Positions 1 through 64,000 of a DNA stretch of 64,000 bases are shown here, one piece after another. Under the pieces are notes generated by a model. That model worked only from the letters and a program-made list of their open reading frames with translations. It was not told the DNA's origin and ran no database searches. The DNA is from Acidobacteriota bacterium (GTDB lineage Bacteria > Acidobacteriota > Terriglobia > Terriglobales > Acidobacteriaceae): NCBI GenBank assembly GCA_003225005.1, contig QIAN01000107.1, positions 1-64,000 of the forward strand, written 5' to 3'. The position numbers and the translations under genes are program-made. Each line of letters starts with the position of its first letter. The stretch's first letter is position 1.

Positions 1-2
1 TC

Positions 3-1859
3 GGACGCGGGAAGCATGTAGAAATTCCAGCCCAGCCCATCGGGCCTTCTGGCACAAGTCTTCGACGGACATTGCATGTCGAAGTCTATGACGACTTCCC
101 GAATATTCTGCTCAGCAGTGTCGCCTACACAAACACGGGAAACTCCGAGTATCACCTTGACCTCATTATCGAACAGCAACACAGGTTCAACTCCCACATG
201 GTGAAAGAGCATCCCTACGACATGTGGTCGTATCAGGGCTCAAGCTACGAATGGGGCAAGGACGACGTTGTCAAGCTCAGGAGCGGGTTCTCCCAGCCAA
301 ACCTGATGGGTGGAATCGTAAAGGGCGGTTACGGCGGGGGCATTCCAGTGGTGGCGTTCTGGACAGCATCGGTCGGAGAAGCCATTGGCCACGTCGAAAC
401 GCTTCCTTTATCGCTCTCGTTGCCGGTCAAAGTGCAGCGCGACGGACGAGTCAGCACAGCCGTTAGCATCCCAGCGGATACAACCCTCAAGCCAGGTGAG
501 AACTACTCTACTCCCCGAAGTTTTGTCGCGATTTATTCCGGGGACTTTTATGAGCCGTTGCGTCTGTGGTCAAGCGTTCTGCAAAAAGAAGGCTGGGAAA
601 TTCCTAAGCCGTCGAGTGAGGCATACAACGTGAGCTGGTGCGGCTGGGGATACGAATTCAATGTGACGCCGGCACAAATGTTGGGCACAGTGCCTAAGCT
701 GAAAGAATTCGGCATCAAGTGGGCAACGCTGGATGACCGCTGGTTCGACACGTATGGCGACTGGAATCCGCGACCGGACACATTTCCGGGCGATTCCATT
801 AAGAAGATGACCGACGACTTCCACCAGCAGGGAGAGTTGGTTCAACTGTGGTGGCTGCCTTTGGCCACCGAAGACGGTCAGGGCAAGTGGGAGTCGCACA
901 AGTATGTCGTCTCCAAGGTGGCGCAGGAGCATCCCGATTGGTTCATCCTCGACAAGAACGGCAAGCGTGCCCGTATGACCCGCAACTTGGCCGCGCTGTG
1001 TCCGGCAGTGCCCGAGGTACAGGCCTACTATAGGCAGCTGACTGAGAAATTTATTCGCGACTGGGGTTTCGACGGCTCGAAGCTCGACAACATCTACAGC
1101 GTGCCCATGTGCTACAACCCGGCGCATCATCACAAGTCGCCGCAGGACTCCGTCAATGCAATGGCTGATGTGTACAAGGTCATTTTTCAGACCACGCGCT
1201 CAATAAAACCTGAGAGTGTGACGCAAAGCTGCCCTTGTGGAACTCCGCCATCCCTGGCGTGGTTGCCCTACATGGACCAGGCAGTGACTGCTGACCCGGT
1301 CGGCGCCGTGCAGGTGCGTCGCCGCATCAAGATGTACAAAGCGCTGCTCGGACCCGAAGCGGCTGTATACGGCGATCATGTGGAGCTTTCAGAAATGACT
1401 CGTGTGGGCAACGAGTGGTCGGAGCACGGCAGCGATTTTGCCTCGACCATCGGGGCCGGCGGTGTGGTGGGGACAAAATTCGTGTGGCCGGACCCCGGCC
1501 CGAAGTATAAAGCTGTGCTGCTTACTGCCGAGAAAGAAGCTCACTGGAAGAAATGGATCGGGATTTACAACGAAAAGATGCTTTCCAAAGGCATCTTCCG
1601 CAATCTTTACGTCGACGGTTATGACCTGCCCGAGGGGTACGCGATTGAGAAGGACGGCAAGATGTATTACGCGTTCTTCGCTCCGACCGCTGCAGAATGG
1701 AGAGGCGAAGTAGAATTGCGCGGCCTTAAACCCGGTTCATATCACGTAATTGACTACGCGAACGGCAAAGACTTGGGTACAGTCGAGGCCACAGCCGACA
1801 ATGCACCACGACTAAGGACCGATTTCAAGGACCATCTGCTACTGGAAATGTCGAGATAA
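3..1859 (+). CDS. GH36-like alpha-galactosidase / alpha-N-acetylgalactosaminidase, 5' truncated by window edge
   Basis: ORF is open from base 3 with no in-frame stop before the listed Met/TTG at 72; melibiase-like core WATLDDRWFDTYGDWNP, QLWWLPL, GFDGSKLDNIYS and a C-terminal beta domain. Confidence 0.75.
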   Translation, partial: GRGKHVEIPAQPIGPSGTSLRRTLHVEVYDDFPNILLSSVAYTNTGNSEYHLDLIIEQQHRFNSHMVKEHPYDMWSYQGSSYEWGKDDVVKLRSGFSQPNLMGGIVKGGYGGGIPVVAFWTASVGEAIGHVETLPLSLSLPVKVQRDGRVSTAVSIPADTTLKPGENYSTPRSFVAIYSGDFYEPLRLWSSVLQKEGWEIPKPSSEAYNVSWCGWGYEFNVTPAQMLGTVPKLKEFGIKWATLDDRWFDTYGDWNPRPDTFPGDSIKKMTDDFHQQGELVQLWWLPLATEDGQGKWESHKYVVSKVAQEHPDWFILDKNGKRARMTRNLAALCPAVPEVQAYYRQLTEKFIRDWGFDGSKLDNIYSVPMCYNPAHHHKSPQDSVNAMADVYKVIFQTTRSIKPESVTQSCPCGTPPSLAWLPYMDQAVTADPVGAVQVRRRIKMYKALLGPEAAVYGDHVELSEMTRVGNEWSEHGSDFASTIGAGGVVGTKFVWPDPGPKYKAVLLTAEKEAHWKKWIGIYNEKMLSKGIFRNLYVDGYDLPEGYAIEKDGKMYYAFFAPTAAEWRGEVELRGLKPGSYHVIDYANGKDLGTVEATADNAPRLRTDFKDHLLLEMSR

Positions 1860-1932
1860 CGGCATTATTATAAGATTTACTTCGCCGGGAATCGAGCTAA
1901 AGCCTGAAACGGTGTGCCGCATCCCGCGAATC

Positions 1933-3000
1933 CTATTCGTTGAGGATGACTACGCGACTCAAATTGCGTGGATTATCAGGATCGAGGCCCTTCTTCAGCC
2001 CCGTAAACAGACCTATGAGTTGCCCTGCGAAAACGTACGGCGCCGCCATCCGCGCCAGTTCGGGTAGTTCGAAACCAAACTCGATTAGCAAATCGGATGC
2101 AGCCCGAGCGCGCTCATCCGCCTGGGTGGTGAGCGTGAAAGTGGTTCCCCCCCAAGCTCTTGATCTCCTCCAGCACGTCACACTCGGCGTCGTAGCCTCG
2201 TTCGGAGAGCAGAAAAATCACCAGAGTCTCGGGACTCACAATAGCCTTCGGCCCGTGACGGAACTCCAAAGTGTGAAAACTCTGAGCGTCAGAGGCTGAC
2301 ATTTCGGTAATCTTAAGCGCAGTTTCGCAGGCCAAGCCGTAGAAAGGGCCTTGCCCCAGGCAGACGTAGTCGGCGAACTGCCGCGCGCTGAGAAATTCCC
2401 GGATTCGTGGGTGCAAAGCTGCCAGGGGCGGTATCCGCCAATGCGGGCAGAGCGCTAAGCGATTTGCAAAAGGTGTGATCGTCCGCCAAGAACGCTGACA
2501 GATACTGCAACCCCAGTACCATGGAAGTGAAAGAACGCGTCATCACCGTGCTTTCCTCGTCAGAAGGAAGCAGCGAGAGAGTGCTGGTAGCGATCTGCTC
2601 GAGAGGTTGACCAACAGTGCTGGTGATGGCCAGAGTACGCACATCTTTCTCGCGTTCGAGAAACTGGGGCCGCTTTCAACGTCTCGGAGGTACGACCGGA
2701 ACGCGAGATTACGGCGGCCGCAATCTCCTGTGAACCCGCAAGAACGAGATCCGGAAACAACAGGAGCTCAGATGCTGGAATGGCGCGTGCTCTTTTTCCG
2801 GTGATGGCACTGCAGGTTGCTGCTGCTGCGAGGCCGATGTAGTAACTGGAGCCGCAGCCAATGAACAGCCATTCAGTTGCGGATCCGAAGTCCTGGCGCA
2901 GGTTTGCCATCGTACCGCTGCGCTCGAGCTCAGTTATGCAACCACTCCAGAATTGTGGCTGGGAAAGTATCTCGGCGAGGGAATGCGCGCCAGGGGCCGA
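1933..3000 (-). pseudogene. SIS-domain sugar isomerase (AgaS/GlmS-like), interrupted by three +1 frameshifts
   Basis: Consecutive minus-strand ORFs 2560-2910, 2313-2642, 2114-2416 and 1933-2181 join into one SIS protein (GCGSSYYIGLAAA, SRSGRTSET, SASDAQSFHTLEFRHGPKAIVSPETLV, GLDPDNPRNLSRVVILNE). Removing one base from each of runs 2666-2669, 2425-2428 and 2147-2153 restores the frame. Homologous reading continues upstream of 2910 to about 3000. Confidence 0.75.
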
Positions 3001-3025
3001 AACTAAGGAGTTCGCGCCTTTTCGA

Positions 3026-3787
3026 TTAGACGAGGTTTACCTCTATCCCGACTTTCTTGAGCGCGCGCAGATCTGACTTCGGGACGCCGCGATCAGTAAT
3101 AACCGCCTGCAAGGCGCTTGGTGGAACGATCAACGACAAGCTTCGACGGCCAAACTTGCTCGAGTCACAGACCGCCACGGTTCGCTTTGCAACTTCAACC
3201 ATCACCCGGTTGACTTTGGCTTCAAGAAGGTTTGGCGTGCTCAGGCCATAGTGGACGTCAAAACCATCCACGCCGAGGAAAAGTATGTCGGCGTTCAACC
3301 GGCGGAGGGTTTCTTCCGCGATCGGACCGACCAGAGAAAACGAATTCTTGCGAAGCGTACCACCGGTAAGGATGACTTCCACAGGGGCTCCTGACAGCTC
3401 CGCGGCAATGTTTACGGCGTTCGTGATAATCGTAATGTTATGAAAGTTGCGTAAAGCTCTGGCGATGCCGGTCGTGGTAGTACCAGAGTCGAGAATCACA
3501 ACCTGGCCTTCTTTCACCAGACGTGCCGCCGCCGCCGCGATCCGGAGCTTCTCCTGTCGCTGGAGCTGTTCTTTTTCCCGAAGCGTGGGATCTGCAAGAG
3601 CCCCCTCGCGGGCCGGCAGCGCACCCCCATGAGTGCGATGGACCAGTCTTTGAGCGTGCAGAACGTCGAGATCCTTTCGAATGGTGACCTGAGAGGTATC
3701 GAATTGGTGCGCCATCTCCGTCACCAGCACCCGCCCATTGCGACCAAGAATCTCGAGAATGGCACGGCGACGCTCTTCGTTTAGCAC
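3026..3787 (-). CDS. DeoR/GlpR-family transcriptional regulator
   Basis: N-terminal HTH MLNEERRRAILEILGRNGRVLVTEMAHQFDTSQVTIRKDLDVL, effector domain DSGTTTTGIARAL. Confidence 0.9.
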   Translation of the reverse strand: MLNEERRRAILEILGRNGRVLVTEMAHQFDTSQVTIRKDLDVLHAQRLVHRTHGGALPAREGALADPTLREKEQLQRQEKLRIAAAAARLVKEGQVVILDSGTTTTGIARALRNFHNITIITNAVNIAAELSGAPVEVILTGGTLRKNSFSLVGPIAEETLRRLNADILFLGVDGFDVHYGLSTPNLLEAKVNRVMVEVAKRTVAVCDSSKFGRRSLSLIVPPSALQAVITDRGVPKSDLRALKKVGIEVNLV

Positions 3788-4221
3788 ATTATTCTTCAGG
3801 ACAGGATTGTTCGGAATTCAACGCGACTTTTGATTGCCATTTCTTTTTATATCGCTCTCTTTCGTTTGTCCAGTCGAAAGGGAGACCGACGGGCGCTTCT
3901 GAAGCTCGAAGGAATGACAAGAAAATCTACGACATGAGCTCGGTGAAGGCTTGTCTATCCGGTTGCCGCCTCCATCGTAGCTCACGCCGGTTGCTGACCA
4001 CAGAGAGTGCGGAATAGAAGCAGCCAGCGCTTTACCTCACTGGCAATCAGGAAATTCTCTCTCCCGTGTTCTCTGCCATTCATGCCGATGCGGCAGGCAA
4101 ATTCATGCGTAAGCAGATAGCGTATCTGGAAGGCGCATCCCTCCACGGAATGCACCAGAACACCGCGGTTTTCCGGGCTTGCGAGGAGGCGCTGGTTGAC
4201 TCTGCCCCGGGCTCAGGAATC

Positions 4222-5061
4222 CTACCTCAAATTTGCGCTCGCCTCTAATTCACCGGTATGGCATGCCTCCAGCCAACGGAACAAAAACTCCAGCAATGCC
4301 GCCGGGGGTTTGAGCCACACTTGGGCTGCGGTATTCCGACGCTGAGGCCGCACCAGCACAGTCAAGCCCCGGTTCTCGAGAGTTTGGAAAGCAAGTTCGT
4401 CAGTCGCATCATCCCCCAGGTACGCAACGGGAGCGTCGGGCCCGATTTCATCAAGGATGGTTCGAACGGCATCACTTTTGTCTCGATCGGAAACACGAAG
4501 TTCAACTCCGCCGTCGAACTCCAAAAGAGTGAGCGAAGCGCGGTCCGCCAGAGGGGACCAGCCCAGCAAAATTCTTCCACGAAGCTTAATCGCCGACGGT
4601 TCGTCGAGTCCGCGCCAGTGGACCGCGATGCTTCCCGGCTTGGGCTCTGCCATTTGCTGTAGTCCCTGATACGTCAACCAGCGACCCGCATCAGCCAAGG
4701 CTTCGATGGCGTCCTGATCTATCTCCGGCATCTCACAGGTTCCATCGGGCAACAAGCGTTGCAGGCCATGAGACCCCCAGATTTCGGGACACGGCTTGAC
4801 GCCAAGTAAAGGACCCACCTCATAAGCATTTCGGCCGCTGATAATCACAACGCGAGTACGGCCAGTATCCACAAGTTCTTGAAGCAGGGTTGTCACCCCT
4901 GCATAGGGAAGAGCCCGTTTGCGATCAATAGAAAATGGCGCCAGCGTACCGTCATAATCCAACAGCAGCGCAGAATTCTGCGATTGCGCTACAGAGCGCA
5001 GGAACGGTTCAACTTCGTGTTCATCAACAGTGCTCAACAACATCCTCCTCCTCACAGTCAT
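4222..5061 (-). CDS. otsB: Trehalose-6-phosphate phosphatase
   Basis: HAD motif LLLDYDGTLAPF, YLGDDATDELAFQ; overlaps the otsA-like gene by 4 bp. Confidence 0.88.
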   Translation of the reverse strand: MTVRRRMLLSTVDEHEVEPFLRSVAQSQNSALLLDYDGTLAPFSIDRKRALPYAGVTTLLQELVDTGRTRVVIISGRNAYEVGPLLGVKPCPEIWGSHGLQRLLPDGTCEMPEIDQDAIEALADAGRWLTYQGLQQMAEPKPGSIAVHWRGLDEPSAIKLRGRILLGWSPLADRASLTLLEFDGGVELRVSDRDKSDAVRTILDEIGPDAPVAYLGDDATDELAFQTLENRGLTVLVRPQRRNTAAQVWLKPPAALLEFLFRWLEACHTGELEASANLR

Positions 5062-7343
5062 CCGACCGATGCGCCCCGGTGAGCCTTGCGGGCCTTTTCA
5101 GGAACGTCCAGACGGAGTTCGCAAAGATCCGCAATCAGGGTTCCCGCCCAGTGGTAAACATTGCGCTCTCGGACTATTTTCCGCATACGCTGGAGGCGCA
5201 ACTGCTTCTCTTCCGGTTCCATTTCCAGGGCGGCGTGAATGGCCTCTGCCGTTTGGTCGATGTCGTAGGGGTTTACCTGCAACGCGTCGGTCAATTCTCG
5301 CGCCGCACCGGTAAAGCAACTAAGGATCAGAACCCCCCGCTCGTCGCTCCGTGCCGCCACAAACTCCTTCGCCACTAAATTCATGCCATCGTGGAGCGCG
5401 GTTACCAGGCAGAGATCGGCGGCCCGGTAGTAAGCCTGAATTTCCTTATGGCTGTGCTGCCAGTTCAGTAAGACTATCGGTTTCCACCTGTCGAGTCGAA
5501 AGCGCCAGTTGATGCGGTCGGCTTCTGCCTCGACCTCAGCTTGCAGATCATGGTAACGTTTGATGTGACTGCGGCTGGGAGCGCCAATCTGGATAAATGT
5601 GAATTGGCCCTGATACCGTGGATACTTCTCGAGAAACCGCTCGATTGCCAGGAAGCGCTCCAAAATGCCCTTTGTGTAGTCCAAACGGTCGACGCCCACA
5701 CCCAGGAACGCGGCTTCAATTCCCAATGCCTTTAGCAAGGCCGACCGCTCCACATAGGGTGGCTCCTGCGCAGTTTCTCCACCTGCGTCCGCGAAGTCCA
5801 CGCTGATCGGGAATGGCCGCACCATGGTTAGATGACCGTGGCGTTGTACGGAGAAACGTTCTCGATCGATGCGCGATTCCACAATTCGATCGGCGGTCTG
5901 GAGGAAGTTATTGCAGTGCGACTGTATATGGAAACCGATCAGGTCGGCGCCCAGGAGTCCATCCACTAGTTCTCGCTGCCAAGGGCAAATGCCGAATGCC
6001 TCCTGGTTGGGCCAAGGAATATGCCAGAAAATTGCCACTCGAGCATCGCGTCGTCTCTGTTTGATCAGCCGGGGCAGCAGCGCGAAATGGTAGTCCTGCA
6101 CCAGAACGACCGGGTTTATCGTGCCTTCCATCTCTTCGAGCAAAGCGTCAGCGAACTTGTTGTTGACAGCCTGGTAGTGTTGCCAATCATTAGCACGGAA
6201 GATCGGCCGGGTGTGAGCGATGTGGCAGAGAGGCCAAAGACCCTCGTTGGCAAACCCGTAGTAGTAGCCTTCCTCTTCTTCTTTGGTGAGCCATACGCGC
6301 CGCAGCGTGTATTGCGGATCCTCTGGCGGTACGCGCAAACGGTTATGGTGGTCAATCGCTTCCATGTCGGCGTCACCGCTGCCGTGAGCGATCCATGTTC
6401 CGTCGCAGGCGCAGAGCACCGGTTCGAGCGCCGTTACCAGTCCACTGGGCGGAACGCTAACTTCCAGGAATTTGCCACGCCGGGTGTGCATATAGGGCTC
6501 ACGATTGGAGACGACGAAAAGTCGCCCGTCTCCCAAACGGGAGCGAATATGAATGGCGAGCCGGTCGGCCGTCCACTGGGATTGTCCCTCCTCGCGTAGC
6601 CGAGCCTCGGTTTCCGCGGCGGATCGGGCGGTGGTCAGTGTTTCCGCAAAGGTTGCGACCTCGCGTGCCAGCGGGCGGAACAGTTCCATGTCCGGCACCT
6701 TGATGCGCGTCGAAGATGCGCGACCGGTGCGCAGTGCTCGCATCCACTGCGCGGTGCGGGCAATTGGTCCTGCGATGCTCCAACGGACTATCAACAACGT
6801 GATGAGGACTATGAGAAATACGTGGGCCAGGGCGCTGAGGAATGTTTCTCGCCAGATACGAAGACTCTGATCCTTGATGTAGCCGGCATCATGCACGATC
6901 GCCAGAACGCCCCTGACATCCTCCTGGCGATGCAGGGGCAAAGCATAGATGTTCACCGGGGCAGTTCCCAACCGCTGGAAGACGTCAGCTCCATGATTCC
7001 CGTTCAACGCCTGGGACATTACCGGTGGAGCAGTGGGCATGAGTGGAGCGAGATCTTTGGTTATTGCGATGAGGCGGCCTTGACGGTCGTATACGGCCAG
7101 GCCCAGCAAGTGTTCACGGTTTCCGAAGCGCTGCACCGTGCGTTGCAGGGCCTGAATTGAATCCCTGTCGAGTTCGCGCTCAACATTCCGCGCCAGACTC
7201 TCCCCCAACACCTCGGCACGTCGTTGAAGATCTCTGCGCAGGCTCTGCTTCTGCACCAAGACCTCGTAGTACGAGGACGATAGCGACACGAGCGTCACGC
7301 CGATAATGAGAGAGACTATTAGCCGAGCGCTCAACAGTCGCAT
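5058..7343 (-). CDS. otsA: Trehalose-6-phosphate synthase (GT20) with N-terminal transmembrane sensor/HAMP-like region
   Basis: GT20 signatures VSNREPY, VQDYHFALLPRLIKQRRRDARVAIFWHIPWPN, GVDRLDYTKGILERFLAIERFL, TALHDGMNLVAKEFVAAR. The first ~230 aa hold two TM segments flanking an extracytoplasmic loop. Confidence 0.9.
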   Translation of the reverse strand: MRLLSARLIVSLIIGVTLVSLSSSYYEVLVQKQSLRRDLQRRAEVLGESLARNVERELDRDSIQALQRTVQRFGNREHLLGLAVYDRQGRLIAITKDLAPLMPTAPPVMSQALNGNHGADVFQRLGTAPVNIYALPLHRQEDVRGVLAIVHDAGYIKDQSLRIWRETFLSALAHVFLIVLITLLIVRWSIAGPIARTAQWMRALRTGRASSTRIKVPDMELFRPLAREVATFAETLTTARSAAETEARLREEGQSQWTADRLAIHIRSRLGDGRLFVVSNREPYMHTRRGKFLEVSVPPSGLVTALEPVLCACDGTWIAHGSGDADMEAIDHHNRLRVPPEDPQYTLRRVWLTKEEEEGYYYGFANEGLWPLCHIAHTRPIFRANDWQHYQAVNNKFADALLEEMEGTINPVVLVQDYHFALLPRLIKQRRRDARVAIFWHIPWPNQEAFGICPWQRELVDGLLGADLIGFHIQSHCNNFLQTADRIVESRIDRERFSVQRHGHLTMVRPFPISVDFADAGGETAQEPPYVERSALLKALGIEAAFLGVGVDRLDYTKGILERFLAIERFLEKYPRYQGQFTFIQIGAPSRSHIKRYHDLQAEVEAEADRINWRFRLDRWKPIVLLNWQHSHKEIQAYYRAADLCLVTALHDGMNLVAKEFVAARSDERGVLILSCFTGAARELTDALQVNPYDIDQTAEAIHAALEMEPEEKQLRLQRMRKIVRERNVYHWAGTLIADLCELRLDVPEKARKAHRGASVG

Positions 7344-7818
7344 GCGACAGCTCCTCCAAACGGGCTAGCGGCATCCGTCTGGCAAAGGCCACAAGGGTCT
7401 GGGAACTGCAGTAATTGGCGATTCACGCGAGCAATGCACGCGCCCAGTTTACCCGCACCGCTATTGCATTATCTAAAAAGCTGGCCAGTTCTCAAAAGTG
7501 ATTGTGCCTCGTACCTTTTCCCGACCTGCATTTGATGCTATTTTGCTTCGTTTGGCTGCTGACCATTCGGCTACCATTCCCTAGAGAACATTATACTTCC
7601 ATCACTTTGCGAAACTCTTGTGGAAAAGCGCCGCAAGCCCGCAACAAAACTCCGGGCCGTTGCGCCCGATCTCGGGTCATTGGAATGTACGGGTGTTAGC
7701 AGCATAGTGAGCACAGACAATGCCAAACATGTACTTCACTGATTTAGAAGGCCTTTAGCATTTTTGAAGCCGGCAAGCTTGTGTAATTCTTGCGCTCCGC
7801 GCTGATGGGCCGGCATTA

Positions 7819-8079
7819 CTAGACACCACGATAAGCCGCAGCCAATCCGAGCGTCGCGGCCTCATCGCCAGAGCTGAGTATGAGGGTTTGCGAATAGGCT
7901 TCAGTCGTGGCTGGGAACTGTCCAGTTTGCAGCAGCCGTGCTGCTTGATGCATTTCTTTGACGACTGGCTGCGAGCTTGGGAAAAGGAGAGCAGGGAAGC
8001 CGCCATCACAAGAAAAACAGAGCAGGATAAGCAAGCCCAGCTCAAGACGCAGTCGTATACGCCCGCGCCACCAGCACAA
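7819..8079 (-). CDS. Short lipoprotein-like/TPR fragment
   Basis: 86 aa ORF: hydrophobic LELGLLILLCFSCDGG, then a single TPR-like unit MHQAARLLQTGQFPATTEAYSQTLILSSGDEAATLGLAAAYRG, then stop. Overlaps the 3' end of the transporter gene. Confidence 0.3.
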   Translation of the reverse strand: MCWWRGRIRLRLELGLLILLCFSCDGGFPALLFPSSQPVVKEMHQAARLLQTGQFPATTEAYSQTLILSSGDEAATLGLAAAYRGV

Positions 8080-9028
8080 TGGCGAGAACGTAGCAGAGGA
8101 ACATCAGCGCTAGATAGTTCGTCGCTTTCGCGCCACCACCGGCGAATTCTTTCCACACGAACAGGCCCCAGAGAGCCGCTACCATGGGCGCGGATTGCCC
8201 AATCGCATACGATATTGCCACACCCGTAAAGCTGGCGGCGACGAAATTGAAAACTGTGCCCGTGCCCCAGATGAATCCACCGAGAAGGCCGAGAAGGTGA
8301 TCGCGTCCCGAAGCTTTGAAGAAGTCCGCAAACTGCACGGGCTGGCCGGCCAGCGGATGCTTCATAAAATACACGTTAATGACAAAGCAGGAGAGCAGTG
8401 CTCCCGAGGTGAAGAATACAGCGATGCTGTAAGGTCCTAGAGCATTGCCGGTGGTGAGAGAGCGTGTCACAAAGGGCGCAAAAAGCCCCATCAAAATGCC
8501 GGAAATTACGCAGATGACAATGCTCTTCCGCGTAGTCACCCGCCCCGCCAAACCCAGAGCCGCGTACGCTTTGCCATCCATGAGTACGGCCACTATGGCG
8601 AACAAGACTCCAAGCCCCAAAAGAAGTGGACTTCCTTTCGGCTGCAGAGCGTAGCTCAACCCGACTCCAACCACGAGCGCGATCCCGATACCTACGGGGA
8701 AGGCCACCGCCAAGCCTGCCATCTCGATCCCAGCAACTAGCAGCAGATTCGCCGCATTGAAGATCACGCCGCCGATCAGCGCATATACGATGTTGCTGCG
8801 ATCTGCCGTGCGCACGTTGGCTAGAAAACTTGTGCTCGGATCGCCCATGCTTCCCATGGTGAACGCCAAAATCAGAGAAATCAGAAAGATGCCGATAGCA
8901 TAGTCCCAATAGAAGAGCTCGAAGCGATAATTCTTGACGCCCTTGTAAGTATTGGCCCATGAGCCCCAGCAGATGGCGCTAGTGATCATCATCATCAAAG
9001 CGATGCCCAGACTATGCGGTGTAAACAT
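8042..9028 (-). CDS. GRP/RhaT-like sugar (DMT superfamily) transporter, ten-TM type
   Basis: Highly hydrophobic; MMMITSAICWGSWANTYKGVKNYRFELFYWDYAIG resembles glucose/ribose porter family proteins. Confidence 0.7.
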   Translation of the reverse strand: MFTPHSLGIALMMMITSAICWGSWANTYKGVKNYRFELFYWDYAIGIFLISLILAFTMGSMGDPSTSFLANVRTADRSNIVYALIGGVIFNAANLLLVAGIEMAGLAVAFPVGIGIALVVGVGLSYALQPKGSPLLLGLGVLFAIVAVLMDGKAYAALGLAGRVTTRKSIVICVISGILMGLFAPFVTRSLTTGNALGPYSIAVFFTSGALLSCFVINVYFMKHPLAGQPVQFADFFKASGRDHLLGLLGGFIWGTGTVFNFVAASFTGVAISYAIGQSAPMVAALWGLFVWKEFAGGGAKATNYLALMFLCYVLAIVLVARAYTTAS

Positions 9029-9100
9029 CGTTTCTCCTTGAGCGGTTGATGTGGGAAACGTTGCTACTCACTTCTCTGCGAAGTGTGCGAATCGTCGGAC

Positions 9101-10183
9101 TTACTTACCGCGAATTCTCGATACAAAAAGCTGCAAGAAGCGGTCAGCGTCAACATCTACGCAGACTCTTGCATTGGGCGTAATCTTGTCGACGCCCTCG
9201 ATCACATAGCGGTCTCCGTGAAGGACATTGCGCTCAACTTGTCCGCGGCGGTTTCCCACCGTTTCGCCGCGCGTGAACTCTCCCCGAGTCTCGACGTCTA
9301 CGTGCATCTCCTGCACTTTGACCAGCGTTGAATCGACCGCCACTGCGACCGCGGACGGATCGTACATTGGGGATCCGGGAGCGCCAAACGTTCCCGAAAG
9401 GTTCAGCAGGAATTTCAGAACCGAATAAATGAAGTCATTGATCTGGCCGTGAGTTTGTCCGAGTTGATCCAGATATTTGTGCGTGAAGAGCGCTTGATCG
9501 CCGACTTCAAGACCCACCATGGTTAACGGCCATCCCGCCTGGAAGACGATTTGCGCGGCTTCGGGATCATTATAGATATTGGCTTCAGCTGCGGCATTCA
9601 CGTTGCCGCCGCTGATCGAGCCCCCCATGAGGATGACTTCTTTCACCAGTGGCACGATGGAAGGATCTTTTTCCACCGCAAGTGCGATGTTGGTGAGTGG
9701 ACCAACTGGAAGCAGAATGATCTCATGTGGCGAGGCGTGGACAAGTTGAATGATGACGTCGGGACCAAAGCGGGAATCAACCTTGCATTTACTCGCAGGT
9801 AATTCGATGTCGGCTAGTCCGTTCTTGCCATGCCAGAACTCGGCCGTGATCAACTTCTGGAATAGAGGATGTTGCGCGCCCCGCGCCACTGGAATGTCGC
9901 ACCGGTTTGCCAGCGAGACCATGCGCAACGCGTTCTCCAGGCCCATTGCCGCCGTGACGTTTCCTGGCACGACGGTGATCGCTCGCACATCCAGTTCCGG
10001 CGAGTTGAGGGCGAGCATCAGCGCCAGCGCATCGTCAGTACCCGGATCAGTGTCGAAGATAATTTTTTTTGCCGCCGATGCTGGCGCAGAAAAGCTGGCT
10101 AGAAGTGCCAGCACAAGTACGGGGGACAGAGAGAAGACTGAGCGTCGAAAACCTGCGAGTGTGGCAGACTGGGAGATTCTCAT
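9101..10183 (-). CDS. Secreted inosine-uridine-type nucleoside hydrolase
   Basis: Signal peptide plus IIFDTDPGTDDALALMLAL, VVPGNVTAA, VKEVILMGGSISGGNVNAAAEANIYNDPEAA. Confidence 0.92.
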   Translation of the reverse strand: MRISQSATLAGFRRSVFSLSPVLVLALLASFSAPASAAKKIIFDTDPGTDDALALMLALNSPELDVRAITVVPGNVTAAMGLENALRMVSLANRCDIPVARGAQHPLFQKLITAEFWHGKNGLADIELPASKCKVDSRFGPDVIIQLVHASPHEIILLPVGPLTNIALAVEKDPSIVPLVKEVILMGGSISGGNVNAAAEANIYNDPEAAQIVFQAGWPLTMVGLEVGDQALFTHKYLDQLGQTHGQINDFIYSVLKFLLNLSGTFGAPGSPMYDPSAVAVAVDSTLVKVQEMHVDVETRGEFTRGETVGNRRGQVERNVLHGDRYVIEGVDKITPNARVCVDVDADRFLQLFVSRIRGK

Positions 10184-10233
10184 TTGTTCCCGAAAGACTA
10201 GCGAAGCCTAGCGTCGAGATTTGTGAGTGTCAA

Positions 10234-10264
10234 GACCAAAGTAAATACCTCGACCAAAGTAAAT
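10234..10264. repeat. Exact 13-bp direct repeat GACCAAAGTAAAT (10234-10246, 10252-10264)
   Basis: Read directly; 18-bp periodicity in the gap between divergent nucleoside hydrolase and deoC genes. Confidence 0.7.
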
Positions 10265-10440
10265 GTCGGCCAACACTCCAGCGCGACGCCTCTTCCATTG
10301 AAGTCGCATTTCTCGGAGGTGCCTGCACTTCCTTTTTTCCTATTCTGCCGTACAATTGCCTCTCAACATCGGCCCTTGGCTAGGCTTGAGGTCCCGGCCG
10401 ATGAAGGGCAAGAATCGCAGTTCTTCCGGAGAACATCTAA

Positions 10441-11517
10441 GTGTCGGTGGAGAACAGCAAACCTCACAGAGTCGTCGTCGCGACTGTCAATGGGCGCGAC
10501 GAGAGCCCCGTAACCGCCAGCTTGCTGCCAACCTCCAGCGCTCCCCTGGCGACGCTTTATGGGCGCCCGCTGTTATCTAACCAGGGTATACCACTCCATC
10601 TGGACTGGGTGAAGCAGGTTCGAGTGAATACCAGCGCCGTGGAACGCAGGCAGCAGAGTCATGTGGCGCGTCGCACGGTGAAAAAAGATTGGCAAGCAGC
10701 ATGGCTGTTGAGGGCCATCACGTGCATGGACCTTACCACCCTTTCGGGAGACGACACAGACGAGCGCGTCCGACGCCTGTGCGCGAAGGCCAGGCGACCG
10801 ATTCTGTACGAACTCGTGAAAGGCCTGGGTATCGAAGATCTCAACCTCCAGGTTGCAGCGGTTTGCGTCTATCACCGGTTCGTGGAAACAGCCAGAAGGG
10901 CGCTTGAAGGCAGCAGTGTGCGAGTTGCCGCTGTCTCCACCGGATTCCCCGCAGGACTTTCTCCCTTGCCCGAGCGCGTAGCGGAAATCCGCCGCTCGGT
11001 CGAAGCGGGGGCACAAGATATTGACGTTGTGATCACACGCGCGCACGTCTTTGGCGGCAGATGGCAAGAACTTTACGATGAGATCGCCGCGTTCAAACAA
11101 GCAAGCGGCGCCGCCCACATGAAAGTCATCCTGGGGACGGGAGATCTGCTCACGCTTCGCAATGTTGCCCGCGCCAGCTTCGTTGCCATGATGGCCGGCG
11201 CCGACTTCATCAAAACCTCGACTGGAAAAGAGCCCACCAACGCCACGCTACCCGTGGGCTTCGTGATGACCCGCGCCATACGGGAATATGCGCAGGAAAC
11301 CGGCATGGCTGTCGGCTTCAAGGCCGCCGGCGGAATTCGTACCGCCAAGCAATCCATCGAATGGCTAGCCTTGATGAAAGAGGAACTTGGCGGCTCATGG
11401 ATGAAGGCAGAACTCTTCCGCCTCGGTGCCAGCGGGCTGTTAAACGATATTGAGCGGCAACTGGAGCATCACGCGACTGGGCGGTATTCTGCCGATTATC
11501 GCCATCCCATCGCGTAG
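10441..11517 (+). CDS. deoC: Deoxyribose-phosphate aldolase
   Basis: TVKKDWQAAWLLRAITCMDLTTLSGDDT, DFIKTSTGKEPTNATLPV, VGFKAAGGIRTAKQSIEWLALM; true start may lie downstream of 10441. Confidence 0.9.
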   Translation: MSVENSKPHRVVVATVNGRDESPVTASLLPTSSAPLATLYGRPLLSNQGIPLHLDWVKQVRVNTSAVERRQQSHVARRTVKKDWQAAWLLRAITCMDLTTLSGDDTDERVRRLCAKARRPILYELVKGLGIEDLNLQVAAVCVYHRFVETARRALEGSSVRVAAVSTGFPAGLSPLPERVAEIRRSVEAGAQDIDVVITRAHVFGGRWQELYDEIAAFKQASGAAHMKVILGTGDLLTLRNVARASFVAMMAGADFIKTSTGKEPTNATLPVGFVMTRAIREYAQETGMAVGFKAAGGIRTAKQSIEWLALMKEELGGSWMKAELFRLGASGLLNDIERQLEHHATGRYSADYRHPIA

Positions 11518-11548
11518 TGGTTAGCGACACAGAGACCTATGGACTCCA

Positions 11549-13939
11549 ATGAGCATCGCTGAAAAATTCGTAGCCATGGAATACGGCCCGGCGCCGGAAG
11601 ACTCGAAAGACGCGCTGGCATGGCTCGACCATCACCAGCGCCGATTCGGCCATTTCATGCATGGAGCTTGGGTGAAGCCTTCTGCCGGGGCATATTTCGA
11701 CACGGCTGACCCTTCAACCGGCGAGAAACTTGCGAGTGTGGCGCAAGGATCAGCCGCGGATATTGACGCCGCTGTCAAAGCCGCGCGCGCTGCGCTTCCC
11801 AAGTGGCAGGCGCTTACTCCTCATGTGCGGGCTCGTTACTTGTATGCGCTGGCGAGACAAGTGCAAAAGCATTCTCGCCGCCTGGCCGTGCTCGAAACCA
11901 TGGACAATGGAAAACCGATTCGCGAGAGCCGCGACCTCGATATTCCGCTGGTGGCGAGACATTTTTACTATCATGCCGGCTGGGCGCAACTGCTGCTTCA
12001 GGAGTTTCCGGATTACACGGCTTGCGGCGTTGTGGGACAGATCATTCCGTGGAACTTTCCACTGCTGATGCTGGCCTGGAAGATTGCGCCCGCTTTAGCG
12101 ACGGGAAACACGGTCGTCCTGAAGCCCGCCGAGTTCACGCCGCTTACTGCGCTAGCGTTTGCCGAAATCTGTCATGAGATCGGGCTGCCCGCCGGCGTGG
12201 TGAACATCGTCACCGGAGATGGTTCCACCGGCGAGGCATTGGTCAAACATCCGGACGTCGACAAGATCGCGTTCACCGGCTCAACCGAAGTTGGGCGCGC
12301 GATCCGGAGCTCGACCGCACAAAGCCACAAGCGGCTTTCTCTCGAACTGGGCGGCAAATCTCCTTTTATCGTGTTTGAAGACGCCGACCTCGACAGTGCT
12401 GTCGAAGGTCTGGTGGATGGAATCTGGCTCAATCAGGGGCAGGTGTGTTGCGCCGGCTCCCGCCTGCTCATGCAGGAGAGTATCGTCGAACCTCTGATCG
12501 CAAAAATACGCGCCCGCATGAGCACCCTCCGCGTAGGCCCGCCACTCGATAAAGCGATCGACATTGGTGCGATTGTCGCTCGGGTCCAACTTGATCGTAT
12601 TCAGCGACTGGTGAATCAAGGCGTGGCTGACGGCGCAACCTGCTGGCAGCCTCCAATGGAAATGCCATCGCGCGGGCTTTACTTCCCTCCGACTCTGCTC
12701 AGCAATGTTCATCCCACTTCGATCGTCGCACAGCAAGAAATTTTCGGTCCCGTGCTGGCAGCGATGACTTTCCGTACTCCCAGTGAAGCAGTCGAGCTAG
12801 CCAATAACACCGTGTACGGCCTTGCGGCGTGCGTGTGGAGCGAGAGCATCAATGTTGCGCTTGACGTTTCGGCGCAGCTCAAAGCCGGCGTGGTCTGGGT
12901 GAATTGCACTAACTTGTTTGACGCCTCCTGCGGCTTTGGCGGTTACCGTGAAAGCGGATACGGCCGCGAGGGCGGCAAGGAAGGCTTGCTGGAATATCTG
13001 GAACCAGCCTGGTTCAAGAACGCGACGGCATTACCTGCCGCGAAGCCGGCCCCACCTGAAGCTTCGAACGATGAAACCGAGTCCGCGACTCCGGCCCTTG
13101 ATATTGACCGCACCGTAAAACTTTACATCGGGGGCAAACAAGCGCGACCGGATTCCGGCTACAGCATGGAAGTCCGAAGTAACCGTGGCCAACTAATCGG
13201 CGAAGTAGGGCTGGGCAACCGCAAGGACATTCGCAACGCGGTCGAAGCCGCGCATAAAGCCTCGGGCTGGGCCAGGACCGCGGCGCATAACCGTGCCCAG
13301 ATTCTTTATTACATGGCGGAGAACCTGTCGCAGCGTCGCCGGGAGATCGAGCATCGACTAGCGGCTGCCGTTGGAGAACCACAAGCCACAGCGGAGGTGA
13401 GCGCGAGTATTGAGCGCATCTTTTCTTATGCCGCGTGGACCGACAAGTTCGAGGGTGCCGTGCACAATCCGCCATTCCGCAGCATTGCGATCGCAATGAA
13501 CGAGCCAATGGGGACCGTAGGCATCATTTGCCCACGGGAAGCGCCTCTGCTGGGCTTCCTGTCTCTGCTGATGCCCGCGATCGCCGCTGGCAACACGGCA
13601 ATCGTTGTTCCTTCGGAAACTTATCCGCTCATTACCGGGGACTTGTACCAGCTCTTCGACACCAGCGATCTACCGGGCGGTGTAGTTAACATCGTCACTG
13701 GGTACGCATCGCAACTTCTTAAGACTCTTGCCGAGCACGATGATGTGGACGCGATCTGGTGCTTCGCTGACGAAGGCAGCGCCTTCGCGGCGAAATCATT
13801 CTCAACTGGAAACTTGAAGCAGGTTTTCACCAACGAAGGTCGCGTGATTGACTGGTTCGACGTAAAGCAAGGCGAGGGCCGATGGTTTCTGCAGCACGCC
13901 ACCCAGGTGAAGAACATCTGGGTCCCGTATGGCGAGTGA
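11549..13939 (+). CDS. Double-domain aldehyde dehydrogenase (ALDH16-like)
   Basis: 796 aa. Domain 1 has PWNFPLLMLAWKIAPALATGNTVVLKPAE, FTGSTEVGR, LELGGKSP, NQGQVCCAGSR. A second ALDH-like domain (IGGKQARPDSGYSMEVRSNRGQLIGEVGLGNRKDI...) lacks the catalytic Cys block. Confidence 0.9.
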   Translation: MSIAEKFVAMEYGPAPEDSKDALAWLDHHQRRFGHFMHGAWVKPSAGAYFDTADPSTGEKLASVAQGSAADIDAAVKAARAALPKWQALTPHVRARYLYALARQVQKHSRRLAVLETMDNGKPIRESRDLDIPLVARHFYYHAGWAQLLLQEFPDYTACGVVGQIIPWNFPLLMLAWKIAPALATGNTVVLKPAEFTPLTALAFAEICHEIGLPAGVVNIVTGDGSTGEALVKHPDVDKIAFTGSTEVGRAIRSSTAQSHKRLSLELGGKSPFIVFEDADLDSAVEGLVDGIWLNQGQVCCAGSRLLMQESIVEPLIAKIRARMSTLRVGPPLDKAIDIGAIVARVQLDRIQRLVNQGVADGATCWQPPMEMPSRGLYFPPTLLSNVHPTSIVAQQEIFGPVLAAMTFRTPSEAVELANNTVYGLAACVWSESINVALDVSAQLKAGVVWVNCTNLFDASCGFGGYRESGYGREGGKEGLLEYLEPAWFKNATALPAAKPAPPEASNDETESATPALDIDRTVKLYIGGKQARPDSGYSMEVRSNRGQLIGEVGLGNRKDIRNAVEAAHKASGWARTAAHNRAQILYYMAENLSQRRREIEHRLAAAVGEPQATAEVSASIERIFSYAAWTDKFEGAVHNPPFRSIAIAMNEPMGTVGIICPREAPLLGFLSLLMPAIAAGNTAIVVPSETYPLITGDLYQLFDTSDLPGGVVNIVTGYASQLLKTLAEHDDVDAIWCFADEGSAFAAKSFSTGNLKQVFTNEGRVIDWFDVKQGEGRWFLQHATQVKNIWVPYGE

Positions 13940-14021
13940 TCAGGACACCCTTGTCGACCACAGTCACAGAGGCAAGAAGAAGAAACCGGGGAGGTTTTCT
14001 ATGGGTCTCTGGGGTGACAGC

Positions 14022-14049
14022 CTTCTGAAATCCAAGGCTTCTGAAATCC
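14022..14049. repeat. Exact 12-bp direct repeat CTTCTGAAATCC (14022-14033, 14038-14049)
   Basis: Read directly; ends one base upstream of a TTGACA hexamer. Confidence 0.65.
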
Positions 14050-14050
14050 G

Positions 14051-14080
14051 TTGACAAGAATCGAGAACGCTGACTAGACT
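14051..14080 (+). promoter_or_regulatory. Putative sigma70-like promoter for rbsK (TTGACA - 18 bp - TAGACT)
   Basis: TTGACA 14051-14056, TAGACT 14075-14080, 31 bp before the ATG at 14112. Confidence 0.45.
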
Positions 14081-14111
14081 CGGCCTTCCTCAACAGAGTT
14101 CCGTAAACTTT

Positions 14112-15047
14112 ATGGCCAAGCGTCCTCGCATCGCGGTGATTGGAAGCGCAAACATTGACTTGACTACCTTCAGTGATCGTTTCCCGAAGGCCGGGGAAAC
14201 AATCTTTGGCCAGAAGTTCGATCTCGGCTTTGGAGGCAAGGGTGCGAATCAGGCCGTGGCTTCTCGACTGTGCGGTGCTGACGTCTTCATGGTCGCCCGG
14301 GTGGGCAGCGACCTGTTCGGTCCTGCGACGATTGCGAACTTCAAGAAGCTTGGGATCGATGCCACTTACGTCAAGCAGATTGAAGGAGTCTCCAGTGGTG
14401 TGGCCCCGATTTTTGTTGAGCCCAACGGCCAGAACCGCATTCTCGTGGTCAAAGGAGCGAACGATCTGCTCAAGCCTGCGGACGTGGATGCCGCAGCCAA
14501 CCTGCTCAAGACCATCGATTGCATGGTTCTCCAGTTCGAAATCCCGCTCGAGACCGTTTACTACAGCGTCAGTTTCGCGCGTAAGAATAACATTCGCTGT
14601 GTGGTCAACCCTGCCCCCGCTCAGTCAATAAATATGAGTGCTCTAGTTGGACTCGACTATTTCGTTCCCAACGAGAGTGAAGCCGAGAGCATCACTGGAA
14701 TGCCGGTACGAAACGTGGACGATGCGAAGAAGTGTGCGAAAAAGTTACTGTCTGGCGGCGTCAAGCGGATCATCCTGACGCTGGGAGCGAACGGCTCATT
14801 GCTGGCAGGCCGCGACGGCATGGAGCACGTCCCCGCATTCAGCGTGAAAAGTGTTGACAGCACCGGCGCGGGCGACGCATTCATCGGCAGCTTTGCCGTG
14901 TTCCTCGGAGAAGGCCTGCCCGAGCGCGAAGCCGTCCGCCGCGCTAATCTCTACGCCGGACTCTCGACCACCGGTGTGGGGACTCAAAAATCATTTTATG
15001 ATCGTGCGCGCTACGATGCAGAGTGGGCGGCACGGTGTGGGTCCTAG
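14112..15047 (+). CDS. rbsK: Ribokinase (PfkB family)
   Basis: IAVIGSANIDLTTFSDRFPKAGETIFG, FGGKGANQAVASRLCG, VDSTGAGDAFIGSFA. Confidence 0.88.
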   Translation: MAKRPRIAVIGSANIDLTTFSDRFPKAGETIFGQKFDLGFGGKGANQAVASRLCGADVFMVARVGSDLFGPATIANFKKLGIDATYVKQIEGVSSGVAPIFVEPNGQNRILVVKGANDLLKPADVDAAANLLKTIDCMVLQFEIPLETVYYSVSFARKNNIRCVVNPAPAQSINMSALVGLDYFVPNESEAESITGMPVRNVDDAKKCAKKLLSGGVKRIILTLGANGSLLAGRDGMEHVPAFSVKSVDSTGAGDAFIGSFAVFLGEGLPEREAVRRANLYAGLSTTGVGTQKSFYDRARYDAEWAARCGS

Positions 15048-15083
15048 TTCCCGGGGGCCGGCTCTGATAACCAAACTTCGCCA

Positions 15084-15127
15084 CGGAATGAAAGATGCGA
15101 CTTCACAACGGAATGAAGGATCCGACT
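15084..15127. repeat. 19-bp imperfect direct repeat CGGAATGAAAGATGCGACT / CGGAATGAAGGATCCGACT
   Basis: Read directly; 17 of 19 identical, 25-bp period, upstream of the molybdoenzyme operon. Confidence 0.6.
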
Positions 15128-15250
15128 GAGAAGCGTGTGAAGGGTTTCCATCTCACCGCCCCTGTACAAACCCAGCCGCTTGTATAAGAATTACGTTCCA
15201 GCCCCGAGTTTGCGGCTTCATCTTCAATTTTTGCGCTCTAGGGACATTTC

Positions 15251-16102
15251 TTGTATTTCCGGCCCAACACGCTCGACGAGGCGGTTCACGTGCTGGCCAG
15301 CTCCGGAGGCCAAATCCTGGCGGGCGGCACCGACTTTTTCCCTTCCCTTGGTGATCGGCCGGTTACCGGGACCGTGGTGGATATTTCGGGGCTCGGTGAA
15401 CTGAAAGGTGTAGTCAAGCAGCCGAAGCATATACGGATCGGCGGGCTGACCACCTGGACCGAAGTCGTCAAGACTCCACTTCCGCGGGGCTTTGACGGGT
15501 TGAAGGCCGCTGCACGGGAAATCGGCGGGATTCAGATTCAGAATCGTGCGACCGTGGCTGGGAATCTTTGCAACGCATCCCCCGCCGCTGATAGCGTTCC
15601 GCCCTTGCTCACGCTCGACGCTGACGTCGAACTTGTTTCGCAGGCGGGGGTACGCCGAGTTGCGCTGGCGGACTTCATAGTGGGCAATCGGAAAACCTTG
15701 CGGCGGCCGGGCGAAATCCTCTCCCAGATATTCGTGCCGCGTAGAGTTGAGAATGCTGCGTCAACATTTCTGAAGCTGGGAGCTCGACGTTATCTGGTGA
15801 TCTCGATCGCGATGGTTGCCGCTGTCATCCGGATGGATTCTGGTGGTCGGGTAACAGACGCGCGTGTCGCTATCGGCTCTTGCTCCGTCGTGGCGAGACG
15901 GCTTCCGGACTTGGAGCACGCGCTGATTGGCGCGTCTGTGGCTTCTGTCGGGGCATCGCCCACCTTGGGATCACTTGCGACTGCGGATCATCTTAAGGAC
16001 CTGTCACCCGTCAGCGACGTTCGCGCCACGGCTGCTTACCGGTGCGACGCTGCTTTACGATTGGTGCAGCGCGCTCTGGATGCGTGCGCGGGGAGTTCAT
16101 GA
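15251..16102 (+). CDS. FAD-binding subunit of xanthine dehydrogenase-family molybdoenzyme (CoxM/XdhB/NdhF-like)
   Basis: TTG start; FRPNTLDEAVHVLASSGGQILAGGTDFFPSL, IGGIQIQNRATVAGNLCNASPAADSVPPLLTLDA. Confidence 0.9.
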   Translation: MYFRPNTLDEAVHVLASSGGQILAGGTDFFPSLGDRPVTGTVVDISGLGELKGVVKQPKHIRIGGLTTWTEVVKTPLPRGFDGLKAAAREIGGIQIQNRATVAGNLCNASPAADSVPPLLTLDADVELVSQAGVRRVALADFIVGNRKTLRRPGEILSQIFVPRRVENAASTFLKLGARRYLVISIAMVAAVIRMDSGGRVTDARVAIGSCSVVARRLPDLEHALIGASVASVGASPTLGSLATADHLKDLSPVSDVRATAAYRCDAALRLVQRALDACAGSS

Positions 16103-18920
16103 TGGCCAGCATCGCTCCCGCATCGGAAACAAAGTGTCTGCTTAAGCTGGTGGTGAATGACCGCAAGCTATCGGTGGTCGCTCCCCCCGTCCAAAGGCTT
16201 TCGCGCGTTTTGCGGGAACAACTCGGACTCACGGGAACGAAAGTTGGTTGTGATGCCGGAGATTGCGGCGCCTGCACCGTTCTGCTGGATGGAGAAGCGG
16301 TTTGCGCTTGCCTGGTGGCGGTGGGCCAGGTCGAAAACCATGCAATCACGACTATCGAAGGACTGAAATCCAGACCTCCACTATTTGACCGCCTGCAAGA
16401 TGCATTTCTTAGGCACGGAGCCGCACAATGTGGGGCCTGCACGCCGGGCATGCTGGTCTCGGCCACCGCGCTTCTGGAGCACAATAGTTCGCCTTCCGAA
16501 AGCGAAGTGACGGATGCGCTTGGCGGTGTGCTCTGCCGCTGCACGGGATATAGAAAGATAATCACTGCTGTTCTCGACGCGGCGGTTCTCAATACTGGCC
16601 CAGAGTCCGCAGAGCCTTCTTGTCCCACCGCGGGAGCTTCGGTTGGTCAGCGACTGGTCCGCCTGGATGGTAAGCCAAAAGTTGAAGGCACGGAGATCTA
16701 CGGAGCAGACGAGATACCGGCTGGCGCGCTCGCCCTACGTGTCGTGCGATGCCCGTATCATCGGGCGAAGTTTCGCTTCGGTGATCTGGAGGCGTTCGTT
16801 GCGGCTCATCCCGGCGTGGAGGCGATTCTTACCTCCAAAGACGTGCCGGGTGAAGATTGTTACGGCGTGATTGCAAGCTTTGCGGATCAGCCGATTTTTG
16901 CGCACGAGGAAGCTCGGCATCGGGGTGAAGCCGTCGCTGCGATTGTCGGCGAAGCACAGGCAATCGAAGAGCTTGATACGGCAACCTTCCCAGCCAGCTG
17001 GGAGGAATTGCCTTTGCTCAGAACCATTGATGAAGCTCTCGCGCCCGGTGCTCGGCTCATCCATGCTCATCGCCCGGAGAACGTGCTGACTCGCGGACGC
17101 GTGGCGCGAGGGAATGTAGAGCAGGCTCTAGCTGAGGCGGATGCAGTCGTTGAAGGCGAATTTGAAACCGGCTTCGTCGAGCATGCCTGCATCGAGCCTG
17201 AAGCCGGATTTGCTCGGCGCGTGGGCGATCAGATCGAGATCCAGGCCTGCACCCAGTCGCCATACATGGACCGGGCGGATATCGCGAAGCTTCTGGGAAT
17301 TGCTGTCGAAGCGGTGCGGATTATTCCAACCGCTGTCGGCGGCGGCTTCGGCACAAAGCTGGACCTGTCGGTTCAGCCATTCTCGCACTTGCCGCGTGGC
17401 GTTTGCGGCGGCCGGTGCGTATGGTTTATTCACGCATCGAGTCCATCATGGCCACGACCAAGCGCCATCCCGCACGCATGCGCTGCCGCGCCGGGGCAAC
17501 CAAGGACGGCGAATTGCTTGCGCTTGATTTCACCGCCGATTTCAACACCGGCGCCTATTCGTCTTGGGGGCCTACGGTTGCGGCGCGCGTTCCGGTGCAT
17601 GCTTCCGGACCGTATGCGGTCCCGCACTACCGGGCACTGACGCGGGCCATCCACACCAACGTTGTTCCTGCTGGCGCATTTCGTGGCTTCGGCGTGCCGC
17701 AAATGGCAATCGCGCAAGAACAACTCTATGACGATCTCGCAATCAAACTCGGGATCGACCCTCTCGAATTTCGCATCTTGAACGCGCTCGACGATCAATC
17801 TCCCACGGTCACCGGGCAAATTATGGGAGAAGGCGTAGGCATTCGCGCCTGCTTCGAAGCCCTGCGCCCTAAGTGGAATACGGCGCGCGCCGAGGCCGTG
17901 AAATTCAATGCAACCACCGCCGGGCCGATTCGCCGGGGTGTTGGCGTGGCGGGAATGTGGTACGGGTGTGGGAACACGTCACTGCCAAACCCTTCCACCG
18001 TGCGCATCGGGCTAAAGCGGGATGGCAGAATTGCGCTGCACCAGGGGGCGGTCGACATTGGCCAGGGATCGAATACGATCGTCACGCAAATTTGCGCTGA
18101 CGCTTTATGCGCAGCGGTCGAGTGCTTCGATTTGATTTCTGGAGATACCGCAGTTACGCCCGATTGCGGTAAGACGTCGGCATCGCGGCAGACATTTGTC
18201 ACCGGCAAAGCGGCGCACATGGCCGGAAAAGAACTCCGCCGGGCCATTCTTCGACTCGCGAATACGCGCGCGGATTGCGAAGACAACCTCATTGTTTTCG
18301 GCGAGGGGGTGCTAACCATCCATGAAGGCGGGAAACCGCGTGATTTTCCTTTGCAAGATTTGCCGCTTGATAAGTACGGCTACGTGCTAACTGCGGAGCA
18401 GACCTTCGATCCACCGACCAGCCCGCTAGACGAAGACGGGCAGGGCAACCCGTATGCTGTCTACGGATTCGGCGCCCACATGGCGGAAATCGCTATCGAC
18501 ATTGAGCTAGGAACGGTGCGGGTGGTGAAGGTCACTGCCGCACACGATGTGGGTCGAGCCATCAACCCCACCCTGATTGAGGGTCAAATCGAGGGCGGCG
18601 TCGCCCAGGGGCTCGGCATGGCTTTAATGGAGGAATTCTTTCCGGGCAAAGGCGAAAACTTGCATGACTACCTGATTCCCTCGGCCGGCGACATACCTCC
18701 GGTCGAATCGATCCTGATTGAAGACCCGTCTCCCATCGGGCCATTCGGGGCGAAAGGCATCGGCGAGCAGGCCGTGATCCCGACGGCGCCGGCGATCCTG
18801 AATGCGATTCACCACGCGACCGGGGTACGCATGCGCCGGATTCCCGCAACCCCGGACCGCATACGCGAGGCTATCCTCGCCCGCACTTCCGGTGACGGCG
18901 GTGGAGCCAGTCGTGCCTGA
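16099..18920 (+). CDS. Fused [2Fe-2S] + molybdopterin subunit of xanthine dehydrogenase-family enzyme; interrupted by a 1-nt frameshift near 17382
   Basis: ORF 16042-17640 carries 2Fe-2S motifs GCDAGDCGACTVLLDG, CGACTPGML, LCRCTGYRKI and the start of the Mo domain (GGGFGTKLDLSVQPF). ORF 17403-18920 continues it (RLRRPVRMVYSRIESIMATTKRHPARM...GAFRGFGVPQ...GAKGIGEQAV). Adding one C after 17382 (TTC CTC GCA CTT GCC GCG TGG) restores a ~940 aa frame. Confidence 0.85.
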
Positions 18921-20379
18921 CCACGACGCCATCCGTTGCGACGCCTGCCCGGTCCTCTGTTACATTAAGCCCGGCCGCACCGGTGCATGCGATCGATACG
19001 GCAACCAGGATGGTCAACTCGTTCGCCTGGATCCTCATGTTGTGCTGGATCGAGCTGTGTCGCGTGGTGACTCGGTTGTGCCTTTCCTGGAGCGCAATCG
19101 CGACTGGGACGGCAACATCGTGAGCGGTCCCGCAACCTTCGTCACCGCCATTGGTGCGGGCACGACCTATCCCGACTACAAACCTGCTCCATTCATCATC
19201 TCTTCTGAAGTCGCAGGTGTGGACATGGTGACGGTCGTGACCGAGGGCATCTTCAGCTACTGTGGAGTGAAGGTAAAGATCGATACCGATCGTCACTTGG
19301 GGCTGGAGCGCAATCTGGTGCGTGCGAAAGGCGAACCGGTGGGGCACGTTACCACCAGCGAATACGGGTCGCAGATGCTCTCGCTGGGCGGCGTCCGTCA
19401 TCTCACCGGCGGTACCCGCGACGAAGGCAATGCTACTTGCGAAACCCTGCTCAACTTATGCAACGGCAAAGCGGCCGAGCTAACGATTGATGAAGGGGCA
19501 GATGTTGTCGTGCAGGCGGGCAAGCCTCCCGTCGTAAACGGAGTGGTGGAAGAGCGCATGCGCGTCGGCTGCGGTTCGGCAACGATCGGCATGTTCGCCA
19601 AGCAGTGGCACGAAAAGATTGACGACGTTGTGGTGGTGGACGATCACATCACAGGGGTCCTCTCCGAGCACCAGGCGGGGAAAATGCTCGGCATCCCTGA
19701 AACCGGCATCAAGATGAAGGGCCGTCGCTCCACACCGGGCCGCTACTTCCGGGTCGCGGAGCCGGGCACGGCGTGGGGTGGTACGAAAATTACCGACCCG
19801 CTCTCAATCCTCGCACCGTTCAATCCCAAAATTGCATGGCCCGGTTTGCGGCTGCTGATGGTGAGCACCACTGGCGAGCATCACGCATACTACGAACTGG
19901 ACGATGCCCTCCGTCCCCTGGAAAAGGATTTGCCTGATTCGCTGCGGCTTTCCGTGCAAAGAATCAAAGAGAATTGCGAACCCGCACTCTCAACCGTTCT
20001 CTTTATGGGCGGGGCCGGAGGCTCGTTGCGCGCGGGGGTCACTGCGAATCCAGTTAAGCTAACGCGCTCGGTGAGAGATTCATTAACTCGCGTCACTTGC
20101 GGCGGCGCACCTGTTTATGTCTGGCCGGGGGGTGGAATCACGCTCATGGTGGACGTCAGCCGGATGCCGGAGAATGCGTTCGGGTACGTGCCCACTCCCG
20201 CTTTGGTCGCGCCCATCGAGTTCACGCTTAAGCTCGATGACTACTCGGCTCTGGGCGGCTACGTGGATCGGGTGCGCCCGCTGAGCTCGCTTTTGAATGA
20301 TGAAGGACGCCGTCACGTGTCGGCACGTGCCGAAAATCCCTGGCCATTCGAGGACAAGAGTAGGAGATCCCAATCGTGA
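18913..20379 (+). CDS. 6-hydroxynicotinate reductase-like Fe-S protein
   Basis: GTG start overlapping the upstream stop; N-terminal IRCDACPVLCYIKPGRTGACDRYG (CxxCxxxCx9C) and the family-like central region; resembles proteins annotated as 6-hydroxynicotinate reductase. Confidence 0.75.
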   Translation: MPDHDAIRCDACPVLCYIKPGRTGACDRYGNQDGQLVRLDPHVVLDRAVSRGDSVVPFLERNRDWDGNIVSGPATFVTAIGAGTTYPDYKPAPFIISSEVAGVDMVTVVTEGIFSYCGVKVKIDTDRHLGLERNLVRAKGEPVGHVTTSEYGSQMLSLGGVRHLTGGTRDEGNATCETLLNLCNGKAAELTIDEGADVVVQAGKPPVVNGVVEERMRVGCGSATIGMFAKQWHEKIDDVVVVDDHITGVLSEHQAGKMLGIPETGIKMKGRRSTPGRYFRVAEPGTAWGGTKITDPLSILAPFNPKIAWPGLRLLMVSTTGEHHAYYELDDALRPLEKDLPDSLRLSVQRIKENCEPALSTVLFMGGAGGSLRAGVTANPVKLTRSVRDSLTRVTCGGAPVYVWPGGGITLMVDVSRMPENAFGYVPTPALVAPIEFTLKLDDYSALGGYVDRVRPLSSLLNDEGRRHVSARAENPWPFEDKSRRSQS

Positions 20380-21284
20380 GAGCCCGAGCGCAAGTGCGAG
20401 TTCTGCCCGACGGGCGGCGACTGCATCTGCAGGATGGGCCCATTGACATCGTGCTGCAGGCATTGGGCGCCGAGGATCAAATCCGCCGCGCTCACCGCAC
20501 TGCAGCCGATCGCTTTGTCACGGTGCTCGACGAGCTTTGCAGCGAGCTCCCGCTACTGAGGGAACAGGTGCGTTTGGGCGGAACAGAACCTGACGGTATC
20601 GTCGCTCGGCGCATGTTCGCCGCCGTGGTGCCTTACGCCGAAGAGAACTTCATCACTCCCATGGCTGCCGTGGCGGGCGCTGTTGCGGAAGAGATTTTGG
20701 CGGCGATGACTGCGGTTGCCGATCTCTCGCGGGCTTATGTGAATGACGGTGGTGACATCGCGCTGCACATCGCTTCCGGAGAACGATTCGTCATCGGCAT
20801 GGTCGATCTGCCGGACCGGCCGACGCTGCTTGGATCGCTACTTGGAAGTATGACCCTGGATTCAAACCAGCCGGTTCGAGGCATCGCAACCAGTGGGTGG
20901 CGGGGCCGCAGTTTTTCGCTGGGCATCGCTGATGCCGTCACCATACTGGCGAAGACTGCAGCTATGGCGGATGCTGCTGCAACCATCGTCGCCAATGCCG
21001 TGGACCTCCCGGGGCATCCAGCCATATCGCACATTGCCGCCCGCGAACTCTCGCCCGACAGCGATCTGGGTGACAGGCTTGTGACCACCGCAGTCGGAGG
21101 ACTCACGTCCGCGGAAGTAAGCGAGGCTCTGGGTCGCGGTTCGGCTTGTGCCGAACGCTTGATCGCCCCGGGATTGATTGCTGCCGCGGCTCTGAACCTG
21201 CAAGGGACAATTCGCGTCGTGCCCTCGGTCGAATCTCCGAAAATGGCTCTCTCATCCGGCGAGAGGAGCTTGGCGTATGCCTGA
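20376..21284 (+). CDS. UPF0280 family protein (ApbE-like superfamily)
   Basis: RVLPDGRRLHLQDGPIDIVLQALG, AVAGAVAEEILAAM, AYVNDGGDIALHI, GIATSGWRGRSFSLGIADAVTILAKTAAMADAAATIVANAV; GTG start overlaps the previous stop by 4 bp. Confidence 0.8.
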   Translation: MRARAQVRVLPDGRRLHLQDGPIDIVLQALGAEDQIRRAHRTAADRFVTVLDELCSELPLLREQVRLGGTEPDGIVARRMFAAVVPYAEENFITPMAAVAGAVAEEILAAMTAVADLSRAYVNDGGDIALHIASGERFVIGMVDLPDRPTLLGSLLGSMTLDSNQPVRGIATSGWRGRSFSLGIADAVTILAKTAAMADAAATIVANAVDLPGHPAISHIAARELSPDSDLGDRLVTTAVGGLTSAEVSEALGRGSACAERLIAPGLIAAAALNLQGTIRVVPSVESPKMALSSGERSLAYA

Positions 21285-21861
21285 CGTTCGGCTCCGAAAA
21301 AAGTTGATCGCCGTGGAAGAAATCTTTCATGAAGGGGGTCCTGTTTCCCGCGTGCCGCTGCGGCGAGCGGCCGCCTTGGCCGTAATTCATAATCCGTTTG
21401 CTGGCGTTTACGTGGAAGAGATTGCCGAGTTCATGGACGACCTGAAACCCCTTGGACTCGACCTGGCGAACTCGCTGGTTTCGGCGCTTGGGGGCAACAT
21501 CAAATCTGTGGAGGGCTATGGGAAGGGCGCCATCGTAGGCTCGTCCGGCGAACTGGAGCACGGAGCCCTCTGGCATGTTCCCGGCGGTTATGCGATGCGG
21601 GAAGTTCTCGGCGGAGCGAAAGCGATTGTGGCGTCTACCAAGAAAGTCGGCGGACCGGGAACGCGGCTCGATGTGCCCGTCACCCACATCAATGCGTCCT
21701 ACGTGCGAAGCCATTTCGATGCCATGGAAGTCGGCCTGGCCGATGCTCCGCGGGCCGATGAGATTCTGCTGGCGCTGGTGATGACCACCGGTCCCCGCGT
21801 TCACGCCCGCGTCGGCGGCCTCAAAGCCTCGGAGATCAATGGAGAGGACGGACTGCGATGA
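21277..21861 (+). CDS. DUF1185 / 'amino acid synthesis' family protein, copy 1
   Basis: RRAAALAVIHNPFAGVYVEEIAEFMDDL, SVEGYGKGAIVGSSGELEHGA, SYVRSHFDAMEVGLADAPRADEILLAL. Confidence 0.78.
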   Translation: MPDVRLRKKLIAVEEIFHEGGPVSRVPLRRAAALAVIHNPFAGVYVEEIAEFMDDLKPLGLDLANSLVSALGGNIKSVEGYGKGAIVGSSGELEHGALWHVPGGYAMREVLGGAKAIVASTKKVGGPGTRLDVPVTHINASYVRSHFDAMEVGLADAPRADEILLALVMTTGPRVHARVGGLKASEINGEDGLR

Positions 21862-22454
21862 AAGTCCCACAGGGAGCGAAGATTCGCAAGATTGCAACCT
21901 TCGTCGAAGAGACGAGAACCGAGATGGGCCGGACCATCGATCCGCCAACTCGGCGTGCCGCCGCGGTCGCCGTCATTGAAAATCCTTACGCCGGAAAATA
22001 TGTGGAAGAGCTGTCTGAGCTGATGCTGATCGGCGAGGAACTGGGTGAACTGCTCACGCTGCGCGCGGTCGCGGCTCTGGGCATACCGGCGACCAGCGTC
22101 GAGAGCTATGGCAAGGCGGCGGCCGTGGGCGAAAACGGTGAGATCGAGCACGCCGCGGCGATTCTCCATCCCAAACTTGGTACGCCAGTAAGACGAGTGC
22201 TCGGCAAAGGCGCCGCCCTCATCCCATCTTCGAAGAAGCGAGGCGGGATGGGTGTCGCCCTCGATGTGCCGCTGGGGCACAAAGACGCCGCTTTCGTCCG
22301 CAGCCACTTCGATGGCATGGAGGTGCGAATCAATGACGCTCCCCGGGCCAACGAAATCGTCGTGGCGGTCGCGGTGACGGACAGCGGCCGGCCGCTCGCG
22401 CGGGTCGGAGGATTGACGAAGGATCAGATCAAGGGTGAAGACGGCTTACGGTAG
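21858..22454 (+). CDS. DUF1185 / 'amino acid synthesis' family protein, copy 2
   Basis: Paralog of the preceding ORF (RRAAAVAVIENPYAGKYVEELSELM, SVESYGKAAAVGENGEIEHAA, FVRSHFDGMEVRINDAPRANEIVVAV); 4-bp overlap. Confidence 0.78.
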   Translation: MKVPQGAKIRKIATFVEETRTEMGRTIDPPTRRAAAVAVIENPYAGKYVEELSELMLIGEELGELLTLRAVAALGIPATSVESYGKAAAVGENGEIEHAAAILHPKLGTPVRRVLGKGAALIPSSKKRGGMGVALDVPLGHKDAAFVRSHFDGMEVRINDAPRANEIVVAVAVTDSGRPLARVGGLTKDQIKGEDGLR

Positions 22455-22564
22455 CCGGGATTCGATCCTGTGGCGCCGGTATCTGTGCTGCGATTTTTGG
22501 TACACACTGCAGCATTGTCTTAAAAGCTTAAAATGAGTCGCGGCTCCAGCCGCTGGGGTAACGA

Positions 22565-23974
22565 ATGACTTTGTGTCGATCTTTGGCTCTTGTTCTCGCC
22601 TTCCAATTCCTTGTTCTCACCTCTCTCTGGTCTCAAGCGACAAAAGAGAAGGCCGATCTGATCGTAACTCGCGGAACCGTCGTTACCATGGATGGAGCCC
22701 GATCCATCTACGACGACGGAATTATCGTTGTGAAGGGTGACACGATTGTTGCGGTTGGGCCGCGCCGCGAGCTCGAGGGCAAGTATCGAGCCTCGGAGAC
22801 GGTCAATGCCAAAGGCGGGCTGGTTCTGCCCGGGTTCATCAATGGTCACACCCATGTGCCCATGACCCTGTTTCGGGGCATTCACGATGATGTGACGCTG
22901 AATGATTGGCTCTATAAATACATTTTTCCTGCCGAGAAGAGGAACGTGAACGAAGAATTCGTACGCTGGGGCACGCGGCTGGCGGCAGCGGAGCAGATTC
23001 GCGGGGGCGTCACTACATTCGCTGACATGTACTACTTCGAAGACGCGGTGGCCGAAGAAACCAAAGCCGCAGGCATGCGGGGCCTGCTAGGCGAGACATT
23101 TATCGATTTTCCCGCGCCCGACAACAAGAGCGAAGCCGAGGCGCTCTCTTATACCGAGAAGTTCCTGAAAAAGTGGCAGGGCGATCCGTTGATTCACGCC
23201 GCAGCGGCGCCGCACGCAATTTACACCTGTTCCAGGAAGACGCTTCAGGACGCCGCGACGCTGGCTAGGAAATATCACGCCCCGATCCTGATTCACACCG
23301 GGGAGATGAAAAAGGAGTGGGATGACAGCCAGAAGCAAAACGGAATGTCGCCGGTGCAATACCTCGACAAGATCGGCGTGCTGGGTCCGGACGTGGTGTC
23401 CGCCCACTGCATTTTTGTGGACGAAGCCGACCGCAAGACTCTAGCGCAACGGCAAGTGGGCTGCGTACATAACCCGTCGAGCAACATGATGATCGCCAGC
23501 GGTGTTGCTCCCGTCCCGGAAATGCGGGCTGAGGGAGTCTCCGTCGGCCTCGGAACCGATGGACCGGCGGGCAGCAACAACGACCTCGACCTGATGGAGG
23601 AGATGGACCTGGCAGCGAAGCTCGCAAAGATTACGAAGATGAATCCACTGGCGTTGAATGCGAAAGCGGTTGTGGAAATGGCGACCATCGATGGTGCGAA
23701 AGCCCTGCACATGGAAAAAGAGATTGGTTCGCTCGAAGCTGGAAAGAAAGCGGACATCGTCTTGATCAGCTTGGATGAGCCGAATGCTGTCCCGATGTAC
23801 GACATCTACGCACAACTGGCGTATGCACTAAAGGGCAGCGATGTGGAGACGGTGGTGATTGGCGGGCGCGTGGTCATGCGCGACCGCAAAGTCCTGACGG
23901 TGAACGAAACAGAAGTCATGGCGAGGGCGCGCGATTATCGGAAGACGATCGCGGCATCGCTGGGCCTGCCGTGA
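22565..23974 (+). CDS. Amidohydrolase/deaminase of the TrzA/AtzA/SsnA type with predicted signal peptide
   Basis: Signal-like MTLCRSLALVLAFQFLVLTSLWSQ; GLVLPGFINGHTHVPMTLFRGI, HTGEMKKEWDDS, SAHCIFVDEAD, HNPSSNMMIASGVAPV, GLGTDGPAGSNNDLDLMEEM. Confidence 0.85.
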   Translation: MTLCRSLALVLAFQFLVLTSLWSQATKEKADLIVTRGTVVTMDGARSIYDDGIIVVKGDTIVAVGPRRELEGKYRASETVNAKGGLVLPGFINGHTHVPMTLFRGIHDDVTLNDWLYKYIFPAEKRNVNEEFVRWGTRLAAAEQIRGGVTTFADMYYFEDAVAEETKAAGMRGLLGETFIDFPAPDNKSEAEALSYTEKFLKKWQGDPLIHAAAAPHAIYTCSRKTLQDAATLARKYHAPILIHTGEMKKEWDDSQKQNGMSPVQYLDKIGVLGPDVVSAHCIFVDEADRKTLAQRQVGCVHNPSSNMMIASGVAPVPEMRAEGVSVGLGTDGPAGSNNDLDLMEEMDLAAKLAKITKMNPLALNAKAVVEMATIDGAKALHMEKEIGSLEAGKKADIVLISLDEPNAVPMYDIYAQLAYALKGSDVETVVIGGRVVMRDRKVLTVNETEVMARARDYRKTIAASLGLP

Positions 23975-23996
23975 TCGAGAGCAGTGAGGCGAGAGT

Positions 23997-25196
23997 TCAC
24001 GGTTTTACGACTTCTGGCACCATCGTCGCGGGCGGGGTGTTGCGGCTGCGCTGGGCGCTTACCATTCCGTCGATGATTACCATCCCAATTCCCGGCAAGT
24101 CTCCCCTCTGGATGCTTTCGAGCACAGTCTGTCCCGGCGAATGCTGGGCTTTGTCGATCATCACGAAGGTCGCGACGCGCCCCCGCTCGATCAATCCACA
24201 GTCCAGGTTTCGGATTCTTGCGGTATTCCCGGTGGCAAAGCAGATGGCAACCTCGGCCGACTCACCTGCGAGCGACGACAGCATCGAGATCATGCGCAAG
24301 ATGCCGAGCGGCTGCACTCCAGAACCGGCTGGCGAATCCGTGCCCAGAATCACTCGATCAAGGCGCTTTAGTTCTCTTGCCGTCCGCAAAGTAAGCAGCG
24401 CCGCTTTTTCGTTGCCGTTGTGAACAATCTCGAGAGCTCGCGGCGACTTCTCGCACAGGGCGACGATCTGGGCATCCGGCAGCGCAGTATGGCCGCCATT
24501 GATGTGGCCGATGACATCGGCGTCGGTGGCAAGCACGATGTCTTTGTCAATCAAACTGGAGCCCGGAATCGAAGGCCCGCCGGTATGAATCGTGCTTTGA
24601 ATGCCATACTTCCGCGCCCAGGCGACCATCTGGCGGGCCGTCGCGCCGTCTTTCACGCTGCCCAAGCCAACCTCGCCGAGCATAGTGACACCGGCGGCTG
24701 CAAGGTCTTTGAAATCCTCCTCGACCATTCCATGCTCGATCACTGGCGCGCCCGCATGAATTCTCACGCCACCGGGACGGAAGGCCGAAAAGGCCCGCTG
24801 GGCAAAGATCGCCATGGCTTTCAGCCCAACTACATCTTTCGGGCGGCCGGGGGTGTGCACTTCACCTGCGGAAACCATGGTGGTGACTCCGCCATGCAGA
24901 TAGCTGTCGATCCAGCCAATCTGATTCTGACGCGGCGTCCAGTCTCCGGCTACCGGATGCACATGGCTGTCGATCAATCCCGGCGCGAGCGTTGTGCCTT
25001 TGGCGTCGATTCGGATGGTCGCGCTTGCGGTATCGAGATCCTTTGCTTTGCCGACTGCACTAATCTTGCCGTTAACGGCGACCACCGTGTCGGCATCGAG
25101 AATCGGATTTCCGATGTCTCCGCTCAACAGCAGCCCTATGTTGTGGATCACGAGCCGAGCCGGAGCGACAGACTCGCTTGTCTGCCCTTGAGCCAT
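23997..25196 (-). CDS. Enamidase-like amidohydrolase
   Basis: ARLVIHNIGLLLSGDIGNPILDADTVV, APGLIDSHVHPVAGDWTPRQNQIGWIDSYLHGGVTTMVSAGEVHTPGRPKDVVGLKAMAI, HTGGPSIPGSSLI, HINGGHTAL, GTDSPAGSGVQPLGILR, SRNTPPA; resembles Eubacterium barkeri enamidase as remembered. Confidence 0.78.
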   Translation of the reverse strand: MAQGQTSESVAPARLVIHNIGLLLSGDIGNPILDADTVVAVNGKISAVGKAKDLDTASATIRIDAKGTTLAPGLIDSHVHPVAGDWTPRQNQIGWIDSYLHGGVTTMVSAGEVHTPGRPKDVVGLKAMAIFAQRAFSAFRPGGVRIHAGAPVIEHGMVEEDFKDLAAAGVTMLGEVGLGSVKDGATARQMVAWARKYGIQSTIHTGGPSIPGSSLIDKDIVLATDADVIGHINGGHTALPDAQIVALCEKSPRALEIVHNGNEKAALLTLRTARELKRLDRVILGTDSPAGSGVQPLGILRMISMLSSLAGESAEVAICFATGNTARIRNLDCGLIERGRVATFVMIDKAQHSPGQTVLESIQRGDLPGIGMVIIDGMVSAQRSRNTPPATMVPEVVKP

Positions 25197-25354
25197 TCGC
25201 CACCTTCCGCAACAAATCTTTGATGCGCGCCAGTATACAGACCGGCTCTGGTTCAGCAAAAACACCGCACCCAGGCAGCCAAAGGCATGGAAGAATTCGA
25301 ACTTTAGAAGTAAAATCCCGATTCTGACTAGTCAGGGTCCGAGCGAGGCCAAGC

Positions 25355-25978
25355 ATGCGATCTCCAGATACCATCCTGTGGTGTGTAGACGCCCAGAAAG
25401 ACTTCATGCTGCCCGGCGGCAAGCTTTACGTGCCCGGTGCCGAGAAGTTGCTCCCCAATATTCGTCGGCTTGTCGACGTGGCGCGTGACGGCCGCGCCTT
25501 CCTTGTTTCGCACGGCTGCTTTCATATCGCGGACGACCCTGAGTTCAAAACGTTTCCGCCCCACTGCGTCAAAGGAACAGCCGGCGCCGACTTCGTTCCT
25601 GAAGCACTGTCTGAGGATCACATGCGGGTTTTGAACGAGCCCGGGTCATTCCTGCCCGAAGATTTCCAGCGACACCAGCAGGTCATTCTCGAAAAGCAGA
25701 CGCTCGATATCTTCGAAAGTCGGCATGCCAATGCGTTGCTCGAACGTCTTGATCGAAACGCGCAGTTCGTCGTCTTCGGAGTGGTGACGGAATACTGCGT
25801 CAGGTTCGCAGCCAAGGGGCTGCTGGAACGAAACCGAAAGGTTTGGGTGGTGAACGATGCAATTGAAACTCTGAGTCGCGAAGCGGAAGAACGAACCCTC
25901 TCAGAACTGGCAACGTTGGGCGCGAACTTTGTCACCACCGACGAAGCTCTGGCTCGATTAGCGACTACGGCCGATTGA
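25355..25978 (+). CDS. Isochorismatase-like cysteine hydrolase (nicotinamidase-related)
   Basis: ILWCVDAQKDFMLPGGKLYVPGAEKLLPNI, FPPHCVKGT, FGVVTEYCVRFAAKGLLERNRKVWVVNDAI (catalytic Asp, Lys and Cys regions). Confidence 0.85.
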   Translation: MRSPDTILWCVDAQKDFMLPGGKLYVPGAEKLLPNIRRLVDVARDGRAFLVSHGCFHIADDPEFKTFPPHCVKGTAGADFVPEALSEDHMRVLNEPGSFLPEDFQRHQQVILEKQTLDIFESRHANALLERLDRNAQFVVFGVVTEYCVRFAAKGLLERNRKVWVVNDAIETLSREAEERTLSELATLGANFVTTDEALARLATTAD

Positions 25979-26190
25979 GCCCAGACTTGTAGGATGGTCC
26001 GAGCATCCCTCAGTGCTTCGAGATTAGGATTCTCCACCCGTAGGTTGCGAAAAAACTAATGATTTATCTGGACTTCGCTTCAGCGATGCCTATTCTCAGC
26101 CTTAAGCCTTTGAGAAGCCATGCGGGCAGGAAAATGAGCTTTCAGTAGCTGGTCCGGTCCACTCGCGCAAAGTACGCAAAGTCAGTTTCG

Positions 26191-26262
26191 GTTGACAACA
26201 GAGGGTGAATGGCATTATGGTTTGTCACCCAGATAGTTGAAAACAACTATTCAGTTGTCGAC
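26191..26262. promoter_or_regulatory. Cluster of palindromes upstream of the TonB-type receptor
   Basis: GTTGACAAC 26191-26199; GTTGAAAACAAC 26236-26247; ACAACT-ATTC-AGTTGT 26243-26258; near-palindrome GTTGTCGACAGC from 26255; read directly. Confidence 0.5.
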
Positions 26263-26436
26263 AGCAATATAAAGCTGAGATCAATTAACTACATCATTTT
26301 CCAGCCTCGCACTAGCAGTCGCGACTGTGGAGACGCGCACATCTGTACGAAGGGCCGCGCTCCAAGGGACGTCGAAATTCGATGGTCAAGGGCCAAGTTC
26401 CGTCGTTCGTCAATGAGGTCGAAAAAGGGGGCGTTG

Positions 26437-29400
26437 ATGCTCACCAAACGGAAGCTAATCGTTGCTGTCTCTTCGCTGCTGTTTTCTATTAGCCCAGTAG
26501 TGTACGGCCAGGCGACTGGTAGTTTTTCGGGCACCGTCTCCGACAAAGCGGGCGCGGTAGTGTCGGGAGCGACAGTGAAAGCTACCTCGCAAGGCACCGG
26601 TGTCTCTCGCGAGGCGAAGACCGACGATTCAGGACATTACCTGATCCCGCTGTTGCCCGTCGCGATGTACACGATCCGAGTGGAGTCCCAAGGCTTCGGC
26701 GCCGCAGAACAGAAAGATGTTCGGCTGCAAGTCGATGAGCAGCGCGAGTTGGATTTTGCCCTCTCGCCCGCGTCGGTAACAACCGCAGTAGAAGTCAGTG
26801 CGACGGAAGTGTCAGTGCAAACGACGAATGCAACCTTGGGCCAAGTGATCACCTCTGAGCAAGTGGCGGACCTGCCATTGAACGGACGCGACTTCGTCCA
26901 GCTCGCGACGCTCACGCCCGGTACGACACAGGAAACCAACCCGGGCAGCTTCTTTACCAGCGCGGCAAGCAGCGAAGTTGCGGCGCGCGGAATTTATTCA
27001 TTATCAGTGGGCGGGTCGCGCGCCCAGAGCACTGACTGGCTACTCGATGGCGTCGACAACAACGAACTAACTGCTGGCGGAATCGCGATTCTGCCTTCGA
27101 TTGACGCCATCCAGGAATTCAAAGTTCTCACTTACAACTACTCAGCGGAATACGGAACTCGCGCGGGTCCAACCGTGCTGGTGACGACAAAATCAGGCAC
27201 GAACAACTTTCACGGATCAGTTTTTGAGTTTTTCCGAAACACAAAGCTGGACGCCCGCAGCTACTTCGCCTCGGCAAGGGAGCAATTCAATTTGAACCAA
27301 TTTGGCGCCGCTTTAGGCGGCCCAATTCAAAAGGACAAAACATTCTTCTTTGTCGACTACCAAGCGAAGATGCAGCGGCATGGGATACCCTTCAGCGGGT
27401 TGGTTCCCACGCCGGCGATGCTGACCGGGGACTACACGAACGATCCTCTTGGCGTGGCCCGACCAGGCTTTGCTCCTGGCGCTCCCGCTTTGAATATTGA
27501 CGGTTTCCCCAACATTAATAGTCCCTACACGTTCTCTCCCTTCCAATGCGACGGCACGGGAAATCCCATCGCGCCAAACCCCGATGGCTCCCAGAATCCC
27601 GGCGTAAACTGCAACAAGATTCCCGCCGCCATGTTCGATCCGACCGTCAATCCGTCTGCCGATCCGTCAGGTTTGGCGATGATGAAGCTTTATCCGCAGC
27701 CTAACATTGTCAATACGAGCACGCTGACTAACTTTTCGAACGTGCCGGTCAGAAAACTGAACGAGGGTGAGTTCGACGTGAAGCTCGATCACACTTTCTC
27801 GAGTAAGGATTCTGCATTTGCTCGTTTCAGTTACGATCAGGCGACTTCATTCGTCCCGGGCGGTTCCCCGGGGTTTGCAGAAGCGAATGCCTTTGGAAGC
27901 AGCCAAGACATTACCAATCATGGCCGCAACGTGGCGGTCTCGGAGACTCACGTTTTCTCCGACCGCAATCTGAACCAATTCACTGCGGGCTTTAACCGGA
28001 TTTTCAATCACATTCTATCGTTCGGAAACGGCACGTGCGAAGCCGCCAACATCGGCATCCTCGGCGCGGATCTGAATAGCAAATGCCCGAATGCTCCTGC
28101 TGGTGTGATTACGCAATCTACAAAAGACTGCATAAGCTGCGGCTTGACTTCCACCCTGATGAACAACTATTGGGCTCTGGGTGACCGGGGTTTCGCTCCC
28201 TTCCAAGGCGGCACCAACGTTTTTTCGATTTCCGATTCGTTTGACATGATTCGCGGGAAGCACCACATCCGCGCCGGCGCCGGGTTCCGTGACCAGCAGA
28301 TGAATGTTGAAACTAATGCCTTCCAGGATGGTTTCTTTATTAACTTCGGTCTTACAGGCGATGCCACGGCCGATCTGTTGCTTGGCCAATTGGGCGGAGG
28401 AATTCACGATCAGACGTTCTTCGGAGCCACGACCGGCCGTCGCTGGAAACTGTTCCGTCCTTTTGTTGATGACGAATGGCGCGTGACCCCTGATCTGACC
28501 TTGACCTTGGGTCTGGCGTGGGCGCTTGTTACACCCATCACCGAAGCCCAAAATCGGCAAGCAAACTTCGACTTTGCCAGCGGTAAGTTCTTTGTTGCCG
28601 GTTCGGCACCGTTTGGCTCTTGTACGATCTGCGTTCGTTCGGACGGACACGTTGGCATCCAGATGGACAAGACCGCCTTAGAGCCTCGGATCGGAATCGC
28701 CTGGAAGCCATTAGGTTCCCAGAAAACGGCAGTGCGGGCTGGCTATGCCATCTTCCACGATTCGTCCTGGAACCAGGGTGCCCAAGGCTTGTGGGAGAAT
28801 CCGCCGTATTTTGCAGAGTCTGACAACTTTTTTGGCCCTTGTCCGTTTAACAATTCGGGACAGGCGGTCCCTAAGAACTGCGGCAATCGATATCTATTCC
28901 TCGACTCTACGTTAAATCCTATTACCTCGCCTCCCAGTCCCCAGTCGTTTCCGGGTGCCCTTCAGTCGCAGAATCTCAATTACAAGCAGGGCCGAGTGCA
29001 GCAGTTCAACCTGAACATCGAGCATCAGTTGCCCGCTAATGTGGTTCTGACGGCAGGTTATGCAGGCTCACGCAGTTCCCACATTCTAGTGGACGGTTTG
29101 AATCTGAACGTCGGATCACCCGCGGCATGCGGAGTCGTCCCTGGTTATACGTTGGGCTGCGGTCCCGGCGGAGGGGCTTTCGGGCCTAAGTGGGGCGCAC
29201 CCACATTCCTTTTCCCCTTGACGATAAACAATAACAACGACATTGGCCGGGCTCACTACGATTCTCTTCAGGTTAAAGCTGAAACCAGAAGCACACGCCA
29301 GGGACTCTATGCCCTTCTGGGCTACACCTATTCGCGCACATTCGACTCAGGGTTTGCTGACGGCCTAGGAACTTTTCCAGGCGCGACCTACTTCCCTCTG

Positions 29401-30081
29401 CCGGGATATCAAAAGGCGGATTGGGGTCTCTCGGCACTCAATCTCAATCAGCAGTTCACGGCCAGCGTGCTGTATGACTTACCGTTCGGGAAAGGCAAAA
29501 CCTATGGTGGCTCCTGGTCCGGCTCGGTCGATTCGATTCTAGGAGGTTGGACCGTCAACCTGATTGAGAAGGTGACTACCGGATTTCCTCTCTTTGTGGT
29601 CGACAGCGCGAACGCGGGCACCCCCGGAAACCCGGGCGTATCAGGGGTAGCCTTCTCTTGGAACGGAAATGGGTTAAATCGGCCTGATCAGGTGGGTGAT
29701 CCCAACAAGGCAGGGCCGGTGGCTGCCAACCCGGGCTGCCAAGCACCCTCCCAAGTGCACACGCTTACGAATTGGTTCAATCCGTGCGCGTACACTCACG
29801 CTGCTCCCGGAGAGCTCGGAGATTCAAATCGCGCACCATTATACGGCCCTCGGTTTGTGAACACCGATCTTTCAATTATCAAACATTTCCCTCTTCCCTA
29901 CGAGAGTGTAAGGCTGGACTTCCGTGCTGAGTTCTTCAATCTATTTAACCATGCACAGTTCTATCTGCCTGGTGGCAGCAGCGGCATGCAGGATGTAAAC
30001 GCATCGAGCAGTTTCGGTGTGGTAAGCGGGACGGTGAACAACCCCCGTGTAATTCAGTTCGCCCTCAAACTCAACTTTTAG
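26437..30081 (+). CDS. TonB-dependent receptor with N-terminal carboxypeptidase-regulatory-like (Cna-B) domain, Oar-like
   Basis: ATG 26437 gives a signal peptide MLTKRKLIVAVSSLLFSISPVVYG; GSFSGTVSDKAGAVVSGATVKATSQGTG, plug VADLPLNGRDFVQLATLTPG, beta-barrel C-terminus ending in VIQFALKLNF. Confidence 0.88.
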   Translation: MLTKRKLIVAVSSLLFSISPVVYGQATGSFSGTVSDKAGAVVSGATVKATSQGTGVSREAKTDDSGHYLIPLLPVAMYTIRVESQGFGAAEQKDVRLQVDEQRELDFALSPASVTTAVEVSATEVSVQTTNATLGQVITSEQVADLPLNGRDFVQLATLTPGTTQETNPGSFFTSAASSEVAARGIYSLSVGGSRAQSTDWLLDGVDNNELTAGGIAILPSIDAIQEFKVLTYNYSAEYGTRAGPTVLVTTKSGTNNFHGSVFEFFRNTKLDARSYFASAREQFNLNQFGAALGGPIQKDKTFFFVDYQAKMQRHGIPFSGLVPTPAMLTGDYTNDPLGVARPGFAPGAPALNIDGFPNINSPYTFSPFQCDGTGNPIAPNPDGSQNPGVNCNKIPAAMFDPTVNPSADPSGLAMMKLYPQPNIVNTSTLTNFSNVPVRKLNEGEFDVKLDHTFSSKDSAFARFSYDQATSFVPGGSPGFAEANAFGSSQDITNHGRNVAVSETHVFSDRNLNQFTAGFNRIFNHILSFGNGTCEAANIGILGADLNSKCPNAPAGVITQSTKDCISCGLTSTLMNNYWALGDRGFAPFQGGTNVFSISDSFDMIRGKHHIRAGAGFRDQQMNVETNAFQDGFFINFGLTGDATADLLLGQLGGGIHDQTFFGATTGRRWKLFRPFVDDEWRVTPDLTLTLGLAWALVTPITEAQNRQANFDFASGKFFVAGSAPFGSCTICVRSDGHVGIQMDKTALEPRIGIAWKPLGSQKTAVRAGYAIFHDSSWNQGAQGLWENPPYFAESDNFFGPCPFNNSGQAVPKNCGNRYLFLDSTLNPITSPPSPQSFPGALQSQNLNYKQGRVQQFNLNIEHQLPANVVLTAGYAGSRSSHILVDGLNLNVGSPAACGVVPGYTLGCGPGGGAFGPKWGAPTFLFPLTINNNNDIGRAHYDSLQVKAETRSTRQGLYALLGYTYSRTFDSGFADGLGTFPGATYFPLPGYQKADWGLSALNLNQQFTASVLYDLPFGKGKTYGGSWSGSVDSILGGWTVNLIEKVTTGFPLFVVDSANAGTPGNPGVSGVAFSWNGNGLNRPDQVGDPNKAGPVAANPGCQAPSQVHTLTNWFNPCAYTHAAPGELGDSNRAPLYGPRFVNTDLSIIKHFPLPYESVRLDFRAEFFNLFNHAQFYLPGGSSGMQDVNASSSFGVVSGTVNNPRVIQFALKLNF

Positions 30082-30169
30082 GGCGAGCCAATCGCAATCC
30101 TAACTCTGGGCAGACTGGTCGACTCAGCCTGCCCTTAAATTTGCAATCCGAAAATCTGCAGGAGGAATA

Positions 30170-31273
30170 ATGCGGGAGTTCACAGGGAGGGTCTCGCACG
30201 TCTCTATCCTGGCGATTTTGCTTTGTTCCACGGCGCTGGCCCAGAAAATCAAAGTCATCGTCGACCAGGATGCCCGCGGGCCCGGTACCAGCGACCAGCA
30301 AGCAATTCTGGTTTTCCTACAGTCGGAAAAGTTTGACGTGCTCGGGATCACCACGGTCAGCGGCGACCAGTGGGTGAAGGAAGAGACACAGCACGTCCTG
30401 CGCCTGCTGGAAATCGCTGGGCGAACTGATGTCCCCGTGATCCAAGGAGCCGAGTTCCCCCTGCTTAATTCCAAGGAAGAGACCGAGCGCTGGGAAGCTC
30501 TTTACGGCAAGCTGGAATACAAGGGATGCTGGACGGACAGGTTTGAGGCGAATCGGTCCACAATTTACGACGAACCCTATCATCCGCCCGACGTTGTGCC
30601 GCTCATGCGCGAAGGAGAGCCGCGCATCAAAGCGCTTCCCGGCACAGCTGCGGAATTTATTGTGCAGATGGTGCACAAGTATCCAGGCCAGGTCGTGCTT
30701 TGGGCGGGCGGACCGCTCACCAATTATGCTCTAGCTCTGAAGCTTAACCCTGAGGTAGCGACGCTCGCGAAAGAGTTCGTGCTCATGGGCGGCGGATTGT
30801 ACGCGGACAAAGGAGCGATTGATCGCGGCGCTATCGACGCCCGGCGCGAGTTCAATTGGTGGTTTGATCCGGAAGCGGCTCGCATCGTCCTGCGTGCGCC
30901 CTGGAAAAAACTTACCATCACGCCGATTGATATTTCGGTCAAGACCCGCTTCACTTCGGAAATGCAAGCTACCATTTCCAAGGCAGGCACTCCGGTCACG
31001 CAATACCTGGATAAATATTCGTTGCCCGGCTATATGTGGGACGAAATCGCAGGCGCGGCTTTGATCGATCCATCCATCATCACCGGTCAGAAGCAGCTCT
31101 ACATGGACATCGACGTAGATCATGGAGCCGGTTACGGCAAGACCGTCTTCTGGGATTCCACCGCTAAGGTTCCACCCTACTTGCGCCTGGCTAACGTGCA
31201 ATTTGATATCGATGCCCAGAAGTTCTACGAACTTTACATAAACTTGATGACGCGTCTTCCACACAGCAAATGA
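30170..31273 (+). CDS. Secreted nucleoside hydrolase-like protein, divergent DQD subtype
   Basis: Signal peptide; KVIVDQDARGPGTSDQQAILVFL, VSGDQW, AGGPLTNYALAL, VLMGGGLY, REFNWWFDPEAARIVL. Confidence 0.85.
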   Translation: MREFTGRVSHVSILAILLCSTALAQKIKVIVDQDARGPGTSDQQAILVFLQSEKFDVLGITTVSGDQWVKEETQHVLRLLEIAGRTDVPVIQGAEFPLLNSKEETERWEALYGKLEYKGCWTDRFEANRSTIYDEPYHPPDVVPLMREGEPRIKALPGTAAEFIVQMVHKYPGQVVLWAGGPLTNYALALKLNPEVATLAKEFVLMGGGLYADKGAIDRGAIDARREFNWWFDPEAARIVLRAPWKKLTITPIDISVKTRFTSEMQATISKAGTPVTQYLDKYSLPGYMWDEIAGAALIDPSIITGQKQLYMDIDVDHGAGYGKTVFWDSTAKVPPYLRLANVQFDIDAQKFYELYINLMTRLPHSK

Positions 31274-32367
31274 TCTTTCTGCGCCCCACGGAAAGCAGCA
31301 GGTTCTTACCGGCAATCCTGGTGCTGCTTCTGGCAAGTTCTTTCGCCCAGACTCAGCAGCGACACAAGGTGATTATCAATGAGGACTGCTCCGGTCCCGG
31401 CGGCAGCAACCTGCAGACACTTCTGGTGATGATTCAGTCTCCCCAGGTAGAGGTGCTGGGAATCACGGTGGTGAGCGGAGACCAGTGGCGCGATGAAGAG
31501 GTGGCGCACACGCTGCGCCTGCTCGAGATCATCGGCCGCACTGATATACCGGTGGTGCCTGGAGCAGTTTTCCCCCTGGTACACCGCCGCGAAGAAGCGC
31601 AACTGTGGCGGGAGCGTTACGGAAAAGTAGCCTACGCAGGTGCCTGGGATGACCGATGGTGGCACGGGCCTTTCGTCGTTCCGCCGCTGCCCGAAGGGCA
31701 GCCCAAGATCAAGCCTGCTGAGGAGGACGCAGCTCATTTCTTGATCCGGATGGTGCGCCAGTACCCGCATCAAGTGACGATCTATGAGGGCGGCCCCATG
31801 ACGAACCTGGCGCTTGCGATCTCACTTGATCCACAGTTTCCCGAGTTGGCTAAAGAACTAGTTTTTATGGGAGGAAGCCTTAGTCCACAGACCGACAACC
31901 CGGAGTTCGTCAACAACCCTCGTCACGAGTTCAATTTCTGGTTCGACCCGGAGGCGGCACAAATCGTCCTCCGCGCACCGTGGAAGAAGATCGTCTGCAC
32001 GCCGACGGACATCTCGATCAAAACGCACGTGACGCCCGCGATGATGAAACAGATAGAAGCCAGCGGGACTGCGCTGGCTCACTACGTCGCGCGCTTTGCC
32101 ATGTTTACTCCCGGGCCCGACATTATGTGGGATGAACTTGCGGCGGCCGCATGGATCGATCCTACCCTCATCACCAAGCGGGAGACTCGCTACATGGGTA
32201 TCGATCTCGACCGCGGAGCAGGATACGGCAATACGCTAACCTGGACTGAGAAGGATAAGCCGAACTTCACCGCACAGCCGGTCGAGATCGAATTGGATTT
32301 GGACACCGAAAAGTTTTATCGAATGTTCGTAAGCTTGATGAGCGTGTCTACGCCTGCGGTTCACTGA
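31270..32367 (+). CDS. Secreted nucleoside hydrolase-like protein, divergent subtype with altered metal-binding motif
   Basis: KVIINEDCSGPGGSNLQTLLVMIQSPQVEVLGITVVSGDQW, GGPMTNLALAISL, VFMGGSLSPQ, HEFNFWFDPEAAQIVL; 4-bp ATGA overlap with the preceding gene. Confidence 0.83.
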   Translation: MIFLRPTESSRFLPAILVLLLASSFAQTQQRHKVIINEDCSGPGGSNLQTLLVMIQSPQVEVLGITVVSGDQWRDEEVAHTLRLLEIIGRTDIPVVPGAVFPLVHRREEAQLWRERYGKVAYAGAWDDRWWHGPFVVPPLPEGQPKIKPAEEDAAHFLIRMVRQYPHQVTIYEGGPMTNLALAISLDPQFPELAKELVFMGGSLSPQTDNPEFVNNPRHEFNFWFDPEAAQIVLRAPWKKIVCTPTDISIKTHVTPAMMKQIEASGTALAHYVARFAMFTPGPDIMWDELAAAAWIDPTLITKRETRYMGIDLDRGAGYGNTLTWTEKDKPNFTAQPVEIELDLDTEKFYRMFVSLMSVSTPAVH

Positions 32368-32387
32368 CTCGCTCAGCGAGATATATC

Positions 32388-32915
32388 GTGTCGGCAAATA
32401 TCGAATTTAAAGCCGAGTTGATAGACCTCGAATCGGCTCGTGCAACTGCCAGAAACCTCAGTGGGAAGGGACCGGAAATCCTTCGACAGACGGATGTGTT
32501 CTTCCCCTGCCCTCATGGCCGGCTCAAACTGAGGATCTTTGACGATAATCACGGCGAACTAATTTTCTACGAACGGGCTGATGCGCCCGGCCCGCGCCGC
32601 TCCCATTACCAGATCGCGAGGACGGCGGATCCTTACACGTTGCTGGAAATCCTGCAGCATGTATCGGGCGTCTCTGGCATGGTTGAAAAAGTGCGCAGTT
32701 TGTACATCGTGGGTCAGACCCGAATTCATATAGACCAGGTGAAGGGCCTGGGAAGCTTCCTAGAAATCGAAGTGGTTTTGAAGGAACAGCAAAGTGACGC
32801 CGAAGGCCTGCACATTGCCCAAACGCTCGCAAAGGAATTCAAAATCATGGAGAACCATCTGATTCACGTTGCTTACGTTGACCTCTTGCGTCAGCAGTCG
32901 GCGTCGCCTCCTTAG
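32388..32915 (+). CDS. CYTH-domain protein (class IV adenylate cyclase/ThTPase-like)
   Basis: IEFKAELIDLESARATARNL, DVFFPCPHGRLKLRIFDDNHGELIFYERAD, RIHIDQVKGLGSFLEIEVVL; GTG start. Confidence 0.8.
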   Translation: MSANIEFKAELIDLESARATARNLSGKGPEILRQTDVFFPCPHGRLKLRIFDDNHGELIFYERADAPGPRRSHYQIARTADPYTLLEILQHVSGVSGMVEKVRSLYIVGQTRIHIDQVKGLGSFLEIEVVLKEQQSDAEGLHIAQTLAKEFKIMENHLIHVAYVDLLRQQSASPP

Positions 32916-32941
32916 ATCTCGGCCCCGGCAGTTCTAACTCG

Positions 32942-34639
32942 CTATTGCGGCTGCAGGGCAGAAGGTCGGTCCCGCAAGGTATACACAAACTGCTGGATCT
33001 CATGCCGCTCGCGCTCGGCGTCCGCCGCCTTGCTCTTTGATATCTGATCGTAAACTCGCAACTCCTCTTGAGCTTTCAACTTCTGTCCAGTCTGCCGGTA
33101 GGCCTGTGCCAGCCGATAATGCGCCTCTTCGAGCGATGGGTTGACTTCGATCGTTTGTTGATAGGCAGAGATGGCCTCGGAGAAGTCCCTCCGCTCCGAA
33201 TAGAGAATGCCCAGTTGCAAATGCCCAGGGCCCAGCCTGGGATCGAGGTGCACGGCCTTCTCCAGAAGGGACTGCACTTGCGCCAGGGTTTCGCCGTCCT
33301 CTGGGCCCTTCCTGCCTTTCCAAAGACTGACCGCGTAGTAATAGTTGGCCGTTGCATTTTCAGGTCGAAGCGTGACAAATCGACGCAGCCTCTCTACCAA
33401 GGCGTCAGGCTGCGTCTTCTCAACGCTCTGGATTTTGCCCAGAAACAGGTAAGGACTGGGGTCGTCGGGATTCAGGTCCGACGCCTCGCAAAGACGCTGG
33501 ACAGCCGGCTCGTAGGAACCGCGAGCGTACCAAGACACTCCGAGGCCGACCAGCATTCGGACGGAATGCGGAAAGAGGTGATTTCCCTTGGTGAAAACTT
33601 CAATGGCCGGTTCCATGGCACGATGCATCAGCAGCTCGGCTCCCCAATCGAAGAGGTTGGGCTCGCTCGGGCTCATTTCCGCCGCGCGCTCGTACTCCTG
33701 AACGGCTTTGAGAGGATTACCCAATTTCTCCTCAACGTCGCCCAGCAAGTGATGTAGTTCGGCTTCTTCCTGCCCCGCTTTGTCCTGAACAGTCTGCAGC
33801 GCTCGAAGGCGGGTGCGAGCAGCTGGGTAGTCACCGGCGTCCGCGTGGGCGCGTGCCAGGGCGTAGGAGGCCGCGTAATCCCCAGGACGGAGCTGAGACG
33901 CGCGATCGAGATAGGGGAGTGCCTCCCGAGCCTTGCCCTCGTCGACCAGCTGTGTTCCGAAGCGGTAGTTTGCGTCAAAACTTGCGGGCTCGTGTTCAGC
34001 CGCCTCACGCAGCGATTTCTCCGCCGCGGTGGCCGCCGATGTGTGCGGTGAAACATCCGCCAACGGCTTAAGGGAAGCGGTTTCTCTGGCGAGCCCTTCT
34101 CGGGTTCGGACAACCGTATCTGAACCGTGGCCGCCGAGTTGGGTGGTGTCCGTGACCCCAGCCACGGTGAATTGTGGTTCGTCGTAAAACTCCGGTGTCC
34201 CCGTCGATCCGCTTTGCGCGGAAGCTTTTGCAGGCTTGAGAGTCAGGTCAATCTTCTTCGTTTCCTTCCCTCCCAGCGCACAACGACCGAAAATTGCAGC
34301 GTCGTATCCCGCCTTCTCCACACGCAGGATATAAACTCCTGCTCGAAGCGCTGCGAAGTGGTACAAGCCCTCCGAATCCGTGACTGCGGTTAAGGTCTTA
34401 GTTCCAATCTCGGTCTGCAAGTAAACTTTGGCGGCGGCAACCGGCCGATCGTGCGAATCCCGGACCAATCCCTGCAAACTGGCGGATTCCATGCGGTCCG
34501 CAGACTGCCCGTGAACCATCGACGGAGCGAGAGAGGCCATCACTGCCAGGAGGCAGGTCGCAGTACGAAGGTATCGGGGTTGATGTGCGTTCACGCGGAA
34601 GCGGCTCATAGGACAAGTGAATCGGAGCGGTAAAAGCAA
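32942..34639 (-). CDS. Secreted TPR protein with N-terminal carboxypeptidase-regulatory-like domain
   Basis: ASLQGLVRDSHDRPVAAAKVYLQTEIG then multiple TPR units. Confidence 0.8.
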   Translation of the reverse strand: MLLPLRFTCPMSRFRVNAHQPRYLRTATCLLAVMASLAPSMVHGQSADRMESASLQGLVRDSHDRPVAAAKVYLQTEIGTKTLTAVTDSEGLYHFAALRAGVYILRVEKAGYDAAIFGRCALGGKETKKIDLTLKPAKASAQSGSTGTPEFYDEPQFTVAGVTDTTQLGGHGSDTVVRTREGLARETASLKPLADVSPHTSAATAAEKSLREAAEHEPASFDANYRFGTQLVDEGKAREALPYLDRASQLRPGDYAASYALARAHADAGDYPAARTRLRALQTVQDKAGQEEAELHHLLGDVEEKLGNPLKAVQEYERAAEMSPSEPNLFDWGAELLMHRAMEPAIEVFTKGNHLFPHSVRMLVGLGVSWYARGSYEPAVQRLCEASDLNPDDPSPYLFLGKIQSVEKTQPDALVERLRRFVTLRPENATANYYYAVSLWKGRKGPEDGETLAQVQSLLEKAVHLDPRLGPGHLQLGILYSERRDFSEAISAYQQTIEVNPSLEEAHYRLAQAYRQTGQKLKAQEELRVYDQISKSKAADAERERHEIQQFVYTLRDRPSALQPQ

Positions 34640-34764
34640 AACCAGAAATGTGTCTATTGGTCCGCCATTTTAGTCGTTTCGAGCCGCCATTCACAATCGC
34701 GTCGAACAGTTTGCTTCACTACGATACGGCCGGCCCGGACCAGTTCGGTTTGTTATCCTACAGT

Positions 34765-35730
34765 GTGGCCCGCGCCCTTCTGATCGATACCGATACAGCC
34801 TCCGACGATGCGGTCGCTCTCATCATGGCTCTCCGGTTCCCTGAAGTCCGGGTTGTCGCGATCACGACCGTCGCCGGAAACGTCGGAGTTCAACAGGCCA
34901 CCCGGAACGCGTTGTATACAGTTGAACTCTGTCGAGCCAACGTCCCGGTCTATGCGGGAGCTGAAAAGCCACTGCTCCGCGCCCATCAGAGCGCGACGTG
35001 GTTTCATGGCCGTGACGGATTCGGAGATCACAATTATCCGCCGCCCCATCAATCGCCCGGAAAATTGCACGCAGTCGAGGCGATAATTGAGGTGATCGAA
35101 GCAAACCCCGGAGTCGTACTGGTAACACTCGCGCCGCTTACTAATCTTGCCCTCGCTCTGGCGAAAAAGCCGTCAATCGCTGCCAAAGTCGGGCGCTGTG
35201 TGGTCATGGGGGGCGCACCGTGCTGTGAAGGGAACGTGACGCCAGCGGCCGAATACAACATCTGGGTCGATCCCGAGGCCGCCCGCACCGTCCTGCTCAG
35301 CGGCCTTCCGGTGGAACTTATCGGCTGGCAACTCTCGCGCGGCGACGCTGTCCTTCATAAGGACGATATCGCGCACATTCAGGGATTCAACAACGAACTG
35401 GCCCGGTTTGCCGTCGAGTGCAACAGCCGCGCGCGACAGGCTTATATGGAGCAAACCGGAGAAGATGGTATTTCACTGCCTGATCCAATTGCCATGTCCA
35501 TTGCTCTCGACCCCAGCGTCGGAACTCAGTGGAGTGCGCACTATGTGGATGTGGAAACCCACAGTGAGTTGACGCGGGGCATGACCGTTGTGGATCGCCT
35601 CAGTGTGGCCGACGACGACCGGAACAAGGCGGTTTGGACCCCGGTTTTGGACAAGGCACGCAAGGCGAAAGTGTGTTGGACAATCGACACGAAAAGGTGG
35701 AAGGAAACCCTCCTTTCCGCGCTCAATTAG
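34765..35730 (+). CDS. Cytoplasmic-type inosine-uridine nucleoside hydrolase
   Basis: LLIDTDTASDDAVALIMALRFPEVRVVAITTVAGNVGVQQATRNALYTVELC; GRCVVMGGAPCCEGNVTPAAEYNIWVDPEAARTVL; probable GTG start inside ORF 34648-35730. Confidence 0.9.
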   Translation: MARALLIDTDTASDDAVALIMALRFPEVRVVAITTVAGNVGVQQATRNALYTVELCRANVPVYAGAEKPLLRAHQSATWFHGRDGFGDHNYPPPHQSPGKLHAVEAIIEVIEANPGVVLVTLAPLTNLALALAKKPSIAAKVGRCVVMGGAPCCEGNVTPAAEYNIWVDPEAARTVLLSGLPVELIGWQLSRGDAVLHKDDIAHIQGFNNELARFAVECNSRARQAYMEQTGEDGISLPDPIAMSIALDPSVGTQWSAHYVDVETHSELTRGMTVVDRLSVADDDRNKAVWTPVLDKARKAKVCWTIDTKRWKETLLSALN

Positions 35731-35742
35731 TTGGGGCCTGAC

Positions 35743-36954
35743 ATGCATGCCCTCCTGAGAAAACGAGGTGGCGTAGCACGATGGATGATCGGGATAGGTC
35801 TCATTACGATGACCCTGACATTATCTGTGCGGGCAGAACAGGTTTCACTGCAGGCGATCGTTACACCTTCCACAACAATTTTGAAAGATGGCCGCGTGGT
35901 CACCTTTGCTGTTCACGGTTTCATCGAGTTCAAATCGCTCGCCGAGCTATTCCCTTACATCGAGTCCCAGACTCGACGCTGGCCGGCGAATGGCGGTCTC
36001 GACCACGCAGAGCAGCAGCGCTTGGCGCGCGAGTTGCTGCGCGGTGGAATTGAGAGTCGCGTTGTCTCGATGGCCGACGAGCGCCCCCTCGAAGCGCTGA
36101 TAACGCATACCAGCGAGGAACTCCGGCAAGCGCTCGCGCACGTGAAAGAGCCGGTGCCGCCCAGTTACGCCGAGGAGTTTCTGGCCGTGCAGGAGAAATG
36201 GAAGCATTCATTGAACTGCTGGAGTGCTTCACCATCAATTCCGGGACGGGTACTCTCCAATTGGTATCTGATTGAGGAAGGCATACAACTCTATGGCGCC
36301 ACTTACGATTCGACGGAGCATTTCTGGCAAGCCGTGAAGTATCACCCTGAGATGACCGTGGCTGGGCTGACGGAGTTGCTCAGTCTTCTGGAGCACAGGG
36401 ATTGGAGCCCGTGGCTCGGACGTCTTGATGGCGATCCTAGGATCTATTTGCCGAACGCCTACGCCGTGGAATTTCTGCGCTACAGCTTAGCGCCGGAACG
36501 GCTTCGCTGGTTTCGCAATGAACTGGGCCGTCATGACTTGCGGGCAAGTGATCACGCGCGCTCGATTCAGCAACGCGGCGGCAAACCCTTCCGCTTCAGC
36601 GCGTATGAAGAAAAGGTTCTGTGGGGCGATCTGGCCGATTTGTTCCACTTGGTTTACACGTTCTCTGCGCCCGAGGATCCCATTCGCAAGACGCTGGCCG
36701 ATCGCCACTTTGACGCTGTTTACTTAGATGAGAGCAGGATGGGTTTCATCAGCGAGGGATTCCGCTCTTTGATGCTGGAAATCTGGAAGGTGAAATATCT
36801 CCAGATGCCTCGGTTCCGCGAGGTGATCAGCTCTATTCCGAACGAAGTCCGGCTGGCACACTTCCTCAATGACGGCGATTCGCCAGATATTCCCATCCCG
36901 GTTTACGTTAGGTACTTAAACCAGATTCGCGATCTTGCGCGTGCGCAGCGCTGA
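35743..36954 (+). CDS. Secreted protein of uncertain family with NADAR/YbiA-like signatures
   Basis: Signal-like N-terminus MIGIGLITMTLTLSVRAEQ; LSNWYLIEEGIQLYGATYDSTEHFWQAVKYHPEM and C-terminal LMLEIWKVKYLQMPRFREVISSIPNEVRLAHFLND resemble YbiA elements. Confidence 0.55.
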   Translation: MHALLRKRGGVARWMIGIGLITMTLTLSVRAEQVSLQAIVTPSTTILKDGRVVTFAVHGFIEFKSLAELFPYIESQTRRWPANGGLDHAEQQRLARELLRGGIESRVVSMADERPLEALITHTSEELRQALAHVKEPVPPSYAEEFLAVQEKWKHSLNCWSASPSIPGRVLSNWYLIEEGIQLYGATYDSTEHFWQAVKYHPEMTVAGLTELLSLLEHRDWSPWLGRLDGDPRIYLPNAYAVEFLRYSLAPERLRWFRNELGRHDLRASDHARSIQQRGGKPFRFSAYEEKVLWGDLADLFHLVYTFSAPEDPIRKTLADRHFDAVYLDESRMGFISEGFRSLMLEIWKVKYLQMPRFREVISSIPNEVRLAHFLNDGDSPDIPIPVYVRYLNQIRDLARAQR

Positions 36955-36996
36955 TGTGTGGGTTAGCGAGCAGCGCCGGGTCAAGGAGCAGCCAAT

Positions 36997-38193
36997 ATGG
37001 AGTCGCAGCAAAAACCCTTGGGCATGACGCGGCGCCAGTTTGTGGCGTCCTCCGCCTCCGCTTTGGCTACCGGAGGTCTTACGGCTGCCTTGTCGCGTGA
37101 TGCCCAGGCCGCCGGAGTACCGCCGAGTGAACAGTCAGACCGGCAAGGCCATCATGCTCCTTTCCGAGTAATCATCGACACCGACCCCGGCGTGGACGAC
37201 GCTCTAGCATTGCTGCTCGCCATGCGCTCGCCGGAGGTGAAGATTGAAGCCATTACTGCGGTCGCCGGAAATGTGCCGCTGGAGTTGACGCTGCCCAATG
37301 CCTTGCGAATGGTCGAAATCGCCGGCCGCACGGACATTCCCGTAGCGGCGGGCGCCAAGGCGCCTCTGGTGCGCCGTTTGGTGACGGCCGCTTACGCGCA
37401 TGGCGAGAACGGACTGGGCGGCGCGGTCTTTCCGGAATCGAAAATCAGACCCATCGCTGAACCGGCAGCACAATTCATTCAACAATTAGTTCGGAGGTAT
37501 CCCAGTGACGTGACATTGATCACCATAGGGCCGCTAACCAATGTCGCCACCGCATTGAATTCGGATCCGGAGCTTGCCGCGATGGTAAAGAGCGTGGTCA
37601 TGATGGGCGGGTCTCTCTCGGGAGGGAACATCACGCCCGCGGCGGAGTTCAATGTTTACGTGGACCCGGAGGCGGCGCGCATTGTGTTTCAATCCGGCAT
37701 TCCCATCACGATGGTCGGTCTGGACGTCACGCGCAAGACATCTCTGACCGAGGACCACGTGCGCCTGCTCGAGGCCGCGCAAAACCCCGTCAGCCAGGCA
37801 GCGGCGAAGATCGCCCGCAACGCGATCAACCACAACCGCGAGCAGGGATTTCTCGTGGGACCGAATATGCACGACTCGCTCGCCGTAGCGGGATTTCTCG
37901 ATCCATCGCTCCTGAAATGGAAACAGTATTATGTCGATGTCGAAACCGTAGGCGAACTGACCGCGGGCGAAACCTTGGGCTACAGTCCCAACGCCGGCGA
38001 TTTACGGCGCGCGGGGATGGAGAAACAAGTGGGGGTGACCATGCCGATTCGCGGATCGGCCCCCACGCTTGGCAGTACTAGAACGTCTCCGATCTTGCGC
38101 GATAAATTTGTGCCCAATTCCAACGTGGCCACGGACGTGGATTCCGCGAGATTCTTCGACCTGCTGATTGGTCGCTTATCGGGAAAGCAGTAG
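36997..38193 (+). CDS. Nucleoside hydrolase with twin-arginine signal
   Basis: MTRRQFVASSASALATGGLTAAL Tat motif; VIIDTDPGVDDALALLLAM, AVAGNVPLE, SVVMMGGSLSGGNITPAAEFNVYVDPEAARIV. Confidence 0.9.
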   Translation: MESQQKPLGMTRRQFVASSASALATGGLTAALSRDAQAAGVPPSEQSDRQGHHAPFRVIIDTDPGVDDALALLLAMRSPEVKIEAITAVAGNVPLELTLPNALRMVEIAGRTDIPVAAGAKAPLVRRLVTAAYAHGENGLGGAVFPESKIRPIAEPAAQFIQQLVRRYPSDVTLITIGPLTNVATALNSDPELAAMVKSVVMMGGSLSGGNITPAAEFNVYVDPEAARIVFQSGIPITMVGLDVTRKTSLTEDHVRLLEAAQNPVSQAAAKIARNAINHNREQGFLVGPNMHDSLAVAGFLDPSLLKWKQYYVDVETVGELTAGETLGYSPNAGDLRRAGMEKQVGVTMPIRGSAPTLGSTRTSPILRDKFVPNSNVATDVDSARFFDLLIGRLSGKQ

Positions 38194-38205
38194 CCAGGTT
38201 TCTCT

Positions 38206-38333
38206 GTCATGCTGAGCGAAGACCGAGCTTCACTTCGCGAACCGCGGTCGCCGTCGAAGCCCAACCGCTAGCATATGTGTTGGGGGGTAGGGATTCCTCG
38301 TTGGCCTCGCTTCTCGGGATGACAGGAAGCGAC
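38206..38333. repeat. Putative small palindrome-ended dispersed repeat (REP/MITE-like)
   Basis: Starts TGTCATGCTGAGCGAAG and ends CTTCTCGGGATGACAGGAAG, imperfect inverted copies of each other, between two nucleoside hydrolase genes. Confidence 0.4.
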
Positions 38334-38368
38334 GTTTTTCAATAAGGTCTCTAGCTTTGAGGTGAACG

Positions 38369-39460
38369 ATGAAAATTGGCCAGCTCTGGCTTCTGACAGC
38401 CGTGCTGCTGACGACCTGGCTCACGTCGTGGGGGCAAGACAAACGAAAGATCATCATCGATCAGGACGCGGCCGGACCCGCCGGAACTGACCTCCAGTCC
38501 ACACTGCTGCTGATTCAATCTCCGAAGACGGAAGTCTTAGGCATAACGGTGGTGACTGGCGATCAGTGGCTCAAAGCGGAGGTGGCGCACACCTTGCGCA
38601 TGCTCGAGATCATCGGGCGGACCGACATTCCAGTTGTGCAGGGCGCGGAATATCCGCTGGTGAGGAGAAAGGAGGAGACAGAGCTTTGGGAGCAACAGCA
38701 TGGCTCTTTTGCATGGCTGGGGGCCTGGACGCCGCGGTTATATCATCCGCCGGACCAGGTGGGAGATATGCCTGAAGGAAAGCCCAGTACCACACCGATC
38801 GACGAGGATGCCGCGCATTTTCTGGTGCGGATGGTCCATAAATTTCCGAACCAGGTGACGATTTATGCAGGCGGCCCAATGACGAACCTGGCCCTTGCCA
38901 TCTCCATCGATCCCGAATTTCCGAAACTGGTCAAAGAATTGGTGTTCATGGGAGCCAGCCTGAACCCAGAGACCACTGATCCGGAATTCATCAACACTCC
39001 GCGTCGCGAATTCAATCTGTGGTTCGACCCGGAAGCAGCGCACATTGTGCTACGAACCCCGTGGAGGAAAATTGTCTGCACCCCGGTGGATATTTCGGTG
39101 AAGACGCAAATGACTATTGAGCTGATCAACCGAATCAAGGCGGGCGACTCGCCGGCGGCACGCTATGTCGGCACTTATGCGCGACTGCATGGCGAATACA
39201 ACTATTTGTGGGATGAACTAGCAGCGGCGGCGTGGCTCGATCCGAGCTTGATTACGAAAAAGGAAGCGCGCTTCATGGACGTGGAACTGCACCACGGCGC
39301 AGGCTACGGCAACACGCTGACCTGGACGGACCGGGATAAGCCTAAACTCCAAGTCCAGTCGGTCGAGTTGCAGGATGAGCTCGACACAGAGAGGTTTTAC
39401 ACGATGTTTGTGGAACTGCTGACTGCACCCGCGCCACAAACTCACAGCAGCACGCCTTAG
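38369..39460 (+). CDS. Secreted nucleoside hydrolase-like protein, divergent DQD subtype
   Basis: Signal peptide; KIIIDQDAAGPAGTDLQSTLLLIQSPKTEVLGITVVTGDQW, GGPMTNLALAIS, REFNLWFDPEAAHIVL, LWDELAAAAWLDPSLITKK. Confidence 0.85.
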   Translation: MKIGQLWLLTAVLLTTWLTSWGQDKRKIIIDQDAAGPAGTDLQSTLLLIQSPKTEVLGITVVTGDQWLKAEVAHTLRMLEIIGRTDIPVVQGAEYPLVRRKEETELWEQQHGSFAWLGAWTPRLYHPPDQVGDMPEGKPSTTPIDEDAAHFLVRMVHKFPNQVTIYAGGPMTNLALAISIDPEFPKLVKELVFMGASLNPETTDPEFINTPRREFNLWFDPEAAHIVLRTPWRKIVCTPVDISVKTQMTIELINRIKAGDSPAARYVGTYARLHGEYNYLWDELAAAAWLDPSLITKKEARFMDVELHHGAGYGNTLTWTDRDKPKLQVQSVELQDELDTERFYTMFVELLTAPAPQTHSSTP

Positions 39461-39505
39461 AACGGGGAGCGAGCTCGCTGCCCGGCGGCCCGATAAGCCT
39501 GACCT

Positions 39506-42500
39506 TTATCGTGGCAGTTGCTCGAGTGCTTTCTCGGCCTGGACATGGTCGGGATGCTGCTTGAGCAGTTTCTGCAGCACGGCCCGAGCCTCCTCGGGTG
39601 CGCCTTCGACCGCATACACCCGCGCCAGGTTCAGGTAAGACTGATCAAAGGCGGGCGCGACGCGGATGCATTCTTCAAAAATTGCGACCGCTTCGTCCCG
39701 CCGCCGGGTCCGTAGATAGAGGACTCCGAGATTGTTCAGCGCCTCTGGATACGCGGGACGGGAGTCTAAGGCTCTCCGCAAGTATTCGAAAGCACGCTCG
39801 GCATCGTCGAGTTGCGCAAAGGCCATCCCCAGGCTGTAGTTCGCCTCAGGATCCTGGGGGCTGACTCGAACAGCCCGCTCCAGCACTCCGCGAGCTTCAT
39901 CCCATCGCTTCTGCTGGCGGTAAGCATTCCCCAGGTTTTCGAGGGCGATCAGGTGCTCGGGGTTCAGCTTGAGTGCTTCTTGAAAGTACGGAATCGCTTC
40001 CGCGGTTCGCCCTTCCCGCGTGGCCAAAAGGCCGAGATTGTTCCAGGAGTTTGGCAGAGTGTCGGGATAGCTCGCATGAAGTTTGATCGCGCGCTCAAAA
40101 GTCTCCCGCGCTTCACCCGTCTTCTGTTGCTTCAAGTAGACGCTTCCCAAGCCGTAGAGAGCCTCGGCGCTCGAGGGATCGTCGCGAAGCGCAAGCCGGA
40201 AAGACGCTTCAGCTTGATCGAAATATTCCCGCTGAAAGAAAACCGCTCCGTACGAGAGATAGTTGCGCCGAAACTCCTGAGCATCGATCACGCCGGGAAA
40301 TGGTAACGCCTTTGCTAGCCGTTCCGTGTCGGTTTGGGGGATGTTCTCGAAGTCTCGTCCGAGGTGCTCCGGATCCATGGATCCTCGATAAAGCTTGACG
40401 ATGAGGCCTTTGTCATTGATCAACAAGGAGCTTGGAGGGCTGAGGTCACGATGCCGGTCGAACAAGTACCGATAGAGAATGTTGTAAATGCCGGCCACGT
40501 CATCTGTCCCGCGAAGGATGGGGAATGCCAGGCGGCGCTCTCGCGCCAGCGCCAGAATCTTGTCGGCACCATCAGAATTACCCTCGCTAAGACCATCGAG
40601 GTTCACGGCGAGCAGTTGAAGGCCTTGGCTTGCCCACCGCGAGTGGAGCGCGTTGAAGACCTTCAAGTCTTCTTCGCAACTCGCTGACCCACTGACCCAG
40701 AAATTAAGCAACACGGCCTTGCCGCTAAATGCGGCCAGAGTGCGAGCTTGCCCCGTCAAGTCGGGAAGAGAAAAATCCGGCGCCGCCACGGGCACGAGCA
40801 GCCAGGTTTCAACCCTCTCCCCGAGTGGCTCCTCTCGTTGCGCAATGGTCTTGGAGAAGGGCACGGTTTTAGCCTTGAAGGCCTCAATTCGAGACGGTTC
40901 AAAACCCTCTTCAACCCGCACCCTATGGTTGAGCGGAAGCGGGTGGAGTTCCTGCACCAACCCGCTCGGCCAGCGGATGGACGCCTTCACCGGACCTTTG
41001 GCGTCACCTAAGCCGAAGAATACTTCTTTGCTGTGCTGCGAAAGAAAGCCCGACCCCGCCCGAAGTGTGTGTGTCTGCCGGCCTTTTTCAGTTTCCACCG
41101 TAATCGCCGCACCGATGGCGTCACGATTACTCTTGCGGCCGCGAAGACGGAAAGCGATCGAAGGTGGCAGGTCCGTCATGACATTCTTCAAAAGCCGCAA
41201 TTGCGGACCATTACGATTTTTCAGGAATACTTCCAGCCGCCCATCCCCATCGAAATCAGCGAGGGCGAAGGCCCTACCGTCCTCCAGAAAGTCCAAGCCC
41301 ACCACCCCGGAAACGTCGGAAAAAGTCCCATCCCTATTGTTCGCGTAGAACACGTTCCGTTCAAATCCGCTCCACGTGCCGTCGGAACGGACGAGTTCAT
41401 TGATAGCGGCCCATCCCTGTTCATAATCGGGAGAAGGCGTGGCTTCCGCGGGGGAGTTGGCAACCACCTGCCGCCAAAAAAAACTGTTCAGATCTTCTTC
41501 TCGGGTTGGGCGCATCGGTCCGGAGATCATGCCATTCGCGATGTAGAGATCGGGGAAGCCGTCGTGGTCAAAATCCCATGCGTCGCTCGACCACGACCAG
41601 CGGCCCATTTCCACTCCGGCGGAAGCGGTCGCATCCTGGAAAGTGCCGTCGCCCTTATTACGAAATAAGGAATTGCCCATGGCGTGTTTGCGATACAGTG
41701 CTCGTATTTGTTCAGGCGTATTCTTCTGGAAGAGTTCCTGCGTCGAGATACGCTTTCCGGCCGCGGTCCACATGTCAGCGACGTAAAGATCCTCGACTCC
41801 GTCATTGTCATAATCGCACCAGCAGACAGCCATGCCCGCGCCCACATCCTCAACGCTGGCTTGCGGAGCGACGTCGGTAAAAGTTCCGTCGTGGTTGTTG
41901 CGGTAGAGGTTCTTCCGCCCGAAGTCGTTCACGACATAAAGATCGGGCCAGCCGTCGCGGTTGTAGTCGTTCCAACCACAGCAAAAACTGTAACGAGTAT
42001 TGTTTTGGTTAAGGCCTGTCTGCGCGGTGACATCGCGGAAGGTCCCGTCCCGATTGTTGCGCATCATGAAGTTGGGAGGACCGTTCTCAGCATCATAGTA
42101 AGGGGAGGGGTATTTGTACTGGTTCGTGCCCTGGTAATAGAGGTAGAGGCAGAAGTAGATGTCCAGCCAGCCGTCGCGATCGTAGTCGGCCACGGCGGCA
42201 CCCGTGAAGGTCCCCTGCGGAGGGGTGGCAAACTGAAACGCCTCAGCCTTCCGGCGGAACTTGCCACCACCTTCATTCAGAAATAGCAGAGGACCGTTCG
42301 TGCGCACGACGATCACATCCTGGCGGCCGTCATTGTCGATATCCACAAAAAGTGCGCAGGCTGTATTCTCTAGGATCCCGAGTCCGGATGCCTCCGTGAA
42401 ATCCTCGAAGGTCCCGTCTCCCCGGTTTCGATAGAGCCGGTTGGGAAGGCCGGCTGGCTGGCACACATAGAGATCGTCGAATCCATCATCGTCGATGTCT

Positions 42501-43438
42501 CCGACCGAAACTCCATTGTGTCCGTAAACGTCAATGCCACACGCGCCGTCGAGAACCGTCCGCCAGTAGTCAGCTCCCCGAAGCAACTGGGACGAGTAAG
42601 ACAGATTGCTGCTGAATGCGGCCGTTGTGATGTCCACGAAAACGGGTCCTGCGGAGCGGCTTCGCGTCTCGTCCAGCGCCTGCCAACTTCGCAGGCGGAA
42701 TTCACTCGCTGGAGAAGCCGGTGATGACATCGACGCTTCCCATTCGAGTTCCCAATTCCCCACGCGCTGCTCGCGGTAGAAGCTTCGCCCAGAGCCCACC
42801 AAATCGTATCGGACGCTAGTCTTCAGCCGATTAGGAACACGAGGCGCCGATGGGGTCACAAGGCCTACGCCAATACTCGCGACGTCAATGGCTGTTACTT
42901 GGAGTTCAGCGGTCACAATCTTCGAAAAGGGGCTCAGGGCGGATCGCAGTTCCTGAAGAAAGGCCTCCCTTCCCAGAACAATCTGCCGGGTGAACTTGTT
43001 TTTACGGATCTCGAGCGACGGGCCAGAACGCAGCAGCCGCGATTCGATTGGCCGGAACGACGACGCCGAGAAATCCGAGGCGAGAGCCTTCTCAAATTCC
43101 TGTACTTCTTGCGGAGATCGCAACAGTCCAGAGCTCCATTTCGCAAGAATTGCGGCGATCTGGTCGTGATATTTTTCGGTGACGAACTTGTCGAGACCTG
43201 CCTGCGTCTTGAGAAGCGTCGAGTCGAGTGGGGTATGGGCTCGATAGTGAGGGTGTAAGTGGAAGTCGCCGTCGGATGAGACCGTGTTTCGAGAATCGAG
43301 AGTCGAAAGCGAAGGAAAGGCGAGACCGCGCAGGCCTGTGGATACTAGCGCCCCGGACGCTCCCTGGCAACAGCGGACGACAAAGTCACGCCGACTGGGA
43401 TCGACTGGATCAAGTTCGCCGGGGCGAAGATCGACCAA
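39506..43438 (-). CDS. ASPIC/UnbV-FG-GAP repeat protein fused to TlpA-like redoxin and TPR array
   Basis: 1310 aa: Tat-like SRRDFVVRCC; repeated FxDxDxDGxxDLYV units (VGDIDDDGFDDLYVCQ, FVDIDNDGRQDVIVV); ASPIC-like region; redoxin-like PDFSLPDLTGQARTLAAFSGKAVLLNFWVSGSASCEEDL; C-terminal TPRs. Confidence 0.85.
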   Translation of the reverse strand: MVDLRPGELDPVDPSRRDFVVRCCQGASGALVSTGLRGLAFPSLSTLDSRNTVSSDGDFHLHPHYRAHTPLDSTLLKTQAGLDKFVTEKYHDQIAAILAKWSSGLLRSPQEVQEFEKALASDFSASSFRPIESRLLRSGPSLEIRKNKFTRQIVLGREAFLQELRSALSPFSKIVTAELQVTAIDVASIGVGLVTPSAPRVPNRLKTSVRYDLVGSGRSFYREQRVGNWELEWEASMSSPASPASEFRLRSWQALDETRSRSAGPVFVDITTAAFSSNLSYSSQLLRGADYWRTVLDGACGIDVYGHNGVSVGDIDDDGFDDLYVCQPAGLPNRLYRNRGDGTFEDFTEASGLGILENTACALFVDIDNDGRQDVIVVRTNGPLLFLNEGGGKFRRKAEAFQFATPPQGTFTGAAVADYDRDGWLDIYFCLYLYYQGTNQYKYPSPYYDAENGPPNFMMRNNRDGTFRDVTAQTGLNQNNTRYSFCCGWNDYNRDGWPDLYVVNDFGRKNLYRNNHDGTFTDVAPQASVEDVGAGMAVCWCDYDNDGVEDLYVADMWTAAGKRISTQELFQKNTPEQIRALYRKHAMGNSLFRNKGDGTFQDATASAGVEMGRWSWSSDAWDFDHDGFPDLYIANGMISGPMRPTREEDLNSFFWRQVVANSPAEATPSPDYEQGWAAINELVRSDGTWSGFERNVFYANNRDGTFSDVSGVVGLDFLEDGRAFALADFDGDGRLEVFLKNRNGPQLRLLKNVMTDLPPSIAFRLRGRKSNRDAIGAAITVETEKGRQTHTLRAGSGFLSQHSKEVFFGLGDAKGPVKASIRWPSGLVQELHPLPLNHRVRVEEGFEPSRIEAFKAKTVPFSKTIAQREEPLGERVETWLLVPVAAPDFSLPDLTGQARTLAAFSGKAVLLNFWVSGSASCEEDLKVFNALHSRWASQGLQLLAVNLDGLSEGNSDGADKILALARERRLAFPILRGTDDVAGIYNILYRYLFDRHRDLSPPSSLLINDKGLIVKLYRGSMDPEHLGRDFENIPQTDTERLAKALPFPGVIDAQEFRRNYLSYGAVFFQREYFDQAEASFRLALRDDPSSAEALYGLGSVYLKQQKTGEARETFERAIKLHASYPDTLPNSWNNLGLLATREGRTAEAIPYFQEALKLNPEHLIALENLGNAYRQQKRWDEARGVLERAVRVSPQDPEANYSLGMAFAQLDDAERAFEYLRRALDSRPAYPEALNNLGVLYLRTRRRDEAVAIFEECIRVAPAFDQSYLNLARVYAVEGAPEEARAVLQKLLKQHPDHVQAEKALEQLPR

Positions 43439-43558
43439 ATGCCACGTCCTCTTTGCCCGACTCAGACCAATGCCCCCCAGATATCTACGTGTAGAGCTGA
43501 AATCTAGCAGTCACACTGGAGCCGGTCAAGGTTGGCGGATCCGGAGTAATTCGGCCAT

Positions 43559-44584
43559 GTGATAGGCTTACGGGTCTCAAGCGTCAACCCTCATACTCCG
43601 GAGACTCTGCCGTTGAGCGTTCCTCGCATTACTGTGGTGGGCAGTTACGCAGCCGGCCTGACCATGAAAGTTCAGTGCCTCCCGAGCGCCGGCGAGACGC
43701 TGTTGGGAACTGGTTATCGCGTGGACTATGGCGGGAAGGGTTCTAATCAGGCCGTGGGCTGTGCGCGGCTCGGCGCGAAAGTCAGTTTCGTCGCCAGAAT
43801 CGGAAAGGATGCTTTCGGGGAAATGGCGCTGGGGCTTTACCGCGACGAGGGGATTGATGTTTCCCATGTCACAGAAACCGCCAACGCCCCCACCGGTGTG
43901 GGATTTATTATCGTCGAGGCTGCCAACGGTCACAATTGCATCACGATTGATCCCGGAGCAAATGAGCTCTTGACCGCCGCTGACATTTCCCAATGCGACG
44001 CAGCATTCAATTCACCCCAGGTGGTGCTCACCCAGCTTGAAATTCCCGTCGTAGCGGCCGAAGCGGCCTTGTTGCGCGGACGCGGGTGTGGCGCGATGAC
44101 GATTCTGAACCCTGCACCTGTCCGGCGTTTACCTTACTCCCTCTTGCAGATGGTAGATGTTCTCACGCCCAATGAAGTTGAAGCCAGAGTGCTCACCGGT
44201 CGAAGTCCGGACGCGCCCAGCGAGCCGGAAGCCGTTGCCCGCGAATTGATTCGGACCGGCATAAAACAGGTGGTCATGACGCTGGGTGAAAAAGGTGCGC
44301 TGATCGTAGGCGCGTCCTCCTCAACTCACATCCCCGCTGTGCGAGTATCGGCGCTGGACACCACCGGCGCAGGCGATGCCTTCAATGCCGGTCTGGCCGT
44401 GGCACTCGCTAGCGGTGCGAATCTCGAGGCCGCTGTGCAGTTCGCCGTCGCCACTGGCGCGCTGGCAGTTACAAAGGACGGCGTCATTCCTTCTTTGCCA
44501 CACCGCGATAAAGTCCTGCTGTTTTACCGGCAACACGGGCTGACGCCTCCGAATTGGTTTTTGGCGGATCCGGCGGGCAGTTAG
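43559..44584 (+). CDS. rbsK: Ribokinase (PfkB family), second copy
   Basis: VVGSYAAGLTMKVQCLPSAGETLLG, YGGKGSNQAVGCARLGA, LDTTGAGDAFNAGLAVAL. Confidence 0.85.
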   Translation: MIGLRVSSVNPHTPETLPLSVPRITVVGSYAAGLTMKVQCLPSAGETLLGTGYRVDYGGKGSNQAVGCARLGAKVSFVARIGKDAFGEMALGLYRDEGIDVSHVTETANAPTGVGFIIVEAANGHNCITIDPGANELLTAADISQCDAAFNSPQVVLTQLEIPVVAAEAALLRGRGCGAMTILNPAPVRRLPYSLLQMVDVLTPNEVEARVLTGRSPDAPSEPEAVARELIRTGIKQVVMTLGEKGALIVGASSSTHIPAVRVSALDTTGAGDAFNAGLAVALASGANLEAAVQFAVATGALAVTKDGVIPSLPHRDKVLLFYRQHGLTPPNWFLADPAGS

Positions 44585-44683
44585 ATTCCCAGCGTAGGTT
44601 CCTCCGCATGCACTGTTGAGCAACTCTTGCTCGACGAACTGTCGAGGGCCGGTTCCCATATACTGCGCAAGAGGAGCTGCACC

Positions 44684-45133
44684 ATGAGAATGACCAGGGG
44701 GCTGTTGCTGGCTTTGATATGCGCGCCGTCCTTGCTCGTTTCAGCGCAAAACGATACAAATTCTGGGGTTCAATCGAAAATCATTGCCTTGGAGAAAGCC
44801 TGGAACCAAGCGTACAAGCTGGGGGACACGCGAGCATTGGAGGGAATCCTCGACGATCGGATTGTGCTGATTAACGACGACGGCTCTATTCAGACCAAAG
44901 CAGAATTTCTTGCCAGCGTGCACCCAGCGAAGTCCCAGGAGCAGCAGCTCGCGCCCGAATCGATGAACGTGCGTGTGTTCGGAAATACTGCCATCGCGAC
45001 CGGAGTATTTCGAGCCAAGGGAGTCGAAGCTGGAAAGTCCTACGTGCGGCGGGAGCGCTTTGTTGATACCTGGGTTGATAGAGGTGGCAAATGGTCGTGC
45101 GTTGCCACGAATGCAACCCCGGTCCTCCACTGA
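44684..45133 (+). CDS. Secreted NTF2-like / DUF4440 protein
   Basis: Signal peptide then IIALEKAWNQAYKLGDTRALEGILDDRIVLINDDG; C-terminal RFVDTWVDRGGKWSCVATNATPV. Confidence 0.7.
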   Translation: MRMTRGLLLALICAPSLLVSAQNDTNSGVQSKIIALEKAWNQAYKLGDTRALEGILDDRIVLINDDGSIQTKAEFLASVHPAKSQEQQLAPESMNVRVFGNTAIATGVFRAKGVEAGKSYVRRERFVDTWVDRGGKWSCVATNATPVLH

Positions 45134-45223
45134 ACGATGACTGGCCTCGTTCATTTCGATGGGCTGGTGGGGTTTTGTCCTCGCCCATCGTAGAATTGTG
45201 AATACCAAGCTCGACTCAGACCG

Positions 45224-46573
45224 GTGCGTTTCACATCTGGGTGCGCAAAGGCTACCATGTCACAGGTTTCCGAGTATTTGTTGAGCCGGCAGCCTCGGGC
45301 GCGCTGGATGCGGGTTGATACGGCACAACTTCTCAAACGCTTTTTCTTCTGCGAGCGCGCGCTGCTGGTGAGCCAGGCGGCGTGGATCCCCGCAATCGCA
45401 CCTCTCGAAATCAAAACCGGTCTGGCTCGTTTTATCTGGCAAAACGCAGAAACCGCGCACGCCCTGCGGAATCGGGTGTTCGAGCTTCGTTTTCCGAGCC
45501 GTCTGTTGGATGAGGAAGGAGCAGATCATGCGCTGATTGACCTTTTCAGTGGGGTTAAGGACTCACCTTCGGTTCCGGCATTCCTGCTAAGCGTAGGAAA
45601 GGTCCTTCTGCCGGCGCTTCGCGATTCTTACCGGGCATATCTCCATGATTCGGATTCAATAGCGGATGGTCCCACTCACCGGTTTCTTTTTCTGGCGCTT
45701 GCTGAAAAGGTGGAACAGATCAGCGCTTTCGAGCCATGGGCGGAGTTCGCACTCTCTGGAAATCCCGAGTTGCGCGAATACGCGCTCGCCTGGACGCAAG
45801 CGGTTGCGGATCGGCTTTCCCACCTGGGTGGCGTGGGAGTGGGGCCATGCCCCTCGTCGGCTGGCGAACAAGCCCTACCGGGATCAAAGAGCTACGCCAT
45901 TCCCCACCGGCCAGCCAGAGACCCGCGTTTCTGGCCTTGCCGCTTCTACTGGCCGGACGTAGTCGATCCCACCTATCCCTACGGCGAAGGAATGCAACTG
46001 CAACTGCGCTCGGCCATCAGCCACCTCAATGAGGTTTGGGCGATCGAGGCTGGCGGCGCGATTTTGAGCGCCTTCGCCGATATTCTGCCGTGGGAGTGGA
46101 TCCACAATTCTGCTCGCTGGACCTATGACGAATCGCGCCACTGCCGGATGGGCTATGAACGCCTGATGGCGTGGGGACTCAAGCCGGCCGAGATCCCTCT
46201 GGGTACTTACATCTATGAGAGCGCATCGAGCGAAGAACCGATCTACCTTCTGGGGATGCTCTACTTTTTTGAAACCAAAAACATCCGGCACAAACCGGCC
46301 CGCGCGCAACTCTTCCACGCCTACGGCGACGCCTTAAGCGAGCACGATATGGACTTCGATTGGGCGGACGAAACCATTCACGCCGGGTACGGTAAACATT
46401 GGCTTAAAGAGCTGTTCGCTCTTCGGGGCCAGGACTCGGCGGCTCACGATCAGGTCCGCGTTCGCTGTGAGAAGTTGGTGAGCGATTACGTGAGCAGCGC
46501 GACGGCGCAAGAAGTGACCGACCTCAAGCAGGTGGCGGGCGCTCTCATCGCCAAAGCGGCGGATCGGTTGTGA
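45224..46573 (+). CDS. Ferritin-like diiron-carboxylate protein of unknown function
   Basis: Four-helix ligand pattern AIEAGG / DESRHCRMG / FFETKN / DETIHAGYG (E, ExxH, E, ExxH) with ferritin-like spacing. Confidence 0.6.
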   Translation: MRFTSGCAKATMSQVSEYLLSRQPRARWMRVDTAQLLKRFFFCERALLVSQAAWIPAIAPLEIKTGLARFIWQNAETAHALRNRVFELRFPSRLLDEEGADHALIDLFSGVKDSPSVPAFLLSVGKVLLPALRDSYRAYLHDSDSIADGPTHRFLFLALAEKVEQISAFEPWAEFALSGNPELREYALAWTQAVADRLSHLGGVGVGPCPSSAGEQALPGSKSYAIPHRPARDPRFWPCRFYWPDVVDPTYPYGEGMQLQLRSAISHLNEVWAIEAGGAILSAFADILPWEWIHNSARWTYDESRHCRMGYERLMAWGLKPAEIPLGTYIYESASSEEPIYLLGMLYFFETKNIRHKPARAQLFHAYGDALSEHDMDFDWADETIHAGYGKHWLKELFALRGQDSAAHDQVRVRCEKLVSDYVSSATAQEVTDLKQVAGALIAKAADRL

Positions 46574-46574
46574 T

Positions 46575-47897
46575 ATGAACCAGACCCCGGAGCGCCTGCC
46601 AGCATGTCGTCGGGAAATCGGGCGACGCATTGCGGTGTTGACCGCCACGCTGACGCTGGTGTTCTCGGGGCTAGGCAGGACCGCGTCTCCGGCCGCATCT
46701 CAGGAAATCCCCGGCGCGAACGCAACCACCGGGGAGACGCCGGCAGCCCACCTAGGCAAGGGTTACGACGCTTTGAAGCTAGGTAGATATGACGTGGCCG
46801 TCAGCGAATTTCGCGCTGCCTTGCAGATCGACCCCCAGCTGGTTCTGCGGGCAAGATTTCCTTTGGCCGTTGCGCTTTTCGAACAACATAAATCAGATGA
46901 AGCGCGCCGGGAGTTTGAAATCGTGCAGCGTGAAGTGGGAGAGCATCCCAACGTCTTGTATTACTTGGGCAGGTTGGACTTGGAAAACCGCTCTTTTGAA
47001 AAGGCTATTAGGAATTTGAACCAGGCGGTCGTCAAGCCGCCCTTTCCCGACACCGCTTACTATCTTGGGTTTGCTTACTTCAAACAGGGTGATCTGGCCG
47101 CCGCTGAGAAGTGGCTGAAGGAGGCTGCTCAGCTCAATCCGCGAGACGCTCGCATCCCGTATCAGCTGGGCCTCGTGTATCGCCAACAAGGGCACGAGGA
47201 GGAAGCGAAGAAGGCCTTAGAACTGTCCGAGGAGCTTCGCCGACGTGACGACCGCGAAGGCAGGCTGAGAGTTGAATGCGGGCAAAAGCTGGACCAGGGT
47301 CTCCCTGAGGAGGCGCGCACGATTTGCGAACAGTTGTATGATCCCGACAACGCCGAAAAATTGACCGCGCTGGGAACGATCTATGGCCAGCATGGTGACT
47401 TGGAAGCAGCGCTGAAGCCCTTGCGTCGGGCCGCGGAGTTGGCCCCGGAATCGCCCCAAATGCAATACAATCTCGCGCTGACCTATTACCAGCTCAACCG
47501 GTTCGAAGAAGCGCGCAGGCCCTTGGCCAATTCCATCCAACGATGGCCTGACTTATTTCAACTGAACGCCCTTTACGGAGCCGTCCTGTCAAAGCTGGGT
47601 GAGGACCTTGCCGCCTATCAGGCGCTCCGCCACGCACACCAACTCAACCCGCAGGAGTCGGGCACGGTGGACCTGCTCTACATCGCCACCCTCGGGCTGG
47701 CGCGGAAGAGCCAGGCAGCCCGTCAATATTCCGATTCACTTCGTTATTTCCTGGAAGCCGAAAAGCTACACCCTCAAGATCCGGAGCCTCACGGGCGTAT
47801 GGCCGAAATCTATACCCTTACCGGTCGTCCTGCTGAAGCAATGGCAGAAAAGAGGAAAGCTGAGCGACTGCTAAAGGGCATCGGCAAAGTCCAATAA
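46575..47897 (+). CDS. TPR-repeat protein
   Basis: Successive TPR units (AHLGKGYDALKLGRYDVAVSEFRAALQIDP, TAYYLGFAYFKQGDLAAAEKWLKEAAQLNP, MQYNLALTYYQLNRFEEARRPL). Confidence 0.85.
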   Translation: MNQTPERLPACRREIGRRIAVLTATLTLVFSGLGRTASPAASQEIPGANATTGETPAAHLGKGYDALKLGRYDVAVSEFRAALQIDPQLVLRARFPLAVALFEQHKSDEARREFEIVQREVGEHPNVLYYLGRLDLENRSFEKAIRNLNQAVVKPPFPDTAYYLGFAYFKQGDLAAAEKWLKEAAQLNPRDARIPYQLGLVYRQQGHEEEAKKALELSEELRRRDDREGRLRVECGQKLDQGLPEEARTICEQLYDPDNAEKLTALGTIYGQHGDLEAALKPLRRAAELAPESPQMQYNLALTYYQLNRFEEARRPLANSIQRWPDLFQLNALYGAVLSKLGEDLAAYQALRHAHQLNPQESGTVDLLYIATLGLARKSQAARQYSDSLRYFLEAEKLHPQDPEPHGRMAEIYTLTGRPAEAMAEKRKAERLLKGIGKVQ

Positions 47898-47925
47898 ATT
47901 GCGGTCCACACCGAATCGAAAGTCG

Positions 47926-49170
47926 TTACAACAGCATCCCTGCAATCGAAGCTGACATCAGGTTTGCCATTGTGCCAGCCAGCATGGCGCGAATGCCGAG
48001 CCGGGCGAGTTCGCCTTTCTTGTTTGGCGCCAGGGCGCCAATGCCACCGATCTGGATTCCGATCGAGCTCAGGTTAGCAAATCCACAAAGTGCGAACGTT
48101 GCGATTGTGAACGACCGCGGATCGAGCACCGCCCGTTGTGGACCCAACATCGAAAATGCCACCAATTCGTTCAGCACCATGCGTGTGCCGAGCAGGTTGC
48201 CGACAATCGGACAGTCGTGCCATGGAATACCGATGACCCATGCCACCGGTGCGAACAAGACTCCAAAAATCTTCTCCAAGCTTTCAGGAAACCAGAAGAT
48301 GCCACGGCTACCCAGCCAGTTGTGGATTCCGCCCATGACGCCATTGGTGAGCGCAATCAGGGCGAGAAAAGAAATCAGCATCGCGGCGATGTTCAGCGCC
48401 AAGTGCAAGCCGTCGGTTGTGCCACGCGCGACGGCGCCGAGTAGATTCTCTTCTTTCTCTGTTCTTTCTTCGTCTTCGCTCATGACGACGCGTCCGGCGG
48501 TTTTCGGCTTCTCGGTCTCGGGAACAAGCATCTTCGCCATCAGCAGCGTGCCCGGCGCAGTCATAATCACCGCGCTAAGCAGATGTTTGGGCTCGATGCC
48601 AAACGCGATATAGGCAGCCATGATTCCGCCCGACACATGCGCCATACCGCTGGTCATAACGGTCATAAGTTCGGAACGGGTCAGATCCGGCAGGAATGGC
48701 CGAATGGTCAGCGGAGCTTCCGTCTGGCCCATAAAGATGCTGGCGGCGACATTGAGCGATTCAGCGCCGCTGGCACCCATGACTCGTGTCATCACCCAGG
48801 CCGCGATCTTGATGATGAACTGCATAATCCCGTAGTGGTAGAGCACCGCAAAGAATGCAGCGATAAAAATGATCGTCGGGAGCACCTGAAACGCGAAATA
48901 AAATCCCAGGTGCGAACCCTGTTTGCCCAGTTCGCCAAACACGAACTGCGATCCGGCGAAGGCGTAACTCAGGAGACGGTTCACCACGTCGCCGGCTTTC
49001 TGGAAGGCCTGACGCCCCGCATCGATGCGCAACACGAATACGGCGAACACGAATTGCAATCCCAGACCCCAGGCAACTGTTTTCAAGCGTATGGCATGAC
49101 GGTTGGTGGAGAAGGCATAGGCTAGTCCTAGCATAGTCACCAGCCCGAGAATTCCTGTGAAGCGTCCCAT
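47926..49170 (-). CDS. nupC: NupC-type concentrative nucleoside transporter
   Basis: CNT signatures ESLNVAASIFMGQTEAPLTIRPFLPDLTRSELMTVMTSGMAHVSGGIMAAYIAFG, IGIPWHDCPIVGNLLGTRMVLNELVAF, CGFANLSSIGIQIGGIGALAP. Confidence 0.92.
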   Translation of the reverse strand: MGRFTGILGLVTMLGLAYAFSTNRHAIRLKTVAWGLGLQFVFAVFVLRIDAGRQAFQKAGDVVNRLLSYAFAGSQFVFGELGKQGSHLGFYFAFQVLPTIIFIAAFFAVLYHYGIMQFIIKIAAWVMTRVMGASGAESLNVAASIFMGQTEAPLTIRPFLPDLTRSELMTVMTSGMAHVSGGIMAAYIAFGIEPKHLLSAVIMTAPGTLLMAKMLVPETEKPKTAGRVVMSEDEERTEKEENLLGAVARGTTDGLHLALNIAAMLISFLALIALTNGVMGGIHNWLGSRGIFWFPESLEKIFGVLFAPVAWVIGIPWHDCPIVGNLLGTRMVLNELVAFSMLGPQRAVLDPRSFTIATFALCGFANLSSIGIQIGGIGALAPNKKGELARLGIRAMLAGTMANLMSASIAGMLL

Positions 49171-50529
49171 TCAGTTTTTTTCTCCAGGCTTCGCGATCAC
49201 GCGATGGATGAGTGGCCGTTTCTCTGCTGATGGGCTATCGGCAATCCGGTAGCTCTCTTGCAAAAGTTGCTCCGCGCGCGCCGCGCGGGCCTTGGAATTG
49301 TAGTGGATGGTGGCCAACACCTCTCCTGCCGCAACCCGATCATCGACTTTCTTGTGCAGAACGATTCCCACGGCCGGGTCCACGGAGTCTTCTTTGCGCT
49401 CGCGTCCCCCGCCCAGAATGACGCAAGCCGTGCCGAACTGCTCGCACTGCAGCGATGTTAAATATCCTCCTCGCGCACTGCGAACCTTCAGGGTGTGTTG
49501 CGCCTGAGGCAGCCGCTTCGGATCATCCAGAGTTCGCAGATCGCCTCCCTGCATCTCCACCATCTGCGCGAATTTCTCCAGCGCCTTGCCCGAAGAAAGT
49601 AATTCTGCTGCCCGTTGTTTTCCGGCCGCGACGGTCGTCGAAACATTACCCAAATACAGCATCCATCCAGCGAGTTCCAAGCACAATTGTTGTAAATCGT
49701 CTGGTCCGCCGCCACGCAAGACTTCAATAACCTCGACAACCTCTAGCGCATTGCCAACCATATTGCCAAGGGGCTGATCCATATCCGTGATGAGGGCGAC
49801 CATCTTCTTGTCCATACGTTCCCCGGTTTCGACCATGAGATCCGCGAGGAACGCGGCATCCTCTTCTTTCTTCATGAAAGCGCCAGAGCCAGTCTTTACG
49901 TCAAGCACCAGCGCGTCGACACCCTCGGCTAGCTTCTTGCTCATGATAGAAGCGCAAATCAGGTAGGGGCTCTCCACGGTGCTGGTGACATCGCGCAGGG
50001 CATAAAGTTTGCGATCGGCGGGGGCGATTTCAGCTGTCTGCCCGATCATGGAGCATCCGCAAGCTTCGAGCACGTGGCGGAAACGTTCCACCGAAAGATT
50101 TACATTGAAGCCGGGAATGGCTTCGAGCTTGTCCAGCGTACCTCCGGTATGTCCAAGGCCGCGACCGCTGATCATGGGAACGACGAGGCCCGCAGCGGCC
50201 ACCAAAGGCGCCAATATCAAAGAGGTTTTGTCGCCTACGCCGCCTGTCGAGTGCTTGTCCACCTTTCTTGCGGGAAGAGAAGAAAGATCCAGCACTTCGC
50301 CCGAGCGCAGCATAGCATCAGTCAGCGCGGCCGTTTCGGCGCGTGTCATGCCACGCAAGACAACTGCCATCAGCCAGGCCGCGACCTGATAATCAGGAAT
50401 CTCGGCGCGAGTATAAGCTGCCACAAAAAACTCAATCTCGGCGGCTGACAACTCGCCGTTATCCCGCTTCTTACGGATCAGGTCAACGGCACGGTACGCT
50501 GTCGGAGGAGAATTCGGCGGCTGGCTCAC
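49171..50529 (-). CDS. deoA: Pyrimidine-nucleoside (thymidine) phosphorylase
   Basis: KVDKHSTGGVGDKTSLILAPLVAAAGLVVPMISGRGLGHTGGTLDKLEAIPGF; GTG start 50529 overlaps the cdd stop. Confidence 0.92.
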   Translation of the reverse strand: MSQPPNSPPTAYRAVDLIRKKRDNGELSAAEIEFFVAAYTRAEIPDYQVAAWLMAVVLRGMTRAETAALTDAMLRSGEVLDLSSLPARKVDKHSTGGVGDKTSLILAPLVAAAGLVVPMISGRGLGHTGGTLDKLEAIPGFNVNLSVERFRHVLEACGCSMIGQTAEIAPADRKLYALRDVTSTVESPYLICASIMSKKLAEGVDALVLDVKTGSGAFMKKEEDAAFLADLMVETGERMDKKMVALITDMDQPLGNMVGNALEVVEVIEVLRGGGPDDLQQLCLELAGWMLYLGNVSTTVAAGKQRAAELLSSGKALEKFAQMVEMQGGDLRTLDDPKRLPQAQHTLKVRSARGGYLTSLQCEQFGTACVILGGGRERKEDSVDPAVGIVLHKKVDDRVAAGEVLATIHYNSKARAARAEQLLQESYRIADSPSAEKRPLIHRVIAKPGEKN

Positions 50530-50936
50530 TGTAAACGGAATCCTTCCGGAAGAAGATCCGTAATGTGGGCCTGCTTCGGACCATTTTTGCCTTGAAAAAA
50601 GACCATGGCGTCCGGCCCGAACTCGTAGATCACCTGACGGCACGCGCCGCACGGCGAGCACGGAACTCCGTGGTCATTGGTCACAGCTACCGCGCGAATT
50701 TCAATCTTGGGTCCAAGTTGCGCGACCGCCGCAAAAATCGCAGTGCGCTCGGCGCAGTTCGTCATGCCGTAGGAGGCGTTCTCCACGTTACATCCGACGA
50801 AGGTCTCGCCCGACGCCGTAAGGATCGCCGCCCCGACCCGGAATTTCGAGTAAGGCGCATAGGCGTTCTTCATGGCTTTGCGCGCGGATCGCAACAACCC
50901 CTCGCGCATGGCGGCTGGAACAGTTTGTTTCTGCAT
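50526..50936 (-). CDS. cdd: Cytidine deaminase
   Basis: NAYAPYSKFRVGAAIL, GCNVENASYGMTNCAERTAI, PCSPCGACRQVIYEF. Confidence 0.93.
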   Translation of the reverse strand: MQKQTVPAAMREGLLRSARKAMKNAYAPYSKFRVGAAILTASGETFVGCNVENASYGMTNCAERTAIFAAVAQLGPKIEIRAVAVTNDHGVPCSPCGACRQVIYEFGPDAMVFFQGKNGPKQAHITDLLPEGFRLQ

Positions 50937-51233
50937 AAACCAAAAAAAATCGGACGTAAATCGACAAATCGTGCGCCATTGTAAACCCTTGCCACTGACG
51001 GTGGCGCTTTTTGTAAGAAGTATTTGAGAGAGGCTGCTCGAGTCGTCAGCCGGCACGCCCGCGTTGTAAGATTCAACCTCTATGGCTGAAAGGGCCGACC
51101 GGAGGCCCAAACATCGGCATTGACGCCTCCGGCGGTATTCACTCGGCACCAGACGCCCTGGCCATGATTGCCGCCGGGGCCACGCGGGTACGAGCAGCGG
51201 TGTGGCCATCGTCCGCGAACGGCGGCAAGCAGG

Positions 51234-51953
51234 CTAGGATTGTTCTTGGAGCGCCTCATTCGCAGATCGAACCGATTCTTGCAAGCTGGCGACGTTCGTG
51301 AATAGAGTGCGCAGCTTTTCTCCATCTAACTTTCCACTCGTGCGTACACCATTGCAGATGTCGAGTCCGAAAGCGCCGACTTCATCAACCGCCTGACCGA
51401 CGTTCTCGGGATTCAGGCCACCCGCGAGAAAAAGTGGAACGCCGATGAGCTCACGAATCTGCCGACTCAAAGCCCAGTTGTGTTTGCGTCCGGTTCCGCC
51501 AAGCTCTTTCTTGGTAAGCTTCGGATTCCCAGAATCGACCAGAATGGCGTCAACGTGCGGCGCGACTTCAGCCGCCTCTTCCACAGATTCCGGACCAGTC
51601 ACATGAACCACCTGAACAATCGAAATTCCAGGAAGTGCCCGGCGCAGGTCCGCGTAGGAGCCTCGCACCAGGCGATCCACGATTTGGACAACGTTCGTTC
51701 CGCAACGTCGCTGCTGCGCAATAATGGCTTCGCTATCTTGCAGAGAGGTTAGAAGAAACGACGCAATCGGCGGCGGCACGCGGGCTGCGATGTTCGCGAT
51801 TTGTTCTTCCGAAATCACTCCGGGGCCGCTGGGCATGGCGGAGACTAGTCCCACCGCAGAGGCTCCGCATTGAATTGCAAGCATGGCTTCATCCGCGGTT
51901 GAAATACAGCAAATCTTAATTCGTGGTCTCAGGGTGGCTTGCACACTCAGCAT
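51234..51953 (-). CDS. trpF: Phosphoribosylanthranilate isomerase-like protein
   Basis: RIKICCISTADEAMLAIQCGASAVGLV, DAILVDSGN, LFLAGGLNPENVGQAVDEVGAFGLDICNGVRTSGKLD. Confidence 0.78.
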   Translation of the reverse strand: MLSVQATLRPRIKICCISTADEAMLAIQCGASAVGLVSAMPSGPGVISEEQIANIAARVPPPIASFLLTSLQDSEAIIAQQRRCGTNVVQIVDRLVRGSYADLRRALPGISIVQVVHVTGPESVEEAAEVAPHVDAILVDSGNPKLTKKELGGTGRKHNWALSRQIRELIGVPLFLAGGLNPENVGQAVDEVGAFGLDICNGVRTSGKLDGEKLRTLFTNVASLQESVRSANEALQEQS

Positions 51954-52093
51954 TATGCGACGAACGGCCGGTGGAAACTAGCGGGCCGGGCGGGCCGGGA
52001 TGACGATTGCTTTTGTCCAGGCCTGGGGCTAGCATGGTTCGGTCGTTCAGGTTCGCACACCAAGCAACTTTCCCTTGATTCAAGGAGGACCGT

Positions 52094-53602
52094 ATGGGCA
52101 TCGCAATTTCCCCGTTTCAAATAGATCCGCGGGTCGCGGATTACATCGACAAACCCCGAAAAATGTTGATCAACGGCAAGTGGGTGAATGCCGCTTCCGG
52201 CAAGACTTTTCCTAGCTACAACCCTGCCACGGGAGAAGTTCTGGCACAAGTGGCGGAAGCCGACCGCGAAGATATTAATCAGGCTGTTAAGGCCGCGCGC
52301 AAGGCCTTCGACCAGGGCCCGTGGCGCCGTATGACCGCGTCCGAACGTGGACGGCTGGTTTGGAAACTTGCTGATCTGCTGGACAAAAATATCGAGGAGT
52401 TTGCCTACCTCGAGTCGCTCGACAATGGCAAGCCTCTCACTATCGCGAAGGCCGCAGATGTTCCCTTGACTGTCGATTTGTTTCGCTACATGGCGGGCTG
52501 GGCGACCAAAATCGAGGGTAACACCATTCCGATTTCGGTTCCTTATACGCCGGGCGCCAAGTATTTGGCCTATACGCTAAAGGAGCCTGTCGGGGTAGTC
52601 GGACAAATTATTCCCTGGAATTTCCCGCTGCTTATGGCGGCTTGGAAACTGGGCCCGGCGCTGGCAACGGGGTGCACCGTCGTGCTCAAGCCGGCAGAGC
52701 AGACACCACTTTCCGCCTTGCGTCTCGGCGAACTGATCATGGAAGCTGGGTTTCCCGACGGTGTGGTGAACATTGTTCCGGGGTATGGCGAGACCGCGGG
52801 GGCTGCGCTGGCCGCTCATCCCGACGTGGACAAAATCGCGTTCACCGGTTCGACCGAAGTCGGCAAGTTAATTGTCCATGCGGCTACTGGAAACCTGAAG
52901 AAAGTTTCGCTTGAACTAGGCGGCAAGTCCCCGAACGTGGTGTTCAAGGATGCCGATCTGGACGCCGCGATTCCCGGTTCCGCAAGCGCAATTTTCTTCA
53001 ATCATGGCCAGTGCTGCTGCGCCGGATCGCGTCTCTACGTCGAAAAGCCGATTTTCGACCGTGTCGTCGAAGGTGTGGCCGAACACGCCAAGAAAATCAA
53101 AGTAGGTGCCGGCCTTGATCCGGAAACGCAGATGGGGCCCCTGGTTTCAGAAGAGCAATTGAACCGGGTGTGCAGCTATCTGGAGTCCGGATTCTCCCAG
53201 GGCGCTACCGCTTTGAGCGGCGGCCACAAGGCGGCGGATAAGGGGTACTTTGTCGAACCGACCGTGCTCGTGAACACCCGCGAAGACATGAAGGTTGTTC
53301 AGGAGGAAATCTTCGGGCCGGTCGTGACCGCCATGCCTTTTGAGGACCCGGAGGAAATTGTCCTTCGTTCGAACGACAGCGACTACGGCTTGGCTGCTGC
53401 GGTGTGGACGCGGGACATCAGCAAGGCCCATCGTATGGCCGAGCATCTCCGGGCTGGCACTGTCTGGATTAACTGTTACAACATCTTCGACGCGGCTCTG
53501 CCATTCGGAGGATACAAACAGTCCGGATGGGGTCGCGAGATGGGGCACGACGTCCTGCAGCTCTACACTCAAACTAAGGCAGTCTGCACCAGGTTGGCGT
53601 AG
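52094..53602 (+). CDS. Aldehyde dehydrogenase (ALDH1/2-like)
   Basis: PWNFPLLMAAWKLGPALATGCTVVLKPAEQTPLSAL, FTGSTEVGK, LELGGKSPNVVF, NHGQCCCAGSRLYVE; AAGGAGG ribosome-binding site upstream. Confidence 0.92.
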   Translation: MGIAISPFQIDPRVADYIDKPRKMLINGKWVNAASGKTFPSYNPATGEVLAQVAEADREDINQAVKAARKAFDQGPWRRMTASERGRLVWKLADLLDKNIEEFAYLESLDNGKPLTIAKAADVPLTVDLFRYMAGWATKIEGNTIPISVPYTPGAKYLAYTLKEPVGVVGQIIPWNFPLLMAAWKLGPALATGCTVVLKPAEQTPLSALRLGELIMEAGFPDGVVNIVPGYGETAGAALAAHPDVDKIAFTGSTEVGKLIVHAATGNLKKVSLELGGKSPNVVFKDADLDAAIPGSASAIFFNHGQCCCAGSRLYVEKPIFDRVVEGVAEHAKKIKVGAGLDPETQMGPLVSEEQLNRVCSYLESGFSQGATALSGGHKAADKGYFVEPTVLVNTREDMKVVQEEIFGPVVTAMPFEDPEEIVLRSNDSDYGLAAAVWTRDISKAHRMAEHLRAGTVWINCYNIFDAALPFGGYKQSGWGREMGHDVLQLYTQTKAVCTRLA

Positions 53603-53620
53603 GGATCCTGGAATCCAGCA

Positions 53621-53664
53621 AGAGGACGGCGGGTCTTGTCTGCCGTCCTCTGATTTTCTTTCTT
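53621..53664 (+). terminator. Rho-independent terminator
   Basis: Perfect 10-bp stem AGAGGACGGC / GCCGTCCTCT (53621-53630, 53642-53651), 11-nt loop, T-rich tail GATTTTCTTTCTT. Confidence 0.75.
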
Positions 53665-53687
53665 CGTGATCGTTCGCCCCGAACGAC

Positions 53688-54338
53688 CTACTTCTCCATC
53701 AGCAGGACCTTGTCAGTATTATCAACTTCGGTCAATTTCACCTCAATCACTTCGTTTGCGGTGGTCTGAACGTGGCGTCCCACGAAGCTGGCCTCGACTG
53801 GGAGCTCGCGATGTCCGCGATCAATGAGCACACACAATTGAACCTTTCGCGGCCTGCCTTGGGAAAAAAGAGCATCCATCGCCGCTCTCGTCGTACGGCC
53901 GGTAAACAGAACATCATCTACCAGAACAATGTTCTTATCTTCGATCGAAAAACCAATCTCTTTTTCCAGCACCACGGGCTTCGGGCCCAGCGTCGAGAGG
54001 TCATCGCGATAGAAGGTAATATCCAGCGTACCCACAGGAACCTTCGCGTTCTCAATGCGTGCGACAATCTTGCCAAGCCGCTCAGCTATGGGCACGCCGC
54101 GACGGCGGATACCGACCAATCCAAGCGCATCCACGCCACCGTTTTTTTCTACGATCTCGTATGCCAACCGTACCAGTGTCCGTTCAATTTCGGATGCGGA
54201 CATCAACTGGGCCTTCTGGCGAAGGGCCATCTTGCGGGAGGGGTTCTTGGCGTTCATCGTCGGGTGTGCCTCGTCCTTGACGTGTAGTTTAGTTGAACTC
54301 GGCCTTTCACTGTATTCAACGCTGCTCGTTCGGGTCAA
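53688..54338 (-). CDS. pyrR: Bifunctional pyr operon regulator / uracil phosphoribosyltransferase
   Basis: RTLVRLAYEIVEKNGGVDALGLVGIRRRGVPIAERL, DITFYRDDL, NIVLVDDVLFTGRTTRAAMDAL; true start probably internal (MALRQKAQLMSASEIERTL). Confidence 0.9.
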   Translation of the reverse strand: MTRTSSVEYSERPSSTKLHVKDEAHPTMNAKNPSRKMALRQKAQLMSASEIERTLVRLAYEIVEKNGGVDALGLVGIRRRGVPIAERLGKIVARIENAKVPVGTLDITFYRDDLSTLGPKPVVLEKEIGFSIEDKNIVLVDDVLFTGRTTRAAMDALFSQGRPRKVQLCVLIDRGHRELPVEASFVGRHVQTTANEVIEVKLTEVDNTDKVLLMEK

Positions 54339-54401
54339 GCAGAGTGTTTCAAGCGGCTGTTTTCGCCAAACTCTTCCTGAGCCAGGTTCGCAATCAAGAA
54401 T

Positions 54402-56306
54402 CTAGCGGCTTGGCTCCTCGACTGGCGCCGAGGCCTGCGCTGCACCCTTTGGATTGTGGGGGCAGTCAGTTTTCACGATCCGAATTAAACTGCTATGCTC
54501 ATTTCGAAGCGCCCGCAAATCGAAAGGCTCCGTCAGCGCCGCGCCTTCCGCGGGTAGAACACCGACAGCCTGATTTCTTCCCCATGCTTTGGCGCGGTAA
54601 AGAGCCCAGTCTGCCAGTTCAATCACTTCCTCCGCGCAAATGGCCTCGAAGGCATCACGGCTCCATGGGTAAGGTGTCCAGCCGATCGAGCAAGTTGTTC
54701 GTACCCCGATCCCGTGCCCGAGGTTGAAGGGTTGGGAGGCCAATACTTCGAGAATGCGGCTGCAAAAGGCGGGAATTCCTAAGGGGTCTGAGCAACGCGT
54801 CATTATCAAGAACTCTTCGCCGCCCCAACGAACCAGCACATCCGATTTACGCACGACGGTCAAGAGCCGTTCCGCCACCCGTTGCAAAAGTCTATCGCCA
54901 GCGGGGTGGCCGTAAAGGTCGTTTACCTGTTTAAAAAAATCCATGTCCACCATTATGAAGACAAGATCTCGATGATCTGCGCCGTGAACTTCATGGCTGT
55001 TCTTGCGCTGGTAGTTTCGCAGTACTTGCCCAGCCTCGGCCGCGAGAATTTCTTCCAGATAACGCCTATTCCAGGCACCGGTCAGAACGTCAGTGAACGA
55101 GATTTCCTGAAGCTCGAGGTTTTTTCGTTGGAGTTCCAGGCTGTGCCATCGCAGAGACTGTTCTTTGTTCTCCAGTTCGTTCTTCAGACTGTACATTTCA
55201 TCCAGATTCTCTCGTGACAGGTTAAGCAGGCTAAGCAACTTTCTGTCCAACAGGTGCTGCTTGAGAAACACCAGGGCGCCCAGCACAATCATTACGGCCA
55301 CGGTCAGAACCAAACGGTACGTGCGAACCGCCTGCGGCGCGTGTCCGCCGAACACCGCCCACGCCACCGTGAGTGGTGTGGAGAAAACCGCGAGCATCGC
55401 CAGGCGCGCAGTCCATATGCCGTGACCCTTCATGGGCGCATTTTCCCTCGGCTGCATCGGCAATGTTTTGCGCGCCCTCAGCCCAACTCCGGCAAACCAT
55501 GCCATGGCAGCAACCAGCGGAACATCGTAAAGACTGCCGGTGTAGTAAAGATGGGCGTCTATGGCTGCACTGGCCAGGGTGGAACCGATGCCGTAAAGAA
55601 GTGCCGCCCCAAAGAACTGAGCATAGATCCCTCGCCACGGGTCCGCACTCTTCCGCCACACCAAGACGAGCGCCAGAATCAGCACCATCTGCTCGACGGC
55701 ATAAAGCACGTCGAAACTTCGGCCGTATGTAGCTTCGATGAAGTAAACGTATTGCCACGGAATAACGATGAAGAGATAAAGATAAAGCCACCAGGTGAGC
55801 AGCAAAAAGAAATCGAGAGGTCCCCCGCGCACCGACAAGTCGTCTTGCTGGATGTGCGGCCGGACGGCCGCTGCAGCCATGATGGGAACGATGTGCAAGA
55901 ACAGGATCACATCGCCGACGAATGGGTTAGGCACTTCCTCACGCCCCAGTACTTCAAAATAGGTCCACAGCGCCTGTGCACAAAGCCACATGCCGAAGCC
56001 AATCGACATCAGTAACCAAAAGAATCTTGCCTTCTTATGAGCAATCGCGACATTCGGGAGAACGGACAGTGTGCAGCAGGCCAACAGGACGCATTGCGTC
56101 AGGTCGCCAAAGGCGGTGAGCCCAAAACTCCGCGGCACCACCAGAGACACCAAGATGTATACGCACACGACCGCGCACACCACGGCTGTCCACTTCCTGG
56201 CGTACTGAACCGGAACAAGCCTCACGGTAGTGATTGTATGTTTGGAGCGAGGAGCGTCAGTGTTACGGGAGTAACCCAGATAGTGCCAGAACCCACTTTT
56301 AGCCAA
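54402..56306 (-). CDS. Membrane-bound diguanylate cyclase (GGDEF)
   Basis: Multiple N-terminal TM segments, coiled coil, DVLTGAWNRRYLEEIL, VDMDFFKQVNDLYGHPAGDRLL, VRWGGEEFLIM (GGEEF). Confidence 0.88.
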   Translation of the reverse strand: MAKSGFWHYLGYSRNTDAPRSKHTITTVRLVPVQYARKWTAVVCAVVCVYILVSLVVPRSFGLTAFGDLTQCVLLACCTLSVLPNVAIAHKKARFFWLLMSIGFGMWLCAQALWTYFEVLGREEVPNPFVGDVILFLHIVPIMAAAAVRPHIQQDDLSVRGGPLDFFLLLTWWLYLYLFIVIPWQYVYFIEATYGRSFDVLYAVEQMVLILALVLVWRKSADPWRGIYAQFFGAALLYGIGSTLASAAIDAHLYYTGSLYDVPLVAAMAWFAGVGLRARKTLPMQPRENAPMKGHGIWTARLAMLAVFSTPLTVAWAVFGGHAPQAVRTYRLVLTVAVMIVLGALVFLKQHLLDRKLLSLLNLSRENLDEMYSLKNELENKEQSLRWHSLELQRKNLELQEISFTDVLTGAWNRRYLEEILAAEAGQVLRNYQRKNSHEVHGADHRDLVFIMVDMDFFKQVNDLYGHPAGDRLLQRVAERLLTVVRKSDVLVRWGGEEFLIMTRCSDPLGIPAFCSRILEVLASQPFNLGHGIGVRTTCSIGWTPYPWSRDAFEAICAEEVIELADWALYRAKAWGRNQAVGVLPAEGAALTEPFDLRALRNEHSSLIRIVKTDCPHNPKGAAQASAPVEEPSR

Positions 56307-56321
56307 TTTAGCGATAATGAG

Positions 56322-57596
56322 TTATGAAAGTGAAGCTGTAAGCCGCTGCACGAATCGGTAAACATCCAAGTAGGAGTTATAGAGAGGCACCGGAGCAACC
56401 CGGAGAATGTCAGGGTGGCGCCAGTCGGCAATTACTCCTTGTGCGGCAAGTCGTTCGCACAAAGACTGGCCGTGGCGCAGGATTCGTAGCGAAAGTTGGG
56501 CACCACGTCGCTCTGGTTCGCGCGGGCTAATGATCGAGAAAATCGGCGAGGAGTGCTGGCCAAGCAAAAACTCCAAGTAGCCCGTCAGTGCAACACTCCT
56601 CTGCCGTACGCGGTCCATGCCCGCCTCGCTAAAAATTTCCATCGACGCGCGCAATGCAGCCAGGGCAAGAATCGGGGGGTTGCTCAACTGCCAGCCCTCA
56701 GCTCCTGCCATGGGTTGGAAGTCAGGGCCCATTTCAAATCTCGTTTGTTCATCATGGCCCCACCACCCCGCAAAACGCGGCAGGTTCCAGGCATTCGAGT
56801 GCCGCTCGTGGACAAAACAGCCTCCCGCGCAGCCGGGACCGCCATTCAAATATTTGTAGCCGCACCACACCGCAAAATCCGGACCCCACTCATGGAGTTT
56901 CAAAAGCAAGTTTCCGGCAGCATGAGCGAGATCAAAGCCCACGACGCACCCTCGCGCTTGCCCGCTTCGCGCAATGGCTGCCATGTCAAACCCCTGACCC
57001 GTGGCGTAGTTCACTCCTCCCAACAAAATCAGAGCGATGGAGCTACCGTCACGTTCAATGGTCGATGTGACATCTTCGTCGCGGATGCACTCTTCACCCG
57101 GGCGCGGCTTCAATTCGATCAGTGAAGAGGCAGGACCGAATCCATGAAAATGCATCTGCGACGTAACCGCATATCGGTCCGATGGGAATGCGCCGTGCTC
57201 GATCAGAATCTTGTGCCGCTTTGCGGTTGGTCGGTAAAACGAAACCATCATCAGGTGAAGATTCACCGTGAGCGAATTCATCACCACGACTTCTCCCAGC
57301 TTTGCTCCCACGAGCATAGCCGTTTGTTCAGTCAGTAGCCGGTGGTAGGGCATCCACGGGTTCCGGGCTCGGAAGTGGGCGTCAACTCCAAGTTGCGCCC
57401 AGTCCTGCAGCTCCTGCTCAATGTAATCTTTTGTTCGTTTTGGCTGCAGGCCAAGCGAGTGGCCGCCAAAATATAGGCAGTCGTCCCCTGCTGCCGTCTG
57501 CGGAAATGAAAAACGCTCGCGATAGATCGCCAGAGGATCACGAGCGTCCATCGCTCGCGCGTAGTCGTCGGTGTCCTCAAAGGTCATGCGATTCAC
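56322..57596 (-). CDS. kynU: Kynureninase
   Basis: YFGGHSLGLQPKRTKDYIEQEL, VGFDLAHAAGNLLLKLHEWGPDFAVWCGYKYLNGGPGCAGGCFVHER. Confidence 0.95.
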   Translation of the reverse strand: MNRMTFEDTDDYARAMDARDPLAIYRERFSFPQTAAGDDCLYFGGHSLGLQPKRTKDYIEQELQDWAQLGVDAHFRARNPWMPYHRLLTEQTAMLVGAKLGEVVVMNSLTVNLHLMMVSFYRPTAKRHKILIEHGAFPSDRYAVTSQMHFHGFGPASSLIELKPRPGEECIRDEDVTSTIERDGSSIALILLGGVNYATGQGFDMAAIARSGQARGCVVGFDLAHAAGNLLLKLHEWGPDFAVWCGYKYLNGGPGCAGGCFVHERHSNAWNLPRFAGWWGHDEQTRFEMGPDFQPMAGAEGWQLSNPPILALAALRASMEIFSEAGMDRVRQRSVALTGYLEFLLGQHSSPIFSIISPREPERRGAQLSLRILRHGQSLCERLAAQGVIADWRHPDILRVAPVPLYNSYLDVYRFVQRLTASLS

Positions 57597-58960
57597 TGCT
57601 CCTGCTCCAAGGGAGTAAGTTGCGTCGTGATGAGGCGCCCTGCTTTGGCCCAGTCGAGATCCTCAATGCGTCCAATATGATCACAAATTTCCGACAAGAT
57701 ACGGTCCTGAATCGCTCCCCGCGCAAGGGCAACCGAGTATGGAATTCGATGAAACGTCACCATCGCATACTTTGGCACGAACTGGCGGGGATGCCGCGCC
57801 TCCAGGGCCAGCTCAACCTGCTTTCTGAAAAGAAATCGCGGATCCGCGACACGGTCCCTCATCTCAGCAAAGTTTTCGATGGCCAGATCGGCGATCGCGT
57901 CGGTATTGATCTTGCGCTTTTGATCAAATTCCTTAAACACGCGCGGCCAGTCTAGGCCATGACGGTCCAGCAGTTCCAAGAGCTGCGTGCAGTCTTCGAA
58001 GCCGCAATTAAGCCCTTGCCCGAAGAACGGAACAATGGCATGGGCCGCATCACCCAGAAGAAGAGACTTGCCTTCCACGTACCACGGCGAGCATTTGATC
58101 GTGACCATCGTTCCCGTAGGGTTTGTGAAGTAATTATCCGTGAGATGGGGTGTCAGTGGAACTACATCAGGAAAGCGACCCTCGAAAAACTTAACCACAT
58201 CCCAGTGCCTTGTCAGCGTGGCAAAACTGTCCGGTCCCTCGAAGGGCAGAAACAAGATACAGGCAAACGTGCCGTCAACATTGGGCAACGCGATCAGCAT
58301 GAAGCTGCCACGAGGCCAAATGTGCAGCGCATGCTTCTCCAAAGCATGGCCGCCATTGAGCTTCGACGGAATGGTGAGCTCTTTATAGCCGTAATCGAGG
58401 TATTGCTGAGAAAAGTTGAATCGATTAAGTTTCAACATCTCGTGGCGAATGGCCGAAGCCGAGCCGTCGCATCCGATCACAACGTTGGACTCCAGGGTTG
58501 TTTCTTGACGCGACTCTTCATGGCGCAACCGGAGCGCGCCACTTTTCAATTCAAATCCGATGCAGCGCTGATCAAAGTGAATGGCTGCGCCTTGCACTTC
58601 AGCTGCATTCATCAACGCGACATTCAATTCAGCGCGCGAGATCGAGTTGATGACTTCTGCTTCGTCCTTGCCGTAGGGCTGAAAAGTTAGTTCCCCAGCG
58701 ATCGAATGCATCATCCGTCCTTTCATGGGAATGATGAGGTTGCGCAGAGAGTCCCACAGGCCAGCTGTCTGCAAGGCATGAATGCCGCGTGTAGACAGCG
58801 CGAGATTGATGGATCGTCCAGCCTCGATGCGAACGCGACGCATGTCCGGACGGCGCTCATAGATCTCGACCCGGAATCCTCGCTTCGCCAAGGAGAGGCC
58901 TAGCAGCGGGCCGTTAAGTCCAGCGCCGATAATTGTGATGGTTTGGGGCCTACTAAGCAT
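57593..58960 (-). CDS. kmo: Kynurenine 3-monooxygenase
   Basis: ITIIGAGLNGPLLGLSLAKRGFRVEIYERRPDMR, GRSINLALSTRGIHAL, LLGDAAHAIVPFFGQGLNCGFEDC; 4-bp overlap with kynU. Confidence 0.95.
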   Translation of the reverse strand: MLSRPQTITIIGAGLNGPLLGLSLAKRGFRVEIYERRPDMRRVRIEAGRSINLALSTRGIHALQTAGLWDSLRNLIIPMKGRMMHSIAGELTFQPYGKDEAEVINSISRAELNVALMNAAEVQGAAIHFDQRCIGFELKSGALRLRHEESRQETTLESNVVIGCDGSASAIRHEMLKLNRFNFSQQYLDYGYKELTIPSKLNGGHALEKHALHIWPRGSFMLIALPNVDGTFACILFLPFEGPDSFATLTRHWDVVKFFEGRFPDVVPLTPHLTDNYFTNPTGTMVTIKCSPWYVEGKSLLLGDAAHAIVPFFGQGLNCGFEDCTQLLELLDRHGLDWPRVFKEFDQKRKINTDAIADLAIENFAEMRDRVADPRFLFRKQVELALEARHPRQFVPKYAMVTFHRIPYSVALARGAIQDRILSEICDHIGRIEDLDWAKAGRLITTQLTPLEQEQ

Positions 58961-59003
58961 TCGCAGGAGTGAGTATTACAGAAGTTCAACTCAAATGTTG
59001 GGG

Positions 59004-60872
59004 TTACTCCGTCAGCAAAGTCCTCGCTTCCCACAATTCAGGAAAAAACTTCTTGTCCAACGTGTGCTTCAGATAGGATGCCCCGGCACTTCCGCCCGTG
59101 CCCATTCGAATTCCGATAATGCGTTCGACCAGCTGAATGTGTCGTAAACGCCAACTCACCACTAGTTCGTCAAATTCCGTCAGGCGCTCACACACGTCAA
59201 TCCAGTAACGGTAGTGTTGCTCATTTTTGTAGAGGGACAGAATAGCGCGAGAGCGAGTTTCGAATTCCTGTTCTTCCGATGCCCCCGGCTCCGGAGCCGG
59301 AAGTGTTCCCATCGCCTGTAAGGCTTCGAAGAAAACGTGGTGTAGTGATGGTTCGCGCAGCCTGCGTTCGAGCCGCCGATGAGCTTCCGGAGTGGGCTTG
59401 TGGTAAGCAAGCATCTTAGCGTCTTTTAGACCGCACAAGAACTCCAACTCACGAAATTGCTCAGACTGAAATCCGCTCGCCGGCTCCAGCTTGTCGCGAA
59501 ACGCCAGAAAGTGCGTGGGCAACATAGTTTCGAGAATGGTGAACTGCTCCACCAGTACTCGTGTGATTTCTGTACAGCGTCGCAACAGTCGCGCCGCCTC
59601 GTACACTTCGTCTCGCGACTCGGGATTCGCACTGGCCCGTTGCAGATTCGCAACTACCGCGTCCAAGTCGTGGAGCAACTCCTTAAACCACAATTCGTAG
59701 GTCTGATGCACGATGATGAAGAGCAGCTCATCGTGATGGGGCGGCGAAGATTGAGGATGCTGCAAATCCAGCAACTCTGCAACCTCAAGGTAGGAGCTGT
59801 AGCTGAGTCGCTCCGAGTGACCGGCCGACAAACCCCCTTCCTGGGTCAATGCGTCATTATCCCCACGCGCATCCGCCCCTAATTCCAAGCGGAGAAATTG
59901 TTTTGCGTTACCGCCTAGCAACTGGGCCTTCGCACGACCGGATAGATGACTTTCGCGGATCAGCGTGCCGACGTGCTCTTCCCCAAGGGGAAACGGATAA
60001 TCCGAACCAAGCAGGACCCGCTCAGCACTCATCGTACACACCAGGAATTGCAATGTGGGTTCGTCAAAGACGACGGAGTCAACATAGAAACGATTCAGAT
60101 AATGGCGTGGTGGAAATTGGCAAGCCCCTCGCGCTACTCGATGATGGTGCCAAGCGTTCTCCAGCCGACCCAGCAGAAAGGAAAAACTCCCACCACCATG
60201 CGCAAAACAGATCCGTAATGTCGAAGGGAGCCTGTCGAAAGCTCCGCTTAAAATCAGCGCCACCAGCGACAGTTGAGTCTCGGCCGGCATGCCCACGGTC
60301 CAGGGCATCATGTAGTTCGGCATGCGCTGCTGGCCCATCATGTCCCACGGATGGACCAAGACGGCAGCGCCTTCATCGGCACAATGATGAAGGAAGGTCA
60401 CCATGCCGGGATCATCCAGGTTCTTTTCCGCAACGTGATTTCCGATCTGCACTCCGAGATGTCCTGCGCGCATGCAGCGGCTCAGTTCTTTGCACGCTGC
60501 GTCAATATCCTGCAGAGGCACCTGGCACAACGATTTCAACCTGCCTTTCCCTTGGCTGCAAAGTTCGAGCGCCGCATCGTTAAACAATTGCGCGGATTGC
60601 AACGCATGTTGCAACGGACGCTCATACGCAAACAGCACGGGCGTCGCCGAGATCACTTGCAGGTCGACGCCATCGCGGTCCATTTCCTGGAGTCGTACCT
60701 CCGGGTCCCAGCAAGCCGAATAAATATGGCGAAAAAAACGATCGCCCACCATGATGTCCGCTTTGCCTGCCTCTGTGTGCTTGATCCAAGGCCAGTTTGG
60801 CGTGCCGAAGCGCTGAGCAAAGTCAGGCCAGGAACGGGGAAAGAAATGGTTATGTATGTCTATCGCCTGCAT
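59004..60872 (-). CDS. Fusion: aminocarboxymuconate-semialdehyde decarboxylase (N-terminal) + tryptophan 2,3-dioxygenase (C-terminal)
   Basis: ATG 60872 gives MQAIDIHNHFFPRSWPDF...LVHPWDMMG...FAHGGGSFSFLLGRLENAW...LLGSDYPFPLGEE (ACMSD). After a linker follows LSYSSYLEVAELLDLQHPQSSPPHHDELLFIIVHQTYELWFKELLHDLDAV...GTGGSAGASYLKHTLDKKFFPELW (TDO). One continuous frame. Confidence 0.88.
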   Translation of the reverse strand: MQAIDIHNHFFPRSWPDFAQRFGTPNWPWIKHTEAGKADIMVGDRFFRHIYSACWDPEVRLQEMDRDGVDLQVISATPVLFAYERPLQHALQSAQLFNDAALELCSQGKGRLKSLCQVPLQDIDAACKELSRCMRAGHLGVQIGNHVAEKNLDDPGMVTFLHHCADEGAAVLVHPWDMMGQQRMPNYMMPWTVGMPAETQLSLVALILSGAFDRLPSTLRICFAHGGGSFSFLLGRLENAWHHHRVARGACQFPPRHYLNRFYVDSVVFDEPTLQFLVCTMSAERVLLGSDYPFPLGEEHVGTLIRESHLSGRAKAQLLGGNAKQFLRLELGADARGDNDALTQEGGLSAGHSERLSYSSYLEVAELLDLQHPQSSPPHHDELLFIIVHQTYELWFKELLHDLDAVVANLQRASANPESRDEVYEAARLLRRCTEITRVLVEQFTILETMLPTHFLAFRDKLEPASGFQSEQFRELEFLCGLKDAKMLAYHKPTPEAHRRLERRLREPSLHHVFFEALQAMGTLPAPEPGASEEQEFETRSRAILSLYKNEQHYRYWIDVCERLTEFDELVVSWRLRHIQLVERIIGIRMGTGGSAGASYLKHTLDKKFFPELWEARTLLTE

Positions 60873-60873
60873 T

Positions 60874-61401
60874 TTATCTGCCGGGATGAACCGTGCCACA
60901 GCGTTTGCATTTGCGCAGAGTTTCGTTGTTGTAGAACTGATCAAACAGCGGCGGCAGGTCGCGCACTATACTCTTCAGTTTCACCTCCGCGCGGTGCAGC
61001 AACTGGTGGCAGTTCGGGCAATACCATTCGAAACCGTCAAGAGCTCCTTCGGGGCGCGGCATCTCGACGACGACGCCGATACTTCCCGCCTGTCGCTGCG
61101 GCGAGTGCCGCGTGTGTTTTGGCAGCAGGAAGACGCCGCCTTCATGGACTGGAATTTCCAGCGGGGGGTTGCCCGGCGCTTCCATCACGCGAATAAAGAT
61201 ATTCCCTTTCAGCTGATAAAAGAATTCCTCGGTCGGGTCGTCATGGTAATCTCGCCGCTGATTTGGTCCACCCACAACGGTCACCATCATCTCTCCGTCT
61301 TCCCAAACCTGAGCATTACCGACCGGCGGCTTGAATTTTGCCTTGTTCTCTTCAATCCAGGTTTGAAGATTGAATGCCTTCAGAGTTTTTATGGATGGCA
61401 T
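60874..61401 (-). CDS. haaO: 3-hydroxyanthranilate 3,4-dioxygenase
   Basis: MVTVVGGPNQRRDYHDDPTEEFFYQLKGNIFIRV, EGGVFLLPKHTRHSPQR, C-terminal CPNCHQ / CKRCG. Confidence 0.94.
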   Translation of the reverse strand: MPSIKTLKAFNLQTWIEENKAKFKPPVGNAQVWEDGEMMVTVVGGPNQRRDYHDDPTEEFFYQLKGNIFIRVMEAPGNPPLEIPVHEGGVFLLPKHTRHSPQRQAGSIGVVVEMPRPEGALDGFEWYCPNCHQLLHRAEVKLKSIVRDLPPLFDQFYNNETLRKCKRCGTVHPGR

Positions 61402-61824
61402 CTACGCCTCCTGTCTCACTGGCTTGTAAGCCATGGCTCTAATCTCGATCAGCAAGTGCGGATGCGGTAACTGATGCACGGCAACCGTCGTGCGCGTTGG
61501 ACCCTCATGGCCAAAATATTCGCCGTACACTTCGTTATACCCAGCGAAGTCGTTCATGTTCACCAGGTAAGCTGAAATCTCAACCACGTCTTGCAGTTGG
61601 GCTCCTTCACTTTGCAGAATATCGCGGATGTTCTCGATAACGGCGCGAGTCTGTATACGGATATCGAGCCGGCTCGTGCCGAACTCGTCCACCTCCGTCC
61701 CGGCGATTGTGTTGTCCGGCCGGCGCGCGCTTGTGCCCGAGACAAAAAGAAAGTCGCCCGCACGTTTGATGTGAGGAAACTTGCCCCGCGGCTTGGCTTT
61801 TCCCTCTACAACTTTGCCTCGCAT
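61402..61824 (-). CDS. RidA/YjgF-family protein, putative 2-aminomuconate deaminase
   Basis: [86 protein letters not shown]; position between haaO and AMSDH. Confidence 0.85.
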
Positions 61825-61867
61825 CCCGCTCCTACTTGGTAACTCAGTCCAGCCGATACTTAGCGCA

Positions 61868-63454
61868 CTACAACCGAATGCAAATATTGTTCAGCGCAGA
61901 GTAGAAATTCAGCGAGTGCATACCACCTTCGCGGCCGATGCCGGACAGCCCAACGCCACCGAACGGCGTTCGCAAATCACGAAGATACCAGCAATTCACC
62001 CACGTGATCCCCACATTCATCTTCTGCGCCACCCGATGCCCACACGTGAGATTGGTTGTCCAGATCGACGCCGCCAATCCGTATTTCGTGTCATTTGCCA
62101 TAGCAACCGCTTCGTCTTCCGAGTCAAATGGCGTGATATGGCACACCGGGCCGAAGATTTCTTCTTTCATGCAGCGTGCTGACTCTGGCAGCCCAGTATA
62201 GATCGTCGGCTGCACGTAGAATCCGTTATCGCGAGCATCTCCAAATTGAGGAACACCCCCGCCCACCACCACGGCTGCTCCTTCTTCCCGTGCCAGGCGG
62301 TAGTAAAAAACCACTTTGTCGCGATGCTGGGCGGAGATGAGCGGCCCCATGTCGGTATCTTTATCCATCGGCCACCCGGGATGAAGGCTTTCCGCTTTGC
62401 GCTTCAAGGCCGCGACAAACCGATCGAAGATCCCACGTTCTACATAAATACGCTCGGCGCACAGGCAAACTTGTCCCGTATTTAGAAATATGGCGTCACT
62501 CAGCCCGTTTATCGCCTCGTCAAATTCGCAATCCGCGAACACGATTGCGGCATTTTTGCCCCCGAGTTCAAACGAGACTGGCTTCACCGAGGAGGCAACC
62601 GTCTTCATGATTTCCGCGCCCGTTCGCGATTCACCGGTGAATGTAATTGCGTTCACATCAGGATGGCGCGTCAAAAATTCTCCTGCCGACCCTGACCCCA
62701 AGCCATGAACCACGTTATAGACTCCGTTCGGAATTCCAGCGTCATGCATGGCCTCCGCCAGCAACGTCGCGGTGGCTGGAGTTTCTTCCGAGGGCTTAAC
62801 GACCACCGTGTTCCCGCAAGCCAACGCAGGCGCGACTTTCCAGGTGAGCAGAAGCAGAGGAAGGTTCCACGGCGTAATGACTCCAATCACGCCCAGCGGC
62901 TTGCGCACAGCGTAATTCAGAGCGCTCTTTCCGTCGGAAGTTTCAGTCTGAAACGATTCCAATCCCGCCATCTTGACGAGATCGGCAAAGACTCGAAAAT
63001 TTGCTGCCGCGCGCGGTACGTCCAACTTGGATGCCAAGCTCACCGGCTTCCCGGTGTCTGTGACTTCTGCTTTCACGAGACAATCAAATCGCGACTCAAT
63101 TGCGGTACCGACCCTATGCAGTCGCTCTGCTCGGTCGCGCACACTCAGACTGCCCCATTCCGCGTTCAACGCGCTTCGGGCCGCGCCGACCGCTTCATCG
63201 ACTTGACCCTCGTCGGCTTCCGCAACCTCCGCAATCACCGTACCATCCGCAGGATTCACATCCGCGAACTGTTGCTTCCCGCGCACGAATTGGCCATCAA
63301 TGTAGTTCAGGATTGATTTCACGAAGGCTTCCTGCGGTGTGACGTGACCGCCATCGACAGAATCGTATGGCACTGAAAAACAGAGACGGCGCATGATTCG
63401 CAGCGTCTCTCGATTCTCGCCCGAATCGTAGCAGTGTGCCACAGCCGGAGGCAA
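61868..63454 (-). CDS. 2-aminomuconate (2-hydroxymuconate) semialdehyde dehydrogenase
   Basis: ALDH signatures [83 protein letters not shown]; start may be internal ([15 protein letters not shown]). Confidence 0.88.
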
Positions 63455-63471
63455 TCCCGGCGATTAGCCTT

Positions 63472-64000
63472 TTAGCCATTGCGCTGTCGCAAGTAACGCG
63501 GTAGAGCATCGCCCCAGGTCGGCATTTCGATTCTCAAACGCCGCAAACTTTCCGGGGAAAGCACCGAATACGCAGGGCGCGGTGCCGGCCGCGCCATTTG
63601 CTGGCTACTTACCGGACGCACGGCCGTCGCGAGGCCGGCGTGCTGCACGATTGCGGATGCAAATTCAAACCAGGTGCACTCGCCCGTGTTCGTCACGTGG
63701 ACAATTCCGCTCGCACTTTCGCAACATAGCCGGATGATCGCGCGTGCTAAGTCCACTGTGTAGCTAGGACAACCGCGCTGATCATTCACAACGTCAAGCG
63801 TCGGGCGGCTTGCCGCCAGCTTCAAAATCGTTTCCGGAAAGCACTTGCCGCCCACGCCAAATAGCCAGGAAGTCCGTACGATACAACTCTCGGGCATCAA
63901 CTCGAGCAGTTTGATCTCTGCTTCGGCCTTTGATTGCCCGTAAACGCTCTGAGGATGTCGCGCATCATTGGTTTCATAAGGCGACGTTTTCTTTCCATCG
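63472..64000 (-). CDS. rfbD: dTDP-4-dehydrorhamnose reductase, truncated by right window edge
   Basis: Frame open to window end (DGKKTSPYETNDARHPQSVYGQSKAEAEIKLLELMPESCIVRTSWLFG...); YGxSKxxxE SDR motif. Confidence 0.85.
   Translation of the reverse strand, partial: DGKKTSPYETNDARHPQSVYGQSKAEAEIKLLELMPESCIVRTSWLFGVGGKCFPETILKLAASRPTLDVVNDQRGCPSYTVDLARAIIRLCCESASGIVHVTNTGECTWFEFASAIVQHAGLATAVRPVSSQQMARPAPRPAYSVLSPESLRRLRIEMPTWGDALPRYLRQRNG

Follow-up and report, generated by a model that had tools for sequence, protein, structure and literature searches.

The gene cluster described here occupies positions 15251-25978 of the window, a stretch of 64,000 nucleotides comprising positions 1 to 64,000 of contig QIAN01000107.1 (GCA_003225005.1) of an Acidobacteriota bacterium from soil. 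All the genes named in the preliminary description were found there in the order that it had given, and those of the operon part overlap by 1-8 bases. On the forward strand, the cluster starts with the FAD subunit of a predicted nicotinate dehydrogenase of the XDH family (15251..16102; PF00941, 5e-42, and PF03450, 2e-12; syntenic in relatives) and continues with its fused 2Fe-2S/Mo subunit (16102..18920), a 6-hydroxynicotinate reductase (Hnr)-like protein (18913..20379), a UPF0280 protein (20376..21284), two DUF1185 (AA_synth) proteins, a (21277..21861; PF06684, 7.7e-70) and b (21858..22454; PF06684, 1.6e-74; PDB 2QTP, 2.3e-87), and a TRZ/ATZ-type amidohydrolase with an apparent signal peptide (22565..23974; PF01979, 1.1e-71). 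A predicted enamidase is encoded on the reverse strand (23997..25265), followed by a nicotinamidase-like cysteine hydrolase on the forward strand (25355..25978). Pfam/NCBIfam domain matches comprised FAD_binding_5 with CO_deh_flav_C, Fer2_2 with MoCoBD_1/2, Amidohydro_1 and Isochorismatase, and the DUF1185/AA_synth pair scored 234 and 250 bits. Because the order FAD-FeS/Mo-Hnr-UPF0280-DUF1185(a,b) was found again in both acidobacterial and proteobacterial genomes, it lies far beyond what chance would produce.

The fused 2Fe-2S/Mo gene was present, but not as a single open frame. A tblastn search with the intact homologue of the relative L013 as query showed that one ~945-aa protein is divided between ORFs 16042-17640 and 17403-18920, its halves (81% and 84% identical) lying in two frames and separated by a 1-base frameshift near 17,380 that had been missed. 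In relatives, the 2Fe-2S and Mo domains form a single ~945-aa chain, unlike the NdhL/NdhM split of Eubacterium barkeri. When the whole fused protein was compared with the PDB, the best single-chain score was that of the aldehyde oxidoreductase 1DGJ, and chains A, B and D of 3HRD, the E. barkeri nicotinate dehydrogenase, jointly spanned its entire length (257, 233 and 134 bits). The C-terminal half gave 3HRD_B as its top match (41% identity), with an MWYGxGNTxLPNP stretch common to both. We take 3HRD to be the closest solved relative of the Mo subunit.

Homologues of the Hnr-like protein carry the name 6-hydroxynicotinate reductase in annotated records, and for the counterpart encoded in a similar cluster, 42% identity to E. 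barkeri Hnr has been reported (PMC3511419). Searches with the window protein gave no Pfam or NCBIfam match and nothing meaningful in the PDB. An alignment of 19 rows revealed nine invariant cysteines, including an N-terminal CxxCxxxC-x9-C Fe-S motif, and four invariant histidines. We claim no fold for this protein, as AlphaFold modelled it poorly (mean pLDDT 53) and none of its Foldseek matches had an E under 0.001.

The UPF0280 protein exceeded its family cut-off (NF003322, 394.6 bits) and yielded a better model (pLDDT 88), for which Foldseek matched 2O34, FmnB and ApbE; against FmnB, ApbE and Ftp the probability was about 1.0, with TM-scores of just about 0.3-0.46. The predicted fold is that of the ApbE/FmnB flavin transferases. 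ApbE uses a catalytic Ser-His-Asp triad, of which the Ser and Asp appear to have counterparts in the invariant Ser173 (TSG) and Asp199 (ADxxxT), equated with the catalytic residues by motif rather than by superposition. In contrast to ApbE and FmnB, however, the UPF0280 alignment contained no invariant His near these two residues, and the protein has no signal peptide. The flavin of Hnr would be covalently bound, and the flavinylation motif DxxSGA(S/T) recognized in the canonical system was found in none of the 19 Hnr sequences, which sets this proposed target apart as well. UPF0280 co-occurred with Hnr in all genomes tested. This tracking, together with the modelled fold, suggests that UPF0280 may be a maturase for the flavin of Hnr.

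The enamidase-like protein aligned over its full length with E. barkeri enamidase 2VUN (residues 37-417, 171/381 identical, 45%; E=3.9e-105), which upholds the proposed relationship to Ena. H101/H103, E198, H227, H254 and D310 of the 422-aa ORF, which from knowledge of the amidohydrolase family we take to be the metal ligands HxH, E, H, H and D, were shared with 2VUN when the two proteins were aligned and did not vary among 8 homologues, so that every expected ligand position was kept. Within the genus, enamidase was found in 10/10 Hnr-positive genomes tested and in 0/4 Hnr-negative ones, and comparison of loci showed that DUF1185b co-occurs with it. Some proteobacterial Hnr loci have, in place of enamidase, a caprolactamase-like HyuAB pair that scores under the equivalog cut-off. 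Comparison of many copies points to two ways of opening the ring that can replace each other, by enamidase or by an ATP-dependent pair of the caprolactamase type. Lactam hydrolysis of the CapAB/HyuAB kind fits 1,4,5,6-tetrahydro-6-oxonicotinate (THON), although no such pair occurs at the window locus.

Two genes that the preliminary description had included did not prove to be specific members of the cluster. The signal-peptide amidohydrolase is not conserved: L154 alone among the acidobacterial relatives examined has it at the equivalent place, and it is probably accessory. The nicotinamidase-like gene, whose product has 1ILW pyrazinamidase/nicotinamidase as its top PDB match (6.5e-18), was rejected as a specific pathway part because it is found in 22/25 genomes of the genus irrespective of Hnr; it is native to the genus and a neighbour of the transferred set. 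The window also contains six nucleoside hydrolases, DeoC, two ribokinases, a NupC-type transporter and a pyrimidine/thymidine phosphorylase.

Proteobacterial loci were informative about both substrate and origin. In 17/68 loci the cluster has PncA or PncB close by, all examples checked with NCBIfam exceeding the cut-off, and in 11 loci NicAB takes the place of the Mo/FAD genes, the two types never occurring together. Hnr loci would thus use two interchangeable dehydrogenases. With reference proteins as queries, no conserved nicotinate transporter was detected beside the acidobacterial copies, whereas most proteobacterial copies have one. Acidobacterial Hnr sequences formed one clade (100/100) within an otherwise proteobacterial clade of Hyphomicrobiales (96/93), a topology best explained by the set having reached the acidobacterial genus, apparently, through one transfer from rhizobium-like Hyphomicrobiales.

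Very likely, these genes provide the entry steps by which nicotinate is degraded aerobically along the reductive route. The enzyme formed by the FAD and 2Fe-2S/Mo subunits would hydroxylate nicotinate to 6-hydroxynicotinate, Hnr would reduce the latter to THON, and enamidase would open the THON ring to release ammonia and 2-formylglutarate. Three independent lines agree with this series as originally proposed: homology to 2VUN and 3HRD; the NicAB replacement with the PncA/PncB neighbours; and a phenotyped relative, since a bacterium carrying a cluster of this type has been shown to grow on both nicotinate and 6-hydroxynicotinate (PMC3511419). Taken together, the matches found for enamidase and the Mo subunit, the PncA/PncB neighbours and the NicAB swap make nicotinate the most likely substrate. 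The choice of E. barkeri as a model held for the entry reactions; however, the apt model is the aerobic pathway of Azorhizobium and Bradyrhizobiaceae rather than fermentation. Under that model, the absence of methyleneglutarate genes from the window, noted before along with that of 2-formylglutarate reductase and confirmed here, is expected. Azorhizobium reportedly decarboxylates the ring-opening product to glutarate semialdehyde. With less confidence, Hnr may have its flavin attached or loaded by UPF0280, and the enamidase product may be acted on by the DUF1185 pair, which could for example decarboxylate it to glutarate semialdehyde for onward conversion to glutaryl-CoA as in Azorhizobium. 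More specifically, we put forward tentatively, as a conjecture we would not bet on, that Hnr is matured by a dedicated, non-canonical flavin transferase of the cytosol, UPF0280, and that the aerobic pathway's missing enzyme, converting 2-formylglutarate into glutarate semialdehyde, is the pair of DUF1185 proteins; if so, two protein families would gain functions. Against the main reading we counted that neither glutarate semialdehyde dehydrogenase nor glutaryl-CoA dehydrogenase was identified. Also counted against it were the frameshifted Mo gene, the lack of a transporter beside the acidobacterial copies and the nucleoside-catabolism surroundings, which are not conserved in relatives.

These surroundings would make sense if the substrate were a purine or pyrimidine base supplied by the neighbouring nucleoside hydrolases, hydroxylated by the Mo enzyme, reduced by the Hnr-like protein and opened by the amidohydrolases; DeoC, the ribokinases, the NupC-type transporter and the phosphorylase share the window with the cluster. 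In addition, the Mo subunit, as read from its sequence, appears to keep the Glu and Arg positions with which xanthine dehydrogenase binds purine. These residues do not discriminate, however, because the fungal nicotinate enzyme HxnS keeps both (PMC5746545). The links to enamidase, NicAB, PncA and PncB point to nicotinate, and since none of the relatives examined had the nucleoside setting around its copy of the cluster, we rejected a nucleoside base as highly improbable. Equally hard to credit is a related pyridine, such as another hydroxypyridine carboxylate, processed by unchanged chemistry. Earlier authors could not read the specificity of bacterial nicotinate hydroxylases from sequence (PMC5746545), but the NicAB swap, the PncA/PncB neighbours and the nicotinate-growing relative all speak against it, and have made the different heterocycle first entertained the less likely reading. 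A doubtful but more serious alternative, compatible with the main explanation, is that the gene set is as proposed but decaying and non-functional here. The single-base frameshift in the present assembly favours decay; yet the remainder of the Mo gene retains its 81-84% identity to the intact relative, every other operon gene is open, and, with the genome being a draft in 550 contigs, the frameshift could be an error of assembly.

The preferred reading, entry into aerobic reductive nicotinate degradation by a three-step route, draws its support from homology, from the gene swaps and from the relative whose growth phenotype is known. The pathway type is already known from Azorhizobium and Bradyrhizobiaceae (PMC3511419); what is new is its occurrence in Acidobacteriota, an abundant soil phylum to which it would now extend. 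Also new are the fold of UPF0280 and its tracking of Hnr, the tracking of enamidase by DUF1185b, and the mutual replacement of enamidase and HyuAB, a comparison of many copies that yields testable roles for UPF0280 and DUF1185. Bradyrhizobiaceae SG-6C also channels neonicotinoid-derived 6-chloronicotinate into this route (PMC3511419), and the gene set therefore bears on pesticide breakdown in soil. The cluster of Azorhizobium caulinodans and SG-6C carries the genes for the first three steps and two conserved unknown proteins (PMC3511419). The acidobacterial set resembles it in the Hnr route via THON, with dehydrogenase, Hnr and enamidase beside conserved unknown genes, but has FAD and fused 2Fe-2S/Mo subunits where the dehydrogenase of the nearest Hyphomicrobiales loci with NicAB is of a cytochrome c-containing type, has neither an ABC transporter of the branched-chain type nor a MarR regulator next to it, and resides in an acidobacterium. 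A nicotinate fermentation cluster was reportedly described in E. barkeri by Alhapel in 2006, work that PMC3511419 cites. This anaerobe differs in how its dehydrogenase subunits are split (Ndh F, S, L, M) and in the 2-formylglutarate reductase and methyleneglutarate genes that the window does not hold; nevertheless, the dehydrogenase and enamidase are homologous, Hnr is presumably of the same family, and the reaction series would be the same.

Using an ORF list and profile searches, we recovered every gene named in the preliminary description, in the order stated there. The genes for the XDH-family FAD subunit (15251-16102), the fused 2Fe-2S/Mo subunit (16102-18920), the 6-hydroxynicotinate reductase-like protein (Hnr, 18913-20379), UPF0280 (20376-21284), DUF1185a (21277-21861) and DUF1185b (21858-22454) form a closely packed operon part (15251-22454). 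Three more genes come next: an amidohydrolase that appears to carry a signal peptide (22565-23974), an enamidase in convergent orientation (25265-23997) and a hydrolase resembling nicotinamidases (25355-25978). The 2Fe-2S/Mo gene occupied its described place but proved to be split, which had been overlooked: in tblastn, the intact homologue of relative L013 matched at 81% in one frame until about 17,390 and at 84% in a second frame from about 17,380. Because the genome is a draft of 550 contigs, the split could stem from faulty assembly or from a recent mutation.

The enamidase-like protein, as it had been called, matched E. barkeri enamidase (2VUN) end to end (171/381 identical, E = 3.9e-105), and its HxH, Glu, His, His and Asp positions, which we take to be those expected in the amidohydrolase class of this enzyme, were conserved and invariant across 8 homologues. 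The best solved match of the C-terminal half of the Mo subunit was nicotinate dehydrogenase (3HRD_B, 131 of about 317 identical); both contain a MWYGxGNTxLPNP stretch, and 3HRD chains A, B and D jointly spanned the entire fused protein. Purine-oxidation-type residues retained in the Mo subunit are not discriminating, since the fungal nicotinate hydroxylase HxnS has them too (PMC5746545). For Hnr, searches of solved structures found no relative and those of Pfam and NCBIfam no match; homologues on annotated plasmids are named 6-hydroxynicotinate reductase, and the alignment revealed 9 invariant cysteines.

The FAD-Mo-Hnr-UPF0280-DUF1185 order was found again in acidobacterial and alphaproteobacterial genomes. 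Among 68 proteobacterial loci, with dehydrogenase genes scored within about 10 kb, the FAD/Mo pair was present in 45, NicAB replaced it in 11, neither was found in 12 and no locus had both. NicAB, named after the depositor's annotation in CP030828, is by domain analysis a nicotinate dehydrogenase type with a C-terminal cytochrome c. Nicotinamidase PncA or nicotinate phosphoribosyltransferase PncB lay near 17/68 loci, the examples tested scoring above NCBIfam cut-offs, and most proteobacterial copies were further accompanied by an ABC transporter of the branched-chain type and by a MarR regulator. These neighbourhoods point to nicotinate as the substrate.

The nucleoside-catabolism genes surrounding the window cluster were not kept around the cluster in relatives; this island (9101-50661), recognised from sequences, holds six IunH-type nucleoside hydrolases, DeoC, a double aldehyde dehydrogenase, two ribokinases, a NupC-type transporter and a thymidine/pyrimidine phosphorylase. 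Two genes assigned to the cluster had to be removed from it. The nicotinamidase-like protein resembles nicotinamidases (match 1ILW), but is a native neighbour, since 22/25 genus genomes have it regardless of Hnr, and the amidohydrolase at 22565 occurs at this position in just one of the relatives examined. Elsewhere, minus-strand kynurenine-pathway genes (56322-63454), likewise recognised from sequences, encode kynureninase, kynurenine 3-monooxygenase and aldehyde dehydrogenase, with an ACMSD-like amidohydrolase fused to a tryptophan 2,3-dioxygenase-like domain (59004-60944); a single ORF (5058-7343) joins an N-terminal membrane sensor-like region to a trehalose-6-phosphate synthase-like protein and adjoins a trehalose phosphatase-like gene (4222-5061).

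Enamidase and HyuAB were mutually exclusive: HyuAB occurred in 15/22 loci without orthologous enamidase versus 1/46 with it (Fisher p = 5e-9, uncorrected for relatedness), and the HyuAB label changed at least 7 times on the Hnr tree. The pair replaces enamidase in many proteobacterial Hnr loci (L090, L091, L020, L116, L138-L151). Because HyuAB is nearest to caprolactamase, an ATP-dependent lactam hydrolase, it would fit opening of the lactam of 1,4,5,6-tetrahydro-6-oxonicotinate. DUF1185b accompanied 34/46 loci of genomes with orthologous enamidase versus 1/22 remaining loci. DUF1185 was also paired with enamidase paralogues, Hnr not being nearby, in Shinella (L097, 8385-10194), Microvirga (L160) and a further genome (G301, contig C2, 663017-664737); the L097 and L160 paralogues are at about 43-45% to the window enamidase. 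This suggests a possible second ring-opening pathway. For one DUF1185 protein, HcdD, homology is reported to TgnF, a trigonelline-pathway protein that stimulates the oxidation of succinic semialdehyde (PMC7913881). DUF1185 could plausibly act on the enamidase product; its exact reaction is a guess.

UPF0280 of the cluster's subfamily occurred in every Hnr-positive genome tested, in four of them apart from Hnr, and in 0/20 Hnr-negative genomes tested. Its model (pLDDT 88) adopts an ApbE/FmnB flavin-transferase fold; its own family (2O34) ranked first, and all other matches at E < 0.001 were flavin transferases or flavin-trafficking proteins. E. barkeri Hnr binds its flavin covalently. On these grounds we propose that UPF0280 may load or attach the Hnr flavin. 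Against this role count the low TM-scores to flavin transferases, a conserved catalytic His sought in UPF0280 and not found, and a canonical flavinylation motif in 0/19 Hnr sequences.

Hnr was present in 11/25 genomes of the window's genus (its own included), in 1/297 evenly drawn Acidobacteriota genomes (the window's own) and in 75/298 genomes of the order of Chelatococcus; enamidase was found in 10/10 Hnr-positive versus 0/4 Hnr-negative same-genus genomes tested. Like the other statistical counts given here, these take related genomes to be independent. In the maximum-likelihood tree, acidobacterial Hnr, including the window's copy (L167), formed one clade (100/100) nested in a 41-row, otherwise proteobacterial clade (96/93). 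Given midpoint rooting, the simplest reading would be a single transfer from Hyphomicrobiales. A Hyphomicrobiales MAG (L018, 680-2787) carries B12-dependent acyl-CoA mutase-like genes upstream of its nicotinate cluster.

A literature search of partial coverage found no report of the pathway from Acidobacteria, which is weak evidence. The cluster type is known from Azorhizobium caulinodans, Bradyrhizobium japonicum, Rhodopseudomonas palustris and strain SG-6C; it encodes the first three steps, an ABC transporter and two conserved proteins of unknown role, and its Hnr shares 42% identity with the E. barkeri enzyme (PMC3511419). Strain SG-6C can use nicotinate and 6-hydroxynicotinate for growth; by analogy to A. 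caulinodans, the authors of that study put glutarate further down its pathway (PMC3511419). The window cluster is like this A. caulinodans/SG-6C type and thus adds a further member to a kind already described (PMC3511419).
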